Below are positions 1 through 64,000 of a stretch of 64,000 bases of DNA, piece by piece. Position numbers and translations under genes: made by a program. Under the pieces are notes generated by a model. The model was not told where the DNA came from. It did no database searches and saw nothing but the letters and a program-made list of their open reading frames with translations. Positions within the stretch are counted from its first letter, which is position 1. Each line of letters begins with the position of its first letter. Source of the stretch: Prasinococcaceae sp. CCMP 1430 (lineage: Eukaryota > Prasinodermophyta > Palmophyllophyceae > Prasinococcales > Prasinococcaceae); assembly GCA_013416795.1 (NCBI GenBank), contig RQSC01000007.1:31085-95084 (forward strand). The letters run 5' to 3'.

Positions 1-822
1 CGCGCCGCGGGCGCCGCCGAAGGGGCGCTCGACCGTGCCCGACCTCGCGGCCGCCGAGGCCGCGCGCGAGGGGCAGGAGGCCTCCACGCGGCTCATCGCG
101 CGGATGCTCGAGGCGGGGCCCAACGCCGCCGCGGTCGTGCGCGAGCACATCGACGAGGTGGACGAGCGCTTCCTGACCATGCTGGACATGTACACGAAGA
201 TGGCCGAGAAGGACGGCGAGCCCGAGGTCGTTGGCCGCTTGGTGAGTGAGCCGGCCTGTCGTGTGCCAGCAACCCCTCGCGTCCGCCGGCACACCCGTTC
301 ACCCGCGCGCCGCGCGTGCGCCGCGCGCCCTGACGCGCGCCGGGACACGCAGCGCCAGCTCCTGCAGGTGATTTTTGAGGAGAAGCAGAAGACGCTGCGC
401 CCGGAGATCCGGCTGCTCAACGAGCTGCTGCAAGCCAAGGACACGAACGAGCGAGAGCTCGCCCTTGGGGCCGCGCCCGACGCGCTCACTTCAGACGACG
501 GGTACTTCTTCGGGCTCGTCGACAGGTGCGCGCGCTCGCGCGTCCGCCCATCCATCTGCACAATAGCCGACCAACAGACATGTCCAGGACGCGCGCACCC
601 ACGCGCGCGCGTTTCCTCCAACTGCCCAAACGCCGCCCCCCGCCCCTCCCCCCCCGCGCGCTGACAAGCGAGCGGCCACCGGCACCTCGCAGGATGCGTG
701 GCGACGTGTCCGCACAGCGCACCAATCCGCAGCGCGAGCGCACGGTCAAGCTGCTGGACGAGATCCGCTCGATGGCGAAGCGCGCGCTCAAGAGGCGCGC
801 GGCGGCGGCGGGCGCGCAGTGA
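1..822 (+). CDS. Unknown protein, 3' part (5' end outside window)
   Basis: The reading frame is already open at the left edge, so the true start lies outside the window. Three exons join cleanly: to 241 (donor GTGAGT), 353-525 and 693-822, with codon phase preserved at both junctions (phase 0, then phase 2). A start of exon 2 at 368 is also possible. The visible protein is a charged, mostly helical polypeptide rich in Glu, Lys and Leu. It contains LLNELLQAKD and ends in a strongly basic tail (MAKRALKRR followed by Ala) before TGA. I do not recognise the family, and no membrane segment is visible. The exon structure and regular helical pattern make it a real gene, but its function cannot be given. 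Confidence 0.6.
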
Positions 823-1027
823 GCGCGCGGTGCGCGCTCGTGGCATTTGCGCGACGACGTGCAAGTAAGCGCTGGAGGCGGTCGCGCTCCAGCCCTGGCA
901 GTATCGCGGATGCAAGTGCGCAGCGCGGCGCGCGCGCGCGACGCGATTGGGGGTCACGGCCACTGAGCGCACGGGAAACAATTACTGGCAATGCGGCACC
1001 GCAGTGAGCCGCGCGCCCGCTCGGACC

Positions 1028-1849
1028 CTACAGGCTCTCCAGCCTGACCTGCTTGTCAGGCTGCTTGAGCACGCAGCCGGGCTGGGGCCGGTACTTGGCC
1101 CAGTACTCGGGCGGCAGCCTGTCACAGAAGCGCTCCAGGAGCTCCGGCGGCATCCACTTGGTGGCAGCCTCGAGGTGCACGCCGGTGGGCTCGGCCGAGC
1201 AGTACTTCCGCGAGCCGGGCGCCGCGAGATACTGCTGATGGTAGTCCTCGGCGTACGTGAAGAAGCTCTCGGACCTGTCCGTTGGGATCTGCATCACCTC
1301 GGTGGTGACCTTGCTCGTGCGCCCCTTCCCCTCCCTGCGGAGCCCCTTGCCATACGCCTCCTTGGCCGCCTGCGACGCCACGAGCTGCTCCTTGGTCGTG
1401 CAATAGATGCCCGAGCGGTACTGCGAGCCGGCGTCGCCTCCTTGGCGGTTGCCCTGCGTGGGGTCGTGGCTCTCGAAGAACACGCGGAGCAGGTCGGCGA
1501 ACGACACGACCTGGGGGTTCCACGTGACCTGCACGCACTCGACCGCGCCCGTGTGGCCGCCGCACACCTGCTCGTACGTCGGCGCAGAGTAGCCTGGCTT
1601 GCCCGCGGCGTATCCGACCGCCGTCGTGTGCACGCCCGGCACGCGCCAGAACGCCTTCTCGCTGCCCCAGAAGCAGCCCGTGGCGAACACGCAGCGCTCG
1701 AAGCCCTCCGGCACGTCGCCGAGCTTGGTCCCCAGCACGCGGTGGCGCCTGGCAGCGCGCGCCATGGTGCCCGCATGCTGCGCCGCCTTCTGCGCGAACG
1801 TCTCCTCCTTCGGCGCCGCAGGGTTGCAGAAGAACGACAGGATCCCCAT
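1028..1849 (-). CDS. msrA: Peptide methionine sulfoxide reductase A
   Basis: This single-exon gene of 273 residues reduces methionine-S-sulfoxide in proteins and free methionine, using thioredoxin. The hallmark GCFWG motif is present with the nucleophilic Cys at about residue 59, followed by the family blocks CGGHTGAVECVQV, HDPTQGNRQGGDAGSQYRS and YHQQYL. These cover the whole catalytic core. The roughly 45 residues before the core are basic and Ala-rich and could include an organelle-targeting stretch. The start at 1849 is the first in-frame ATG before the core. A late Cys (GCVLKQ near the C-terminus) could act as a resolving cysteine. The gene diverges from the WD40 gene starting at 2276. 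Confidence 0.95.
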   Translation of the reverse strand: MGILSFFCNPAAPKEETFAQKAAQHAGTMARAARRHRVLGTKLGDVPEGFERCVFATGCFWGSEKAFWRVPGVHTTAVGYAAGKPGYSAPTYEQVCGGHTGAVECVQVTWNPQVVSFADLLRVFFESHDPTQGNRQGGDAGSQYRSGIYCTTKEQLVASQAAKEAYGKGLRREGKGRTSKVTTEVMQIPTDRSESFFTYAEDYHQQYLAAPGSRKYCSAEPTGVHLEAATKWMPPELLERFCDRLPPEYWAKYRPQPGCVLKQPDKQVRLESL

Positions 1850-2275
1850 CGCCGCTCCGCGCAGGCGGCGCGGCGGCGGGGCGGGGAGGGGGAAGGGGGN
1901 TTGTGTCTGCAGGTTGTCGACGCGTGCAATGCATCGCCCCTGCGCGGGAACAACGTGCAGAGAGCGATGCGAAATTTCACAGGCATTTTTGACGGCGTGC
2001 GCTCGGTGACAAAAATGCCACAGCGCGCGCGCGCGGCTGCGGCGCGCGGCGCTGCCTCCCGCTTCCGCCCCCCCCGGGCTGGCGCGCGCGCGGGGCCGTG
2101 GGGAGGCCGGCGGCGGCGGCGGGTGGGCGGAGCGAGGGCTCTTTTCCGGTCCCCTCGTCGCCCTGCCTGTCTCCCCCGCTACCGCCCCCGCTCTTTCCCT
2201 CTCTCTCGCGCGCGCTCCGCGTGTGCTGGCCGCGCGTGGCTGCAGTGTAGTCCCGGGGCGGGCCGCCGCAGCGCG
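1850..2275. other. Divergent intergenic region with a single N
   Basis: This stretch holds the upstream regions of the diverging msrA and WD40 genes. A single undetermined base lies at 1900 next to a poly-G run. From about 2150 it is pyrimidine-rich (C/T tracts), which suits a 5' leader of the WD40 gene. I see no coding or RNA gene here. Confidence 0.5.
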
Positions 2276-3740
2276 ATGCCGGCGCTGCCGCCCAAGGAGA
2301 CCGTCGCCGCCGACAGCCCGGACAACCCGTTCGGCGGCGGCGTGTGGCCCCTCGCGCTCGCGTGGTGCGCCGAGACGGCCGGCGGCGAGTTTCCAGACAC
2401 GATGGCCGTCGTCGACGTGGGCGAGCGGTGCGGGCGAGCGAGCGCGCGGCGCATTGAGGATGGGGGACAAAGGGGATGCTTATGAGCGTTCCAGCGGGCG
2501 AGCGGGCGCAGGGACAGGTGCGCTGCGTCTCTGGGGTGCCTGCTGACAGCGCGCGCTGGCCTGTGCCTGCTCCCCCCTCGCACTCGCGTGCAGGGGCGAC
2601 GTCGTGTGCATCGGCCTCGAGGGCGGCGCGATATCGCTGTACGACGGCGCGACTGGCGAGGAGCTCGGCGCACTCACCGGCCACTCGGACGGCTCCGTGC
2701 TCGCGCTGGCATCGGCGGGGCGATTTCTCGTTAGCGGCGGGTGCGACGGCGCCGCGCGCGTCTGGGACGTGGAGCGCGCCGTCGTCGAGGCGTGCGGCAG
2801 CAGCGAGCCTTCGGCCGCCGCCCTCGTGCGCGCGGTGCAGCTCGACGGCACGACCAGATCGCGCTCGGGCGCCTGGGTGGAGGCCGTCGCGGCGACCGAG
2901 GACTGCAAGGGGGACGGGCCGTTCTTCGCCGCCGCGTCCGGCAAGCGTGTCACCGTGTTCAGCGCGTCGGACGCGCTGGAACCCACAGCGCTCGCGCCTT
3001 TGGGCTCGACGGTGACGGACCTGAGCTTCATGCGAAGGCCCGGGGAAGCCGACGCCGACGCCGAGCTCGCCGCCACGTGCTACGGCGGCGTGAGCGTTTG
3101 GCCCGCCAGCAGTAAGTCGGGCGCGGAGCCGGCGATCCACATGCCCTACAAGGGCGCGCTCGAATCCCTGGCGGTGTCGCCCGACGGCGGCGACTGGGTG
3201 GTGGCCGGCTGCCAGGACAGAACCGTGCGCATCTGGTTCCGACCCGACTGGGAGGCGCGCAACTACGAAATGGGCGGCTACGTAACGAAGGTCACCGCGT
3301 GCGCGTTCGATGCGAGCGGCAAGCAAATGGCGAGCAACGGCGGAGGGATGAAGGGGACCGTGCCCATGGTGTGGAACTTCTCCGGCGAGGGGCCGGCGCA
3401 CACCGTGCCGGTCGGACTATTTGGGCACGACGAGCAGGTGCGCCTGCTGGCTTGGGCGCCCGACAAATGCGACTTGGTGCGCGGCAAAGGGGGGCTGGGC
3501 GCGCTGGCGACCGCCGGAGACGACAAGACGCTGCTGGTGTGGGATGTCGACGTGTGGGAAGAGGGCCTGCCCAAGCGTTGCTTTCCCTTCGCGGCCGCTA
3601 CGCCGGAGGAGCGCATCGCGGCGCTGGGCTGGACGCGCAGAGGCTGCCCGGTGGTGGCGCTCGAGAGTGGCCACGTCGTGTGCTACCGGCTACCCACCCC
3701 GCTGGTGCCAAAGGCATCGACACCAGAAACCGATGACTAG
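2276..3740 (+). CDS. WD40-repeat beta-propeller protein
   Basis: Two exons, 2276-2427 and 2594-3740, encode 432 residues. The split codon (CG|G) keeps the frame. At least four blade-like repeats are visible: GHSDGSVLALA with VSGGCDGAARVWDV, then VAGCQDRTVRIWF, then a mid-protein block, then FGHDEQVRLLAWAP with TAGDDKTLLVWDVDVW. The protein is probably a seven- or eight-bladed scaffold. There is no signal peptide or membrane segment, so it should be cytosolic or nuclear. A WD40 fold points to protein interaction but not to a particular complex, and I could not match it to a named orthologue. It ends with TAG at 3738-3740. Confidence 0.85.
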
Positions 3741-3965
3741 GAGTTCCGTGCGGCATCACCACCCGCCCGCCCAAAATGTAACGCTATTCAACCGCTGCTG
3801 CGTGGCGTGACATGCGCGCGCGCAGACGCGCGCGCGGCGTACAAAACAGACAATCTTTCTTGCGTCACATGTGGCGGCAGGAGGCGCGCGTGCGAGCCCT
3901 GCCCGCGCGCCGCGCCGCCGCCGCGGCGGCGGCCTCGCGCCCTTCGTGCGATCAACGAGGCAGGA

Positions 3966-6284
3966 TCAGCGGTCGCAGGGGCGCTTCTCCCGCGCATATG
4001 GCCGGCCGTTGCCCTTTCCACCGTAGCGCCGCTTGGTTGAGATACGCGTAGCTGCGCGGTTCCAATGAAGGCCGTTGGTGATGGCATTGAACCACTCGTT
4101 GGTCGGCGAATCCAGACACACCTCGGGCAGCGCCCACCTCGAGATGCACACCTCGATGGCCTCCCCTGGGTGCAGTTCCTGCCGCCCCTTACCGTCGAAG
4201 GCCACGAAAGCGCTGTTCTGCGCCTTGGCTGGCACCTGCACGCGTAGCATGACGCTGTCAGGGAACACCAGCGGCCGGAACGACAGCGAGTGCGGACAGA
4301 TGGGCGTAAGCAGCACACCAGGCACCTGAGGGTGCACCATGGATCCACCCGCCGCCAGCGAGTAGGCGGTCGACCCCGTCGGCGTCGCGATGATCAGGCC
4401 GTCGCCCTGCACGTGTGTGATGAACACGCCGTCACACAGCACCTCCACGTTGGTCAGATACGGGCTTGGCCCGCGATCGACCACGATCTCGTTGAGCACG
4501 GTTGCAGTCTCGGCCTCGACGTTCTCTGTCACATGCCCGCGGGAGTCGGTCACGCGACGGAGCACGCGGCACGCGAGCCTACGGCGCAGGTTGAGCTGCA
4601 CCGCGCGCGAGGTGAGCGTGTGCAGCAGCTGCGTTGGAGAATGTGCACGACGAAAAGGGAGAGTCAGATGCATGCGGCGCACGAACCGGCGCGCGCACGG
4701 CCGCGCGCAGCCCAGTGCACGCACCTCGGCGTGCTCGGGCGGCGCGTTTGGTGTCATGAAGCCAAGCGTTCCCATGTTGAAACACAGCATCGGCGGGCAC
4801 GGCCCGTTGAAGAGCGAGCTCGTCCACAGCACGGTCCCGTCGCCGCCGATGGGAATGGCAAAGTCGACTATGGAAGCGAGGTTGTTCGTGTCGCTGCCAT
4901 CCTCTGAAGTCCATGCACCCTTCCACGCCGTTGCAGGCAGGTCGACGTCATCATCGTCGTCGCTGGCGCGGCCTTGGTCGCCAACAGTCGCCCCATCCGC
5001 CTCGTTGCCGCTGCCGCTGCCGCTGCCGCTGCCGCTGCCGGTGCCGGTGCCGGTGCCGCTGAGACTTTCGATGCTGTCGCGAAGGCTGATTGCCCGCGAG
5101 CGCACCTGCTTCTCGAAAGAAGGCTCGATGTAAACGCTCAAGCCCATATCGCGCGCCAGGTAGCGGATCATCGTGAGGGCGGCGGACTCAGCCGCCGCCG
5201 AGCCCAATTTGGCAACCACCAGGCACGCCGACGGTGGCACGGTCCACTCGAGCCAGTACGTGCCGCGGCTCTCCTGGAACGAGCTGATCGCGCCCATCTG
5301 CCCCACGTGCACGCCGTGCATGCCATCCTGCGCGGTCGAGAGGCCTCCGCAGCCCACCGGCCGTGCGGCGTGGCTCAGAAGAAATGCTCCACTCTTGCCC
5401 GGCGACTCGGGCCGCTGATCCGCATCGGCAGGCACCCCCGAGCCCCCGCGTCCCCCTACACCAGTTTCCTCGCCCATGTCCTCGCGCTCGCCTGAAGCGC
5501 CTTCGCCGGCGTCCGCGCCTAAGCCCGACTCAACGCGCCCGCGCGCCGAGCTCGTTCGAATGAGTTGGGCGATGTTGGACACGCTGCGCCGGTGCAGATC
5601 GAAGCGGTGCGAGTGCATCGTGTTCAGTCGAGGCCGGGTCACGGGTGGACCGGCGCCCTCGTCGTCGTCCTCGTCCGTCCCAGCCGCACCAGCGATGACG
5701 CTGAGGCCCATGTGCACGTCCCGCAAGCCCCGCAGCCCGCCCTCGTCGCCAGAGAGCACCTCGACAGAGCTTCGGGGCTGGAACGACAGCGCTCTGCGGC
5801 TTTGGCCGCGCGGGCTGCGCGCGGTGCCCTGGTGGCCGTCACCGCCACGGCCACCGCCGTCCGCCGGCGCGCCTTCCGCCGCACCTTCCACTCGGGCGCC
5901 GGCCAGTGCTCGGCTCTGCACACGAGCCTCCCGCTGGGGCTCGCGGTGGTGCTGCTGCTGTTGCTGCGGGAGCCGCGCGTCTCCTGGCGGCGGGCTCACC
6001 ATGCCGCCGGCCGCGGTGGCAAGTGATACCACGGAGGAACCGTTTGCGCCCTCGCCACCCGCCACGGCCTGCGCTTGCGCGGCGGCCTGCGTCGCGAGCC
6101 TCGCCGCTTCCTCTGCCCTCTCGGAGCACGCGAGCGCGTCGTCAAGCGCCCCCGCGAGCGCGGCCAGGCGCTCACGCGCGCCCGCGGTGGCGGCCGCGCG
6201 CGCCGCCCGCGCACACTCTGCGGCATCCTCCGCCACCCGCTGCGCCCGCAGGGCCATCTCCTCCGCCGCGCCCGCTGCACCCAT
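3966..6284 (-). CDS. NADK: NAD kinase with a long N-terminal extension
   Basis: NAD kinase phosphorylates NAD to NADP. The C-terminal half carries the family signatures: IGGDGTVLW (phosphate-binding GGDG), FNMGTLGFM, LNEIVVDRGPSPYL and GDGLIIATPTGSTAYSLAAGG. A 96-base intron (4629-4724, phase 0) interrupts the catalytic domain just after GTLGFMTPNAPPEHAE. Reading from the ATG at 6284 gives 740 residues. The first roughly 350 are low complexity (Ala-rich helices, a poly-Gln run, Asp-rich and Gly/Thr/Ser repeats) and may be regulatory or partly an organelle-targeting region. Eukaryotic NAD kinases often have variable N-termini, but this one is long. The exact start is the least certain point. 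Confidence 0.93.
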   Translation of the reverse strand: MGAAGAAEEMALRAQRVAEDAAECARAARAAATAGARERLAALAGALDDALACSERAEEAARLATQAAAQAQAVAGGEGANGSSVVSLATAAGGMVSPPPGDARLPQQQQQHHREPQREARVQSRALAGARVEGAAEGAPADGGGRGGDGHQGTARSPRGQSRRALSFQPRSSVEVLSGDEGGLRGLRDVHMGLSVIAGAAGTDEDDDEGAGPPVTRPRLNTMHSHRFDLHRRSVSNIAQLIRTSSARGRVESGLGADAGEGASGEREDMGEETGVGGRGGSGVPADADQRPESPGKSGAFLLSHAARPVGCGGLSTAQDGMHGVHVGQMGAISSFQESRGTYWLEWTVPPSACLVVAKLGSAAAESAALTMIRYLARDMGLSVYIEPSFEKQVRSRAISLRDSIESLSGTGTGTGSGSGSGSGSGNEADGATVGDQGRASDDDDDVDLPATAWKGAWTSEDGSDTNNLASIVDFAIPIGGDGTVLWTSSLFNGPCPPMLCFNMGTLGFMTPNAPPEHAEVRALGCARPCARRFVRRMHLTLPFRRAHSPTQLLHTLTSRAVQLNLRRRLACRVLRRVTDSRGHVTENVEAETATVLNEIVVDRGPSPYLTNVEVLCDGVFITHVQGDGLIIATPTGSTAYSLAAGGSMVHPQVPGVLLTPICPHSLSFRPLVFPDSVMLRVQVPAKAQNSAFVAFDGKGRQELHPGEAIEVCISRWALPEVCLDSPTNEWFNAITNGLHWNRAATRISTKRRYGGKGNGRPYAREKRPCDR
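5005..5060. repeat. Hexanucleotide repeat inside NAD kinase
   Basis: A tandem GCCGCT/GCCGGT hexanucleotide repeat encodes alternating Gly-Thr then Gly-Ser on the minus strand, in the linker before the NAD kinase catalytic domain. It is likely to vary in length between strains. Confidence 0.8.
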
Positions 6285-7256
6285 CGCCACTCCCAGTCCC
6301 ACCACGACCCCCCTCCTCGACACGCGCGCGCGCGCCCCGAACGCGACGCCGTCGGGGCAGACGTACAGCCCCCTCCCCCCGGCCCCGGCCGCGCGAGACC
6401 CGCTTGGCGCCCTCAGCGGCACGACGCGCGCGGGCGCGGGGGGAAGGGGTGGGGCGGGTGCTGGAGCACGCGCGGGGCGCTTGGGAGGCCCGCCCGCCCC
6501 CCTTCCTCCTCCCCCCCTACACACACGCAGGGGCTTGCAGCGGCGAGGTGCGCTGTGGCGCCGCGCGCGCACACGCTGGCAGCGGCTTCCATCCTTCCGT
6601 GCGCCCCGCGCATTTTCCCACGAAAATGTTTTTCCCCGCGCGCGGTGGTTGCTTCCGCAGACACTCAAATGGACATTCTTAGATTACATGTACCCACGGG
6701 CGACCTTACCGCCCTTTTTAAATTGCGATTATCCGCAAGTTTTCTCGGTTTTTTAATCGGCACGCGTGTGGTGGCGGTTGCTCAGTACGTACAGTACATT
6801 TCCACAAAACCCTAAAATCGGTATTGACCCAAAATCGGCGTGATACCAACCTGAACCGAAGGAGTCTGCCGCCACAGCGCGCGCGCGGGTGTTGGCACGG
6901 GGGGCGCCACGGCGCGCGCGTGCGCGGCGGTGCCGCTCCCTCGCGAGGGGCGGCAGCGAGGGGGTGGCTGCGCGGCGTCGAGGTGAGCGATCAGACGGGC
7001 TCCCCCCCCCCCAATCCCGCCGACCTACACGCACTCACACACGCGCTCACGCGCGCACTTTGTCCCCCTTTCGACGCCCTGCGTCGTGCCGCTGGGCGTG
7101 CGACACCCGCGTCGGAGGCTGCGCGCGGAGAGGGCGCGGAGCCTCCCGGCGGCGGCGAGGGGCGCCCATCGATGCGGAGAGGGCAGGCGGAGGCGCAGGT
7201 GCCGGCGCCGGCGCTGACGAGAGCTGGGGGCGAAGCTCGGCGAGCTCACTTCAGCG
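6285..7256. other. Intergenic region with an AT-rich island
   Basis: The part near NAD kinase is GC-rich leader sequence. From about 6655 to 6860 the composition drops to an AT-rich island with T runs, ACATGTACC and CAGTACGTACAGTACA, and two AAAATCGG repeats (6814-6838). This is the likely divergent promoter of NAD kinase (minus) and the glycosyltransferase (plus). From 6880 it is GC-rich again and may hold the undetected first exon of the glycosyltransferase gene. No convincing separate gene was seen. Confidence 0.5.
6807..6816 (+). promoter_or_regulatory. Telo-box-like AAACCCTAAA
   Basis: AAACCCTAAA lies in the AT-rich island between the divergent NAD kinase and glycosyltransferase genes. 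In plants this motif (telo-box) sits in promoters of many housekeeping genes. The role here is inferred from position only. Confidence 0.35.
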
Positions 7257-9173
7257 GTGGGGGTCCCCGATGCCGGTCGGCGCGCCGCGCTGCGCGGCGA
7301 GACTGCGTACAGCGCGCGTCCCGGGGTGCCGCCGCGCCGGGCGTGGCGTCGTGGCGCGGCGCGGTGCCGGCGGTGCGGGCTGGGGGCGGCGGCGGCGAGC
7401 GGGCTCGTGGCGGCAGCGCTGACCCTCGCAATAGTGGGCGGTCTGAGTCGTATTGGGGGGGACCTAGGCGTCGCGCGAGCACGGAGGAGGGAGCTCGAGG
7501 CGTCCGTGTGGACTTCACCCGCCGCAGTCACACAACGGCGGGGGTCCCCCTCCATTAAGCCTGGTAACGCTACGAGGGGAGAAGGCGGTCGAGTCACGCC
7601 AGGGCCGGCAGCGCTGGCCACCCAACGCGGTCCAAACGCTGCTGCAAGCGTCAGGTCAGCATCGGGCACCAGTACGGCCGCAGCCGCTGCAACTGACACC
7701 GAGCGCTGGCTGCGAGCGCTCGGGGCACTCGCCGCGGCGGCACAATACGACGACGAGCGCCGCCGGGACGCACACGACGGTCGGGCGTTTCGTGTGTGCA
7801 TCGCCACGACCACCGCGGCAGATGAGGTGCAGGCCGCGAGGGAAATTCTACCGTGGGCGGCGTACCACCGCGCCATCGGGGCCTCCGACATCATGGTCTT
7901 TTTGGACGAATCCACCCCCGCAGACACTCGCGGGACGCGCAGGCTGCTCTCGCAAGCGCACCGCCTCGGCGCGCTCACGCTGCTGATGGCCGAGGAGGCG
8001 AGCGCTCGCCTCGGCAATCAGGCGCTGATGAACAAACAGGGGAAGAACATACGCAGGGCACTCGAGATTGCCGGTGCCAGGGCGGCAGACGCGGCGCAGC
8101 ACACGTGCGACTGGCTCGCGCACATTGACGTCGACGAGCTGCTCTTGCCGCTGCCGCGCGGCGCACGGGGCGGTGGGGCGGTCGCAACAATCCCCGCCCT
8201 GCGCTCCAGCGAGGCAGGCAAGCTACCCCTGCCGTTCAGCCTGCATGCGACGCTCGCGGAGGCGTACGAGAGACGGGAGGTGGTCCAAGTGCACGTATGG
8301 AACCACGAGGCCAAGCCCGAGACTTCGGACGTCTCGCGGCGCTTCGAGGAGGTGACGCTCTTCTCGACGAATGACATGTTCCGAATAAACCCAGACCCGC
8401 ACAACCTCGGCCTCACCCCCGAGGGGCTGGCATGGCGTAACGACAGCGCGAACGCGGCCGCACTGGAGGCTGCACCGCACGGCCGCCACAGCTTCAATCT
8501 GTACTACAACGGGAAGCCCATCGGCAAGGTTGGCCCGCGTCTTCAGGAGAACGGACCGCACTACTTTCGAACGTACGGCAAGCTCGAGGACGGGCGGCGG
8601 ACGACGTGGGACGCGCCTGACATGGCCTTGCTGCACTACCCATACGCGCTACCGGAGGAGGTGGAGGAGAAGGCGATGCGCTCGTGCGCAGCCTCGCCAG
8701 ACGAAAGCCTGGGGGATGCCGCGGGGCGATGCTTCATTTACGTGTTGGAGCAGAAGATGTGGGAGGCCGTGAATGCGGCGCGCAGCCGCGCGGAGAGGAG
8801 GCGGGCGGCTCTCGACTTCCATGCCTCGCGCATTGTGTACCATCACGCTGATGACGACGCGCCCCCAGCCTCTCCCGGAAACGGCACTGCGGGCAGTGAT
8901 GGCCGGCTGCGCTGGAGCATGCGTGAAAACTATGAGGTGGAGCTCGGCCGCGGGCGGCTCGCTCGGCTGCGCGAGCCGCAGACCCTCATGGGTTGGTTGA
9001 GGACGCTCGGGAACACCCACGGCGATGAGCGCGGCAGTACGCTCGCCCCGGTGCGATGCGCGGCGCGCCTGCTGGCTGCGCTCAGAGGCGGCGAAGGGCA
9101 CAGGCCCTCTGGCGAGCAGGCCTTTCTCACGGCCCGCAGCAGCCTGCTCGCGGGGTGCGTGGGCGCGGCATGA
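7257..9173 (+). CDS. Type II membrane glycosyltransferase (GT92/GT2-like)
   Basis: This is a Golgi-type glycosyltransferase. Near the N-terminus a basic stretch (RRAWRRGAARCRRC) precedes one hydrophobic helix (about 7378-7440), giving a type II signal anchor followed by an Ala/Arg stem. The lumenal domain carries WAAYHRAIGASDIMVFLDES, the metal-binding acidic motif AHIDVDELLLP, then FSTNDMFRINPDPH and LLHYPYALPEEVE. This layout is like DUF23/GT92 and related GT2-like enzymes. The donor and acceptor sugars cannot be read from sequence. The frame opens at 7257 with GTG rather than ATG. A good acceptor (CTCACTTCAG) ends at 7254, so a small first exon upstream probably supplies the ATG; I could not place it. 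The stop is at 9171-9173. Confidence 0.8.
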   Translation: MGVPDAGRRAALRGETAYSARPGVPPRRAWRRGAARCRRCGLGAAAASGLVAAALTLAIVGGLSRIGGDLGVARARRRELEASVWTSPAAVTQRRGSPSIKPGNATRGEGGRVTPGPAALATQRGPNAAASVRSASGTSTAAAAATDTERWLRALGALAAAAQYDDERRRDAHDGRAFRVCIATTTAADEVQAAREILPWAAYHRAIGASDIMVFLDESTPADTRGTRRLLSQAHRLGALTLLMAEEASARLGNQALMNKQGKNIRRALEIAGARAADAAQHTCDWLAHIDVDELLLPLPRGARGGGAVATIPALRSSEAGKLPLPFSLHATLAEAYERREVVQVHVWNHEAKPETSDVSRRFEEVTLFSTNDMFRINPDPHNLGLTPEGLAWRNDSANAAALEAAPHGRHSFNLYYNGKPIGKVGPRLQENGPHYFRTYGKLEDGRRTTWDAPDMALLHYPYALPEEVEEKAMRSCAASPDESLGDAAGRCFIYVLEQKMWEAVNAARSRAERRRAALDFHASRIVYHHADDDAPPASPGNGTAGSDGRLRWSMRENYEVELGRGRLARLREPQTLMGWLRTLGNTHGDERGSTLAPVRCAARLLAALRGGEGHRPSGEQAFLTARSSLLAGCVGAA

Positions 9174-9309
9174 GACTCACCTAGGCTGAAGCACACAGTC
9201 AGCTCACATCGAACATATTACACACCTCCGAACTCCGCGCGCGGGCACACACGCTCGCTCTGCACGCCTGCGCAAGCTGCGTCGCGATGGGCGCACGGGC
9301 CCTGCCCCC

Positions 9310-10404
9310 TCATGATGGCGACGCGCCCGCGCCACGGCCGATCCCTACTGCGGCGGCGAACGCGCCCTCCCACGTGTCGGGCGCGTCACCGGCCGGCCCG
9401 CCGAGCGCAAATCCGCGCAGCGGGTGGGCGTCCGGGCCGGAACCCCCTCCGCGCGTGCCATCCCCGCCGCCTAACCCGCCACTAGCCACCGCTCCCACAC
9501 TGCCGCCCCTGTTGCCCTCCTCGCCGCCCCGCGCGAGCAGTGCGGGGCTCCAGCGCTTGGGCGCGGACGGCTGCTCGCCACCGCCGCCGTCGCCACGGTC
9601 TGGGCTCGGCGACGGATCTGCGCCCATGGACGCGAGCAGGTCCCTGAGGCTGGAGAACTCGCCCTCGCTAGAATTCGCGCCGGGGCTCGCGCCGGGGCTC
9701 GCGCCGGGGCTTGTGCCCGCGCCCGCGCTCCCGCCCGCGATCGCCCCGGCGCTCCCTGCCGCCCGTGTGCCCGCACTCGTCCGCTTGCTCGTTCCCTCGC
9801 CACCGGCCGCGTCAGCTGCGGCGCGCCGCTCGCGCTCCGCAAAGAGCGCTGCGGCGGCCGCGTGCACATCGCCACGCGCGCTCACGACGGCCGACGCCAC
9901 GGCGTGCGCGTCGAAGCCGAGCGCAGCGGTGAGCTCCACCACGCATTCAAGTGCCTCGCTCACGTCCACCTCTCGCGCGGGCCCGAGCTGCGCCCCGCGC
10001 GCGCATCGGCCGTCGCCCGCAAGCAGGTGCTCCACCGCCGCGCGGCCGTCAGACCCCGCGACGTGCACGGCCTGTGCGCACTGCCACGGCGCGAATCCCA
10101 AGGCGGATCGCAGGTCGGCCTCCAGCCGCGCCCGCTCGTGCGACACTACCGAGGCCTCGACCGACGCCGACACGCGCGGCGTGGCGCCGGGCAGGCCCTG
10201 CTGTTGCCACCCCCTCCCCCGCCCGGCCGCGTCGGAATCCCCATTCCGATGCTGCTGCTGCTGCTGCTGCTGCTCCGGCGGCGGCGGCTGCTGCTGCTGC
10301 TGCTGCTGCTGCTCGCGTTGCTGCGACTCCAGCTGCTGCTTCCGCTGCTCCCGCTGCTGCTGCTGCTGCTGCTGCTGCTGCCGCTGCCGCTGCTCCTGCT
10401 GCAT
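9310..10404 (-). CDS. Poly-Gln protein with UBA-like segments
   Basis: A 364-residue frame starts at the ATG complementary to 10402-10404. The first roughly 55 residues are almost pure Gln with Arg/Glu interruptions, encoded by a CAG/CTG repeat. Two Ala-rich three-helix-like segments follow (APWQCAQAVHVAGSDGRAAV and LGFDAHAVASAVVSARGDV). They resemble ubiquitin-associated (UBA/CUE) modules in length and in the final helix pattern, though the usual Met/Leu-Gly-Phe/Tyr loop is only partly kept. The C-terminal half is Gly/Ser/Ala-rich with a degenerate GASP repeat and looks disordered. A ubiquitin-related adaptor is possible but not shown. The end overlaps nothing; the upstream glycosyltransferase gene converges with it. 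Confidence 0.55.
   Translation of the reverse strand: MQQEQRQRQQQQQQQQQREQRKQQLESQQREQQQQQQQQPPPPEQQQQQQQHRNGDSDAAGRGRGWQQQGLPGATPRVSASVEASVVSHERARLEADLRSALGFAPWQCAQAVHVAGSDGRAAVEHLLAGDGRCARGAQLGPAREVDVSEALECVVELTAALGFDAHAVASAVVSARGDVHAAAAALFAERERRAAADAAGGEGTSKRTSAGTRAAGSAGAIAGGSAGAGTSPGASPGASPGANSSEGEFSSLRDLLASMGADPSPSPDRGDGGGGEQPSAPKRWSPALLARGGEEGNRGGSVGAVASGGLGGGDGTRGGGSGPDAHPLRGFALGGPAGDAPDTWEGAFAAAVGIGRGAGASPS
10252..10403. repeat. CTG/CAG trinucleotide repeat coding poly-Gln
   Basis: Interrupted CTG runs on the plus strand are read as CAG (Gln) on the minus strand at the N-terminus of the UBA-like protein. The repeat is likely to vary in length. Confidence 0.9.
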
Positions 10405-11026
10405 CGCACCGCGCGCGCAAGCGAGCGAGCGAGCGCCGCCGCGCCGCGCCGCGCGCTGCGCGCGCTCCCCCACCCCCCCATCCCACCCCGCCCTCGGCCC
10501 ATCCCCCTGCGCACCCCGCCGCAACAGCAACAACCGCCGCAGCGCAGCGGCCCCTTTCGCATGCGAACAGACCAACAGACAAAACCACTCGCCCGTGTGT
10601 ATGTTTATCCACATTTCTAAGCTACAATCGAAGGGGCACCGCTGGAGGGCGTCGCCTTCGGCGTTCGTTCCCCCCCGTCCTCGTGGTTTTTCCCCATCCG
10701 GCGCGCTGCGAACCTTTTTGACGTGTGGCGCTTTTTTTCTTTTCCCCCTTTTTCTTTTTCTTTTTCTTTTTTCTTTTTTCTTTTTTCTTTTTTCTTTTTG
10801 TCTGTCCTGTCGGTCGCCGCGTGGGCGTGCGAGGCGCGAAGCGCACTCTGATGCGTTTTGACGTGCACGTGCTCGTGGAGTTTGACCGGACTCGACTACA
10901 AAGTATCCCGTGTGTTGTATTGATTTTCGTTTGTTTGCATTGGTGGTGCGGGCGCGGCGCGCGCCGGATGCGGGGCGCCACACGCGTCGCGCCGCGCGCC
11001 TGTCACAGAAGGCCAAGCAGCTCGCA
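10405..11026. other. Intergenic region with polypyrimidine tract
   Basis: This separates the divergent polyQ gene (minus) and DRC1 (plus). At 10731-10799 there is a nearly pure T/C tract of TTTTTC units on the plus strand. Around 10860-10950 the sequence is less GC-rich and probably holds the DRC1 promoter. No gene is seen. Confidence 0.5.
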
Positions 11027-13405
11027 ATGTCCAGGCGGCGGGGGGCGGGGGCGATGGAGGAGGCGCTGGTGGCGGAGAACGACCGCGAGGCGCGCATCGC
11101 CGCGCGGCGCGAGCGCATCGCGGCGCGGCTCAAGGCGAAGCGGGAGGCCGAGGTGAGGCGGGGGGATAGGGCGAAGGGGGGCGGGCGCCTCGAGAGGCTG
11201 GCTGGGAACGGGCGCCCGGAAAAAAAAAAAAAAAACGCGCGCGCGCGCGCGCGCGCGCTCGCGAGCGAGCGAGAGAGAGAGAGAGCGGCCGCGCGGTGGT
11301 GAACCTCCTGCCCCCCGACGTCCCTCGTGGACGTCTCTGGGAATGTTGCGTTTGAGAGTCGTCCGAATCCCACGGACAAGCGCGGGGGTCGTGGCGCAGG
11401 CGGAGGGGGGGAGGTGTGCCTCTCCCCTCCCCTCGCGCGCGCAATTTTCTCGAGCTCTGGTGTGACGAGATGCAGAAAAATGCGCGTGTGCGCGCACGCG
11501 CTGACCGCCGCCAACGGCGCGCTCCTCGCCACGCGCCCGTTGCGCTCGCAGGGCGGCGATGCAAAGCAGTCGGAGTCGGCGGAGTCGGCCGATGTGGGCA
11601 AGGCGCGCGAGCAAATCGCCGCGTCGCGCAAGCGCGCGACGCGCGTCGCCTCGGACGGGACGCGCGAGGTGACGTCGGTGCGCGTGGCGGCCGACATGCG
11701 AGAGTCGCAGCGGCGCACAGAGGAGGAGCTCAAGCGCCAGGACTTGCGCGCCAGGCTGCTCGCCGAGGCCGAGTACAGCGCGCGCCGCAACGCCGTGGTC
11801 GCCATGCGCTGGGCCGACCTCTTCGCCACCGAGCTTCCGCAGGTGCTCGACGGGCAGATCGCCGCGCAGCGTGCCAACTGCGAGAAGATCATCGCGAGCA
11901 AGGAGAAGCTCATCGCGGACATCAAGACCGAGCTCAAGGCGAAGGACGACGAGTACGATAAGGCGCTCAAGACGCAGGCAAAGGACATAGACACGCTCAT
12001 CTCAGCCATGGGCAAGCAGTTCCGCGAGCTGCAGGGCGTATTCGCCGCCGAGCTAGGCGACATCGAGGCGGCCTTCCTGGCGGAGCGCAGCGAGCTCCTC
12101 GCGGCCAACAAGGCCGAGATGGCGGCGTTGTTCGACCGGCGGCGCGCGATGGAGCAGCTTTTCATGGAGAAGACGCAGGCGCGCGCGGAGAAGTACCAAG
12201 CGGAGCTCGAGCAGATTCGCGTGGATGACGCGGAGGAGTACAACATGCTCAAGATCCGCCTCGAGACGGACATCCAGCAGCTGAGCCAGCACCTGGAGAC
12301 CATGCGCGCCACCTACCAGCTCAACGCGGAGAAGCTCGAGTACAATTACCGCGTGCTCATCGAGCGCGACAACGAGAATCGCTCGACCATCGTCACGCAG
12401 AAGAAGAAGATCGCGCGCCATCGCAGCATCCTCAGCTCGGTCAAGGAGCGCTACGCGGAGACCGACAAACGCTTCGCCGACGAAAACGCGAAGCTGACGG
12501 ACGAGTACAGGCGCGTCACAGAGCAGTTCAAGGAACTTCAGGTCAAGTACCGCCACTTCGAAGGCGCCGACTTGCGCCGCTTTGCCGAGGTCTGGGAGAT
12601 GAACGAGGAGGAGGTGGCCGAGCTCGTGTCGAGTGTGCTGCAGGGCGACCGCGTCCTGCACGAGCAGCAGCTGGGCCTGTCGTGGCGGCCGCCGAGCGCG
12701 AAGGTGTTCGAGTCGCCGCTGATGGAGCGCGAGGGCGGCGGTGGCGAGGGCGCTACTGCCGGGACGGACGCGGCGGGGAACGGCGGCAGCAATGGAGGGA
12801 GCGGCGAGTCACTGGTGGCCAGCATGTCACCCGAGTACGCCGCCATTTCGCGAGTGGTGTGCAATGAGGCGGGCTTCCTGGTGGACGCCAAGGTGCGCGC
12901 GGCGCTGGCGGGTCTCACGGGCACCGAGCGCGAGAACGCGCGCGCAGACGCGGTGCTGCGATGCCTGGGAGTGACGGACACCTCGAGGATGGACAAGCTC
13001 GTGTCGATCATCACGGAGGGCTCGGCCGATGGCACGAGCGTGGACCTCGATCAGCTGTTGCCGCGCCTGCGCGCGTTCTGCGAGGCGGAGCAGGGCGCCA
13101 CGGGCGCGCTTCCCGAAAGCTCGGCGGCGGCGCGCGGCGTTCCGCGCGAGAGCGCGCTGCGGGCCACGGAGCGCGAGCACTGGCGGCGGCTGGCCAACGT
13201 GGTGAGCGAGCGCATGTACCGCATATGGGGCGCGCTGGAGAAGGCCATGCTGCAGTACAACGCTCTTTTGATGAAGAGGCACTCCTCGCTGGAGTCGACT
13301 GAGCACCTGCAGAAGCAGAACGACGAGCTCCGCGCGCTTCTCACCCAGTACCTCAGCAACAAGGTCAACGAGGAGCTGCGGGTGCCGCCCGCCAGCCTCA
13401 TGTGA
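11027..13405 (+). CDS. DRC1: Dynein regulatory complex protein 1 (nexin-DRC)
   Basis: DRC1 (CCDC164) is a coiled-coil base subunit of the nexin-dynein regulatory complex linking outer doublets in motile cilia. Two exons, 11027-11152 and 11552-13405, join in phase 0 to give 659 residues. Diagnostic blocks are FRELQGVFAAELGDIEAAFL, DAEEYNMLKIRLETDIQQL, MRATYQLNAEKLEYNYRVL, RVTEQFKELQVKYRHFE and VWEMNEEEVAELV followed by HEQQLGLSW. Apart from a Gly/Ala-rich break near 12730-12810 and the tail, it is almost all predicted coiled coil. The first intron contains a poly-A run and GC/GA microsatellites. Its presence implies the organism builds motile flagella. Confidence 0.95.
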
Positions 13406-13735
13406 GCAAGCGTCGCCCCGGCCGTCGCGCGATGTACCATATAATCTGACATGATATTTATACATCATTCTCACCCACGGCGTAGTCCCCTCACGCCACG
13501 TCAAATCGCACCCGCCTCGCGGGCGCCCCGCGCGCCGCGGAGCGCGTGCGTTTCGACCTCCTCCGGCGCGCGCATGCGTTTCGATGGCGCCCAGCCTTGT
13601 GTGGCGCTCGGTGCGCGCGCCCTCGCATGCACGCGAAATGCTACAATCTGTGAAAAATTGACATATGATCGAATTCAAGAGCTCTGACGTGAAGTTTTAT
13701 TCCGTCTTCCGTAATGTGCGCGGAGGGCGGATAAA
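13406..13735. other. Intergenic region, KBL promoter
   Basis: This has an AT-richer stretch at about 13630-13735 (GAAAAATTGACATATGATC and a T-rich run) directly upstream of the KBL frame, consistent with a promoter. It also contains a short TATTTATAC segment just after DRC1. No coding sequence is supported here unless a small first KBL exon lies in it. Confidence 0.45.
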
Positions 13736-15282
13736 GTGCCCCGATACCCGGCGGCTCCGCCGCTGCGCGCCGAGCTGCGGCGCCACAGACGCCTCGCGCG
13801 CCGCCCGGAGCGCCCCCAAGCGCGCCCAGCGGCCTCCGGCCCCTTTCCTTTTCCCCCGCCGGAGCGGCCATGCTCTTTCGCGTCGGCGTCGGCCGCCGAG
13901 GCGGCCGCGCTGCCCGACGCGCCGCAGCTGCCGCACCTCGTGCAGGCCATCGCCGACGCCAAGGAGCAGGGCACGTTCAAGGCGGAGCGCGTGATCTCGT
14001 CGCCGCAGCGCGCGCGCGTCTCCGTGGAGGGAAGCAGCTCGAAGGTGCTCAACATGTGCGCCAACAACTACCTGGGCTACTGCGACCACCCCGAGCTCAT
14101 CGAGGCCGCGCGCAAGGCGCTCGACACGCACGGCGTGGGTCTGTCCTCGGTGCGCTTCATCTGCGGCACGCAGGACCTGCACAAGGAGCTGGAGGCCATC
14201 ATCTCCAAGTTCCACCACACCGACGACACAATCCTGTACCCCAGCTGCTTCGACGCCAACGCGGGGCTCTTCGAGGCCATTCTCACCAAGGAGGACGCCA
14301 TCCTGTCGGACGCCCTCAACCACGCGAGCATCATCGATGGCGTGCGCCTGTGCAAGGCGCGCCGCATGCGCTACGAGCACAACGACATGGCCGCCCTGGA
14401 GGCCGCGCTCATTGAGTCGCGCGATGCCCGCGTTCGCCTCATCGCCACCGACAGCGTCTTCAGCATGGACGGCGACGTGGCGCCGCTCAAGGAGATCGTG
14501 CGCCTCGCGCGCAAGCACGACGCGCTGGTGATGATCGACGAGTGCCACGCCACGGGCGTCCTCGGTGACAGCGGCATCGGCGCCACGGAGGCGTGCGATG
14601 TGCTCGGGCAGGTGGACATCATCAACTCGACGCTCGGCAAGGCTATGGGCGGCGCGAGCGGCGGCTTCACCACTGGCCGCCAGGACGTCGTCGACGTGCT
14701 GCGCCAGAAGGCGCGCCCGTACCTCTTCTCCAACACCATCGCGCCGCCTCTGGTCGCCGCCGCCACCAAGGCGTTCGAGCTGCTCATGGCCGACCCCGCG
14801 CCGCTTGTGCAGCTCAAGTCCAACGCCGCCCTCTTCCGCTCGAGGCTTGAGGAGGCGGGTTTCGAGCTCAAGCCGGGCAACACTGCCATCGTGCCGGTGA
14901 TGCTCCACGACGCTGCGCTCGCCACGAAGATGGCGGCGCTGCTGCTGCAGAAGGGCGTGTACGGTGCGTGCCGAACGCTCGCGAGCGCGCGTGCAAGACG
15001 CGCGCGCGTTCGCTCCGCGCGCGCGCGAACTTATTGCAACATCCGCGGCGCCTCGCTGACGCGGCTGCGCTCGTCCCCGCGTGTGCGTGCCCACGTGCGC
15101 GCGCATCGCCCGACGCGCCTCGCGCTGCCGCGCATACAGTCATTGGCTTCTCGTACCCCGTGGTGCCCATGGGGGCCGCGCGCATCCGCGCGCAGGTCAG
15201 CGCTGCGCATTCGGAGGCCGACATCAACTTCGCCGCCGACATGTTCATCGAGTCGGGCAGGGAGCTGGGCGTCATCTCGTGA
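13736..15282 (+). CDS. KBL: 2-amino-3-ketobutyrate CoA ligase (glycine C-acetyltransferase)
   Basis: This PLP enzyme cleaves 2-amino-3-ketobutyrate with CoA into glycine and acetyl-CoA, the second step of threonine breakdown, normally in mitochondria. Exon 1 runs to 14963 and exon 2 is 15140-15282 (split Val codon). The alpha-oxoamine synthase core is complete: [66 protein letters not shown] and [13 protein letters not shown] with the PLP-binding Lys. The C-terminus matches bacterial Kbl in length. The core frame has no ATG before it; 13736 is a GTG. An ATG at 13870 starts an Arg/Ala-rich, mitochondrial-presequence-like peptide, but in another frame, so an undetected exon or an indel is likely at the 5' end. 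It converges with TDH. Confidence 0.93.
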
Positions 15283-15517
15283 GCGGCACGGGCGAGTCGC
15301 GCGTTTTTGAGCTACCGAGCTGCGAGCGTTTTGAGAGCTCGCGCGAAGGCCAATGCGAGGCGGCGAGTTGTTTGCTAGAGGCTAGTAGAGTAACAAGGAG
15401 AGCTGCTGCTCGCGAGGAGACATTTACAAAGGCAGTTGGCCACTGCGGCCACGTGCGTGCATGTGCGCCAAACAGAACAATAGGAAAGAATCGCCGGCAT
15501 CGCGGGGGCTGTGGGAC

Positions 15518-16695
15518 CTACGCCGTGGCCACCATCGGCGTAGTGCCGTCTACGCTCTCGGGAAATTCTAGCTCGGTCGCCTTCGTGAGGTCCGGGCGCA
15601 ACTCCTTCACCATGTCGTCCGCCATCGCGTCGATGTCGTACTCCGGCTCCCAGTCCCAGTCGGCCGCCGCGAGCGAGTCGTCGATTGATTGCGGCCACGT
15701 CTCCGCAATGGCCTGACGGAAGTCGGGCGTGTATTCCACCTCGAGGTTCGGCACGTGGCGCCGTATGCTGGTGGCGAGCTCCGCGGGCGTGAAGCTCATC
15801 GCTGTAATATTGTACACGCAGCGGGAGAGGCGCTCGCGCGGCGCCTCCATGAGCTCAACCGTGGCCCGCAGGCAGTCGGGCATGTACATCATCGGGAGCG
15901 CAGTGTCCTTTTGCAGGAAGCACTGGTAGTGCCCCTTGCTCAGGCTCTCGTGGAAGATGTCCACCGCATAGTCTGTGGTGCCGCCGCCGGGCGGCGCCTT
16001 GGATGAGATGATGCCCGGGTAGCGCAGCGAGCGGAAGTCCACGCCGAACGCCCTGTGGTAGTAGTTGCCGAGCAACTCGAGGTGCACCTTCTGCAGGCGC
16101 ACGTGTTCGCGAGCGCAGTTGTGGCGGCAGGGCGCATTTTTGCGTCAGCCGGCCTCGAGCGCGAGCGCGTCATCGTCGGGCGCGTCGGAGCGCCGCGCCT
16201 GCTCAGCCTCGCGCGCGCCACGCGCTGCTCGCGCACCGTCACGCCATACATGGTGGTGGGCTGCATGATGGTGTCCTCAGGCGTGGAGACCTTCGGGGTG
16301 GACTCGCCGAACACGGCAATGGTTGAGGGCGAGTACACGCGCAGCGAGTGCAGCCGCGCGAGCTCCAGCACGTGCTGGATGCCCGCAGTGTTGATCTTGA
16401 GCGCGAGCTGCGGGTTGCGCTCGCCGACGGCCGACAGCAGGCTGGCGAGGTGCACCACCGAGTCGATGCCGTTCTCGAGTATGACCCGCGCGAGCGAGTC
16501 GTAGTCCTGCACGTCGCAGTACACGAAGTGGCCCCCGTCCCTGCCCTTGCTCGGCATGCGCACGTCCGACGCGACGACGTTGTCCGCGCCGTAGCGCTCG
16601 CGCAGGTGCGCGGTCAGCTCGCCGCCAATCTGGCCCGCCGCGCCCGTCACGAGCACGCGCTGGCCACCGCTGCTGCTCCCCCCGGCCACCGGCAT
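15518..16695 (-). CDS. TDH: L-threonine 3-dehydrogenase, SDR type
   Basis: This NAD-dependent extended SDR enzyme oxidises L-threonine to 2-amino-3-ketobutyrate, the substrate of KBL next door. Exons 16237-16695 and 15518-16090 give 343 residues. The Rossmann motif is GAAGQIG at about residues 17-23. The catalytic YxxxK reads Tyr-Gly-Val-Thr | Lys, with the 146-base intron falling exactly before the Lys codon. [11 protein letters not shown]-type and [22 protein letters not shown] blocks are typical of SDR-type TDH. The ATG at 16695 gives a complete enzyme. An upstream in-frame ATG at 16922 would add a tail read through an AC/GT microsatellite and is less likely. The gene ends 235 bases from the KBL stop. 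Confidence 0.95.
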
Positions 16696-16778
16696 GCCCG
16701 TGCCGAAGTAGCCGCCCGGCGACTGCGGCGACGCGGCTGCGGCCGCCGCGGTGCCGAGCGCCCTCGCCGTCCCCGCCG

Positions 16779-16781
<3 letters not shown>

Positions 16782-16836
<55 letters not shown>
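16782..16836. repeat. (AC)n microsatellite, 55 bases
   Basis: A perfect AC dinucleotide run lies 87 bases upstream of the preferred TDH start. Read on the TDH strand it is GT repeated and stays open in the TDH frame, coding Cys-Val repeats if translated. A leader or promoter location is more likely. Confidence 0.95.
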
Positions 16837-16839
<3 letters not shown>

Positions 16840-17297
16840 CGCCCCGCCCCTGCGCAGCGCGCGCTCGCGCGCACCCGCGCGCGCCGGCGCACCCGTCGCT
16901 TTCTTTTTTCCCGCCTCCGGCATTTCGCAACCGCGGGAACCTCCGAGCGGATGGCCCTTCCAGAAACAAATGGGAATGAAATAATCTATATACATCAATC
17001 CACATGTCAAAACCTCGGCATAGCGTCTGCAATTATTGTACAATTGGAAAATATGGAGACGACGGAAAGAGCTTTGGTGGTACATTCGAACCGCGCGTCT
17101 CGGAGAATTCGAACACGAGCACGAGGGGGGCAATGCGAAGAAGGGACTCCGCGACGTTCCCCGAAGCACTGGGTTCGGACTCGAGGGTGGAGGTGGCGGC
17201 CGGGGTGGCGACCGACCGCGCGCGCGCGCAGGCGCGCAGGCGCGCCAGTGCGCTGGGCGCGCTGCGTGCGCACTGCGCACGCCGCACACTTTTGCTG
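16837..17297. other. Intergenic region with an AT-rich island
   Basis: From about 16965 to 17130 the sequence is unusually AT-rich for this genome (ATAATCTATATACATCAATC, TGCAATTATTGTACAATTGG). It sits upstream of TDH (minus) and past the 3' end of the membrane-protein gene (minus). It is the best candidate for the TDH promoter. No gene is seen. Confidence 0.45.
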
Positions 17298-18385
17298 TCA
17301 GCGCCCCTCCTCCTGCGGCCTCGCGCGCACCACGGTGGAGGCGTCCACGCCGTATCTCACGACGGGCGCCCCCCGCGCCCGCGAGGGCGGGTGGGCCACC
17401 TCCTTGAGGTCAAGCGCGCCGTCCGCGCCGACGTATTGCACGACGTGCGCCTTGCTCGCGCCCTCGCCCTCGCGCACCACCACCACGTCGCCCTGGCGCA
17501 CGTCCCCGCCTGGGGTGACGGCGGCGCGGTCGAGCGCCGCAGCCGTCGCGCGCCGCTGGGCCTCGCGCGCGCTCATGGGCTCGTCGCGCGCGCCGCGGCC
17601 CCGCCGGCTTCTACCGCCACCGTCACCACCGCTCGCGCTGCCTCGGGACGACCCGCCACCTGTGAGCTTTGCAAACAGCGCCGCCGACGCCGCCAGTACC
17701 ATGGTCGCGCGGCACGCGACCCGCGCGACTTTGAGCCCGCTGCCGAGGAGTGCCGACGCTCTCGACGCGAACGCCCTGAGCCACCCGTCGCCCTCGCCAG
17801 AGGCCAAGCCGAGGAGCCACGCAACCAGCGCGAGCGCCGCGCCGCAGGCCATTGCGCTCCCAAGTGCGATCGCCAGCTCGATCACGAACGACACCACCGT
17901 AAGGGGCAGCGCGACGATCGGCATGATGAGGATCGCGAAGAACATGTGGCCGACGGCGTCCTGCCAGGTGGTCGAACGGCGCTCGAGCATCGGTCGCATC
18001 ATCGCATACGTGCGCGCCGTCACACGCCCGCCGAATTGCGGCATGCACGCGGCCATGACCGTCAGCCCCCCCGCGTCCAACGCCAGCAGCGATGCGCGCT
18101 TGGTCAAGTTGAGCACCCCCAGCAGCAGTGGGCCGAACGCGAGCTGTACGAACAGCGAGTCTCCGAAGTCGCTATCGCCTCCGGGGGAGCCCGGGAGGCC
18201 CCCGCGTCCGCCCCCGCCGTTCCCCCGGCCGCCACTCCCACCGCATCTGTTGCAGCCGCCGCCGCCCACGACCGCATTACCCTCGCCGCGCTCGCCGCCG
18301 AGCCCTGCATGCGTGCCCGCCGCGCTGGCCGGCGCACCCGCTCGCGCGCGCCCTCCGCCCTCCCCCTCTTCTTCCTGTCCCTCGC
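17298..18385 (-). CDS. Unknown multi-pass membrane protein, 5' end lost in gap
   Basis: About 362 codons are visible from the N gap down to the stop at 17298. A Gly-rich, Cys-containing stretch (GGGGCNRCGG) precedes hydrophobic segments: LAFGPLLLGVLNL, a long pair around HMFFAILIMPIVALPLTVVS and ELAIALGSAMACGAALALVA, and a last one near VACRATMVLAASAALF. The C-terminal part is polar and ends in a small beta-rich domain (GDVVVVREGEG, VVQYVGADGALDL). The layout suggests at least four transmembrane helices and a soluble tail. I do not recognise the family. The N-terminus lies in or beyond the gap, so any targeting signal is unknown. Confidence 0.6.
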
Positions 18386-18688
18386 NNNNNNNNNNNNNNN
18401 NNNNNNNNNNNNNNNNNNNNNNNNNNNNNNNNNNNNNNNNNNNNNNNNNNNNNNNNNNNNNNNNNNNNNNNNNNNNNNNNNNNNNNNNNNNNNNNNNNNN
18501 NNNNNNNNNNNNNNNNNNNNNNNNNNNNNNNNNNNNNNNNNNNNNNNNNNNNNNNNNNNNNNNNNNNNNNNNNNNNNNNNNNNNNNNNNNNNNNNNNNNN
18601 NNNNNNNNNNNNNNNNNNNNNNNNNNNNNNNNNNNNNNNNNNNNNNNNNNNNNNNNNNNNNNNNNNNNNNNNNNNNNNNNNNNNNNNN
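18386..18688. other. Assembly gap (303 N)
   Basis: This run of N separates the truncated membrane-protein gene from the topoisomerase II leader. The true distance is unknown. Confidence 1.
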
Positions 18689-18813
18689 CTGCGGCGCGCC
18701 GCGCCGCTCCGCGCACGCGGGAGCGAGGGAGAGAAGGGAGAGCCGCGCGGCGCGCGGCGTCCGCCGCCCGACTCAGCCGGCCAGCGCCCGCCGCGCCGCG
18801 CGCGCCGCCGGCC

Positions 18814-21800
18814 ATGTCGGACGTCGACATGGACAGCGACTTCTGCCCGTCGCCCTCGCCGATCAAGGCCCAGGGCAAGGCGGCGAAGCAGCCGCTCGGC
18901 GAGGCGACCAACGCCGGGAAGGCCAAGGGCAGGGCCATCGAAGAGACGTACAAGAAGCTCTCGCAGCTTGAGCACATCCTGCTGCGCCCCGACACGTACG
19001 TTGGCTCGGTGGAGAAGCAGCAGGCCATGCTGTGGGTGCACGACGGCGGGGAGGGCTTCACGCAGCGCCAGGTGACGTACGTGCCCGGCCTGTACAAGAT
19101 TTTCGACGAGATCATCGTCAACGCCGCAGACAACAAGATGCGCGATGACAGCATGGACGGTTTCAAGGTGAGCGACGCGCGCCGCGAGCAGCAGGCCGGC
19201 GGGTCGCGGGCGCCCCGCTGAATCGCTGCAGAGCGCGCCTCGCGAGCGCCGTCCCTCCTCGTCCCGCTGCCGGACTGACTCGGAGCGGCCGCGCCGCGTG
19301 CTCCATTTGGTCTACGCGCTTTGCCCTTCTCCGCGCGCCGCGCTTCGCCTCGACAGGTCGACATCGACCAGGAGGCGGGCACCATCAAGGTTTGGAACAA
19401 CGGCAACGGCCTGCCCGTGGAGATGCACAAAGACATGGGCGTGTATGTGCCCGAGATGATCTTCGGCAACCTGCTGACGTCGTCCAACTACAACGACTCC
19501 GAGAAGAAGGTCGTCGGCGGCCGCAACGGCTACGGCGCCAAGCTCGCGAACATCTTCTCCACCGAGTTCATCGTCGAGACGGCCGATGGCTCGCGCGAGA
19601 AGAAGTACCGCCAGGTGTTCAGCAACAACATGCAGGACAAGTCCAAGCCGAAGATCACCAAGTGCAAGGCCAGCGACAACTGGACGTGCATCACCTTCAC
19701 GCCCGATCTTTCCAAGTTCGGGATGGACTCGCTCGACGACGACACCGTCGCGCTCATGCGCAAGCGCGTGTACGACGTGGCGGGCTGCATCGGCGCGCGC
19801 GGCGTCAAGGTGCACCTCAACGGCACGCGCCTGCCCATCAAGACCTTCCAGCAGTATGTTGGCGAGTACTTCAAGGGCGTCGAGGATCCGCCCAAGGTCT
19901 TCTACGAGCGCGTGAACGACCGCTGGGAGGTGGCCATCACCGCCAGCACCGAAGGCCAGGCGCAGCAGGTTAGCTTCGTCAACTCCATCAACACCATCAA
20001 GGGCGGCACCCACGTGAACAACGTGGCCGACAAGGTGGCGGCCAAGCTCCTCGAGCACATCAACAAGAAGCACAAGAAGCAAAACGTCAAGGCGTTTCAG
20101 ATCAAAAACCACACCTGGGTGTTCGTGAACGCGCTCATCGAGAACCCGGCCTTCGACTCGCAGTGCAAGGAGACGCTCACCACCAAGGCCTCCGCCTTCG
20201 GGTCGCGCTGCGACATGTCGGATGATTTCTTCAAGAAGCTCACCAAATGCGCCATTGTCGACAACGTGCTCATGTGGGCGACGTTCAAGGCCAACAAGGA
20301 CATGAAGAAGAACGACGGCGCCAAGAAGTCCCGCCTCCTCGGCGTTCCCAAGCTCGACGACGCCAACGACGCCGGCACGCGCAACAGCCAGAAGTGCACG
20401 CTCATCCTCACCGAGGGTGACTCCGCCAAGGCGCTCGCCATTTCGGGACTCAGCGTGGTCGGGCGCGACCACTACGGCGTGTTCCCGCTGCGCGGCAAGC
20501 TTCTCAACGTGCGCGATGCGGCGCCCAAGCAGATCATGGACAACGCCGAGATCTCCAACATCAAGAAGATCCTCGGGCTGCAGCAGAACAAGGTGTACGA
20601 GGACACCAAGGCGCTGCGCTACGGCTCGGTGATGATCATGACCGATCAGGATCACGACGGCAGCCACATCAAGGGTCTCCTGATCAACTTCCTGCACAAG
20701 TTCTGGCCCAGCCTCCTCAAGATCCCCGACTTCCTCGTCGAGTTCATCACGCCGATCGTCAAGGCCACGAAGGGGAGGCAGTCGCAGATTTTCTACACGA
20801 TGCCCGAGTACGAGACTTGGAAGGAGGAGCTCGGCGGCAGCACAAAGGGCTGGTCCATCAAGTACTACAAGGGTCTTGGTACCTCGACGGCCGCCGAGGC
20901 CAAGGAGTACTTCGCGGACATCGACCAGCACCGCAAGCCCTTCGTGTACGAGGATCACCTCGACGACGAGTGCATCGATATGGCCTTCTCCAAGAAGAAG
21001 GTCGACGAGCGCAAGCAGTGGCTGAGCAACTGCAAGCCGGGCACCTACCTGGACATGAGCGTGGACACCATCAAGTACTCCGAATTTATCAACAAGGAGC
21101 TCATCCTGTTCTCGCTCGCCGACCTGCAGCGCTCGATCCCCAGCATGGTTGACGGCCTCAAGCCCGGCCAGCGCAAGATCATGTTCTGCGCCTTCAAGCG
21201 CAAGCTCAAGAGCGACATCAAGGTGGCGCAGCTCGCCGGCTACGTCTCCGAACACTCGGCCTACCACCACGGCGAGGCCAGCCTGGCGTCGACCATCGTG
21301 GGCCTCGCGCAGAACTTCGTGGGCAACAACAACGTGGCCTTGCTCGTCCCGAGCGGCCAGTTCGGCACTCGCCTGCAGGGCGGCAAGGACTGCGCGTCGC
21401 CGCGTTACATCTTCACGCGCCTCAGCCCGCTCGCGCGCGCAGTGATGCCCGAAGCGGACGACGCGCTGCTTGACTTCCTGTCGGAGGACGGCCAGAAGAT
21501 CGAACCAACCTGGTACATGCCCACCCTCCCCACCGTGCTGGTCAACGGTGCCGACGGCATCGGCACCGGCTGGTCGACCTTCGTGCCGAACTACAACCCG
21601 CTCGACCTCATCGGCAACATCCGCCGCATGCTGCGCGACGAGCCGACGGTGCCCATGGTGCCCTGGTACCGCGGCTTCGAGGGCACCGTCGAGCCCGCGG
21701 GGGGCAAGGCCAAGGAGTTCGGCGAGAGCTTCACAGTCACCGGCAAGATCCGCGAGATCGATGAGACCACCGTCGAGATTTCCGAGCTGCCGCTGCGCAA

Positions 21801-23610
21801 GTGGACCCAGGACTACAAGGAGTGGCTGCAGATTGTGACGATTGGTGGCGCCAGCGATAAGGACGACAAGAAGAAGGAGAAGCCCTTCATCACCGAGTAC
21901 AGGGAATACCACACCGATGAGACCGTCCGCTTCGTGATCACCATGCCTGAGGAGCAGATGCGTGAGGCCCACGCCATGGGCCTGGAGAAGCGCTTCAAGC
22001 TCACGTCCACCATCTCGACCACGAACATGCACCTCTTCGATGCGGAGGGTCACATCCGCCGCTACGAGAGCCCAGAGGCCATCCTCGAAGAGTTCTTTCA
22101 GCTGCGCATGGCGTACTACGATGCGCGCAAGGCTTCGATGGCCGACATCCTGCGTTCGGACCTCGCTCGCCTGGAGAGCAAGGTGCGCTTCATCCTCGCC
22201 GTCGTGCAGGGTGACCTGGTCATCTCCAACAAGAAGAAGGCTGTGCTCATCGAGGAGCTCGAAGACTGCGGCTACGAGAGGATGACCAAGAGCTCCAAGA
22301 GCTCAGGAAAGGCCAGCGCGCCCGTGGAGGAGGAGGATGACAGCGAGGGTGGGTCGTCCGCCGCCACCGCGTCCGGCAAGAACTACGACTACCTGCTCGG
22401 CATGCCGCTGTGGAGCCTCACCATGGAGCGCGTTGCCACCCTCATCGCCGAGCGCGACACCAAGCAGGGCGAGCTCGATGAGCTCATGAGGACCTCACCC
22501 GCGCAGATGTGGGAAACGGACCTCGACACCTTCGAGGCTGTTCTCGAGACGGAGGAGGACGAGGCGATGAAGCTCGCGGCCGAGGCCGACAAGCACGCCA
22601 AGTCGCACCGCCGTGGCAAGGGCAAGGCCAAGACCACGAAGGCCTCCAAGGCGTCGGCGGCCGACCTCGAGTACGTCGAAACGAAGGTCAAGACCAAGTT
22701 CCCGCCGCGCCCTGCTAGCGTGAGCGGCGAGCTGAAGCTGCAGCCGCTGGCGGCGGCGATGGCGCTGCCCGCGACCAGTGAGGTCAGCATTGACACCGCG
22801 GCGGCAGGCATCTTCGAGCGCCTGAATATTCGCTCGACGGGTACGCTCGCGGCTACCAAGGGCGCCCTCAAGTCCAAGGCAGAGGTCAAGCCCAAGGTCA
22901 TGGCCTCCAAGGCCGAGTCCAAGCCCAAGGTCGTGGCCAAGGGGACGAAGAAGGCCGTCGTCGTGGATGAAGACAGCGAGGATGAGCCCTACGAAGAGAT
23001 TCCCGCCGAGGACTCGGACGACGACTTCTCGCTGGGTGGCGGCTCGCTCATGGCGCGACTCGCGGCGCGCAACAAGTCAAGCCGCGCGACCGCCAAGAAG
23101 GCGCCCGTGTACGACCTCAGCGACTCGGAGGAGGAGGGCGAGGAGGACCTCGACTCGGGGTCGGACTTCTGCGCGGACACGCCTCAGCCCAAGAAGAAGG
23201 CGCCCGCGCGCAAGCCCGCTGCCAAGAAGCCACCTACCGGCAAAGCCAAGGCGCCAGCAGCCAAGGCCGCTGGCAAGAAGCGCGTCACGACTAAGTCGGC
23301 TGTGTCCAAGGCGTCAGCAGCGATGGATTGCGAGGCGGACGACGACGCCTGCGTGGTGGACTCGCCCGCAGTGGCGCCGGCGGGCAAGATGCGCCGCATG
23401 CGCCCGAGTCCCTTCCACAAGGGCAGCGCCTCGCGCACGGCCGCCGCCGACAAGGAGGAGGAGGAGGAGCCTGCCGAGCCTGCCGCGCGCCCCTCACGCC
23501 GCGCGGCCGCCAACCGCGTGGTGTACACGCTGGACAGCGACGAGTCCGAGGAGGAGGAGTCCGACGAGGAAGAGTACGACGACGACTCGGGGTCCGACTT
23601 CGAGGGCTAG
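18814..23610 (+). CDS. TOP2: DNA topoisomerase II (type IIA, eukaryotic)
   Basis: This nuclear ATP-dependent enzyme passes one DNA duplex through another. Exons 18814-19167 and 19357-23610 (189-base intron, phase 0) encode 1,535 residues. The GHKL ATPase domain shows DEIIVNAADNK, WNNGNGLPV and GGRNGYGAKL. The TOPRIM domain has EGDSAKALAISGL (Glu about 471) and TDQDHDGSH (Asp about 548, 550, 552). The cleavage domain has the active-site Tyr at about residue 802 in CASPRYIFTRL. Length and spacing match animal and yeast Top2. The last roughly 300 residues are a Lys/Ala and Asp/Glu/Ser-rich C-terminal domain ending in acidic SDESEEEESDEEEYDD-like repeats, typical for nuclear regulation. The short N-terminal leader before the ATPase domain is also normal. 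Confidence 0.98.
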
Positions 23611-23981
23611 GTTGCCCAACACACGCCATGTGTCTTTCGTCGACACGCCCTCTGTTCCTCGCCTCCTGCCTCCCCACGAAGCCAGAGGCCACCGTCCTAA
23701 TATAAGCGGCGCGACGCGGCAGGTCCCCCACAAGGGGCCACAACGCGCACCTGCCTCGCGCTCGTTTCCGCTAGCGCCCCGCCTCTGCGGCGGCGCTGTA
23801 GCTGATGTAAAAACGGCCCGCACTACCGTGTCAGACGCGCCTGGGGCAACGCGGGTGGCATGCGCGCCAGAGACGCTTCCGGAGCGAGGCGTTGCGGAGT
23901 GCGCGTTCCACCTGGCGCGCATTATTACGTGTGTGTGTCAATGATACAGTGTGTATGTGTGCGCGTGCGAGTGGGGGTTTC
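23611..23981. other. Intergenic region between convergent genes
   Basis: This lies between the ends of TOP2 (plus) and the PhyH-like gene (minus). It contains TGTGTGTGT-like runs near 23930-23965 and no frame with coding character. It holds the 3' untranslated sequences of both genes. Confidence 0.5.
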
Positions 23982-24894
23982 TCAAGCGGGTGCTCGTAGG
24001 AGCGTCAGCCAGTCGGAGGCGACCACCGCCCCGTGCGCCTCGCGCGGCAGCGCGGGGCTCGGCGCCCACGGCCTCCCGACGACGCGCGCATCCGCGCGCG
24101 CGTATCGCAAGGCGAGGGCTCGGCGCGGCGTGGGGTCGTGCGCCGCGCGCGAGTCGTTCCCCGGGGCCCAGTGTAGCGTGCGCGCATCGAATGCAACGGC
24201 GTCGCCTGGGGCGCACGCCCAGGCGAGCGTATCTGCGGCCATCGCGGCGTCGCTGGGTACCTCAACCGGCGCCTCGGCATAGATGGCGCCACTGGGCGGG
24301 GGCCACCCCCCCGAAGCGTCGTCGGCGCCGCGAACATCGCGCTCGTAGAGCTCCCCCGTGGCGAATTTGCGGGGCGCCCACAGCGCGCCCGCTGGCAACA
24401 GGGGCGGCACGTGCGACGCGCGCCAGTACCGCACGGAGGCTTCGAGCGGCACCTCGTCGAGCGCGACCCACAGGCTCAGCAGGTGCGGATCGCGGCCGTC
24501 CTCTCTACCGCCCGACTCGCCGCCGTCGAGGGGATAATACGCGGCGTCGGCGTGGAGGGGCGTCCGTGTGGAGCAGCCCGCATCCTGGAGGGGCGCCGCG
24601 AGCGCAGTGGCGAGGGGGAATAGCGAAGCCGTGAGCATGCGAGCTTGTACGAGCATGCGTGCGTGAGGTCACGCTTCTATGCGCACCGGGCCCAGGCGCA
24701 AGCGCGCTCGGGTGCGGACCTTGACGAGCACGTGCTCGTGGTAGAAGACAACGCCATCTCGCACCGCGGTAGCGCCCTCCTCCTCGCCGAGCATCAGCGC
24801 CCGCGCCAGGTCCGCCGCGGGGCCCCACGCACCGAGGGCGCCGAGGGCCTCATTGCCCGTCGCGAGGTCGCTGTAGAAGCCCGCGAGCTCCTCG
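23982..24894 (-). CDS. Phytanoyl-CoA dioxygenase (PhyH)-like, 5' end unresolved
   Basis: Two joined exons, 24720 to about 24894 and 23982-24584, connect at phase 0 through a 135-base intron. They read ...VVFYHEHVLVK | DAGCSTRTPLHADAAYYPLD, the classic PhyH fingerprint with the iron-binding His-x-Asp pair in LHADAAYY. Downstream, LLSLWVALDEVPLEASVRYW, CAPGDAVAFDARTLHWAPGN (distal iron His) and RRALALRYA (2-oxoglutarate-binding Arg) complete the Fe(II)/2-oxoglutarate oxygenase core. The substrate is unknown; the family hydroxylates lipids and many small molecules. Before FYSDLATGNEALGAL the frame becomes low complexity, so at least one earlier exon remains unplaced and the upper boundary given is approximate. 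Confidence 0.8.
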
Positions 24895-25913
24895 CCCCGC
24901 GGTGACGGCGACCGCCTGCGCCTTGTCAGAGGCGGGGCGGCCGCGGCTGCGCGCACGCACGCGTGCGGGCCGGCGCGGTCTGGGCGCTCTCCGCCGCAGC
25001 GCGCGCGCGGGCTGGCGGGGCGCCCCCGCCGGCCCCATCCCCCCCGCGTGAAAAGGGCTCGTTTCGAAAACGCTCCGCGGCGGGAAAAAAAAAAAAAAAA
25101 TGGCACGCCACCATCCGATCGGCGCATCCGCGCGACGCGGACGCGAGCGCCCCACACACACCAGGGAATTGACCCACCCCGGCGCGCACGCCGGGTGGGA
25201 GCCGCCGGCCGGTGGCGCCCCGCGTCAAACCCATGCGCAGACCCCCGCCCCCCGACCGAATGACTGACTGAGCAGTACTGTACTGTACTGTCTCCTCTGT
25301 GATGATGATGACTGTACTTTGTTGTCCATGTTTTGTTTAAACCCTATCAAACCAACCTCAATGTGTGCATCTCCCAGCTGCAGGCCAGCACTACCATCAT
25401 GATGGTACCAGGTACACTGTACTGCACGCCTGCAGCCTGCGGTTCGAAATCGGAACCTCACTTTTGGCCCGCTGCCCGGCGGTGCGCAGTACACTACCAT
25501 CTGCAGGTACGACGGCCCTGCTGCGCGGCGGCGGCGGCTCTCTCTCGGGCCTCGGCTGGCGCGCGCATTGGCATTGACCGGGCGGGTGGGTTAATGCGCC
25601 GATCGGCGGCGCGGCGAGCGCGTGCGCGCGCTCCGTCGTTTTTTTTTTTCCTTTTTTTTCTCCCCGACCGAGGCTGGCTGGTGCTCATTCTCCTCGCCCG
25701 CGGCGCCCACGCCGCGCCGCGCCGCGTTCGCGGCGCCTCGCCCATGATTTTCGGGGGCGCGCGATGCGGAAGCGGAAGCGGAAAGCGAGGAAACGCGCGC
25801 GGGAGGGCGCCGAGCGCGAGACGTGCGCGGGGGCGGGCGTAAAAAAGAAAAAGAGAAAAAAAAACGGGTGCAGGTTTCGGCGAGTCGGCGCGTTTCGAGC
25901 GCTTTTTTGGGCG
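24895..25913. other. Intergenic region with repeats, no clear gene
   Basis: This must contain the missing 5' exon(s) of the PhyH-like gene near its left end. It has a poly-A run at 25084-25100, a TACTG tandem at about 25273-25290, a low-GC stretch (25260-25440) with GTAC-rich words and one telo-box-like AAACCCTA (25339-25346), and T runs at 25640-25660. A tRNA B-box-like word (GGTTCGAAATC, 25440) lacks a foldable arm. Nothing else supports a gene. Confidence 0.45.
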
Positions 25914-26598
25914 GGAGGAGGGCGTGGCCCCGCCGCCACAACAGCAGCACCAGCAGCAGCACCAGCAGCAGCAGCAACAACAACAACAACAGCAACAGGC
26001 CGCGGGCGAGGGCGCGACCGAGGAGGCAGAGACCGAGGTGGCTACCGCAGCGGACGACTCAGCTGAGCGGCGCGAGGCGAGCGGCGAGCGGAGCGGCGAC
26101 GATGGACCCGCCTCGTGTGCGGCGGGGGGACTATCGGACGCCGCGCCTGCGTCCGAATCCGTTCCCGCTTCCGACGCTTCTGTGCTCGACTCGCCGGGCG
26201 CCTTGACCGCGGCCATGGGTGGTGCCACAAGGGCGGTGACGGAGGGAGAGCACGCCGATGATGGCGGCGTTGCGAGCGCCACAGAGCGCGTTGAGGCCAG
26301 CGAGCGCATGCAGGCGACGGCGGAGGTCGCTACGGCGTCGACGGCCAGCGCCGGGCGGCGACAAGAGCGCGCGGTGCCAACGCCCGCGGCCGCTGCTGAG
26401 GCGGCCCGCGGAGGCGGCGCCGACAGCGACGATGCGGTGGCGGCAGCGGCGGCGCGAGCGCGGCTGGCCGCAGAGCTCAGCGCCGCGCGACGCGAGCAAT
26501 CGAGTGTGTCGACGCTCACCGGCGTGCTCGCCGTGGCGCTGCTCGCGGTAGCAGCGCGTAGGATCATGCGCCTCAGCGGCGTGTCTCTGGACCTCTGA
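25914..26598 (+). pseudogene. UBE2J 3' fragment without E2 domain
   Basis: This open frame is identical to the C-terminal part of the complete UBE2J gene at 27852: poly-Gln/His segment, acidic Ala-rich linker and tail anchor, ending at TGA 26596-26598. The ubiquitin-conjugating domain is missing, and the upstream sequence is unrelated and low complexity. It is either a truncated duplicate or an assembly artefact. There is no sign it makes a working enzyme. Confidence 0.85.
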
Positions 26599-27064
26599 GC
26601 TAGCGCGCGCCGCGTGCAGGTCGCCGCAGCGGTGGTCGCCCTTGTACCTGTAGTCTATACATCCATGCCCACGCACGCGTGAGTGCCCGCGCCGCGCCTG
26701 CGTGCGCGCGCAGAGGTGCATGCGGTGGCGTGTGAGCCTCTCGTCACCGGTCTGCCACCCCTGCCATCGCTCCGCTCGGCTGTAGCTATCGCTGCCGCGC
26801 CGTCAATGCTCGCCCTCTATCAGCACGCCCCGTCCCCGACTCCGCTACTCGAACAGGGCGTCGTCCCTCCACCGCGCGCACGCAGGCGCGGCGAGTGCGT
26901 CGCGCGCGCGCGCGATGTCAGCGTGGATCTGCGCGACGAGCGCCTCGAGGCCGTCGAAGCGCTGCTCGGGCCGCGCTGCGCCACACACGAGGAGGCGCAT
27001 CTCCTCGTCGTAGAAGTCCGCTGCATACTCGTGCAGGACGTGCGCCTCAACGCTCAGGCCTGCG
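25914..27064 (+). repeat. 1,151-base direct repeat, copy 1
   Basis: This matches 28373-29523 at a constant offset of 2,459 bases, with no difference noticed on reading. It contains the 3' half of UBE2J (no catalytic domain) and the 3' part of the intact riboflavin kinase gene. Its left end lies just before the poly-Gln codons of UBE2J, where the flanks stop matching at 25913 versus 28372. Confidence 0.95.
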
Positions 27065-27421
27065 CCGTCGGCGAACGTCGGCCGCTCGCCCACGTTGAGC
27101 ACCATGGGGTGCGCTGCGCCCGATTCGGAGCTCAGGCGCGCCCAGCCGTAGTACACGCCTTGGCGCGAGCACGCGGCGTGCGCGTCAGCTCCGAGACCGC
27201 GCCGGTACAGAGCGCCAGCGCTGCGCGCAGGCACGAGACACGGAGAGACAGAGAGCGCTCGCACCCTTGGGGAGCTGCCCCGCGTCGATAGCTTCAGCAA
27301 CCGACGGCGCGGCAGGGTCCACATTGGCCGTCGGCACCGCCATCTCGCGCGATCCGCGGCCGAAGCCGCGAACGACAGCGCCCCGCAGCCGCAGAGGCTC
27401 GTCCGCGAGCGCCGTCGGCAT
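26845..27421 (-). CDS. RFK: Riboflavin kinase (flavokinase)
   Basis: This enzyme phosphorylates riboflavin to FMN. Exons 27265-27421 and 26845-27158 (106-base intron, split Gly codon) give 156 residues, the usual size of a stand-alone eukaryotic enzyme. The family blocks are complete: VVRGFGRGSREMAVPTANVD (nucleotide-binding GxGxG and PTAN), GVYYGWARL, MVLNVGERPTF (the GxNPTF-type region), HEYAADFYDEEM, and RPEQRFDGLEALVAQIHADI at the C-terminus. The ATG at 27421 is the first start before the core. The gene diverges from UBE2J (start 27852) and is largely inside repeat copy 1; its 3' end recurs as a fragment at 29304-29523. Confidence 0.94.
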
Positions 27422-27851
27422 CGCCCCCGCCGCGCTGGCCGCGCCTTCCGTCGCAGCCTCGTCGGTGCGAGTTGGTCCCGCCCCCGCAGCACCGGCAGCG
27501 CAGGCGGGCGCCGCCGAGGCGCGGGGCCATGCGGGCACTGGCCCACGCCCTCGCTCCCTCCCACGCTGGCGCTGTGACGCGCGCGCGCTCTGTGATGCCA
27601 GTAGCGGTTTTTGTGCGCGCTGGTGGGGGAGCAAAAAGGCGCGCGGTGTGGGCCTCTCCACACCGTCCGCGTAGCGCAGCGCCCCCTCCTTCCCCGTGGA
27701 GAGTCCGCTCCGTCGGTGAGCGCGACGCCCGGTGCGGCTCTGTCCGCGCGCGTGCGCACACGCGCCCGCCTCTGCACACGCACACGCACACGCACGCGAG
27801 CGCGCGCGCGGACGCACACCGCCGCGCGGAGGCGCACGTCGCACTTTGCGG

Positions 27852-29057
27852 ATGGCGTCGTCACCCAGCAACGCGGCGGTGAAGCGCCTCCTGCGCGAGG
27901 CGAGGGAGGTGGCGCGCGCGGCGGACGCCGACTTCGTGGCGGCGCCACTGGCGACGGACCTGTTCGAGTGGCACTTCGTCGTGCGCGGCCCGCCGGGCAC
28001 GGACTTCGCAGGCGGCGTGTACCACGGCCGGATCCTCGTGCCGCCGGACTACCCGTTCAAGCCGCCGAGCTTCATGTTCCTCACGCCCAATGGGCGCTTC
28101 GAGACCAACACCAAGATTTGCCTCAACATCTCCGAGCACCACCCGGAGAGCTGGCAGCCGAGCTGGTCGGTGCGCACGGCGCTCCTCGCGCTCGTCGCGT
28201 TCTTCCCGACACCGCCCGACGGCGGCATCGGCAGCGCCGACTACCCCCCGGAGGCGCGGCGCGAGCTCGCCGCGCGCTCGCGCGCCGAGCCGCCTCTCGA
28301 GTTCGGTACCGAGGAAAGAAGGGCCGTGACGCGCCGGATGCACGAGCTCATGCTCGAGAAGATCAGCGCCGAGGAGGAGGGCGTGGCCCCGCCGCCACAA
28401 CAGCAGCACCAGCAGCAGCACCAGCAGCAGCAGCAACAACAACAACAACAGCAACAGGCCGCGGGCGAGGGCGCGACCGAGGAGGCAGAGACCGAGGTGG
28501 CTACCGCAGCGGACGACTCAGCTGAGCGGCGCGAGGCGAGCGGCGAGCGGAGCGGCGACGATGGACCCGCCTCGTGTGCGGCGGGGGGACTATCGGACGC
28601 CGCGCCTGCGTCCGAATCCGTTCCCGCTTCCGACGCTTCTGTGCTCGACTCGCCGGGCGCCTTGACCGCGGCCATGGGTGGTGCCACAAGGGCGGTGACG
28701 GAGGGAGAGCACGCCGATGATGGCGGCGTTGCGAGCGCCACAGAGCGCGTTGAGGCCAGCGAGCGCATGCAGGCGACGGCGGAGGTCGCTACGGCGTCGA
28801 CGGCCAGCGCCGGGCGGCGACAAGAGCGCGCGGTGCCAACGCCCGCGGCCGCTGCTGAGGCGGCCCGCGGAGGCGGCGCCGACAGCGACGATGCGGTGGC
28901 GGCAGCGGCGGCGCGAGCGCGGCTGGCCGCAGAGCTCAGCGCCGCGCGACGCGAGCAATCGAGTGTGTCGACGCTCACCGGCGTGCTCGCCGTGGCGCTG
29001 CTCGCGGTAGCAGCGCGTAGGATCATGCGCCTCAGCGGCGTGTCTCTGGACCTCTGA
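27852..29057 (+). CDS. UBE2J: Ubiquitin-conjugating enzyme E2 J (Ubc6-like, ER tail-anchored)
   Basis: This E2 acts in ER-associated degradation. A single exon encodes 401 residues. The UBC domain (about residues 5-150) reads FEWHFVVRGPPGTDFAGGVY, PDYPFKPPSFMFLTPNGRF and NTKICLNISEHHPESWQPSW with the active-site Cys at residue 90. The last motif distinguishes the UBE2J/Ubc6 class. A poly-Gln/His tract (about 180-205) and a long acidic, Ala-rich linker lead to a C-terminal hydrophobic helix (TLTGVLAVALLAVAARRIM), the expected tail anchor. The linker is much longer than in yeast Ubc6. Codons from about residue 175 onward lie in the duplicated 1,151-base segment. Divergent from RFK with about 430 bases between starts. 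Confidence 0.96.
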   Translation: MASSPSNAAVKRLLREAREVARAADADFVAAPLATDLFEWHFVVRGPPGTDFAGGVYHGRILVPPDYPFKPPSFMFLTPNGRFETNTKICLNISEHHPESWQPSWSVRTALLALVAFFPTPPDGGIGSADYPPEARRELAARSRAEPPLEFGTEERRAVTRRMHELMLEKISAEEEGVAPPPQQQHQQQHQQQQQQQQQQQQAAGEGATEEAETEVATAADDSAERREASGERSGDDGPASCAAGGLSDAAPASESVPASDASVLDSPGALTAAMGGATRAVTEGEHADDGGVASATERVEASERMQATAEVATASTASAGRRQERAVPTPAAAAEAARGGGADSDDAVAAAAARARLAAELSAARREQSSVSTLTGVLAVALLAVAARRIMRLSGVSLDL

Positions 29058-29523
29058 GCTAGCGCGCGCCGCGTGCAGGTCGCCGCAGCGGTGGTCGCCC
29101 TTGTACCTGTAGTCTATACATCCATGCCCACGCACGCGTGAGTGCCCGCGCCGCGCCTGCGTGCGCGCGCAGAGGTGCATGCGGTGGCGTGTGAGCCTCT
29201 CGTCACCGGTCTGCCACCCCTGCCATCGCTCCGCTCGGCTGTAGCTATCGCTGCCGCGCCGTCAATGCTCGCCCTCTATCAGCACGCCCCGTCCCCGACT
29301 CCGCTACTCGAACAGGGCGTCGTCCCTCCACCGCGCGCACGCAGGCGCGGCGAGTGCGTCGCGCGCGCGCGCGATGTCAGCGTGGATCTGCGCGACGAGC
29401 GCCTCGAGGCCGTCGAAGCGCTGCTCGGGCCGCGCTGCGCCACACACGAGGAGGCGCATCTCCTCGTCGTAGAAGTCCGCTGCATACTCGTGCAGGACGT
29501 GCGCCTCAACGCTCAGGCCTGCG
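28373..29523 (+). repeat. 1,151-base direct repeat, copy 2, ending at a single N
   Basis: Second copy of the segment at 25914-27064. It ends exactly beside the single undetermined base at 29524, after which the sequence differs. The right half contains a truncated riboflavin kinase exon. The N at the junction suggests a contig join. Confidence 0.95.
29304..29523 (-). pseudogene. Riboflavin kinase 3' fragment
   Basis: Identical to the last 73 codons of the intact riboflavin kinase exon 2 (GLSVEAHVLHEYAADFYD onward, to the stop at 29304). The gene is cut at the N (29524), and the sequence beyond is unrelated GC-rich DNA. It is broken as assembled. Confidence 0.9.
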
Positions 29524-29781
29524 NCGCGCGCGCGGGCCGGGCCGCGCGCGCGCGGGCCGTGCGCTGACAGCGCTGTCCGAGGTGCCGCCCAGCGGCTGTG
29601 GCGACCATGGCTGACATCGCCACCGCTCGCTACGCGCCACAACGCGGCACTGGCGGCCGCCCGCCTTGTGGCACCTCTGCGGGCGCACGCACGCACGGAC
29701 CCGCGCACTCGCACCCGCACGTAGGGTTTGAGGTTTGGGTTACATATAGGGTTTACTAAATGGTCAGGGTCTGGACCGCGC
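29524..29781. other. Contig-join region with two telo-box words
   Basis: This starts with the single N, then CGCGCG-rich sequence, then an AT-richer stretch just downstream of the glycosylase-like gene. TAGGGTTT occurs at 29722-29729 and 29747-29754 with a related GGTTTGGGTTA between. No gene is seen. Confidence 0.5.
29722..29755 (+). promoter_or_regulatory. Pair of TAGGGTTT telomere-like words
   Basis: Two TAGGGTTT octamers 17 bases apart with a related GAGGTTTGGG in between. They resemble degenerate plant-type telomere repeats (TTTAGGG) or telo-boxes on the opposite strand. Function unknown. Confidence 0.3.
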
Positions 29782-30426
29782 TCATTGCACCTCGCGCTGC
29801 CGACTGGCGCGCCTGGGCCGCTTGGCGGCCGGGGCAGTCCCATCGCGCGGCGCTCCCGGCGTGTTGGGGGCGTCGGGCGCGGCAGGGGCGGCGGGGGGTA
29901 CGGGCGCGACCTGCCTGGCCTTCCTAGCCTTGCTTTTGGGAGGCTCCAGCGTATACGAGTGCGCGTCCTCATTTGCTCCCACCGCCTCGCCGGCGCCAGC
30001 CTCCTTGCGCTCGACGGGCCGTGGCCACAAATACGCCACCTGCGGCTCGTCGTTCCAGCCGAATTGTGCGTAGTGGTCGGGCTCCTTGAACATAAGCGCG
30101 GCGCGATGCGTCGCGTGCAGGCGCTCGTCGCCCAGCCACGGCGGCAAGGCCACGCCGCCGGCCGGCAGCGCCTCAGGGGTGCACTCGATGTTCGCCTTCC
30201 CGCGGCGCGCCCACTCCTCACAGCACGCGTTGTAGTATGCGGCGAGGGCGTCCTCGTGCCCGCGCCACATCGCCGTATACCCGGCCGCCTGCTGGCGTGC
30301 GTAGCGCAGGGGGTTGCGAAGCCAGCGCAGGATCATGCGCGCCTCCACGCGCTGGTTGCCTAGCCTCCGAGTGTCCAGCATTCGAGCGCTCGCGTCGAAG
30401 TCCGCAACCGGCAAGAACGTAATCAT
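29782..30426 (-). CDS. Pyrimidine-dimer DNA glycosylase-like protein
   Basis: An intronless frame of 214 residues. The N-terminal two thirds match a bacterial family usually annotated as pyrimidine dimer DNA glycosylase/endonuclease V-like (MSMEG_6728-type): MITFLPVADFDASARMLDTR, RLGNQRVEARMILRWL, MWRGHEDALAAYYNACCEEW, LPPWLGDERLH and HRAALMFKEPDHYAQFGW, then YLWP. From about residue 140 a Pro/Ala-rich basic tail (KSKARKARQ ... KRPRRASRQ) looks like a nuclear-type signal added to a prokaryotic core. The activity is inferred from family annotation, which is itself thinly supported. The DUF2256 gene lies 61 bases upstream on the same strand. No intron and a bacterial-like family raise the possibility of lateral transfer. 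Confidence 0.7.
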   Translation of the reverse strand: MITFLPVADFDASARMLDTRRLGNQRVEARMILRWLRNPLRYARQQAAGYTAMWRGHEDALAAYYNACCEEWARRGKANIECTPEALPAGGVALPPWLGDERLHATHRAALMFKEPDHYAQFGWNDEPQVAYLWPRPVERKEAGAGEAVGANEDAHSYTLEPPKSKARKARQVAPVPPAAPAAPDAPNTPGAPRDGTAPAAKRPRRASRQREVQ

Positions 30427-30487
30427 GGCTGCCCGCCCAGCGGTCGGAGGGCGCGTTGCGCGACAGGACGCGCGGGCGTTTCGGGGC

Positions 30488-30697
30488 CTAGCTGGATGGT
30501 GCCTCGCCGGCGTCCTCCCCTGCGCGCTCCGCGCGGTTCGCCGCCTGCCGCTGCGCGCGGCGCTTCGCGTTGCACGACTTGGAGCAAGTTGAGACCTCGT
30601 CCCAGACCTTCTCCCACTTCTTGCGCCAGGTGAAAGGACGATTGCACACGACACACACCTTCGTGGGCAGGTTCTCCTTCGCGACGCCGCGCGGCAT
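30488..30697 (-). CDS. DUF2256 small zinc-ribbon-like protein
   Basis: A 69-residue protein from the ATG at 30697. It reads [20 protein letters not shown], then [15 protein letters not shown] and [10 protein letters not shown], the almost invariant core of DUF2256. Two Cys-x2/3-Cys pairs are visible (CVVC and CSKSC), likely binding one zinc, with a basic C-terminal helix. The family is common in cyanobacteria and proteobacteria; its function is unknown, and from memory its genes often sit near cryptochrome/photolyase genes. Here its neighbour on the same strand is the pyrimidine-dimer-glycosylase-like gene. Intronless and too short to be found by length alone, but the motif is clear. Confidence 0.88.
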
Positions 30698-31394
30698 GCG
30701 CTCGCTGCTACTCGCGCCGCCGCCGCCCTTGCCGCCGCCGCCCTTACGCCTGCCGCCGCACGCGGCGGTGGCGCGGCGCCGGCTGCCGCCGCCGCGGCCG
30801 CCGCGCCGCGTAGTGCTGCCTGCGCTACCGAGCGCAGCATTGACACCCCACTCCGACCCCTCTCCCTCCTCCCCACCCCGCCCCGCCAGACGCCGCCTGC
30901 AGCGGCAGCGCCCGCTGACGTGTCGCGCTCGCAGGCCGGCGTTCTGGATAAAGGCATTCACATGTTGCCCAGGTTGCAACAATTTCGCGACCGCAGTTTT
31001 GAGGAGACGCGGTGCATTTTAATACAATACAAAACCAACGGTATCGCATTTGTAGTTGAAATTCCCTTGCACAACCGGCAATTTTGAGGATCTGCGATAC
31101 CAGTTTTTGGCGGCGTTTTCGAACAGTGCGTGCGCGGTCTATGCGGGCGCTGGTCAAGTGCGGGCACGGCGCGTGCGCCACAGCGTGCGCGTCTGGTTCC
31201 CCCCCCCCACACACACAGACTATCCACCACCCTGTGGCGTGCGTCGCCCGCGCGCGCGGGGACGTCGCCGCAGCGCCCCGCCGTGAGCGCCCAGGTAGGA
31301 GAGGGTTCTCCGCCGCGCGCGCGCGAGCGAGCGCGCGAGCGCGAGCGCGAGCGAGCTGGCGAGCGAGCGAGCGGGCGAGCGAGCGATCGAGGCG
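30698..31394. other. Intergenic region with AT-rich island and inverted repeat
   Basis: The left part (30700-30820) is GC-rich leader of the DUF2256 gene. From 30955 to 31130 it is AT-rich with two similar words (CCGCAGTTTTGAGGA and CCGGCAATTTTGAGGA) and a 9-base inverted repeat GGTATCGCA (31040-31048)/TGCGATACC (31093-31101). From 31310 to 31393 a GCGA/GAGC tandem forms the leader of the LRR gene. No gene is seen. Confidence 0.5.
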
Positions 31395-32349
31395 ATGTCG
31401 GTCACCGAGGCCGACGTGCTCGCTGCTGCGAACAAGTACGACGTGGCGGACGTGCTCGTGCTGCCGCTCGCACGGCGGCAGCTCGGCGGATCGGGGATGG
31501 CGCTGCGCGCAGCGCTGCTACGATGCGAACGGCTGGAGGAGCTCGACCTGACGGGGAACGCGCTGGAGTCGCTCGAGTGGCTCGGTGGCCTGCCAGCCGC
31601 GGCGACGCTGCGCAAGCTCACGCTCACGCAGAACGGGCTCGCTTCGCTGAAGGGTGCGGGCGCGCTCAACTCCCTGGAGCACCTCATGGTGCAGGCGAAC
31701 TGTCTGCGTGGTGTGGACGACCTCGCCCTGGATGAGCTGGCGTCGCTGCCCTCCCTGCACAGCCTATACCTCGCGAACGTCGACGGCTCGCAGCCGAACC
31801 CCGCGTGCAGCGACCCCGGCTACCGAGCGGCGGTGCTGGGTGCGCTGCCAAAGCTAAGGATTCTCGATGGCGAGAGGCTTGATGGGCCGGGAAGCGCGGC
31901 GTTCCGCGAGGCGTGCGGCTCGCACGCGGGCATGGGGCTCGACGAACTCGATGCGGCTGCGAGTGGTGCCGAGGAGGACTTCGTCGCCGCGCACGCTCGG
32001 GCGGAGGCTGAGCTCGCTGACGCGGCGGACCTGGACGCCATGCTCAGAGGGGGTGCGTGCCGCACGCGCCTTCGTGGCACCTGCGCGCATGCGCGTGCAT
32101 CTGACAAGCGCACGCCCGCGCACACGTCGCATCGCTGCGCGCGCAGGTCTGCTGCCGGCCCCCGGCGATGGCGCCGCGCCCGATGGCGCGGGCGCGCGCC
32201 TCGCCGCGCTCCTTGCAGAGAGCTCGGCGCTCGCGTCGCGTGCGAAGGAGGCCGTGCTCGAGGCCGAGCGCCGCAACGCCGTCGAAGGCGCCCTCGCGGG
32301 CGTTGCCGTGCCCGCGCAGCGGGCCGCACGCGCCGGTCGGCGCGCGTGA
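31395..32349 (+). CDS. Leucine-rich-repeat protein, LRRC61-like
   Basis: Exons 31395-32052 and 32147-32349 (split Gly codon) encode 286 residues. After a short N-terminal region there are SDS22-type leucine-rich repeats: LEELDLTGNALESLEWL, LRKLTLTQNGLASLKGAG, LEHLMVQANCLRGVDDL and LPSLHSLYLANVDGSQPNP. They are capped by an LRR-cap-like YRAAVLGALPKLRILDGERL. This order and the cap resemble animal LRRC61, a protein of unknown role in ciliated organisms. The second exon adds an Ala-rich helical tail. No signal peptide or membrane segment. The start ATG follows a GAGC microsatellite leader. Confidence 0.8.
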
Positions 32350-32738
32350 GCTCTCGCGCCCCTACCCACACGGCGCTCGCCGACCGACCGACACATCATG
32401 TAATTTTTGTACACAATCTATTCGGGCATCGCGGTGCGCTCGTGGCGGGGTGTGTGTGTGCGCGCGGATGGATGGCCGCGCGTGAGCTGGTGTTGAATAG
32501 GACTACGCAAGCCTAAAAAAAGTCCGCGATAAGTTACTTGTTCGTGGTGAATTGATAAGGCACGGTACAACAGGTACAGAAGTAGCGTGAGGGAGCACAT
32601 ACGACAATCGTTGGTCGGCGTGTATGCGTTTGTATGTCAATGATGCGTGTGCACTGGCCGGCAGGCAGTCTGTGGTCTGCTCGAGGCACTGCTCGAGGCA
32701 CATACATAATGGCCGCGGGTGTGCGGGCCACCTGTCGG
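32350..32738. other. Intergenic region between convergent genes
   Basis: This holds the 3' regions of the LRR gene (plus) and the CCCH zinc-finger gene (minus). It is less GC-rich than the surroundings and includes a direct repeat CTGCTCGAGGCA (two copies, about 32679-32701). No frame has coding character. Confidence 0.5.
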
Positions 32739-33890
32739 TCACAGTAGCAGCGCGTCGGAATTGGAGACGGAGGTACGGCGCGTTGCCGCGACGCCGTCGC
32801 GGTGGGTGTAGTTCACAGGCATGCTCTCCGCCCTGCGCAGGCCGGAGCCTGCTCGGCCCACTCTCCCTGCGAGGGCGCTCTTGGGGTCAATCAAGTCATC
32901 GCTCAGAGCGAGGTCCTCGTCGTGCAGAAAGAGGCACTTGTGGCCGTATTTGCACGTCCCTGTGAGCGCCCACGTTCTGCAGCGAACTGTCTTGTATTTG
33001 GGGTGGCGTATCACCTCGCGAAGCTCGGACGCGCCGTGGGCAAAGCGGCACTTTCGTCCGTAGCGGCACGCGCCGAACGTCTCGAAGGACCGGCACAGCT
33101 CCGTCTTGTAGAGCTGCGCCTGCTGCTGTGCCTCCCGAGACTGTTGCGCCTGAAGCTCTGCGTGATCTGAGAGCACGCGAGTCGTTGGCAGAGGTGAGCC
33201 TGAGCTGACAGGCAGGCTCATGGCACGCTGCAAACCGCCCGCCGATGCCCTTGGCCTCGCGCGCACCGCTGACATTGCACCGCTGTTTTCAGGCATACCG
33301 CTGTCGTGGTGTGTGCCTCCGCCCTCCGCATGCGCAGAGGTTCCGCCCCCTCTGCGCGGAGGAACGCGGTCTCCGAGCGCGGGCCAGGGCGACGCGCGCG
33401 TCGGCCGCCCCTCCGCCGGTTCGCACCGTGCCACCGGCGTGACGCTCTCCCAGTCCATGCTGAGCGCCCTCGCGAGCGGACGGCGCGGATGGCGCGGATG
33501 GGTGGGCGGGCGCGCGCATGCCAGTGCCAGGCGGCTTTCACCACCATGCCCTGGAAGAGCACCTCTGTCATCTTGGCGCCCGATAGGGTGCACTGGCGTG
33601 CGAGGGCGGAGGGGGCTCGTTTCGACGTGCGGGGCGGAGGAGCCCAGCGACTGCGAGCGCGCCAGCGAGGGGGGGCTGCCTCTGAGCGACCCGAGCGGTA
33701 CCAGGCCGCGTCCAGTGGTGTTGTTTGGGCCAGGAGGCTGGTGCAGTTGGGGGTGATTCTGTTGTGGTAGCGAAGCCTCCGCCGCTGCCGCGCGGCCGAA
33801 AACGAAAGCGCCGCCGCGGCGCCGCCGCGGGCAGGAGAAGTACTTCACTATTTTATGGTACAAATGTACCGACGGGCGATCACAATACAT
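32739..33890 (-). CDS. Tandem CCCH zinc-finger protein (TIS11/ZFP36-like)
   Basis: Two Cys-x8-Cys-x5-Cys-x3-His fingers lie about 18 residues apart: YKTELCRSFETFGACRYGRK with CRFAH, and YKTVRCRTWALTGTCKYGHK with CLFLH. Both have the YKTxxC lead-in of TTP/ZFP36 proteins, which bind AU-rich elements in mRNA 3' regions and promote decay. The flanks are Ser/Pro/Gln-rich and contain basic-x-x-Ser sites (RAMSLP, RRAESMP, ARSQSL) like those phosphorylated and bound by 14-3-3 in animal homologues; that parallel is inference. From the ATG at 33890 the protein is 383 residues. The first codons fall in AT-rich DNA that looks like leader, so the ATG at 33458 (239 residues) is a good alternative. Confidence 0.88.
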   Translation of the reverse strand: MYCDRPSVHLYHKIVKYFSCPRRRRGGAFVFGRAAAAEASLPQQNHPQLHQPPGPNNTTGRGLVPLGSLRGSPPSLARSQSLGSSAPHVETSPLRPRTPVHPIGRQDDRGALPGHGGESRLALACARPPTHPRHPRRPLARALSMDWESVTPVARCEPAEGRPTRASPWPALGDRVPPRRGGGTSAHAEGGGTHHDSGMPENSGAMSAVRARPRASAGGLQRAMSLPVSSGSPLPTTRVLSDHAELQAQQSREAQQQAQLYKTELCRSFETFGACRYGRKCRFAHGASELREVIRHPKYKTVRCRTWALTGTCKYGHKCLFLHDEDLALSDDLIDPKSALAGRVGRAGSGLRRAESMPVNYTHRDGVAATRRTSVSNSDALLL

Positions 33891-34363
33891 ATCAACGTCT
33901 TTGAAGGAATCAAACGCCGTGTGATGCGCGGGCGCCGTTTGACCGGGGCACGCCAGGATCGGAGCGCGGTGTTTGGGTTATGTGTTTAGGGTCAGTTGGT
34001 AGGGTGCGGATCCGCGCTCGGCGAGGCCCGGGCGCGGCGTGGTGCGACGGTTTGGATCACTGGTTGTCACTGTCCGCGTAGAAGAGCCTCTCCAGCAGGC
34101 CCTCCCGCAGGTCAGCGTCGCGCGGCCACGGCCGCAGGCTCGCAGCACCAGCGGCCGTGGGTGGCAGCTCGCAGTGACACAATGTAAGATGACTACTACA
34201 AGTACATGTCCACTCGTGGCTCTCACAAAATATCTGCACCGCCGTAGCTCTCTTCACCAGCTATTGCGGCACTCGCGCTCGTGCAGGTCTGCACCCGCCG
34301 AGGGGGGAGCTGCGCTGTGCGCGCGCGCTCTAGAGCTGCCACAGCGCGCGCATGCCCTCCACT
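33891..34363. other. Intergenic region with a possible 66-residue frame
   Basis: This contains the CCCH gene's upstream region (AT-richer at 33840-33920) and a telomere-like TTTAGGG at 33985-33991. A minus-strand frame at 34057-34257 ends in LREGLLERLFYADSDNQ, which looks protein-like. Its first half (Cys/His-rich, low-GC DNA) does not, and I cannot support it as a gene. It could be a last exon of something unplaced. Confidence 0.35.
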
Positions 34364-35648
34364 CTATTTGGTCCTTTTGAAGAAAGAGAAGCCGTTGGTG
34401 GCTGTGCTCGCCGGCCTGGCCTTGCTCGACAGCTTCGCCTTGGTGGTGAGCTTCTTCTTTGGCTGCGTCTTCGCGGCGGTGAACTTCTTTGTGCCGCCGG
34501 TACTGAAGTTGAAGAAAGAGAAGCCGTTGGTGGCTGTGCTCGCCGGCCTGGCCTTGCTCGACAGCTTCGCCTTGGTGGTGAGCTTCTTCTTTGGCTGCGT
34601 CTTTGCGGCGGTGAACTTCTTTGTGCCGCCGGAACTGAATAAAGAGAAGCCATTGGTGGCCTTCTTCACGCTTTTCGCCTTCTTCGCGGTCGCGGCCTTC
34701 TTCGCTGTCGACACCTTCTTCGTGCCCAGTCCGTACTTGGACGCGGGCTTCTTGACCTTCTTCGCGGTCGCGGCCTTCTTCGCTGTCGACACCTTCTTCG
34801 TGCCCAGTCCGTACTTGGACGCGGGCTTCTTGACCTTCTTCGCGGGCGCGGCCTTCTTAAGTAACTCAGCCCTCTTCGCTGCCGCGGCTTTCCGGGCTGC
34901 TGCGGCCTTCCTCGCCGCCGCAGCTTCCCTCTTCGCGGCCGCCGCCTTCGCCGCCGCCGCTGTCTTCTTCGCCACCGCGGCTCTCTCCCTCTTCGCTGCG
35001 GCCTTCTTCAATGCGACCTGCGTACGAATGTCAGATGAATACTTGGGCTTCTTAATCGTAGTCGTAGTCGTAGTCCGGGTCGTAGTCGTCGTCAGGGTCC
35101 TAGTCGCGCTCGCGCGCGTCTTGGCAGCAGGCGCCGCGCGCTTCTTGGCAGCAGGAGTGCGCGCAGCCTTTTTTGCAGCAGGGGCACCACTGCCAAACAA
35201 GCCGCCGAGCAATCCCCCAGCGGGCGCCTTCTGAGAGGCGGCAGACGCGGGCGGCGGGCGGCTGAACGTCTTCAGCTGCCTCGTCTCCACTGAAGCGATG
35301 GCCGCGAGTCGCTCGCGCTGGAGCTGCTCCTTAGAGGGACCACTCTTCACGATGTCTGTGACTTCTGTCTTCAGACCTGAGACTTCTGCCTTGAGTGAAA
35401 AGAGTGCACCCGTGAGCTCGGACACCTCACTCTTCAGCCTGTCTCTTTCGGCCTTCACATCGGAGAGTTCCGCCACGCTCCTCGCGGGCGCAGCCTTGGC
35501 AGCGGGCTTGGCCGGAGCCTCTTCCTGCTCCTTCTCTGCGGCGGGCGCGGGGGCCGGCTTGGCAGCGGGCTTGGCAGCGGGCTTGGCCGGAGCCTCTTCC
35601 TGCTCCTTCTCTGCGGCGGGCGCGGGGGCCGGCTTGGCAGCGGGCTTG
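34364..35648 (-). CDS. Lys/Ala-rich repeat protein (histone H1-like tail), 5' end in gap
   Basis: About 428 codons are visible from the gap to the stop. Order from the N-terminal side: KPAAKPAPAPAAEKEQEEAP repeats, a 70-residue coiled coil (ERDRLKSEVSELTGALFSLK region), a Gly/Leu patch (GGLLGGLFGSG), then an H1-like tail of AAAKR/AAARK. Two 26-residue repeats around KKPASKYGLGTKKVSTAKK and copies of a 44-residue unit around TNGFSFFNFSTGGTKKF follow. The tail would bind nucleic acid or acidic polymers; the coiled coil suggests oligomers. There is no winged-helix H1 domain in the visible part, so calling it histone H1 would go too far. The N-terminus and any targeting signal are lost in the 569-base gap. 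Confidence 0.65.
34379..34838. repeat. Coding tandem repeats, 132-base and 78-base units
   Basis: Two near-identical 132-base units (from 34379 and 34511) plus a partial third, then two 78-base units (from 34683 and 34761), all in the frame of the Lys/Ala-rich protein. Units differ by only a few bases, which points to recent unit duplication. Confidence 0.85.
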
Positions 35649-36217
35649 NNNNNNNNNNNNNNNNNNNNNNNNNNNNNNNNNNNNNNNNNNNNNNNNNNNN
35701 NNNNNNNNNNNNNNNNNNNNNNNNNNNNNNNNNNNNNNNNNNNNNNNNNNNNNNNNNNNNNNNNNNNNNNNNNNNNNNNNNNNNNNNNNNNNNNNNNNNN
35801 NNNNNNNNNNNNNNNNNNNNNNNNNNNNNNNNNNNNNNNNNNNNNNNNNNNNNNNNNNNNNNNNNNNNNNNNNNNNNNNNNNNNNNNNNNNNNNNNNNNN
35901 NNNNNNNNNNNNNNNNNNNNNNNNNNNNNNNNNNNNNNNNNNNNNNNNNNNNNNNNNNNNNNNNNNNNNNNNNNNNNNNNNNNNNNNNNNNNNNNNNNNN
36001 NNNNNNNNNNNNNNNNNNNNNNNNNNNNNNNNNNNNNNNNNNNNNNNNNNNNNNNNNNNNNNNNNNNNNNNNNNNNNNNNNNNNNNNNNNNNNNNNNNNN
36101 NNNNNNNNNNNNNNNNNNNNNNNNNNNNNNNNNNNNNNNNNNNNNNNNNNNNNNNNNNNNNNNNNNNNNNNNNNNNNNNNNNNNNNNNNNNNNNNNNNNN
36201 NNNNNNNNNNNNNNNNN
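35649..36217. other. Assembly gap (569 N)
   Basis: The gap falls in the KPAAK repeat region of the Lys/Ala-rich gene; repeats are the probable reason the assembly failed. The sequence after the gap has no proven link to that gene. Confidence 1.
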
Positions 36218-36995
36218 GCGCGGCGCCGGGCCCGGACCCCTCCGCTCGCCCAGCGGAACCCATGCCGTTTGGGCTAGCAGTGGGTCGCCCGTGGGTAGCA
36301 CTCGCGCGCGGCCGTGCCGCGCGCGCGGCACGCGCCGCTGCCACCGCGCTCGCGCCGCCGACGGGGTGAAGGTTTAATTATTAGGGTTTGACTCATTAGG
36401 GTTTAATATCGCGGCGGCGATCGGACGGGGGGCCAATGAACAGCAAGGGAACCGGAGCCGGAACTGGAATTGACTGAAGTCTTGCCGTTGGTGGATTCGG
36501 ATTCGAGGCGCCACAACAGGTCTCAATCCGGATCAAGCTCGGGGCGAGAGATCCTACGAAGTCTACCTGGTATCATAGTCATAGCGACGGTAGACTCCTG
36601 TGAGAACACGACTAGCTACCACGTGGTACGCCCGACCGACCGACAGGCACAACAGGCGACGAGGCAAGGCCCAGCGGTCCGCCCACCCGCCCGTCCGCCC
36701 CGCCCCTCCCGCCCGTGCACGCACATGTGCACCCGCGGCCGCCGGCCGGGCGTCGCGCGACGGCGTGCGGGCTGCGGCGTCGCGCGACGTTACGCGCGCG
36801 CCTGGGTGGGTGCTGGCTGATGGTATGCCGCCATTGGCTTTCGCGCGGTGCGGATTGGCCCGCTGCTCTGCGCGCGCGCGCGCGTTCGGGGAACCGCGGA
36901 GGCCGCGCGGCGAAAGCGCGGCGGGGATGCGCGAATGCGGGTGCGGGCAGATGGCGGGGCGCGCCGGTGCGCGCGCGGCGAAATCCGGGCCGTCG
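36218..36995. other. Upstream region of the giant surface-protein gene
   Basis: GC-rich at both ends with an AT-richer middle (36370-36620). The middle holds TTAGGGTTT twice (36381-36389, 36396-36404) and a purine-rich stretch. This is the likely promoter and 5' leader of the gene starting at 36996. No separate gene is seen. Confidence 0.45.
36381..36406 (+). promoter_or_regulatory. Pair of TTAGGGTTT telo-box-like words
   Basis: Two TTAGGGTTT words with starts 15 bases apart in the AT-rich upstream region of the giant gene. On the other strand they are AAACCCTAA. A regulatory role is inferred from position and recurrence only. Confidence 0.35.
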
Positions 36996-39900
36996 ATGGC
37001 GCGGTGCAGTGCGCTCGCGCTCGTGCTCGGCGCCGCCGCGGCGGCGGGGGCCGCCGCGCAGTCGGCCGACCTCTTCGTGACGGAGCTGCTGCAGCGGCCG
37101 ATCACGCTGATCACCAAGGGCGTGTGCGCCGCCGAGAACTTCGACACCCCGGTGGGCCTCACCGTGCCCTCGCAGATGGTCCCGTGGGACGGCGGCGACT
37201 TCACCTTCTCGCTGCGCGTCGACACCGACATCCCCGACGACAAGCCGTGGTCGTGCTCGGGCTACTCGTGCGGCGAGTCGAGCACCGGCGCGCTCTTTGG
37301 CATCAACGGCCAGTTCTCGCTCGGCATGTCGGACGTCTTCTCGAAGATCAAGATCACCATCCCGTCCATTCCGTCGATGTACCACGCGCAGGAGGGCGTC
37401 GGCTCGCTTTCGAAGTCGATCGACGGTCGCGCGAGTTCGAAGCGCCGCGCGCTGCTCGCCACCGAAGACAGCGCCACCGACGGCGGTGACGGCGCGCTCC
37501 TCGATGCGCCAGGAGCCGTGGTCGCGAACGCCACCTCGCGCGGTCTGAAGTTCTACGGGGGCAAAGGCGGCGGCGGATGGAATGGCGGCGGCGGTGGCGC
37601 GGCCAATCTGCCCAAGAAGGACGACAATCCCGACGAGTACGACGTCACCGTCATGCGCCGCGGCTCCCAGGTTGCGGCCTGCGTCAACGGCGACATGGTG
37701 GTCGAGTGGACCGACGTCGAGTACTGGGCGGAGGGTGAGATCATGCACGATGCGCCCTACTCCGAGGCCGACGGCCAGGTGTTCTTTGGCTACACGACGC
37801 CCCAGCACTGGGGCCCCTCGTCGGGCCAGCCGCCCTCCTCCCCGGCCTTTTCCATCCCCGGTGAGTACAAGAGCGCGCGGATCGCCAACAAGGCCTTCGA
37901 CACGTGCGAGGAGGCCGTGGCCGCCACGCTGGATGCCGTGGAGGCGGAGGACGGCTCGCTCATTCCATACGCCGACGAGGCAGCCAACGTCAAGCCAAAG
38001 GTGGAGCTCACCTCGTCACTCGGCTCGTCGATGTTCGTCAACGACGAGACGACCATCAGAGTGCGCGCCACCGACGCCGATGGCGAACCCATCAAGGTGA
38101 CGGTGACCTTCTTCGCCCGCCCGCCCGAGGAGTGTGACTGGCCGCAGTGCAACTCCAAGTCCACCCACCTGATCAACGGGACGGGCGAGGCCGAGCTCGA
38201 GATCAAGAATTTGTGGCCCTTCCCCGGGCGCTTCCTCGTGCGGGTCGTGGCCACCGACTTCCGCGGCGGCATCGACGTGCTCGACGTGCCCTTCATGGTT
38301 CACAAGATTGGGGACACCAACTTCAGCGCGCCGTGCTGCCGCTACGCGGTGGAGACGATCCACTACGCGCCGAAGAAGGGCCCCCACAACACCAGATGGA
38401 CCAACTCGGGCGACCCGTACGAGCGGCTGTACAACTACCAGATCATCGCCGACCCCTTCCCCGAGCAGCGCCTCGACGTGCTGTCCTGTAAGGGCATGCA
38501 CCATGCGGGCCCCGGGACGTCGATCAACTTCGGCGTGTACATGAACAAGGACCGCGGCTCGAGCCAGCGCTTCGTGCTCGTCCCGACCACGAACGGCTGC
38601 GGCAGCACCTACTCGCACCCCTACCTTGACTATGGGGCGGCCTCGGAGGAGGGCTCCACCAACGACGCTGGGCTGGCGTGCGGATGCACCAAGGGCGGCA
38701 CCAAGCTCATCATCGAGGAGGGCCTGGGCCTGGACAACATGAACCAGTTCTACATCCGCGTGTCCTACGGCCGCATGTCGCTGCACTGGGACCCGCCCAT
38801 CTTGCCCCCCGTGAACGGGCGCGCATCGGTGAGCGACATCACCGATGCCTTCGATGGCAACCCGTTCTTTCGCCACTTCATGTTCTACCAGGAGCAGAAC
38901 CCCGGCACGGGCAACTCAGGCACTGGTGGCGGCAAGATGTCGCAGCTCTCTGGCTGCGACTTCGGCTCGGGCAAGATCCCCGGCATCATCATTGCGCACG
39001 AGATCGGGCACGCGTGGGACCTTGCGCACGCCGAGATGTGGACCAACACCGACTCCTCGCAGGTGTCGATGAAGGACCCCGCGAGCTCGCAGGGCCAAGG
39101 TTTCACGGAGTACATGGACTACTGGTCGGTGATGGGCAGGGGTATTGACTTCAACGAGGTCGATCGCCTGCGCCTCGGGTGGATCCACGAAACAGAGCAG
39201 AAGCTCTGGCTGAAAGCGGACCGCGCGGTCGTCAAGGAGGAGATCCTCGTGCTGCACCCCGTCGACCGCGCCGAGTCCAAGGGCAACCGCCTCATGCTGA
39301 CTTTCGAGGGCAACGAGGCGCCTGTGTTCCTGGCGTGCATGTTCCGCTCGTTCAGCGGCTCCCCGCGGGACTCGCTCCGCCTGGGCAGGTGGGGTGGCTT
39401 CTCGCGCGGCAGTGTCAGCACGAGTCAGCACCTCCAGGGCAACATCCAGGGCTTCAGCTGCATCCGATCGAAGGGTGGCTCGAAGCGCCTCAGCCGCGAC
39501 GACTTCCGTGTGGACTTCAACGTCCTCGATGGCGACTACCCAAGCCTGCTGCCGCGGAGCGCGGGCTCCAACCCTCCGGAGGGCGGCCTCGCCAACGGTC
39601 TCGCGGCCGGCAAGACATGGTACTACCAGGAGGGCGGCATGTCCGTGTCGGTGCTCAACATCGGCGAGGACGCCTGCGACACGCCCCCGCTCTACCCGCT
39701 GTTCGACGAGTGGGGCGTGAACACGTACGAGTGCATGTCTGTCAAGGTCAAGACAGGCCTGGAGGTGGACAGGCCCTTTATGGGCCGCAAGGTCACGGTG
39801 GGCTACACGCTCGCCGACGCCGCGGTGCCCGTGCTGGCGAACACGGGCAAGCAGTGCGGCGAGGTGGATGTCAAGCTGGCGGTGAGTGTCGAGCTCAGCG

Positions 39901-42900
39901 TGGAAGGCGAGGAGGACCTCGAGCCTGAGGCCATCGCCTGGCGCGATGCCAGGGGCAAGGTCGTCTTCAGCGGCTCGACCAGCGCGAACCTACCGCTCGT
40001 TTCGGGGAGCGAGGTGACCATGTACGCCTCCTGGGACGACTCGACGCAGGCGCGCCTGAAGATCGAGATCACCGCGCTGACGGCCACACAGGCCACCCTC
40101 AAGATGACGTCCATTCGGTTGCACGACGGCGCCAAGAAGGAGGAGGAGGACCTGGGCACTGAGACCGTTCCCATCGACGGCGCGAGCCTCGACCTCGGCT
40201 CCGCGCGCGGCATCACGCTCTTTAACGAGGCTGGCACCAAGCCCGCACTCGGCAACGGCTTTGTGGTGAACGCCGACGGCCTGCTGCCGGTCACCTCCTG
40301 CCGCGCTTTCACCGTGACGATGCTCGCGGACCTCTCCAAGGCCGAGGACGGCGACGTGCTCTTCTCCATGTCGGACGAGCTCGTCGATCACCCCAAGCTG
40401 CTCGTTAAGATTGGCGTGACCTCGTCGTATTGGAGCACGTCAAAGACGCTCTCGGTGTGCTGGCTCACCGGGCAGCCGTGCATGCCCGTGACCTTGCCCG
40501 ACACCGGCTCGACCTCGCACCTCGCGCTGGTCGTGCAGGAGAACGGCGACAACGTGGAGGTGCAGGTGTTCTTCGACGGCACCGAGCTCGGCGATCGCGG
40601 TGACTACAAGCCTTTCCTGCGCAACGGTTGGTGCATCCCCGATGCGAGCCAGTACCCTCAGCGCGGTTCGTGGAGCTCGAGCCCGAAGGCGTACGGCAAC
40701 TGCGCCAGCGAGCCGCTCGGTGCCGGCCTGCCGCCCATGGAGGCGCTGCGCTTCGGTGGCGCCGCGGCCAAGGGCAAGAGCGGCCCCAACGGCGTGGCCA
40801 CGCACGCGCGCTTCTACAACTTCCCGCTGTCAAGCTCGCAGATCAAGAGCGACAACGAGTGCGCCTCTCGCAAGACGTGCGAGTCTGAGCTCGGTCTCGG
40901 TGCAGCCGGTGACTCGCCGCCAGTGCTCGAGACGCTGCGCGTGGCGCGCGAGGACGGCGAGGACGACGACGACGACGATGGGGCGCTCGAGCTCTTCACT
41001 GACACCGAAGCGGTCTTCGAGTACACGGCACGTTCTGTGACCGGTGAAGGCACCGTCGGATTCGAGGTCAGCACTCGCGAGGGCGGCGTAATCCACACGG
41101 ACAGCGCCGAGGGCGAGGTCTCCGGCACCTTTAAGGTGTCGTTCTCTACGCCGGGCACGTACGCCGTGGCTGTGAAAATGACCGCCGGCGAGGCTGTGGC
41201 CACCGAGTACGCCATGGCGCACGTGCACCGCCCAGGGTCGGGCCTCGAGCACAAGGGGCGCTTCGTGCTGCCGCGCGGCGCCGACCTTGACATGTCGATC
41301 AACCCCGCCGACCAGTTCTCCGACTTTGACGGCCAGTACACCTTCTCCAATGTGCTCGTTTTCGACGACGCAGACGCACCGCAGTGCGCGCTCCTCCAGA
41401 ACCCAACCACCGGTATGCTCATCACCATCGATGCTGGCGCCAGCACCTTCACCGTCAGCGGACGCACGGGCAGCGCGCCGCCAGCGGCTTACAACAAGGA
41501 CGGCACCTTCCCGGAGAGGCACCACCTGCAGGTGGCCACCACCGGCTCGACCACGGAGGTCTTCCTGAACGGCGTCTCCGCCGGCAGCCTCAAGGCCATC
41601 GGCCTGAGCAGCCCGGGCGCCGCCGGCGGTGAGCTGCGGCTTGGAGCCAAGGTGGACAGCGACAAGATCCCGACTTGCGAAGGCGCCGTTGGCAAGGCCA
41701 GCTTGTACAACTACTTCATCGGCGCAAACGCGCTCGAGATGGAGAGGCGCTGCCCCGAGCGCGGCTCGTGCAAGGTCTTCAACATCTGCTCGTACGCGGA
41801 CACCGACAAGGCGTGCCGCAAGTTCTTCGACATCAATGCGGAGCTTGACACGCTCAACAACCCACCGCCGCCTCCGCTGCCGCCGAGCCCGCCGAGCCCT
41901 CCGCCGAGCCCGCCGACACCGCCGCCGAGCCCGCCGCCGCCGCCTTCACCGCAGCCGCCACCGGCGCCGCCGAGCCCTCCGCCGAGCCCGCCGCCGCCGC
42001 CTGGCCCGCCGCCGAGCCCACCGCCGTTTCCACCGCCAAGTCCGCCGCCGAGCCCGCCGCCGCCCCCAGCGCCTCAATACCGCGCCGCGGAGGCGACCAT
42101 GTTCGACTGCGGCACGTCGGTTCAGCTTCCGCTGACGATCGAGGCCATCCTCCAGGTCGATGCGCCATCCGAGTCGGGCGCAGCGCAGGTCATCTGGGCG
42201 GCGCACGATGGCAGCGGCGACGATCCGGCGCTCGTCTTCCAGATTCGCGACGGCAAGCCGGAGCTCAAGTACAAAGGCACGCTCCTTGCGCCGCCGACGC
42301 CGCCGCCCAGCCCACCTAACCCTCCGCCGCCGAGCCCTCCTACCCCACCTCCCATGGGTGGCGGGGGTGGTGGGCTCGAGAGGCCTGATTTGGGCGACGG
42401 CGAAGGAGGGCTTGGTGGCATCCCGGACGACATGAAGGACAAGGTCCCGCCGATGCCCGAGGGTGCGCCCCCTTTCCCTGACAGGCTCGCCGGCCGCAGG
42501 CCGGGCGGCCAAAACAAGCCCGACTGGCTCAATGATATGACAGGTGGCGGTCACGAGGGCGCCGGTGGTAGCCCCTTCGGCTCCTTCGGCTCCCACGGCG
42601 GCCGGAAGATGCTCTTCGGCAGCTGGGGCGGCAACAACGGCTCTCCCAGTGGGAGTGGCTCCTCTCACGACGACGACGACGACGACGAGATCCTGGAGTT
42701 TACGACCATCTCCGCCGACGAGGGCGCCAACAAAGAGGGCGCTTGGCAGCACGTAGCCGTCGCGATCGCGCCGCGCGGTTTCGTCTCGATCTACCAAGAG
42801 GGCCTGCGCATCGGCACCGGCCAGATCAACGTGGGCGGTCTGCAGGCCTTCAGCGACTTCTCGCTCTTTGGCTACGCCCACGAGAAAGAGAGGTACTGGC

Positions 42901-43610
42901 AGAGCAGCCCAAAGGAGTTCACCATGTACGACCCCTTTGAGGGCATCATCGACGAGATTCGCATCTACAACACGAGCCTGCTGCTGGAGGACCTCCTCGA
43001 CATCCGCGCCTCGGAGCCTGCCTCCAAGGGCCTCGTCCACCACTATCCTTTCTACTACCAGGGCCACGAGCCAGGGGACGTCCGCGAGATTGCCGACGTC
43101 GTGGGTGGTAACGACTCGTGCGAGCCGTCCGAGGCCGGCGAGTGGTACGCCCAAGAGAAGGCTGACGAGGAAAACGAGGCGCAAAACCCGATGAGGTACC
43201 CGCAGTGGTACCTCGAGCGAATCGGAAAGAACATCGTGACCGTCGAGCCGACGATCCTCAAGTTTGTGGAGTCGGACGCTGGCCTTGGCGGGTCGTTCGA
43301 CGGGCTGTACAGCCCGCCACCGCCGCCGAGCCCGAGCCCGCCGCCGCCGAGCCCGAGCCCACCACCACCAGGTCAGCCGCCGAGCCCGCCGCCAGAGCCA
43401 CCGGCTCCGCCGCCGAGCCCGCCCCTCGACTGGTATCACTCCCACAATCCCGACCATCACCACCATGACGACGACGAAGATGATGCCCCTGCGTCGCTGC
43501 CCAGCGCTCCGCCGAGCCCGCCGCCGAGCCCGCCGCCGAGCCCCCCGCCTCCGCCGCCTCCTCCGCCGAGTGCACCGCCTAGCCCGCCACCGAGCCCGAC
43601 GCGACGATGA
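36996..43610 (+). CDS. Giant mosaic surface protein, N-terminal segment (metzincin protease, LamG, SPPP)
   Basis: This 2,204-codon segment opens with a signal peptide (MARCSALALVLGAAAAAG...). A KRRALLA motif follows near residue 149. The zinc-protease site HEIGHAWDLAH (first His about residue 668) and a later Met-turn-like YWSVMGRG mark a metzincin, closest in style to M11/gametolysin-type algal enzymes, which digest cell walls. Three LamG-like beta-sandwich regions follow (about 40.2-40.9, 41.2-41.8 and 42.1-43.05 kb). The third is split by a Pro/Gly-rich insert with GGRKMLF and an Asp run. SPPP linkers resemble hydroxyproline-rich algal wall glycoproteins. The frame stops at TGA 43608 inside the SPPP linker; the reading resumes one frame over at 43607, so this is probably the first part of one larger protein. 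Confidence 0.85.
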   Translation: MARCSALALVLGAAAAAGAAAQSADLFVTELLQRPITLITKGVCAAENFDTPVGLTVPSQMVPWDGGDFTFSLRVDTDIPDDKPWSCSGYSCGESSTGALFGINGQFSLGMSDVFSKIKITIPSIPSMYHAQEGVGSLSKSIDGRASSKRRALLATEDSATDGGDGALLDAPGAVVANATSRGLKFYGGKGGGGWNGGGGGAANLPKKDDNPDEYDVTVMRRGSQVAACVNGDMVVEWTDVEYWAEGEIMHDAPYSEADGQVFFGYTTPQHWGPSSGQPPSSPAFSIPGEYKSARIANKAFDTCEEAVAATLDAVEAEDGSLIPYADEAANVKPKVELTSSLGSSMFVNDETTIRVRATDADGEPIKVTVTFFARPPEECDWPQCNSKSTHLINGTGEAELEIKNLWPFPGRFLVRVVATDFRGGIDVLDVPFMVHKIGDTNFSAPCCRYAVETIHYAPKKGPHNTRWTNSGDPYERLYNYQIIADPFPEQRLDVLSCKGMHHAGPGTSINFGVYMNKDRGSSQRFVLVPTTNGCGSTYSHPYLDYGAASEEGSTNDAGLACGCTKGGTKLIIEEGLGLDNMNQFYIRVSYGRMSLHWDPPILPPVNGRASVSDITDAFDGNPFFRHFMFYQEQNPGTGNSGTGGGKMSQLSGCDFGSGKIPGIIIAHEIGHAWDLAHAEMWTNTDSSQVSMKDPASSQGQGFTEYMDYWSVMGRGIDFNEVDRLRLGWIHETEQKLWLKADRAVVKEEILVLHPVDRAESKGNRLMLTFEGNEAPVFLACMFRSFSGSPRDSLRLGRWGGFSRGSVSTSQHLQGNIQGFSCIRSKGGSKRLSRDDFRVDFNVLDGDYPSLLPRSAGSNPPEGGLANGLAAGKTWYYQEGGMSVSVLNIGEDACDTPPLYPLFDEWGVNTYECMSVKVKTGLEVDRPFMGRKVTVGYTLADAAVPVLANTGKQCGEVDVKLAVSVELSVEGEEDLEPEAIAWRDARGKVVFSGSTSANLPLVSGSEVTMYASWDDSTQARLKIEITALTATQATLKMTSIRLHDGAKKEEEDLGTETVPIDGASLDLGSARGITLFNEAGTKPALGNGFVVNADGLLPVTSCRAFTVTMLADLSKAEDGDVLFSMSDELVDHPKLLVKIGVTSSYWSTSKTLSVCWLTGQPCMPVTLPDTGSTSHLALVVQENGDNVEVQVFFDGTELGDRGDYKPFLRNGWCIPDASQYPQRGSWSSSPKAYGNCASEPLGAGLPPMEALRFGGAAAKGKSGPNGVATHARFYNFPLSSSQIKSDNECASRKTCESELGLGAAGDSPPVLETLRVAREDGEDDDDDDGALELFTDTEAVFEYTARSVTGEGTVGFEVSTREGGVIHTDSAEGEVSGTFKVSFSTPGTYAVAVKMTAGEAVATEYAMAHVHRPGSGLEHKGRFVLPRGADLDMSINPADQFSDFDGQYTFSNVLVFDDADAPQCALLQNPTTGMLITIDAGASTFTVSGRTGSAPPAAYNKDGTFPERHHLQVATTGSTTEVFLNGVSAGSLKAIGLSSPGAAGGELRLGAKVDSDKIPTCEGAVGKASLYNYFIGANALEMERRCPERGSCKVFNICSYADTDKACRKFFDINAELDTLNNPPPPPLPPSPPSPPPSPPTPPPSPPPPPSPQPPPAPPSPPPSPPPPPGPPPSPPPFPPPSPPPSPPPPPAPQYRAAEATMFDCGTSVQLPLTIEAILQVDAPSESGAAQVIWAAHDGSGDDPALVFQIRDGKPELKYKGTLLAPPTPPPSPPNPPPPSPPTPPPMGGGGGGLERPDLGDGEGGLGGIPDDMKDKVPPMPEGAPPFPDRLAGRRPGGQNKPDWLNDMTGGGHEGAGGSPFGSFGSHGGRKMLFGSWGGNNGSPSGSGSSHDDDDDDEILEFTTISADEGANKEGAWQHVAVAIAPRGFVSIYQEGLRIGTGQINVGGLQAFSDFSLFGYAHEKERYWQSSPKEFTMYDPFEGIIDEIRIYNTSLLLEDLLDIRASEPASKGLVHHYPFYYQGHEPGDVREIADVVGGNDSCEPSEAGEWYAQEKADEENEAQNPMRYPQWYLERIGKNIVTVEPTILKFVESDAGLGGSFDGLYSPPPPPSPSPPPPSPSPPPPGQPPSPPPEPPAPPPSPPLDWYHSHNPDHHHHDDDEDDAPASLPSAPPSPPPSPPPSPPPPPPPPPSAPPSPPPSPTRR

Positions 43611-44160
43611 CCGCCTGCGAGCCCGTGCGCTCGAGCCCGCCGCCGAGCCCGCCGCCTCCCACTCCGCCGCCGAATCCTCCGCCACCGAGCCCACCTCCCG
43701 GTGCGCCTGTCGCTGGACCGCCGCCGCCTCCTCCTCCACCGCCGCCCCCGCCGCCGAGCGCCCCGCCGAGCCCTCCGCCAAGCCCTCCGCCGACTCCGAG
43801 CGCGCCGCCGAGCCCGCCTCCGAGCCCACCGCCACCACCGCCGCCGCCGCCGTCAAGCCCGCCGGCACCGCCGCCCTCTCAGCCTCCAAGCCCGCCGCCG
43901 CCGCCGCCGCCGCCGCCGTCGATGCCTCCGAGCCCACCGCCAGGCTCGCCACCGCCTCCGAGCCCGCCGGCGCCACCGCCGAGCCCGCCCATCGAGTGGC
44001 TGCACTACATCGCGCCCTCGCCACCGACGCCGCCTCCGGTGCCCAGCGCACCGCCGAGCCCGCCGCCACTGCAGCCGCCGAGCGCGCCACCGAGCCCGCC
44101 GCCGCCGCCCAACCCGCCGCCGCCACCGCCGCCTGCGCAGCCGAGTCCGCCCATTGAGTG
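43311..44160. repeat. SPPP-coding low-complexity block
   Basis: Repeated CCG/AGC codons encode Ser-Pro(2-5) runs across the junction of the two reading frames of the giant gene. Further SPPP blocks lie at about 41863-42075 and 42290-42350. Such sequence is prone to sequencing and assembly slips. Confidence 0.85.
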
Positions 44161-47100
44161 GTGGCACCCTGGTCGGTACCACGCCCCGAACCCGCCTCCG
44201 CCGCCTCTTACGAAGAAGCAGAAGAAGGCCGCGAAGAAGGCCGCGGAGGCGGCGAGCTCGGACGGGGGCGTGTGTGACGGCCTGAACAAGAAGAAGTGCA
44301 AGAAGCAGGCGGGCTGCACGTACAAGAAGAAGCAGTGTATTGAGGACACGAGCGCGCGCCGTGCCTTGCTCCAAAAGAAAATGAAGAAGAGCAAGTCCGC
44401 TGCGCCACCCCCGGCGCCGCCTGCCGTCGTCGAGGCTGTGTTCGCCTCCGTGCTCGACTGCGGCGAGGGTTTCCCTTCGTCGCCCTTCACTATCGAGGCC
44501 TTCGTGTACGCGAGCACGGCCGCCGAGTACACCGAGACGCAGCGCCTCGTGACCGCCGAGGCGGTCGACGCGTCCGAGTTCAGCGTCGCTTGGCACCTGT
44601 CAATCCGCCGCGGCTCGCCGGTCTTCGGCTACGTGGCGGATGATGAGGTCGAGGAGGTTGCGGCCCCCTCGCGCTTCGAGCTGCGAAACCGCTGGCAGCA
44701 CATCGCCGTCAGCGTGGGCGACGGCGCCATCGTGCTATACCAGGAGGGCGTGGAGGTCGCGCGCGCCGCGATGCGCGGCGAGCCGGCTGCCGCGTCCAAC
44801 ATTCAGCTGGGCGGCTACGCCTCGCGTGCCTGGGAGGGCGCGGAGGCCGTGCATTCGGTCTTTGATGGCCTCATCGACGAGGTGCGCGTCTTCTCCGGCG
44901 TGCGATCGGCCGCGGACATCCTCAGCTACGTAGGTGTGTCCGGTACGACCGCCCAGATGCCGACATTGCAGCGCCTGTACAACGTGCGCTTCGACCCTGC
45001 GTCCTCGAGCATCGCACCGGCGGTCCTCAGGGACGCGACCGGCAACAGTGGCGGCTGCACGGTGTCGCCCGAGGCTTACGCCGCGGGCTACGGCATTGAG
45101 TGGCTTCCTGATGGCTCGCAGTCTGCTGGCCTTGAGCTCCCCGCGGTGGTGGCGTCACCGCCTCCCGCTCTCATCGAGCTGCCGCCGCTGTCGCTGTCGC
45201 CGCCGCCGGCTATCGCCACCGCCGAACCGCCACTGGCGGTCGGGGAACCGACCGCCTTCGCGACGCCTCCGGCTTATGATTACGATTCAGAGGAGTGCGC
45301 AACGCCGCCATCGAGGACCTTCACGCTGCCTGGAGGTGGCATGCTGCCCTTCAGCGGCGCCTCAGGCTGCTCGCCGATGTCGTCGCCCTTTGGGTCGACC
45401 TCGTCGTACATGACCGCCTACGAGCACGCGAGGCTGGACGGCCACGGGAGCTTCGGGTGCCAGACCTTTGACGCAGCAGGCGACGGCCTCACGCTGACCT
45501 TCTCGCTCAAGCCCGCGCGCGCGTTCACCGGCGCTGTGGCCGCCATGCTCGATGGCGACGGCGATGCCTTTATGACCATTGGCATTCAGACGGGCGGCTG
45601 GCTCGAGGCCAGGGTGCTTTCGGACGAGGCCACCGGCCGCAAACTGGGCGTCACCCTCAAGGAGCCCGCGTTGGCCTCGGGCGACAGGTGGACCACGTGC
45701 AGCCTCGTGCTGTCGGGGTCGAACGCCAGGCTTGCTTGCGGCACCGCCTCGGTTTCTGAGGATGCCGCGAACGACTTCCCGCTGCCGGACACTGCCGCGC
45801 TCATCATCGGCGCCCACGAGATCGATGCGTCGGGCCACGGCTTTGAGGGCGAGGTCGACGACGTGCGCGTGTGGTCCAAGGCGCTGCGCACGAGCCAGAT
45901 CCAGGTCAACCGTGACAACGAGCTCGTCGGTGACGAGGATGGCCTTGCTGCGTACTACCGCATGGGCGAGGCTGGAGGGCACGACTGTGCTCGACGCCAC
46001 CGGCCATGGCGCCGCGTGCGAGTTCGTCAGCACAGACCTCGACACGCCCGCTGCAAGCATTTTCGTGCATGTGCCTCTGACCGAACGCCGCCTGTATGCG
46101 CCCGAGCCCAAGCCGGCACTCACGAAGGATGGCGGGCGCCGCCGCTCTTTGCTGCAGACGGTGCCGCCGGCGCCGGCAAGCGCGGTCACTCTCGCGCCCG
46201 AGGGTGCCAAGGCCACGTGCGCGCAGATCCTCGCGGAGACTCCGGCGCTCGAGGGTCTCGACGGCCAGCGTGTGGTCGCGCTGCCCGATGGCGCCGCACA
46301 GAAGGTGTACTGTGACATGACGCGCTTTGGCGGAGGCTGGACGCTGCTCGTGAACAACGCGGGCGGTGGCGGATTCACCCAGGACAACGTGCTGCGCCGC
46401 TACCCCGCGAATCCCAACATCATGTCCGACTACTCCAACTTGGCCATGACGGACACGATCCTCGCCGCCGGCGCCACCGGCCGCCCCTGGCACTACATGG
46501 TGGAAGTTGTGGTCAAGCCCGACGCGGACGCTGCGGTCACTGAGTCTCGCGGCGCGGTGTACTCCGCTCCGGCCAACTCCTCGCTGATCGGCGGCAACTC
46601 AAAGCGGGCATCGGTCAGCCTGGTGGAGCGCTTCGGCGAGTGGCGTGCGTCGCCGCTCGGCCTGCAAGACCTTCTCCCTACCGTTGTGACCGATGGCTCC
46701 GACGATGACGAGACGCACGCGCTGCTCTCGACGGGCATCCGCCCTCTCGCCAGCCCGTGGGGTGCACTGGTCAATGCCGGCGAGCTACCCGACGCTTGCA
46801 ACGCTGCCACGACATTCTTCGATGCGTGCGTGGTTAACACGCGCCTCTGGGTGCGGGAGGCCGGCGACGCGCCCGTCGAGGAGCCCGAGGAGGTGACGGT
46901 GAGCGCGTGCGACCTCGCGCTGTGCGAATCGGCCGCCACCAACCAGTGCAAGCAGGCACAGTGCCTCGACGATGGCACGTGCGCGTTCGAACTCAACAAG
47001 CCCGACGGCACCGCGTGCGATGACGGCGACAGCTCGACGCACCTCGACGAGTGCGACGCTGGCGTGTGCCTCGGCTACACGCTCGTGTCGCGCCAGGTTG

Positions 47101-49646
47101 CGCCCCTGACGCCTGCGCAGGTAGAGCGTGCGGCGTCTGGCGAGCGTGTCGGTGATGCGGACGCTTCGTTCGTGGATGCGGCCGCCATCAAGAGCCTCAG
47201 CTCGCGCGGGGGCGTCAACTACGCGCTGCACTGGCCGGGCACGCGCTTCAGCACGCAGACGTGGACGCAGAAGAGCTACCCATGGGAGTCGAGGACCACC
47301 TCAAAGGCACGCGGTTTTGCCGCGCGCAAGGTAACGCTGGTCGGCTTCGCTGGACTGGTCGGTGACGGCGGTGACGAGCTCGCGGCGCTCGCGCAGGCAC
47401 CCGCAGTCGGCTTGAAGGTTGGCGCCGCGCGCTCGTACTTCGACGGACTGCCCGGCCCGGGCGTGCTGCCAGTGGACACCATCGAGCTCTACGCGCGCGA
47501 GGTGCACTCGGACGGTGGCGTTGACGAGACCGCGACCTGGACGATCACAGTGATTACGGTCCTCGTGGTCACGCTCGCGGGGCTCCTTCTGCTGAGCCTG
47601 CGCCGAATGAGGAAGAGGGGCGAGGACGTCAAGATGGGCATGCTCTCCGGGCTGAGCGTCGCTGCTGGGCACCTCGGCATTCCAATGAGCGAACGCGTGC
47701 TCGAAGGCACGGGACACAGGTCGTTCTCCGGCTCGTTCCTGGCATCGCCGACGGCGCGCGCGGAGGCGGCGCTCATTGCCGTGCGTTCCGAGGTGTGCAA
47801 GAACTCGACCGAGCGCTGGGGGAAGCTCAGGAAGCAGTTCGAGGCGGGCTCGTACCCCTTCCGCCCGCACATGCGCCACCGACTCGTCAAGCTCATGCGC
47901 CGCTACTTGAAGCCCGACGGCAGGCTCGACCGCAACAAGCTCCAGCGCCTCGAGGTGGCGCAGCGCGTCACCATCAAGCGCTCACAGGGCGCGTCGCTGA
48001 GCGAGCGCCTCAAGGACGAGCTCTTCCTCATCAGCGCGTACGTTTTCGACACCCTCAGCCCAGGCGTAGACGCCATGGGCAAGTTCTGGCCCGTGCTCAG
48101 CCCGCTGGTGTGTATGGTCATCTTCGGCGTGCACTCCTTCATGGCGGGACAGTACACCACCTACCAGACGGAGCTTCGCTACCGCGAGTGCGAGGCCGAG
48201 CAGGCGATCGCAGCCGCAAGCCGCGCGGAGACCCAGGCGCTGCTCGCGCAGGTGACTGCCAGTGCGGCGCTTGCACTCGAGTCCGCAAACGCTGCGCAGG
48301 AGACTGCAGCGCTCGTCGCCAATGCCACCATTGCCGAAGCAATCGACGCCACCGACACGACCATCGCCACACTCACCGCGATGTCCGACAACCAGGCACG
48401 CCAGCAGCAGGAGCAGGGAGGCAAGCAGGGCGATCTCGGCAACGACGTGTTCGCGCGGGTGCATGACGCACATCGCGCGCAGGATCGCGTGGGCGCGCTC
48501 GAGGCCGAACTCGACCTCGACAATCTCAGTCGCGAGGAGCAGGTCATGCTCGAGCAAGCCCGTGCCGACAAAGACCGGCAGGACGAGAGCGTGAAGTCGC
48601 TCTTTGATGAGGTCAGCGCCCTCGACTCAGAGATGCAGGCCGGCCGCGACCTGGCCGACAACGCGGAGACCGTCGCCACGCTTCACGAAGAGAAGCAGCA
48701 GACACGCATCAGTGCCGCACAGGGCCTCGCTGATCTTCAGATCGGCCAAGCCCAGGTGATTGCGTCAGGGGCTACCGATCAACTCGATAGCGCCGCTGCT
48801 GCTACTGCCGCCGCCAACGACCTGCTCGATCCGTGGGCGGCCGTTGGCACCCTCGACGCCAGCTTGCTCGCCAGCGATGCCGCCGCGGTGGCGCTGCTCG
48901 AGGCTAAGCTCAGCGCCGTGTCCGGCAACGGCTATGGCGCCGTGGAGCACACCTGCGAGCTCTTTGCCCCCACGCGCGCCTCCCCTGGCATCTTCGAGTC
49001 GAGCCTGCACGGCTTCTCAAAGCCTTTTGACGCCGAGTACCTCGTGCGCTGGGGTGCGCGCTACGTGCCGTCGCTTCTCGAAGACACCGAGGGCTATCGC
49101 TTGATTGCGAGCACCTTTGTGCACGGCAGCTGGAGCCAGCTCTCCACTTCGATGCTCGTTATCGGCGTCGTGGGCATTCTGCTTGAGCGCCGCTACGGCT
49201 CGCTGCGCTTCCTGTCTGTCTTCGTGCTGTCAGCGCTGGGTGCCAACTTCGTCGGCGCGCTTGCCGACTCGGAGTGCGACGTCGTCACCGGCGCCACGGG
49301 TGCTACCTTCGGCCTCATGGCGTTCTATGTTCTCGACGCGGCGCTGTGCTCCTTCCACGCCGTGGCGCCCCCCACCATCTTCGCCTGGTCGTCGGCCACG
49401 CTCGTGTCGCTCATCCAGATTGCTGCGGCGTTCACGGGCGGCTCGATCGGCCACCTCACCAACTTCGGCGGATTCGTCACCGGCCTCGTCGTGTCGACGA
49501 TCATGATCCCGCACTTTGTGCAGGAGCGTCTGGAGGTGCTCGTGCTGCCCGTGACGGCGATCGGGATCCTTGTGGTGTTCGCCGTGCTGCCGGCCGTGTT
49601 CTACGTGCAGAGCACCCCTTACTGCGCGGAGCAGTGGGAGCTCTAA
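43607..49646 (+). CDS. Giant mosaic surface protein, C-terminal segment (LamG, fibrinogen-like, pseudo-rhomboid)
   Basis: Two frames join at about 45974 by skipping one base. Order: long SPPP linker; ARRALLQ; LamG-like domains at 44.43-44.95 and 45.4-45.98 kb; RRRSLLQ; a fibrinogen-like domain (KVYCDMTRFGGGWTLL); a Cys-rich repeat (GTACDDGDSSTHLDEC); a transmembrane helix at about 47.54-47.60 kb; a second helix at about 48.08-48.15 kb; a 250-residue coiled coil; then a rhomboid-like domain of several helices. In that domain GASG reads GATG (Thr codon 49296-49298), while the partner His remains in GHLTNFGGF, so it is probably not an active protease. The segment lacks its own signal peptide, supporting a single gene from 36996 of about 4,200 residues. 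Confidence 0.8.
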
Positions 49647-49780
49647 GGGAAGCGTAGACTATTAATTAAATACAGTATTATTCTATGGGACTCTGACATT
49701 GCGAGCTTTGCACGCGTCCGCGCCAGCGCTGCCTCCGCCAGCCAGCTGCTTCGCGCCCCGCGACGCAATAGTCGATGCGG

Positions 49781-52700
49781 CTAGTTGTTCGCCGCGTCCC
49801 ACGCCGTCCGCCAAGTCGAGAAAGCGGGAAGCGCGTACACGCGCACCTTGCCGAGGTTGCCACCGCTGGCGCTGGTGGCATCGGCGTCGTCATCATCGGT
49901 CGAGTCATCCCCACAAAAGCCTGCTGCGACACGCGTGCCGTCGCCCGAGATCGCCTCAGCGCAGCCGGCGCGGTCGCCCGACTCCGCACCTTCAATGCGA
50001 TTGGTGATCTCGACCCAGTAGCCGCCGCTGCTGTGATTGGCGAGCTCGGGGACGTCGCTCGCATCCCACAGCTCGAAGATTCGCGTGGCGCCCTCGTTCG
50101 TGTCTGCAAACAGGGTGTCTTCCCCTGTCGCGCCGATAGAGACGCGCGCGCCGTCTGCACGCCAGGCCGGCCGCGCCCGCCCCGAGGATCCACGCGCCGG
50201 TGGTCGTGACAAATGAGCGTGGTCCGTGTCAGCAGCCGTCAAACGCGCGCCGACAGGCGTGGGCAGCGCTCGGCGCACGCACCTGTTGATATGGAAACCG
50301 ACTCGCCCAAGCGAACGTCGCCGCCGTTGAATGCAACCCCTCCCACGACATTCCCGGTCCAACCCAAGGAAGACCACGAGTCACCTCCGGCGTCGTAGTC
50401 ATAAGCGCGCACAACGCCATCACCATAAAAATAGCCAGGCGCGCCCACTGCCACTCGGGTGCCGTCGCCTGAGAGAGCGACAGCTCCTCCCTGTTCATCG
50501 CCTGAAAACGAGCTTGTCATGTCGTCGCCCACCTGGGTCCAGGCTCCAGAGGTGTACTCCAGCACGCGCGCGCGGCCGCACGAGCCGTACCAACCGCTCA
50601 CGAAGCCGGGCTCGCCGATTGCGATCTTGGTGCCGTCAGAGCTCAGCGATACCGACGTGCCTGCCTTGCTCTGGTCGTTGGCCCCATCCACGTCGGCACC
50701 CACTTGCGACCACGCGCCGGTGCTATACGCGAACACTCGCACGCTGGGAGTCAAGGTGCGTGATGAAGGGTTGGTGCAACAAGAGGTGTGGGTATTGTGT
50801 GGACGCGTGCACGCGCGCAGCGTCAGTGGTTGCTCGCGCTTGCTCGTGCGCGAACGCGTCCTTAGCTCCAAAGCTTGTCTCAACGCGAAGTGGTGAGCGA
50901 GCGAGCACGCGCGCGCGCGCGTTTGCGCGCGCGCACTCGCACGCACCTGCCCGCATTGGTGCCCCCGTCGCCGTTCTTAGGCGCACCCACGGCCATCGTC
51001 AGGCCATCGGCAGCGAGCGCCACAGACGAGCCGAACTCATCGCCCGCGGCCTCGCCGTCGATGTCTGATCCCAGCTGCGTCCAGGCCGCCAGCACATACT
51101 GAAAGACGCGCACGTGACCCGCGTCGGCACCAGTGCCGTCGTTCGCGTAGCCACCGATAGCGACGATACTTCCGTCCGAGGACATGGCGACCGTGCGGCC
51201 GAATCCATCGTCAGCGGCCTCCCCATTGATGGCGCTCCCGAGGAGAGTCCAAACCCCTCCGCTCTCTTCGAGCACGCGCACCTGGCCCGCACCGCTGCTG
51301 GCATATGGCATGCCCACGGCGATGCGCGTGCCATCCGACGACATCGCGACAAGCTCGGCGCTCATCGTGGTGAACGAGGCAGCGGCGGCATCCCCCCCTA
51401 TTCCAGCGATTGTGTTGATCCCGTCTATAGTTGCACCAACCTGCGTGGGGTCGCTGAGCGTGGGGTACATGTTGAACATGCGCGGGGGTGGCGGGCTTGG
51501 TGGCGGTGATGGCGGCGGGGATGGCGGCGGCGGGCTTGGCGGTTGGGACGGCGGCGGGGGTGAGGGTGGAGGTGAGGGCTGCGCGGCGGGCGGGAACGCG
51601 CGCGCGCGGCCGAATTAACGCCGCGTTTTTTGGGCGGAAAAGGCGGCGAAAAAAACGCGCGCGGCGCCGGGGCGGCGTGCTGGCGGCGGCGGAGGCGGGC
51701 TAGGTGAGGGCGGGGGTGAGGGCGGGGGTGAGGGTGGAGGTGAGGGCGGGGGTGAGGGCGGAGGTGAGGGCGGGGGTGAGGGCGGCGGTGAGGGCGGAGG
51801 TGAGGGCGGGGGTGAGGGCGGAGGTGAGGGCGGGGGTGAGGGTGGAGGCGAAGGCGCAAGCACCGGGGGGGGTGAGGGCGGCGCCGCACTCGCTGCAAGA
51901 GGCGGCAGCGGAGGTGGAGAAGGTGGCGTGCCCGGCGCTGGCGCCTTCGATGACGGTGGTGAAGGCGGGCTCGCGATCTTGAACTCCGCCGGCTGAGGCG
52001 GCAGCAGCACTGTTGGCTCGGCCGGGGGCGCGACCGCCGCGACCAATGTGGAAAGAGATACCGGGGGCTGGCGGCCTTCAGTGCAGCGGTCAAGCAGGTC
52101 GAGTGCACGTTCCTGCGCCAGCAGGCCCTTCTCAGCCAGGCAGCCGTACTTTGAGCTTTCAACCTGAGCCTCAACGCGCACGAGGGCCCAGCATCCCGGC
52201 GAGAGGCTACACGCAAATCCGTTGTCAGCACCCCCCTCAGTCGCAGTGTCCATGCCCTGGAAGAAATCGGCGCAACCCGTATCTGTGTAGACCGCCTCGA
52301 CGTGGTCGCACGGATCAAGTTCGATCACGGATGGCGAGAAAAAGTACACCGACTCGATGTCCAGCTCGACGCCCTTCGCGCGCATGGTCGACGAGATCTC
52401 AAACTGTTTGTTGACTATGGTCTCTTCGTACATCTCCACCTGTTCTTCGTCCTCGGCAGCGATGGCCACGTCGAGCTCGATGCCGCCACTGAAGGTCGCA
52501 TCGGGGGGACTCGCGTCGTCCATCTCAAGCAGAGCCCGGCGCAATCTCCGCGCTCGGCGTGTTGCACCGCCATCGGCCACCGCCGGGCTCTCGGCTGGAC
52601 GGATGTTGAAAGTGCGCACGTCGCTCAAGTCGGCACCGATGATATCGGCAAAGGACACGCGCGTGGCCATTTCTGCAGCGTCGTCGAAGCTTGTCACGTC

Positions 52701-53783
52701 GGGATACCTTCGAAGCCCCAGAGTGGTAATAACCTCCACGGCATTGTTTTCGAAGTCGATCGTCGGCGGGCTGGGAGTGACGAGGTTGCCACCATTTGCT
52801 GCAACGACCGAACCGAGCGCCGCGCCAGTCGATACGACCGCAGCGGTGGTTGCAACTGTGACCGTCGTCGCCGTGGTAGCGGTGGCGGCGCCCGCAGAGG
52901 CCGCAGCGCCTCCGGCCGCAGCAGCCGACCCAGACGCCGCCGCGCCGCCAGCGCTCGCGGCCGTGCTACCGGCGTTCGACGCGGCGCTCGCGGCCTGCTT
53001 CCCGCATTTGAAGAAGGTCGCCAGCTTGCGATAGAGCAGTTCGCACCGCCCCGCCATGCCTGTGGCGCGTTTGGCTGTGCCTTTCACCTTCTGGTACGTC
53101 GCGTATCGCTTGTCGCCAAGCAGGCGCTTGACGACCTCATCACCGATCTTCTCCATATCCATCTCCGACAGGCCTTCGAAGACCTTCTCATAGTTCTCAA
53201 TGATGCTGCCGGCCTCGTCCACGGCTTCCAATTGATCCACGAGCTGCTCCGCTGTGTCCATGCCCTGGTCAATCGCGTCCATTCTCTTGTTGAGTCCGTC
53301 GGCGGCGTCGTCCACTTTCTTGGCCGCCGAGTTCACCTTCTCGTTGGCCGCACTGACGGCGTCGACGCCCTTCTTGGCCACTCCTCCGACGCGAGTCGTG
53401 CCGAGCTTGTCCCACGCCTTCTCGGCGCCAGCCTTGAGCACGTCAACCACGACATTTTGCTCGTCAGACAAAAGCCTCAGGCCTGTCTCCGCGGTGGCCA
53501 GCGCCCTCCCGGCCACCTTGCTCGTGCGGTCGTCGAGGCTCTTGGCGGTCTTGACGCCCTTTTGAAACGACGTCAGCTCCTGCGCGCCGCCGTCGCCCTC
53601 ACCCTCGCCCGCGCCGCTACTGCCATCGTCGCATTCGCCTGCCTCCGGGACATCCTGGACGTCCTCCTCCTGATCGGCCTCAGACGCGGGCTTGGCCGCA
53701 GGCTCCGCCACGGGCGTTGGCTGAGGGGCTGGCGCAACCTTGGGAGACTGCGTCCCGCCCTTTTCCCTGGCGAAGAGGCCCAT
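49781..53783 (-). CDS. SPPP-linked FG-GAP beta-propeller surface protein
   Basis: Four exons: 51657-53783, 50947-51578, 50283-50743 and 49781-50154, all in phase, about 1,197 residues. The first donor (GTTTTT at 51656) is weak; the others are GTGCGT. The N-terminal third (MGLFAREKGG...) is acidic then helical with amphipathic repeats (SAANEKVNSAAKKVDD), with no signal peptide. An Ala/Thr/Val hydrophobic segment at about residues 285-325 may be a signal anchor. Then come RRLRRALLE, a Cys-containing domain, about 60 residues of SPPP, and FG-GAP/integrin-alpha-like repeats (SSDGTRIAVGMPYASSGAGQ, LSGDGTRVAVGAPG). The outward part would be the propeller. It converges with the giant gene, 134 bases away. 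Confidence 0.8.
51697..51852. repeat. GGTGAGGGCGG minisatellite coding SPPP
   Basis: About thirteen 12-base units (GGTGAGGGCGGG and variants) encode Ser-Pro-Pro-Pro on the minus strand in the linker of the FG-GAP protein. Confidence 0.9.
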
Positions 53784-54040
53784 CGCGCGCGAGAGAGAGA
53801 GAGCGCGCGCGCACGCGCGCGAGAGCGCCTACCGAGCGCCCGCCGAGGGCGCCTGTGGAGGGCGCCTGTGGAGGGCGCCTGCGGTAGCGCCTGCAGGTGC
53901 GCCTGCTGAGCGCGCCTGCGGGCGCGCTCGGCCGGCGCGCCTCTCGCGCCTCCCCTCACCCGGCCTCGCCCCGGTTCACCACCCCTTCCCCCTACCCCCG
54001 TCTGAGGGACACGCGCGGTCTGCCATGCCACGCGCGCGCC

Positions 54041-55939
54041 ATGCGGTGCTACTATGAGGTGCTCGGCTGCGAGCCGAGCGCCGACGCGGACGCGTTGAAG
54101 CGTGCGTACCGCAGGGCGGCCCTGCGGTGGCACCCCGACAAGAACGGCGGTTCCGAGGAGGCGGAGGAGATGTTCAAGGACGTGCAGGCCGCGTGGGAAG
54201 TCCTGAGCGACGCGAAGGAGCGCGCGTGGTATGACGACCACCGCGAGGCAATCCTGCGCGGGGGAGCGCCTGGCAGCGGCGGTGGCGGCGATGGCGCGCA
54301 CGGCGGCGGCCCGCCACCTGACGAGCCCAACCTGTATCAGTACTTCGGCTCAGGCGCTTACCGTGGGTACGGCGACGACCCTGCCGGGTTCTACGCCACA
54401 TACGAGCGCGTCTTTGAGACGCTCGCTGCGCTCGAACGAGAGGCGAGCACTCGAGCGGCGCAGCGCGCCGCAGCAGCAGGGTCGGCGCGCCATGAGCGCG
54501 AGCCCACGCACCTCCCGGCCTTCGGCGGCAGCTCGGCGTCGGCCGAGAGCGTCGGCGCGTTCTACCGCGCGTGGCAGGGCTTCACGTCCGCGCGCACGTT
54601 CGCCTGGGCGGACAAATACAATCCCAACGACGCACCGAGCCGATTCGTGCGTCGCCGTATGGAGGAAGACAACCGCCGCGAGCGCAAGCGCGCCAAGCGC
54701 AGCTACACAGACACTGTGCGCGAGCTCGTCAACTTCGTCAAGAAGCGAGACAAGCGCATGGCCGTCGTGGCTGCGGCGGCTGCGAAACGTGAGGCCGAGC
54801 GTGAGGCCGCTCGTGCAGCGCATCGCGCCGCGCAGGACGCCCAGCGCCGCGCGCGTGTCGAGGCTGCGCGTGCTGCTGAGGCTGCGGCGGCTGCCGCTGC
54901 GCGCGCTGCGAGGGGGGGGTCCGAGTCAGACAGCGGCGACGCCGAACCATCTGACTACGACTACATTGAGGAGGAGGTGTACGAGTGCGTAGTGTGTGAC
55001 AAGATTTTCAAGAGCTCCAAGCAGCTCCGCAACCACGAGCGCTCGCGGAAGCACCGCGAGGCCATGGACGCGCTGCGTAGAGAGATGCTCGCCGAGGAGG
55101 AGGAGGAAATGCTCGCAGAAATGGCCGAGCATGAAGCCGCTGAGGCCACGGTGATACCTGACACGGGTGATGGCGGCACAGCTTTGGACGGCGCGACGGA
55201 AACCGGCAACGCGCGCACCGAAAGCTCCGAGGCTGCGGAGGAGGAGGAGGAGGAGGAGGAGGAGGAGGAGGAGGAGGAGGAGGAGGAGGAGGAGGAGGAG
55301 GAGGAAGCTAGCGATGACGAGGAGGCGATGCTCGCGCGCATGATGGGCAGCATGCGCGTTCGCACCGCTGCAAGCGATGTGGACGGCGACACTGCAGACT
55401 CTGAGTCAGGAGGCGAGGCCGAGGTTGATGAGGGTAACACTATGTGCGGCGATAACGGCGTGGACGTCCCTGGGGCGGCCGATGGAAACGAGAGCAGGAA
55501 CGACTCTGATTGCGAGCACAGGAGCAGAGGCGACGACAGCAACGCGCGCAACGCCGCCAGTGGCGCCGGCGCGGCCGAAGCGCCACCCGCAGATGTGGAA
55601 ACGAACGCGGCTGGTGGCTCGCGCGCTGCAGACCATGACTGCGGCAATGCACGCAAGGAAGGCGATGACAGTGGCGATGTGGGAGCGGGCGCAAAGCCTC
55701 CGGTCGTCGCACGGGTCGCTGAACAGGAGGCGGGCGGGCATGCACGGGCTGCTGAGCGCAAAGCGCGACGGAAACTCAAGAAGGCCCTCAAGGCCGCCGC
55801 CGGGGCTGGTGGGAAAGGGTCTGGCAACGGTATCGATCCAGGGAACGTGTGCAAGGTGTGCGGTGAGACCTTCCCTTCGAGAACTGCCCTCTTCAGGCAT
55901 ATCCGCTCGAGCGGCCACGCGGCGCTGCGGAGTGTGTGA
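54041..55939 (+). CDS. DNAJC21: DnaJ/zinc-finger co-chaperone, DNAJC21/Jjj1-like
   Basis: This 632-residue J-protein is of the type that helps release 60S pre-ribosome factors in the cytosol (yeast Jjj1 with Rei1). The J domain is at the N-terminus (CYYEVLGCEPSADADALKRA, RWHPDKN with the HPD tripeptide). A conserved middle region follows (FYRAWQGFTSARTFAWADKY, RRRMEEDNRRERKRAKR), then a long Ala/Arg helix. The first U1-like C2H2 finger is CVVCDKIFKSSKQLRNH and the second, at the C-terminus, is CKVCGETFPSRTALFRHIRS. Between them lies an acidic stretch with a run of more than 20 Glu. The start is the ATG at 54041, which puts the J domain at residue 3. The upstream 250 bases hold GCGCCTG repeats and the divergent FG-GAP start. 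Confidence 0.94.
   Translation: MRCYYEVLGCEPSADADALKRAYRRAALRWHPDKNGGSEEAEEMFKDVQAAWEVLSDAKERAWYDDHREAILRGGAPGSGGGGDGAHGGGPPPDEPNLYQYFGSGAYRGYGDDPAGFYATYERVFETLAALEREASTRAAQRAAAAGSARHEREPTHLPAFGGSSASAESVGAFYRAWQGFTSARTFAWADKYNPNDAPSRFVRRRMEEDNRRERKRAKRSYTDTVRELVNFVKKRDKRMAVVAAAAAKREAEREAARAAHRAAQDAQRRARVEAARAAEAAAAAAARAARGGSESDSGDAEPSDYDYIEEEVYECVVCDKIFKSSKQLRNHERSRKHREAMDALRREMLAEEEEEMLAEMAEHEAAEATVIPDTGDGGTALDGATETGNARTESSEAAEEEEEEEEEEEEEEEEEEEEEEEASDDEEAMLARMMGSMRVRTAASDVDGDTADSESGGEAEVDEGNTMCGDNGVDVPGAADGNESRNDSDCEHRSRGDDSNARNAASGAGAAEAPPADVETNAAGGSRAADHDCGNARKEGDDSGDVGAGAKPPVVARVAEQEAGGHARAAERKARRKLKKALKAAAGAGGKGSGNGIDPGNVCKVCGETFPSRTALFRHIRSSGHAALRSV
55238..55306. repeat. (GAG)n repeat coding poly-Glu
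   Basis: A nearly perfect GAG run inside the DNAJC21-like gene gives an uninterrupted poly-Glu segment of about 22 residues, likely to vary in length. Confidence 0.95.
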
Positions 55940-56013
55940 CGGACGCCTACCACTGTACCACGTAAATAAATCGGGGAAAAAGAATGTGACGCTATCGCTC
56001 GGGACGGGGGTGC

Positions 56014-56821
56014 TCACCGGACGACGTACTCGCGATAGCAGCAGTTGCGCCCGAGCTTTCCTGACCCACAGGTGCAGAGCATCTTGTGCGCGGGCTTGGG
56101 CATGGGCGGCACGGGTGGCGCGCCGATGTGCATTCCGATGTACTCGGCGCTCGGTGGCTCCTTGTTGCCCGCGTCGCGCCACCTGGCGGCCACTGACATT
56201 GCCGCCTTGAAGTACATGTAGTGGCCGAGCTGAAATTCGACCATGCGCGCGCCCACCCCGCCCTCAGGCACCGACTGGCGCAGCCTCTTGATAAGCGGCT
56301 GCGGTAGTGTGCGGTACGCGTCGGCGTCCTCCGGGAGCGACTCGAGCTGCTTGCGCTCCTCCTGCGGGGGTGGGTCAGCAAGTTAACCAATCGTCGGGGC
56401 GCGGTAAGCATCCTCGCGTCAGCAGGAGTGCGCGCGCGCGCGTAAGATAGAGAGCATCAGGCGGCAACGGCGCAGCCACGTCCGCCCTCCTCACCTTCGA
56501 GAGCGATCCGAAGACCTTATCAGCAGCCGCGTGCGAGAACTCAAGCTGCTGCCTCTGCGAGTCGTCGAGCCTCGCCTCGTGCTGCGAGCGCTGCTGATTC
56601 ACCATCTGCAAGAATGAGTCCACCGAGAGCTCGGTCTCGGTCGCACCCTTGCGGCCGAACATCTGCGCAACGCGGTCCCGCACGCCGGCGAGCGTGTCCA
56701 TGAAGCCGGGACCGCTCGCAGCCGCGGCCGCAAATTGCCGGCACTGCTGCACCGCCACGCCACGCATCGCGGTGGAGGCGGCGGCCGCCGCCGCTGCGCG
56801 TTCAGCTGCAAGCCTCAGCAT
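56014..56821 (-). CDS. SEC-C motif protein, probably mitochondrial
   Basis: Exons 56495-56821 and 56014-56361 (133-base intron, phase 0) encode 224 residues. The N-terminus (MLRLAAERAAAAAAASTAMR) is Ala/Arg-rich without acidic residues except one Glu, as in mitochondrial presequences. The middle is helical and polar (LSVDSFLQMVNQQRSQHEAR, EERKQLESLPEDADAYRTLP). The C-terminus ends with a SEC-C zinc motif, CTCGSGKLGRNCCY, best known from the end of bacterial SecA but present in many unrelated proteins. I do not recognise the whole protein. The motif suggests zinc-mediated protein or ribosome contact, but its role here is unknown. Confidence 0.75.
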
Positions 56822-57642
56822 CGCGTGCGCACCCGTGTCTGCGCGCCTGCCCCCTTTTCACCCCCTCCCCCTCCTGTCCCGCCCACCCCACCCCACCCCA
56901 CCCTGTGCGCTGGCCACGACGCAGGATCCGCTGCGCTGCCCACTTGCGCCGCACCCCCAGCCGCCGCCGCCCCCTGCATGTCTATGTCGACGTACTTGTC
57001 AAAAATTGCAGTAGATTTTAACAGGTACTACTCCAAGCAAAACCTCGGCGCCCGCGGCGCCGCCGACGCCCACGCCGCGCCGCTCGGCGGAGGCGCCACC
57101 AAAGGTCAGTCGTGGTGGGGCTGCTGGCGAGGAGGAAGGGGCCGAGGGCTGCAGGCATCGGAGCCAGCCCGCGTCGACGCACCCGCCCGCTGCAGCCCCG
57201 CCATCTTCATTTTCCCCCACAAAAAAACACGCGCACCCAAAAACTCGAGTTTCCGTGCGGGGTTCCACGGTTGGCCTGCCGGGGGCGTGGCACGCAGCGC
57301 CAATGGGTCGTTCGTTATATCTAAAACAATTGCGATATGGAATCCATCAGAATGTGGAATCCACTTTACGGCCGACGTCGTGGAATCCATGGCACCGCGA
57401 CCGGTGTGTGCGAATGATCGCATCCCGCGCCTTCCTCACGCCCCCGCCCCCAACATACACACACCTCCTCCCTTCCCCCTCTCCGAGGTTGGCTTCTGTC
57501 GAGGCCACGGGTGCAGGCGGGCGGAGCCTGCGCCCCGCCGTCCGTGGGTCAAAAAAATGTGCGGAGCTTACGCGGTCGCGTCGCGTCGCGTCGCGGCGCG
57601 GCGGTCGCGAGGGTGCGGGCTCTCGCGCTCGCACGGCCGCGC
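56822..57642. other. Intergenic region with a possible first exon
   Basis: A plus-strand frame from ATG 56978 reads MSMSTYLSKIAVDFNRYYSK and stays protein-like to a donor-like GTCAGT at 57105. It could be the first exon of a small gene between the SEC-C gene (minus) and QCR8 (minus), but no second exon was found. From 57320 to 57390 there is a low-GC stretch with three TGGAATCCA words. The rest is GC-rich without genes. Confidence 0.35.
57338..57389. repeat. Three TGGAATCCA near-palindromes
   Basis: TGGAATCCA occurs at 57338-57346, 57355-57363 and 57381-57389, within 52 bases. The word is an inverted repeat (TGGA-A-TCCA) and is otherwise seen only in the cluster at 58604-58755. The two clusters flank QCR8. 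Confidence 0.85.
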
Positions 57643-58217
57643 CTAGTAGCGGTGCGACAGCTTCTCCCCGTTCGAGTACCAGTCCGCGAAGCTGTGGGCG
57701 TGGGGGTAGGGGGGTAGCACGGCGGTGAGGGACGAGGCGGGAGGGAGGGAGAAGGGCGTGTCAGCGGCGAAGGCGCGCTGCAACGCTGCGCCGGCCAGAG
57801 GGTACACCGCGCTGCCCCATTGCGAACCCTAAAGCGCCGCGTACGCAGCGGTGCCGATGGGGGAGCAGGGCGCGCGGCGGGCTGCCCCTCCCCGGTCGGT
57901 CCACGCACCTGAGCGTGCCGAAGAGCGGCACCGCGCCGCACGCAACGGGGAACCACGTGCCCTTCACTGTGTGCATGATGGCCGACGCGCTGTCGCGCCA
58001 CAGGCTGCCCATAACGTTCTGCGGGGGTGTGCGAGCGGGCGCGAGCGTCAGCAATGCCAGCGAGGCGCCTGGCTGCCGCAGCCTCGGCGCACCGCCGCCC
58101 CGGCGCGCGGCGCGACGGCCAAGCTCACACGCGAGCGCGCCGGGCCGCGCCTCGCACCAGCCTGTTGGGCGAGATGGTGTACACCACCTCGCGCATCTTC
58201 ATGGCGACCTTGCCCAT
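57643..58217 (-). CDS. QCR8: Cytochrome bc1 complex subunit QCR8 (three tiny exons)
   Basis: Exons of 60, 110 and 49 bases (58158-58217, 57909-58018, 57643-57691) join in phase to exactly 72 residues, the length of plant QCR8. The exon 1 peptide is MGKVAMKMREVVYTISPNRL. Exon 2 starts NVMGSLWRDSASAIMHTV and spans the single membrane helix (WFPVACGAVPLFGTL). Exon 3 ends FADWYSNGEKLSHRY, matching the plant ending EKLxHR(F/Y). Spacing from SP to the GLW/SLW block and from GT to the end is identical to the plant protein as I recall it. The protein is a small accessory subunit of mitochondrial complex III near cytochrome b. Introns are 139 and 217 bases with GTGCG donors. It is easily missed because no exon exceeds 110 bases. 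Confidence 0.88.
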
Positions 58218-58442
58218 GGCGACTGCTGGGGCTCGACCTTTGCTTTCGAAGCGCGTCGGCGCAGTCGCGGGGGCCACACCGAGCGGTGCGCGCGCGGGGC
58301 GAGCGCGCAGGTTGAAGGGGGGGGGCGAAGGATTCGGCGTCAGCGACCTCGTCGCGGCGGGGCACGGGTCGGGGGGTCAGGCGCGCGCGCGCAGCGGGAT
58401 GGGGAGCGTCGATATGGGGAGGATCCCCGTCGCATTATGGTA

Positions 58443-58452
58443 TTAGGGTTTT
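58443..58452 (-). promoter_or_regulatory. Telo-box-like AAAACCCTAA upstream of QCR8
   Basis: On the QCR8 strand this reads AAAACCCTAA about 225 bases upstream of the QCR8 ATG, in sense orientation. In plants such boxes mark promoters of ribosomal and other housekeeping genes. The role here is inferred. Confidence 0.35.
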
Positions 58453-58603
58453 CAATGTAGGGTCTCGTGCGTGTGGGCATCTCCCCCTCGGTGTGCGCTC
58501 GTCGAACAGGCGCGCGCCCGTTCGCGCCCCGCGCCTCCGAGCGCGCGCCGGCCGCGCCCCTTCGCGCCCCCGCACCGGTGACAGCGCCGTGCGCGGAACC
58601 ATA

Positions 58604-58755
58604 TGGAATCCACGATTATTTTCATTTCTCATATGCGAATCCTTTCGTCACTCGTAATGCATTCATACCATTGAATGGATTCGTTTGTGTTTGTGTTGGA
58701 TGAGCTCTGTGCACACGAGATTGATTGTGTTGTGATGGTCTTCTGATGGAATCCA
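58604..58755. repeat. Two TGGAATCCA near-palindromes and half-sites
   Basis: TGGAATCCA at 58604-58612 and 58747-58755, with related half-sites between (GCGAATCC, AATGGATTCG). They lie in a low-GC island upstream of the basic-zipper-like gene and mirror the cluster on the other side of QCR8. Confidence 0.75.
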
Positions 58756-59205
58756 CAGGCGCCTCCGCGGGCGCGGCGGCGCCGCATTCGCGCTTTCGCG
58801 CGCGCGCGCCGCGCGGCGCGGCCGCGCGGGGGAGAGAAAGTTCCTCCAAAAATCGCGGATTGCTCCCATTTCGATCCATAAAACGTTGTTTCCCGTCCGG
58901 AAGGGCGCCGCCGTCGTCGAACGTTTTTTTTTCTTCGGGAAAAAGTCGCCCTGGGAGTTCCCAGTCGGTCGCCCTGCGATGCGTTTTGAGCTCGGACTTT
59001 TTTTTTGCGCGCGGGGCGCGCGGGCGCCCTTGGATGCGGTTTGATGGACTGTTGAGGAAATTTGGCGCGATTTGTAGCGCCCGCCAGAGCGCGCGCTTTC
59101 CCGTGTACCTGGTGGACGCCGCGGGCCTGCGCGCGGCGCGCATTAGAGGCGGCGGCGGCGGCGGCGCTCGTGCAGCCCGCGGCGGTCGCGACGCCGCCGC
59201 CACCG

Positions 59206-60612
59206 ATGCCTCGCGCGCCGCAGGAGCAGCGCGCGAGTGCCGGCGTCTCGAAGAAGAGCCTCGGCGCTGCGGGCCGCGCCGACAAGGGCACGCGGAAGGA
59301 GCAGGTGCAGCGCGCCTACAAGAAGTACCGCGCGAAGAAACGCGCGGAGCGCTCGCAGATGGAGCAGGACTTGACGACGCTGTCGGAAAAGGTGGAGGAG
59401 CTTCAGGCACAGCTCAGAGAGAAGGACGCACTCATCGAGAAGATGGCCGCCGCGCAGAAGCAGTGGTCGCAGCCGGCGCAGTCCGCGCCGCAGCTGGCCC
59501 CGCAGGTCACCCCTGTCGCGAGCTCGGGCGACAGCCTCGGCAACAGCGAGGGCGACAAGCACCGGATCGCCCTGCTGACGCATGCGCACGCGGCCGGAAC
59601 CAGCGGCGCGGTCGAGCGCTGCGCCGAGGCCGTCGATACCGTCGATGACCAAGCTGTGGTCATCCACAGCAACTACCTGATGGAGGTGTCGAGCCTGCAG
59701 GAAAAGCTCAAGGAGACCCTGGACCACATGAAGGAGGTCTGCGGCAACCGCGAGGCCTTCGTGCCGCGGCTTGCCATGCACCCTGCCTCTGTCTGCCCCC
59801 TGCGAGCCAAGGTGCTGGATCAAGTGAATCGCTGCGTGTCGCTGCTGCAGAGCTGGGCGCTCGCAGCGCCCGACAGCGCGGATGGCAAGGAGCTCCTGCG
59901 CGCGTGCATGGCGCGCGAGAAGGGCAAGACCGGCACGTGGACTGGCGAGATGGGCCTGGCGCTGATCAGGCAGATGCAGCTTGAAAGCAAACAAGTCGCC
60001 GCCATCCTCAGACTTCGCGACGAGCTCTGCAGCCGCCTGGACGACATCTACGACTCGCGCGCCGACCTCAACGCCAAGATGGTGGAGACGTTCTCCCTGC
60101 CGCCGCCGCATCGCATCAGCAGCGCGGGGGGCAACTCCATGGGCGGCGGCAGCAGCAGCAGCGTGGACAGCGTGCAGGATCACTGCGATGCGCACGCGGC
60201 ACGCTCGTCCACCGACGCGGCCCGCACGTCGGCCCTGCTGGACAAGGTCAAGAAGAGCCTGCGCGCCGAGATCCATGAGCGCGTCGAGTTCTCAGTGCGC
60301 GCGCTGCGCGTGCTCGAGCCCTCCCAGGCTGCGACCATCATCGTGCACGCCTTTCCGGAGATGATCGACGTCATGGATTTCGCAAACACCCTGTCGCTGC
60401 TCAAGAAGGTCGCCACCGAAGGCGACGTCCAGATGGATGGCATGCTCGAGCAGGGAGCGCTGGAGGGCGGCGTCGACAAGACGGCGCCGGACTACCTCGA
60501 GCAGTGCAAGGACGAGGGCGTCCCAATCAGCAAACTGCAGTGGGAGTGCAAGCGTTGGCACGCGCTCATTCACTCGCTGCCAGCCACGGGCAACGGCACA
60601 GCGACGGCGTAG
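59206..60612 (+). CDS. Basic-zipper-like protein (variant bZIP)
   Basis: A single exon from ATG 59206 gives 468 residues. Near the N-terminus a basic stretch (VQRAYKKYRAKKRAERSQM) runs directly into a leucine-zipper-like coiled coil (LTTLSEKVEELQAQLREKDA). This is the layout of a bZIP DNA-binding domain, but the invariant Asn of the Asn-x7-Arg signature is not found; Val or Gln stands there. After a Gln/Pro linker a helical domain of about 330 residues follows (VLDQVNRCVSLLQSWALAAP, MGLALIRQMQLESKQVAAIL, HERVEFSVRALRVLEPSQAA). I do not recognise it. A transcription factor is the simplest reading; a structural coiled-coil protein is possible. The C-terminus is soluble. Confidence 0.7.
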   Translation: MPRAPQEQRASAGVSKKSLGAAGRADKGTRKEQVQRAYKKYRAKKRAERSQMEQDLTTLSEKVEELQAQLREKDALIEKMAAAQKQWSQPAQSAPQLAPQVTPVASSGDSLGNSEGDKHRIALLTHAHAAGTSGAVERCAEAVDTVDDQAVVIHSNYLMEVSSLQEKLKETLDHMKEVCGNREAFVPRLAMHPASVCPLRAKVLDQVNRCVSLLQSWALAAPDSADGKELLRACMAREKGKTGTWTGEMGLALIRQMQLESKQVAAILRLRDELCSRLDDIYDSRADLNAKMVETFSLPPPHRISSAGGNSMGGGSSSSVDSVQDHCDAHAARSSTDAARTSALLDKVKKSLRAEIHERVEFSVRALRVLEPSQAATIIVHAFPEMIDVMDFANTLSLLKKVATEGDVQMDGMLEQGALEGGVDKTAPDYLEQCKDEGVPISKLQWECKRWHALIHSLPATGNGTATA

Positions 60613-60857
60613 CTTAGCATCACACAGCACGAGCGCAAGCGCAAGCGCAAGCGCGCTTCCTCTTTGAGACCCCGTATTTATATCAAGTTTGGTGACCCAC
60701 AGATTTGCGTTCGTGCGTGAGGGCAGCGCAATGTGCGCGTCCGTGCGAATGGGGTGGTCAAGCGGTGCCGTGCGTTCTCTCGCGCCCGCGAGCCACGCGC
60801 ACGCCGCCACGCCCGGCCAATGCCGCGCGGGCGCCCGCCCGCCGGCGCCACCCGCCC

Positions 60858-61748
60858 TCACGCGCCCTTGGCGCGCGCGGCGGCGGCCTTGCGCCACTTC
60901 CGCGCGGCGCTCGCGAGCACGGGGAACGCCCAGTAAAAGCTCAGCCCGAACATGGCGATTCCCGAGAAGAACCAAGCGCAGTACACGCCCATAGGCACCT
61001 TGGCCTCCTCCAGCGCGAACTTCCGGTCGGCCACGAAGAGGATGGCGAGCAGCGGGATGCCCACCAGCCGCGTGCCGATGAACGTCAACGCCAGCAGCAC
61101 GCCGTTGGCGGCTTCCAGGCCGAGCTGGCGCTTCGGCACGCGCTGCAGGAGCTGTTTCGCGCTCACGAAGGGGTTGGACCACTCTGCGACGGCCATGGCC
61201 GCGCCGTACCAGCGGCCGCGGCGCATGGCCATCGCCGCCACGAGGCCAAACGCCACGACGAGGTGGTGCGCGACGAAGAGGTAGCGACCCTCGCCCTTCT
61301 TGAACAACCCGCCTTCCGCGATGAAGTAGAAAGGAATGGTACCGAGGGCACGCGCGACCATGAGCACGTTGGTCAGCCAGCAGACGCCCATCGCGCCGCA
61401 GCCGCACGTGTCGGCGCCCGGCGCGAACGTGTTTGACGGCGCATCGGCGTCGCCAATCCAGCGCTCGTGCGCCGTCGCGCCGCCGTACACCGTCGACGCT
61501 GTCGCGAGCACGGCAACGGGAACCGACGACACGAGCGACTCCAGGTCGAGCGCGCCGAGCCACACGTCGTCGCCCTTGCGCCGGCACAAGCCGAGCGCGC
61601 GCGTGGCGGGCGCGCACGCGAGCACTGCGAGCGCGATGGCCGCGCTCGCGCCCAGCGAGTACCAGAGCTCGCGGTCGGCCGCGCACTCCTCCCCGCCGCC
61701 GGCCGCCAGCCAGCCGCCCGCCGCCCGCGCGAGAGCCTCAGCGACCAT
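60858..61748 (-). CDS. TLC-domain (TRAM-LAG1-CLN8) membrane protein
   Basis: A 296-residue, intronless multi-pass protein. Helices are visible around YSLGASAAIALAVLACAP, LVSSVPVAVLATASTVYGG, LTNVLMVARALGTIPFYFI, LFVAHHLVVAFGLVAAMAM, LLALTFIGTRLVGIPLLAIL and YCAWFFSGIAMFGLSFYWAF. The AHHLV His pair followed by AVAEWSNPFVSAKQLL is the core TLC signature, shared by ceramide synthases and the TLCD group. There is no homeobox-like segment and the His pair context fits TLCD-type proteins, which influence membrane lipid composition, better than classical ceramide synthase. A Lys/Arg-rich C-terminus faces the cytosol. The ATG at 61748 lies 36 bases from the assembly gap. Confidence 0.82.
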   Translation of the reverse strand: MVAEALARAAGGWLAAGGGEECAADRELWYSLGASAAIALAVLACAPATRALGLCRRKGDDVWLGALDLESLVSSVPVAVLATASTVYGGATAHERWIGDADAPSNTFAPGADTCGCGAMGVCWLTNVLMVARALGTIPFYFIAEGGLFKKGEGRYLFVAHHLVVAFGLVAAMAMRRGRWYGAAMAVAEWSNPFVSAKQLLQRVPKRQLGLEAANGVLLALTFIGTRLVGIPLLAILFVADRKFALEEAKVPMGVYCAWFFSGIAMFGLSFYWAFPVLASAARKWRKAAAARAKGA

Positions 61749-61784
61749 CCCGCCGGAAGGCGCGTCCCACCCGCCCCCCCTTCA

Positions 61785-62060
61785 NNNNNNNNNNNNNNNN
61801 NNNNNNNNNNNNNNNNNNNNNNNNNNNNNNNNNNNNNNNNNNNNNNNNNNNNNNNNNNNNNNNNNNNNNNNNNNNNNNNNNNNNNNNNNNNNNNNNNNNN
61901 NNNNNNNNNNNNNNNNNNNNNNNNNNNNNNNNNNNNNNNNNNNNNNNNNNNNNNNNNNNNNNNNNNNNNNNNNNNNNNNNNNNNNNNNNNNNNNNNNNNN
62001 NNNNNNNNNNNNNNNNNNNNNNNNNNNNNNNNNNNNNNNNNNNNNNNNNNNNNNNNNNNN
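61785..62060. other. Assembly gap (276 N)
   Basis: This run of N separates the divergent TLC gene from the truncated DHHC gene and hides the start of the latter. Confidence 1.
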
Positions 62061-63158
62061 TCCGGGCACTCGGCAGCGGCCGGGGAGGCGGCCGCGCGCG
62101 GCGCGGGCCGCGCCGTCGCACGCTACGCGCCGCTCGGCGTGCAAGCGGTCTACGTCGCGCTCGTCGGCGTCGGCTATCACGTCTTCGCGAGCCACGTGAT
62201 CGATGAGCTCGAGGGCTCGCTCGCGGTGCACCGAGCCGTCGGTCCTGCCGTGGTCGCCGCGTCCGTAGGCACCTTCGCGGCGGTCTGCCTCGCGCGAGCG
62301 GGCGAGGTTGACGCGACAAACGTCGAGCTGTACCTGGCGGCGTACGACTACGACGGCTGCCTCTTCGTGGCAGGCGAGCGCTGCCCGGCCGCGTGCAATA
62401 CGCAGCGTGTGCAGCGTCCGGCGCGGAGCAAGTACGTGCGATCCGCGGGCGCGCTCGTGCCGCGCTTCGACCACGTGTGCCCGTGGATCAACGGGCCGGT
62501 GGGGGAGGGCAACTACCGCTGGTTCTTGCTCTTCCTGGCGACGCACACGGCGCTATGCGCCTACGGATCTGCGGTGATGCTACTGGTGCTCGCAGATGCG
62601 GTCGACAGCAGAGGGGTGATGGCGACGACATTTACCAGCGCGACCGGGGCGCCCGTCCACCCGAACGCGTCGCTCGCCGCCCGCTGGGCGGTCGCGTTCT
62701 ACCCGGGCGCGATGTTCCTATTCGTGCTGCTCGTGTTGGTCACGCTCATGCTGGCATGCTTCACCGGGTATCACCTATACCTTGCCGCCACCAACCAGAC
62801 CAGCTACGAGACTGCGAAGCGCGCTGTGATGCTACAGGACGCCGTCGACGTCGCACTTTACGAAGAGCCGGAGCGAGCCGCGCAAGCAGCCGCAGGCGAG
62901 AGGGGCAGCAACGGAGGCCCAGCGGCGGCAGAGGCGGGCGGCGACGGAATCGCAGGATGTTGGCGCCGCCTGCGAGCGCGACGTGTGGCCACGCGGCGCG
63001 TGTGCGACCGTGCGCTCGCCCGGGGAGGCGCCGATGCGGCGCTCGCGTACAACGCGTACGACAGGGGCTTGCTTGCGAACCTCGCCGAGGCATTGGTTCC
63101 TGAGCTGACGGTTCACGCGCGAGCGCGCGCGGCGGTCGCGCGGCACAAAGCGCAGTGA
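62061..63158 (+). CDS. DHHC-family S-acyltransferase with degenerate zinc site, 5' end in gap
   Basis: The visible 365 residues hold two N-terminal membrane helices, the Cys-rich-domain equivalent, two more helices (LFLATHTALCAYGSAVMLLV and AFYPGAMFLFVLLVLVTLML) and a polar C-terminal tail. The signature region reads RPARSKYVRSAGALVPRFDH then VCPWINGPVGEGNYRWF. It clearly belongs to the family, but DHHC is DHVC, the SKHC His-Cys is Tyr-Val, and most zinc Cys (the CxxC pairs and NCVG) are lost. The acyl-accepting Cys is kept. Some yeast members also lack several zinc ligands, so activity is not excluded. TxE-like TPxE and Asn after the last helix are partly visible (TNQTSYE). Probable protein palmitoylation at endomembranes. 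Confidence 0.82.
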   Translation, partial: SGHSAAAGEAAARGAGRAVARYAPLGVQAVYVALVGVGYHVFASHVIDELEGSLAVHRAVGPAVVAASVGTFAAVCLARAGEVDATNVELYLAAYDYDGCLFVAGERCPAACNTQRVQRPARSKYVRSAGALVPRFDHVCPWINGPVGEGNYRWFLLFLATHTALCAYGSAVMLLVLADAVDSRGVMATTFTSATGAPVHPNASLAARWAVAFYPGAMFLFVLLVLVTLMLACFTGYHLYLAATNQTSYETAKRAVMLQDAVDVALYEEPERAAQAAAGERGSNGGPAAAEAGGDGIAGCWRRLRARRVATRRVCDRALARGGADAALAYNAYDRGLLANLAEALVPELTVHARARAAVARHKAQ

Positions 63159-63227
63159 GATGTTGTGAAATGTGTACTTTATGTTTGTAAGCTTACAGGT
63201 CCAGCGCAGGTGGGAATGGTGGAGGCG

Positions 63228-64000
63228 CTAGATGGACGCGAGGCCAAGTGCGCGCTCGAGCGCTTTCAGCGCCACACCGCCGAGCGGCGGCAGCGCATGA
63301 GAGGGCACGTCTCGCACGTCGGCCGCGATTCCGCGTGCGAGCGCGGCAGCGAGCGCGCCGCTGCCTCGCGCAGCGGCCGCGGCTTCAGCGTCAGGCAATC
63401 CACTGCCCGCCGCCATCGCCGCGTCGTCCGCCGTCGCAGCGACGCCGAGGATCCTGTCGAGCGCTCCAATGGGCGCCTCTGCCTCGCCTGGGGGCGCGCC
63501 CGCTGCGGCCTCAACCTCTTCGGCAGGGCCCGCCTCGTTGCTGCTCAGCACCACGAGCTCGCGCGATGCCAGGGAGACCACCAGGTCAGCCTCAGCGATC
63601 TCCTCCCCCTCGAGATCCTCGCCCTCCTCCGCGTCGGCGTCGGCGTCGGTGCCATCTCCATCCGACACGGCCGCGGCGCGAGCCAATGCCGGCGCGTACG
63701 CGAGTGCAGCCGGCGGCGCGCGCGCGCACCGCCACGCCTTCACTGGCGCCGCCGTGGCGACGTCCATAAGCAGGATGTGACCAAGCGAGTGAACGGGCGC
63801 AGAGCCCGCGGCTGAGCCAGTGCCTGTATCCTTGCCCCCACTTCCAGCGTCGCCGACGGCGGCGGCGATGGTGCCTCCCGCGGTGACCGCCACCGCCAGC
63901 AGCGGCGCGTGCGGTGCCGGCGCAATGCCCACCACGTCCATGGTGTAGCTCCACCAAACGGAGCGCGTGAGCAGATCCCACACCACGAGGCGACCGCCCT
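63228..64000 (-). CDS. WD40 protein C-terminus, WDR75/Utp17-like (5' part outside window)
   Basis: The frame runs off the right edge. At the edge it reads GGRLVVWDLLTRSVWWSY, a WD40 blade end with the WDLLT...W pattern of WDR75/Utp17, a U3 snoRNP component of the small-subunit processome in the nucleolus. After a further blade-like stretch with a Gly-rich insert comes an acidic linker (DADADAEEGEDLEGEEIAEA), then LVVSLASRELVVLSS. The tail ends DVPSHALPPLGGVALKALER, like the P-x-H-x-LPP ending of WDR75. The assignment rests on these two segments only. The stop is at 63228, about 70 bases beyond the convergent DHHC gene. Confidence 0.6.
   Translation of the reverse strand, partial: GGRLVVWDLLTRSVWWSYTMDVVGIAPAPHAPLLAVAVTAGGTIAAAVGDAGSGGKDTGTGSAAGSAPVHSLGHILLMDVATAAPVKAWRCARAPPAALAYAPALARAAAVSDGDGTDADADAEEGEDLEGEEIAEADLVVSLASRELVVLSSNEAGPAEEVEAAAGAPPGEAEAPIGALDRILGVAATADDAAMAAGSGLPDAEAAAAARGSGALAAALARGIAADVRDVPSHALPPLGGVALKALERALGLASI

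Follow-up and report, generated by a model that had tools for sequence, protein, structure and literature searches.

Could one gene encode a chain that begins with a metalloprotease and ends in a rhomboid, and what would such a protein do? The question is raised by positions 36996..49646 of the window, i.e., the whole 64,000-nucleotide stretch of DNA that was analysed. An original prediction had read this region as one apparent gene for a protein of about 4,200 residues. All coordinates given below refer to the + strand.

Gene Layout and Reading Frames

The proposed coding unit consists of about 4,200 codons, starts with the ATG at 36996, and is distributed over three frames with two frame breaks. 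It was delimited from the open reading frames (ORFs), the GC content at third codon positions (GC3), and colinear relatives. Three ORFs (ORF1, 36594-43610; ORF2, 43583-46315; ORF3, 45576-49646) resemble parts of one gene, and no uninterrupted ORF spans 36996-49646 in the assembly; the frame shifts near 43.58-43.63 kb and at ~45.98 kb. The first break (43583..43631, frame 0 to frame 2) was located from the ORF map inside a long SPPP linker and is bridged in relatives. The second (45970..45985, frame 2 to frame 0) was located by alignment and has an intact copy in the relative P0004. GC3 is maximal in frame 0 for calculation windows starting at 36400-43000, in frame 2 for those starting at 43900-45400, and in frame 0 again from 45700. 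The two that start at 43300 and 43600, within the proline-rich linker, have their maximum in the remaining frame, an exception taken to be a composition effect of the proline codons.

The searches, which scored 8,000 candidates each, yielded at least six relatives, and the depth of the resulting alignments is small. P0006 is an independent protein of 3,932 amino acids whose domains follow the order seen in the window within a single chain: the protease (residues 25-525), LamG-like domains, a fibrinogen-like domain, a Cys-rich stretch, a transmembrane (TM) helix, and the rhomboid unit, with the rhomboid core at residues 3688-3926. Its identity to the window protein is 31-67% per matched stretch, or about 40%. 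P0007 joins ORF1-type and ORF2-type domains, while P0004, which is ~99% identical to the window, joins ORF2-type and ORF3-type domains and crosses the second break uninterrupted. Because independent relatives carry the domains in one chain and both catalytic residues of the rhomboid are lost, the reading of the three ORFs as one gene for a giant mosaic protein, in which a metzincin-like protease would be joined to an inactive rhomboid, is supported. The original prediction thus holds with regard to the one-chain relatives, P0006 above all, but in the assembly itself the gene is broken into three ORFs. It had also named a split into separate units at about 43.6 kb as the counter-case; P0006 and P0007 are single chains that continue through the region matching the first break.

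Two or three adjacent genes, coding for a secreted protease, a LamG protein, and a fibrinogen-like pseudo-rhomboid protein, would explain why the ORFs are separate and why the TGA that ends ORF1 (43608-43610) shares bases with an ATG at 43607 in the ORF2 frame. P0005, which may be a fragment, starts at the fibrinogen-like domain, as one of these genes would. Nevertheless, this explanation was rejected on the one-chain relatives P0006, P0007, and P0004, and it is highly improbable; the stop/start overlap was likewise rejected as a functional feature.

If both breaks were true mutations, the locus would be one gene of the species that has decayed in this strain, as a pseudogene or a null allele. 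The presence of two breaks agrees with this, and the P0009/P0007 pair may show breaks in relatives too. However, the remainder of the ~12.6 kb is open and has a strong third-position bias, decay would have to be very recent given that P0004 is intact at the second break, and assembly indels account for the same facts. Decay is considered quite improbable. Instead of an indel, the first break could also represent a spliced intron, which would leave the protein otherwise unchanged. As many as 334 GT-AG pairs could join both frames without a stop, but this number is too large to be informative, and P0006 and P0007 run through the linker as single chains, though as gene-caller products they are possibly spliced themselves. 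An intron is regarded as unlikely.

N-Terminal Region and Metzincin-like Protease

The predicted signal peptide agrees with the sequence after the ATG: a signal-peptide-like start (36996..37061; hydropathy peak 1.63 at 37005) was recognized by eye. It is followed by two domains with sub-threshold profile matches, a ConA-like domain (37056..37985; DUF1961, 15.7 bits, cut-off 25; 31% identity to P0009) and an Ig-like domain (37986..38309; Big_7, 14.0 bits, cut-off 24.1; 46% identity to P0009).

The metzincin-like protease domain (38310..39761) was identified by its zinc-site and Met-turn-like motifs together with a match to the M6-domain profile TIGR03296. The motif HEIGHAWDLAH lies at 38997-39029 and the Met-turn-like SVMG at 39126-39137. 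In the four aligned family sequences, HE[IM]GHA[FW]DLAH is invariant and is always followed by the motif DYW[SA][VL]MG[NR]G, assigned as a Met-turn from sequence only. All four retain HExxH and the third His of the zinc site HExxHxxGxxH/D, and all four have Asp in place of the metzincin Gly. TIGR03296 is the best curated profile match over this part; it resembles the domain in the zinc site and the Met-turn (E 7.8e-4, residues 226-296), and differs in that the match covers only 71 aligned residues and, at 19.4 bits, stays below the M6 cut-off of 110.8; P0009 gave only E 0.3. Reprolysin_5 was weakly matched by all four sequences (best E 0.0049). Of the M11-like protease that had been proposed, the HEIGHAWDLAH motif stands, but membership in Peptidase_M11 (gametolysin) was rejected (PF05548, 11.5 bits, cut-off 21). 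The M11 search of the own genome returned no match and was uninformative, as control queries were equally silent.

The structural approaches added little: the AlphaFold model of the protease is unusable (pLDDT 28.6), and the best matches in a profile search of the PDB were an aspartic protease (E 0.38) and then MMP2 (E 2.4). Relatives of the protease were found neither among 22 pattern stretches from prokaryote genomes nor among 160 stretches from viral contigs, nor among four with P0004 as the query. The domain is thus best described as metzincin-like, with putative activity, below the cut-offs of both M11 and M6.

LamG-like and Fibrinogen-like Domains

The middle of the protein is built from LamG-like domains and SPPP linkers. 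Domains were assigned with Laminin_G_3 (PF13385, curated cut-off 27.6). Domain A (40164..40900) has no Pfam hit and is recognized by homology (37% to P0006, 53% to P0007). Domain B (41001..41804) reaches 22.7 bits, and 30.0 bits in a longer piece. Domain C (42087..43082; 28.6 bits) is split by a Pro-rich and Gly-rich insert, and domains D (44468..44920) and E (45464..45904) reach 66.8 and 42.0 bits. Four of the five predicted LamG-like domains are hence borne out by the profile, B only in the longer piece, whereas the fifth depends on its relatives. The SPPP linkers, also predicted, are present in the sequence at 41853..42080 and, in the long form, at 43308..44210.

The fibrinogen-like domain (46215..46871), with the pattern YCDxxxxGGGW, was confirmed by NCBIfam NF040941 (31.8 bits, above the cut-off of 30; 36.4 bits in another run), while Pfam Fibrinogen_C remained below its cut-off of 22 (17.9 bits). 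Its PDB profile matches are of the intelectin type (best E 7e-6, XEEL). This likeness to intelectins and fibrinogen-like lectins is limited by the fact that the matches are mostly confined to the initial 45-63 of the 224 positions in the profile. In prokaryote genomes, partial relatives of the domain made up 3 of the 15 stretches that fit the pattern. The Cys-rich part, as predicted, follows at 46902..47093; it has no match in Pfam and is 55% identical to P0006 and 58% to P0005.

Membrane Part and Inactive Rhomboid

The membrane helices that had been proposed are visible by hydropathy. A single TM helix (47544..47600; hydropathy 2.68) is predicted to close the ectodomain. A predicted cytosolic stretch follows (47601..48092), placed by the rhomboid topology, with a second half 32-36% identical to P0005 and P0006. 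Helix 1 of the rhomboid unit (48093..48149; 1.86) leads into a predicted luminal insert (48150..48960), which according to model and alignment is mostly helical and lies between the invariant Cys 48189 and 48954. The rhomboid domain (49089..49508) and helix 7 (49536..49592; 2.71) complete the unit. Six of the seven helices exceed the hydropathy threshold in the window; the second is below it there and above it in P0006 and P0005. When the C-terminal halves of three sequences are aligned, 21 columns contain a Cys; four of these are invariant, and all four are on the predicted luminal side. Of the coiled coil in the original prediction, a long predicted helical stretch stands.

The profile match marks the rhomboid domain as real, in agreement with the predicted rhomboid-like C-terminus, for which the lack of a profile hit had been named as a counter-result: PF01694 gives 73.3 bits (E 3e-20, cut-off 22.6) for the window, 74.2 bits for P0006, and 59.2 bits for P0005. 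PDB sequence matches of this part are weak (a GlpG homolog, E 0.003; then iRhom1, E 0.08, and iRhom2, E 3.8), and the AlphaFold model of the rhomboid half is poor (pLDDT 50.5). The rhomboid is predicted to be inactive, as had been proposed, because both catalytic residues are lost in each of the four family sequences that include this domain. Ser and His are replaced by Thr 49296 and Asn 49461 in the window; the two sites read GATG/N in the window and P0004, GSTA/N in P0005, and GAAP/N in P0006. Five of the six other rhomboid hits in the own genome keep Ser and His, and one (L014) has GYTG with His. Within the own genome, the rhomboid part is closest to L016 on contig C120 (29% identity over 199 residues), which shares the WGAR motif and an extra helix after the core, but retains Ser (GLSG) and His (SHLGG) and has no long insert in the stretch inspected by eye.

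A dead rhomboid in a real single chain could be a mere multi-pass membrane anchor without regulation. Loss of catalysis with retention of the fold would need no new role, and iRhom signatures are missing. On the other hand, the ectodomain is already ended by a separate TM helix, and the whole rhomboid with its long luminal insert is retained, the core being 37% identical in P0005 and P0006. The anchor-only explanation is a possible one, short of being probable.

Comparison with Known Systems

In animals, the dead rhomboids iRhom1/2 are separate proteins that steer the metzincin ADAM17. This pair, which the original prediction had not brought in, is the closest comparison. The algal layout resembles it in that a metzincin-like protease of the membrane, with accessory ectodomains and a single TM helix, goes together with a dead rhomboid; it differs in that one chain replaces two proteins, and LamG-like and fibrinogen-like domains occur in place of the disintegrin of ADAM17. 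According to the available sections of the sources, iRhoms combine a cytosolic stretch with seven helices, the first two of which are separated by a large luminal insert (PMC6451368, PMC12184519), a topology that the algal protein may share (its second helix being sub-threshold in the window). They are also described there as having GPx instead of GxS and, between helices 1 and 2, a homology domain of ~230 amino acids with 16 conserved Cys (PMC6451368). The algal sequences instead have GAT, GST, or GAA, and two invariant Cys in the mostly helical insert. Since the defining iRhom features are missing, the likeness to a fused ADAM17-iRhom layout would be convergence.

Gametolysin (M11; Chlamydomonas, Volvox) is a zinc metalloprotease of green algae with Pro-rich wall proteins as substrates, and a similar role is plausible for the mosaic protein; gametolysin is described as secreted, and a rhomboid is never mentioned in the available part of the source (PMC8643629), which, along with the sub-threshold M11 score, sets it apart. 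No metzincin-rhomboid fusion was found in the literature searched, partly in excerpts, which left out most subscription journals.

Proposed Role and Significance

At a probability of roughly 45%, the locus would be one green-algal gene for a protease of the wall or matrix that is anchored in the membrane, carries lectin-like domains, and has its own pseudo-rhomboid as an anchor and as a regulator of trafficking or activity. The N-terminal part would be exported, the LamG-like and fibrinogen-like domains may bind glycans or glycoproteins of the wall or matrix, and the metzincin-like domain may cleave proteins of the wall, the matrix, or the surface. The TM helix would terminate the ectodomain, and the dead rhomboid would act on the protease as iRhoms do on ADAM17. 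The putative role as a shed or wall-modifying protease, already suggested in the original prediction, is plausible. It would add a candidate wall-modifying enzyme of a small green alga and a metzincin-like domain with Asp for the usual Gly.

It is a weaker guess that a convertase frees the ectodomain at RR(x)L-like sites. The pattern was picked after inspecting the sequence and compared with shuffles. The window pieces contain four such sites, one of them within the protease domain (shuffle mean 0.89, maximum 4). P0006 contains seven overlapping hits at five places, one predicted to be cytosolic (0.80, maximum 5), and P0007 contains one (0.18); none is listed for P0009. The excess may be a hint only.

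A bolder and rather unlikely proposal is that of a covalently fused sheddase, a one-chain metzincin and pseudo-rhomboid in some green algae in which the latter controls the export and activity of the former, as a convergent version of iRhom-ADAM17. If this is true, dead rhomboids and membrane metzincins became partners on at least two occasions, and chaperoning metzincins would be a general capacity of the rhomboid fold that is easily recruited. A natural green-algal fusion, with ~40% identity in a second lineage, would be an independent case for asking whether dead rhomboids are general chaperones or regulators of membrane metzincins.

Host Lineage

Haptophytes have a red-type Rubisco with a plastid-encoded small subunit. 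A haptophyte host, as the original prediction had assumed, is contradicted by the Rubisco genes of the assembly, which holds more than one rbcL and may come from a mixed sample. The large subunit RbcL L010 scores in the class of 1,018-1,078 bits against plant and green chains and 570-616 against other chains, which we take to be red-type. Together with this green-type RbcL, an RbcS exon on a contig of 67% GC indicates a green alga.

Reading Frames and Relatives

The plus strand contains three long open frames, ORF1 (36594-43610), ORF2 (43583-46315), and ORF3 (45576-49646). The signal-peptide-like start at ATG 36996 and the HEIGHAWDLAH motif at 38997, both proposed earlier, do lie in ORF1. Frame 0 has the highest third-position GC in the window segments starting at 36400-43000 and from 45700 on, and frame 2 in those starting at 43900-45400; therefore, on sequence grounds, the three ORFs look like a single coding region in which the frame changes twice. 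In the segments starting at 43300 and 43600, which cover the proline-rich linker, the remaining frame is on top (0.86 and 0.88 vs. 0.74-0.78), which we interpret as reflecting the base composition of proline codons. The first frame change (43583-43631) falls within this tandem-repeat linker, and the second (45970-45985) close to the point where a LamG domain ends. At 43607-43610, the ORF1 stop overlaps an ATG in the ORF2 frame, probably by chance in a GC-rich repeat.

At least six relatives (P0004-P0009) were obtained, with each search scoring 8,000 candidates. The end of ORF2 together with ORF3 is matched by a single chain, P0004 (1,790 aa); one aligned stretch of 566 residues has 6 mismatches and 2 gap positions, and another of 1,222 has 9 mismatches. 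At the second break, P0004 is intact and a short indel separates the window from it; P0004 stops short of the first break. The linker holding the first break is spanned by P0007 (1,796 aa), which combines the last part of the protease region with LamG A, LamG B, a LamG at 867-1030 in the position of LamG C, and LamG D. In P0006 as in P0007, LamG C aligns best with the LamG D region, and its counterpart is placed by position only. Since the longest contig is 26,094 bases for both P0009 and P0007 and the two abut in the protease region, we infer that a frame break probably divides a single gene into these two.

The original prediction of one mosaic gene (36996-49646) is upheld in part. In the independent relative P0006 (3,932 aa), a single chain runs from protease (residues 25-525) to rhomboid core (3688-3926), with the remaining domains between them in the same order, but the window itself has three frames and two frame changes. 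P0006 is known here as a protein sequence alone and may derive from a spliced or unspliced frame. Its identity with the window per matched stretch is lowest in LamG C (31%) and highest over 24 residues of the Ig-like domain (67%), with 45% for the protease, 45% for the fibrinogen-like domain, 55% for the Cys-rich segment (46902-47093), and 37% for the rhomboid core. The N-terminus, absent from P0006, is present in P0009, where the first two domains show 31% and 46% identity. This architecture was not found in a literature search, most subscription journals lying outside its scope; the parts are known, and their order in one chain, kept between lineages, appears to be new.

Protease and Ectodomain

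The motifs HE[IM]GHA[FW]DLAH and DYW[SA][VL]MG[NR]G occur in all four sequences covering the protease. The proposed M11 likeness did not extend to membership (11.5 bits vs. a cut-off of 21), with M11 matching one member. Reprolysin_5 matches four of four members (best E 0.0049), Reprolysin_4 two, and Reprolysin_3 one (E 0.00049), and the NCBIfam M6 domain profile gave E 7.8e-4 for the window and 0.3 for P0009. A PDB profile search with the protease stayed at chance level (aspartic protease, E 0.38; MMP2, E 2.4, covering the zinc site), the AlphaFold model of the domain was unusable (pLDDT 28.6), and an own-genome search with it returned no match besides itself. The protease is called, from its sequence, a putative divergent metzincin-like domain with no family assignment.

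Five LamG-like domains had been proposed; four, here placed at 41001-41804, 42087-43082, 44468-44920, and 45464-45904, have Pfam support, and one, LamG A (40164-40900), is recognized by homology only. The predicted fibrinogen-like domain (46215-46871) was recovered by NF040941 at 31.8 bits, above the cut-off of 30, with no second such place found in the own genome; its profile matched intelectins and ficolins in the PDB over its first part. Basic RR(x)L-like sites, a pattern picked after inspecting the sequence, lie between domains at 37443, 44357, and 46140, with similar sites in P0006 and P0007, and are possible convertase sites.

Rhomboid-Like C-Terminus

As predicted, the C-terminus is rhomboid-like (PF01694, 73.3 bits) and would be catalytically dead: in alignment, the catalytic Ser and His are missing in the window and P0004 (GATG and Asn), P0005 (GSTA and Asn), and P0006 (GAAP and Asn). 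Because all four lack both residues, the dead state would be common to the family, as far as seen. The own genome gave seven PF01694 matches, the window's included, and alignment indicates that five of the six others (L003, L012, L013, L015, and L016) retain both Ser and His. The sixth, L014 (G000 C43:515091-516504), has Thr for the catalytic Ser (GYTG) and keeps the His.

Hydropathy places a TM helix at 47544, rhomboid helix 1 at 48093, and further helices at 49209, 49308, 49377, 49464, and 49536, all on the plus strand; rhomboid helix 2 is below threshold in the window and above it in P0006 and P0005. The standard rhomboid topology has its N-terminus in the cytosol, and a cytosolic rhomboid N-terminus is consistent with an ectodomain ending at the 47544 helix. 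Four of 21 Cys columns are invariant in a three-sequence alignment of the C-terminal half: two flank the long loop after helix 1, one lies between helices 3 and 4, and one belongs to the C-terminal tail. Each of the four is predicted to face the lumen. The AlphaFold model of the rhomboid half is poor (pLDDT 50.5, pTM 0.26), and among solved structures the nearest by sequence is a GlpG homolog (E 0.003), followed by iRhom1 (E 0.08).

Possible Function and Comparison with iRhom-ADAM17

The protein is most likely located at the surface or in the secretory pathway. Its lectin-like domains may keep it on wall or matrix material, where the protease part would cleave proteins, with the TM helix and dead rhomboid holding it in the membrane. 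Animal iRhoms are obligate partners of ADAM17 and govern its maturation and activity (PMC6451368, PMC12184519, PMC13277793). The layout here resembles a hypothetical fusion of the ADAM17 ectodomain, TM, and tail, followed by the iRhom cytosolic stretch, helix 1, luminal insert, and remaining helices. The iRhom signatures are absent from the algal rhomboid; therefore, iRhom membership was rejected, and the likeness, as compared here, is one of layout. By analogy, the algal pseudo-rhomboid might regulate the protease.

Genomic Surroundings

The neighbours, DNA topoisomerase II (19279-23607), a CCCH zinc finger (32742-33977, minus strand), a DnaJ/zuotin-like protein (53888-55936), and a DHHC palmitoyltransferase (61437-63155), have no obvious link to the mosaic protein. 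A 669-aa minus-strand frame at 34364-36373 has near-perfect tandem repeats of 132, 78, and 75 bases and no Pfam match at E 0.001; GC drops to 0.49-0.53 in this stretch. The same CAG-type repeat array occurs at 25939-25998 and 28398-28457, about 2.46 kb apart, perhaps through local duplication.

The own genome comprises 24.5 Mb in 145 contigs, and the window has 68% GC. A contig with 67% GC carries an RbcS exon (40.1 bits, 32/97 positions). The RbcL locus L010 exceeds 1,000 bits against chains including 1gk8 (Chlamydomonas) and reaches 570-616 against red-type chains. Contig C136 of the own-genome assembly (G000) carries two different full-length 475-aa RbcL frames (L010 and L011, ~41% GC) and a third RbcL match inside a 2,028-aa frame, which would point to more than one plastid genome or to an assembly of mixed origin.
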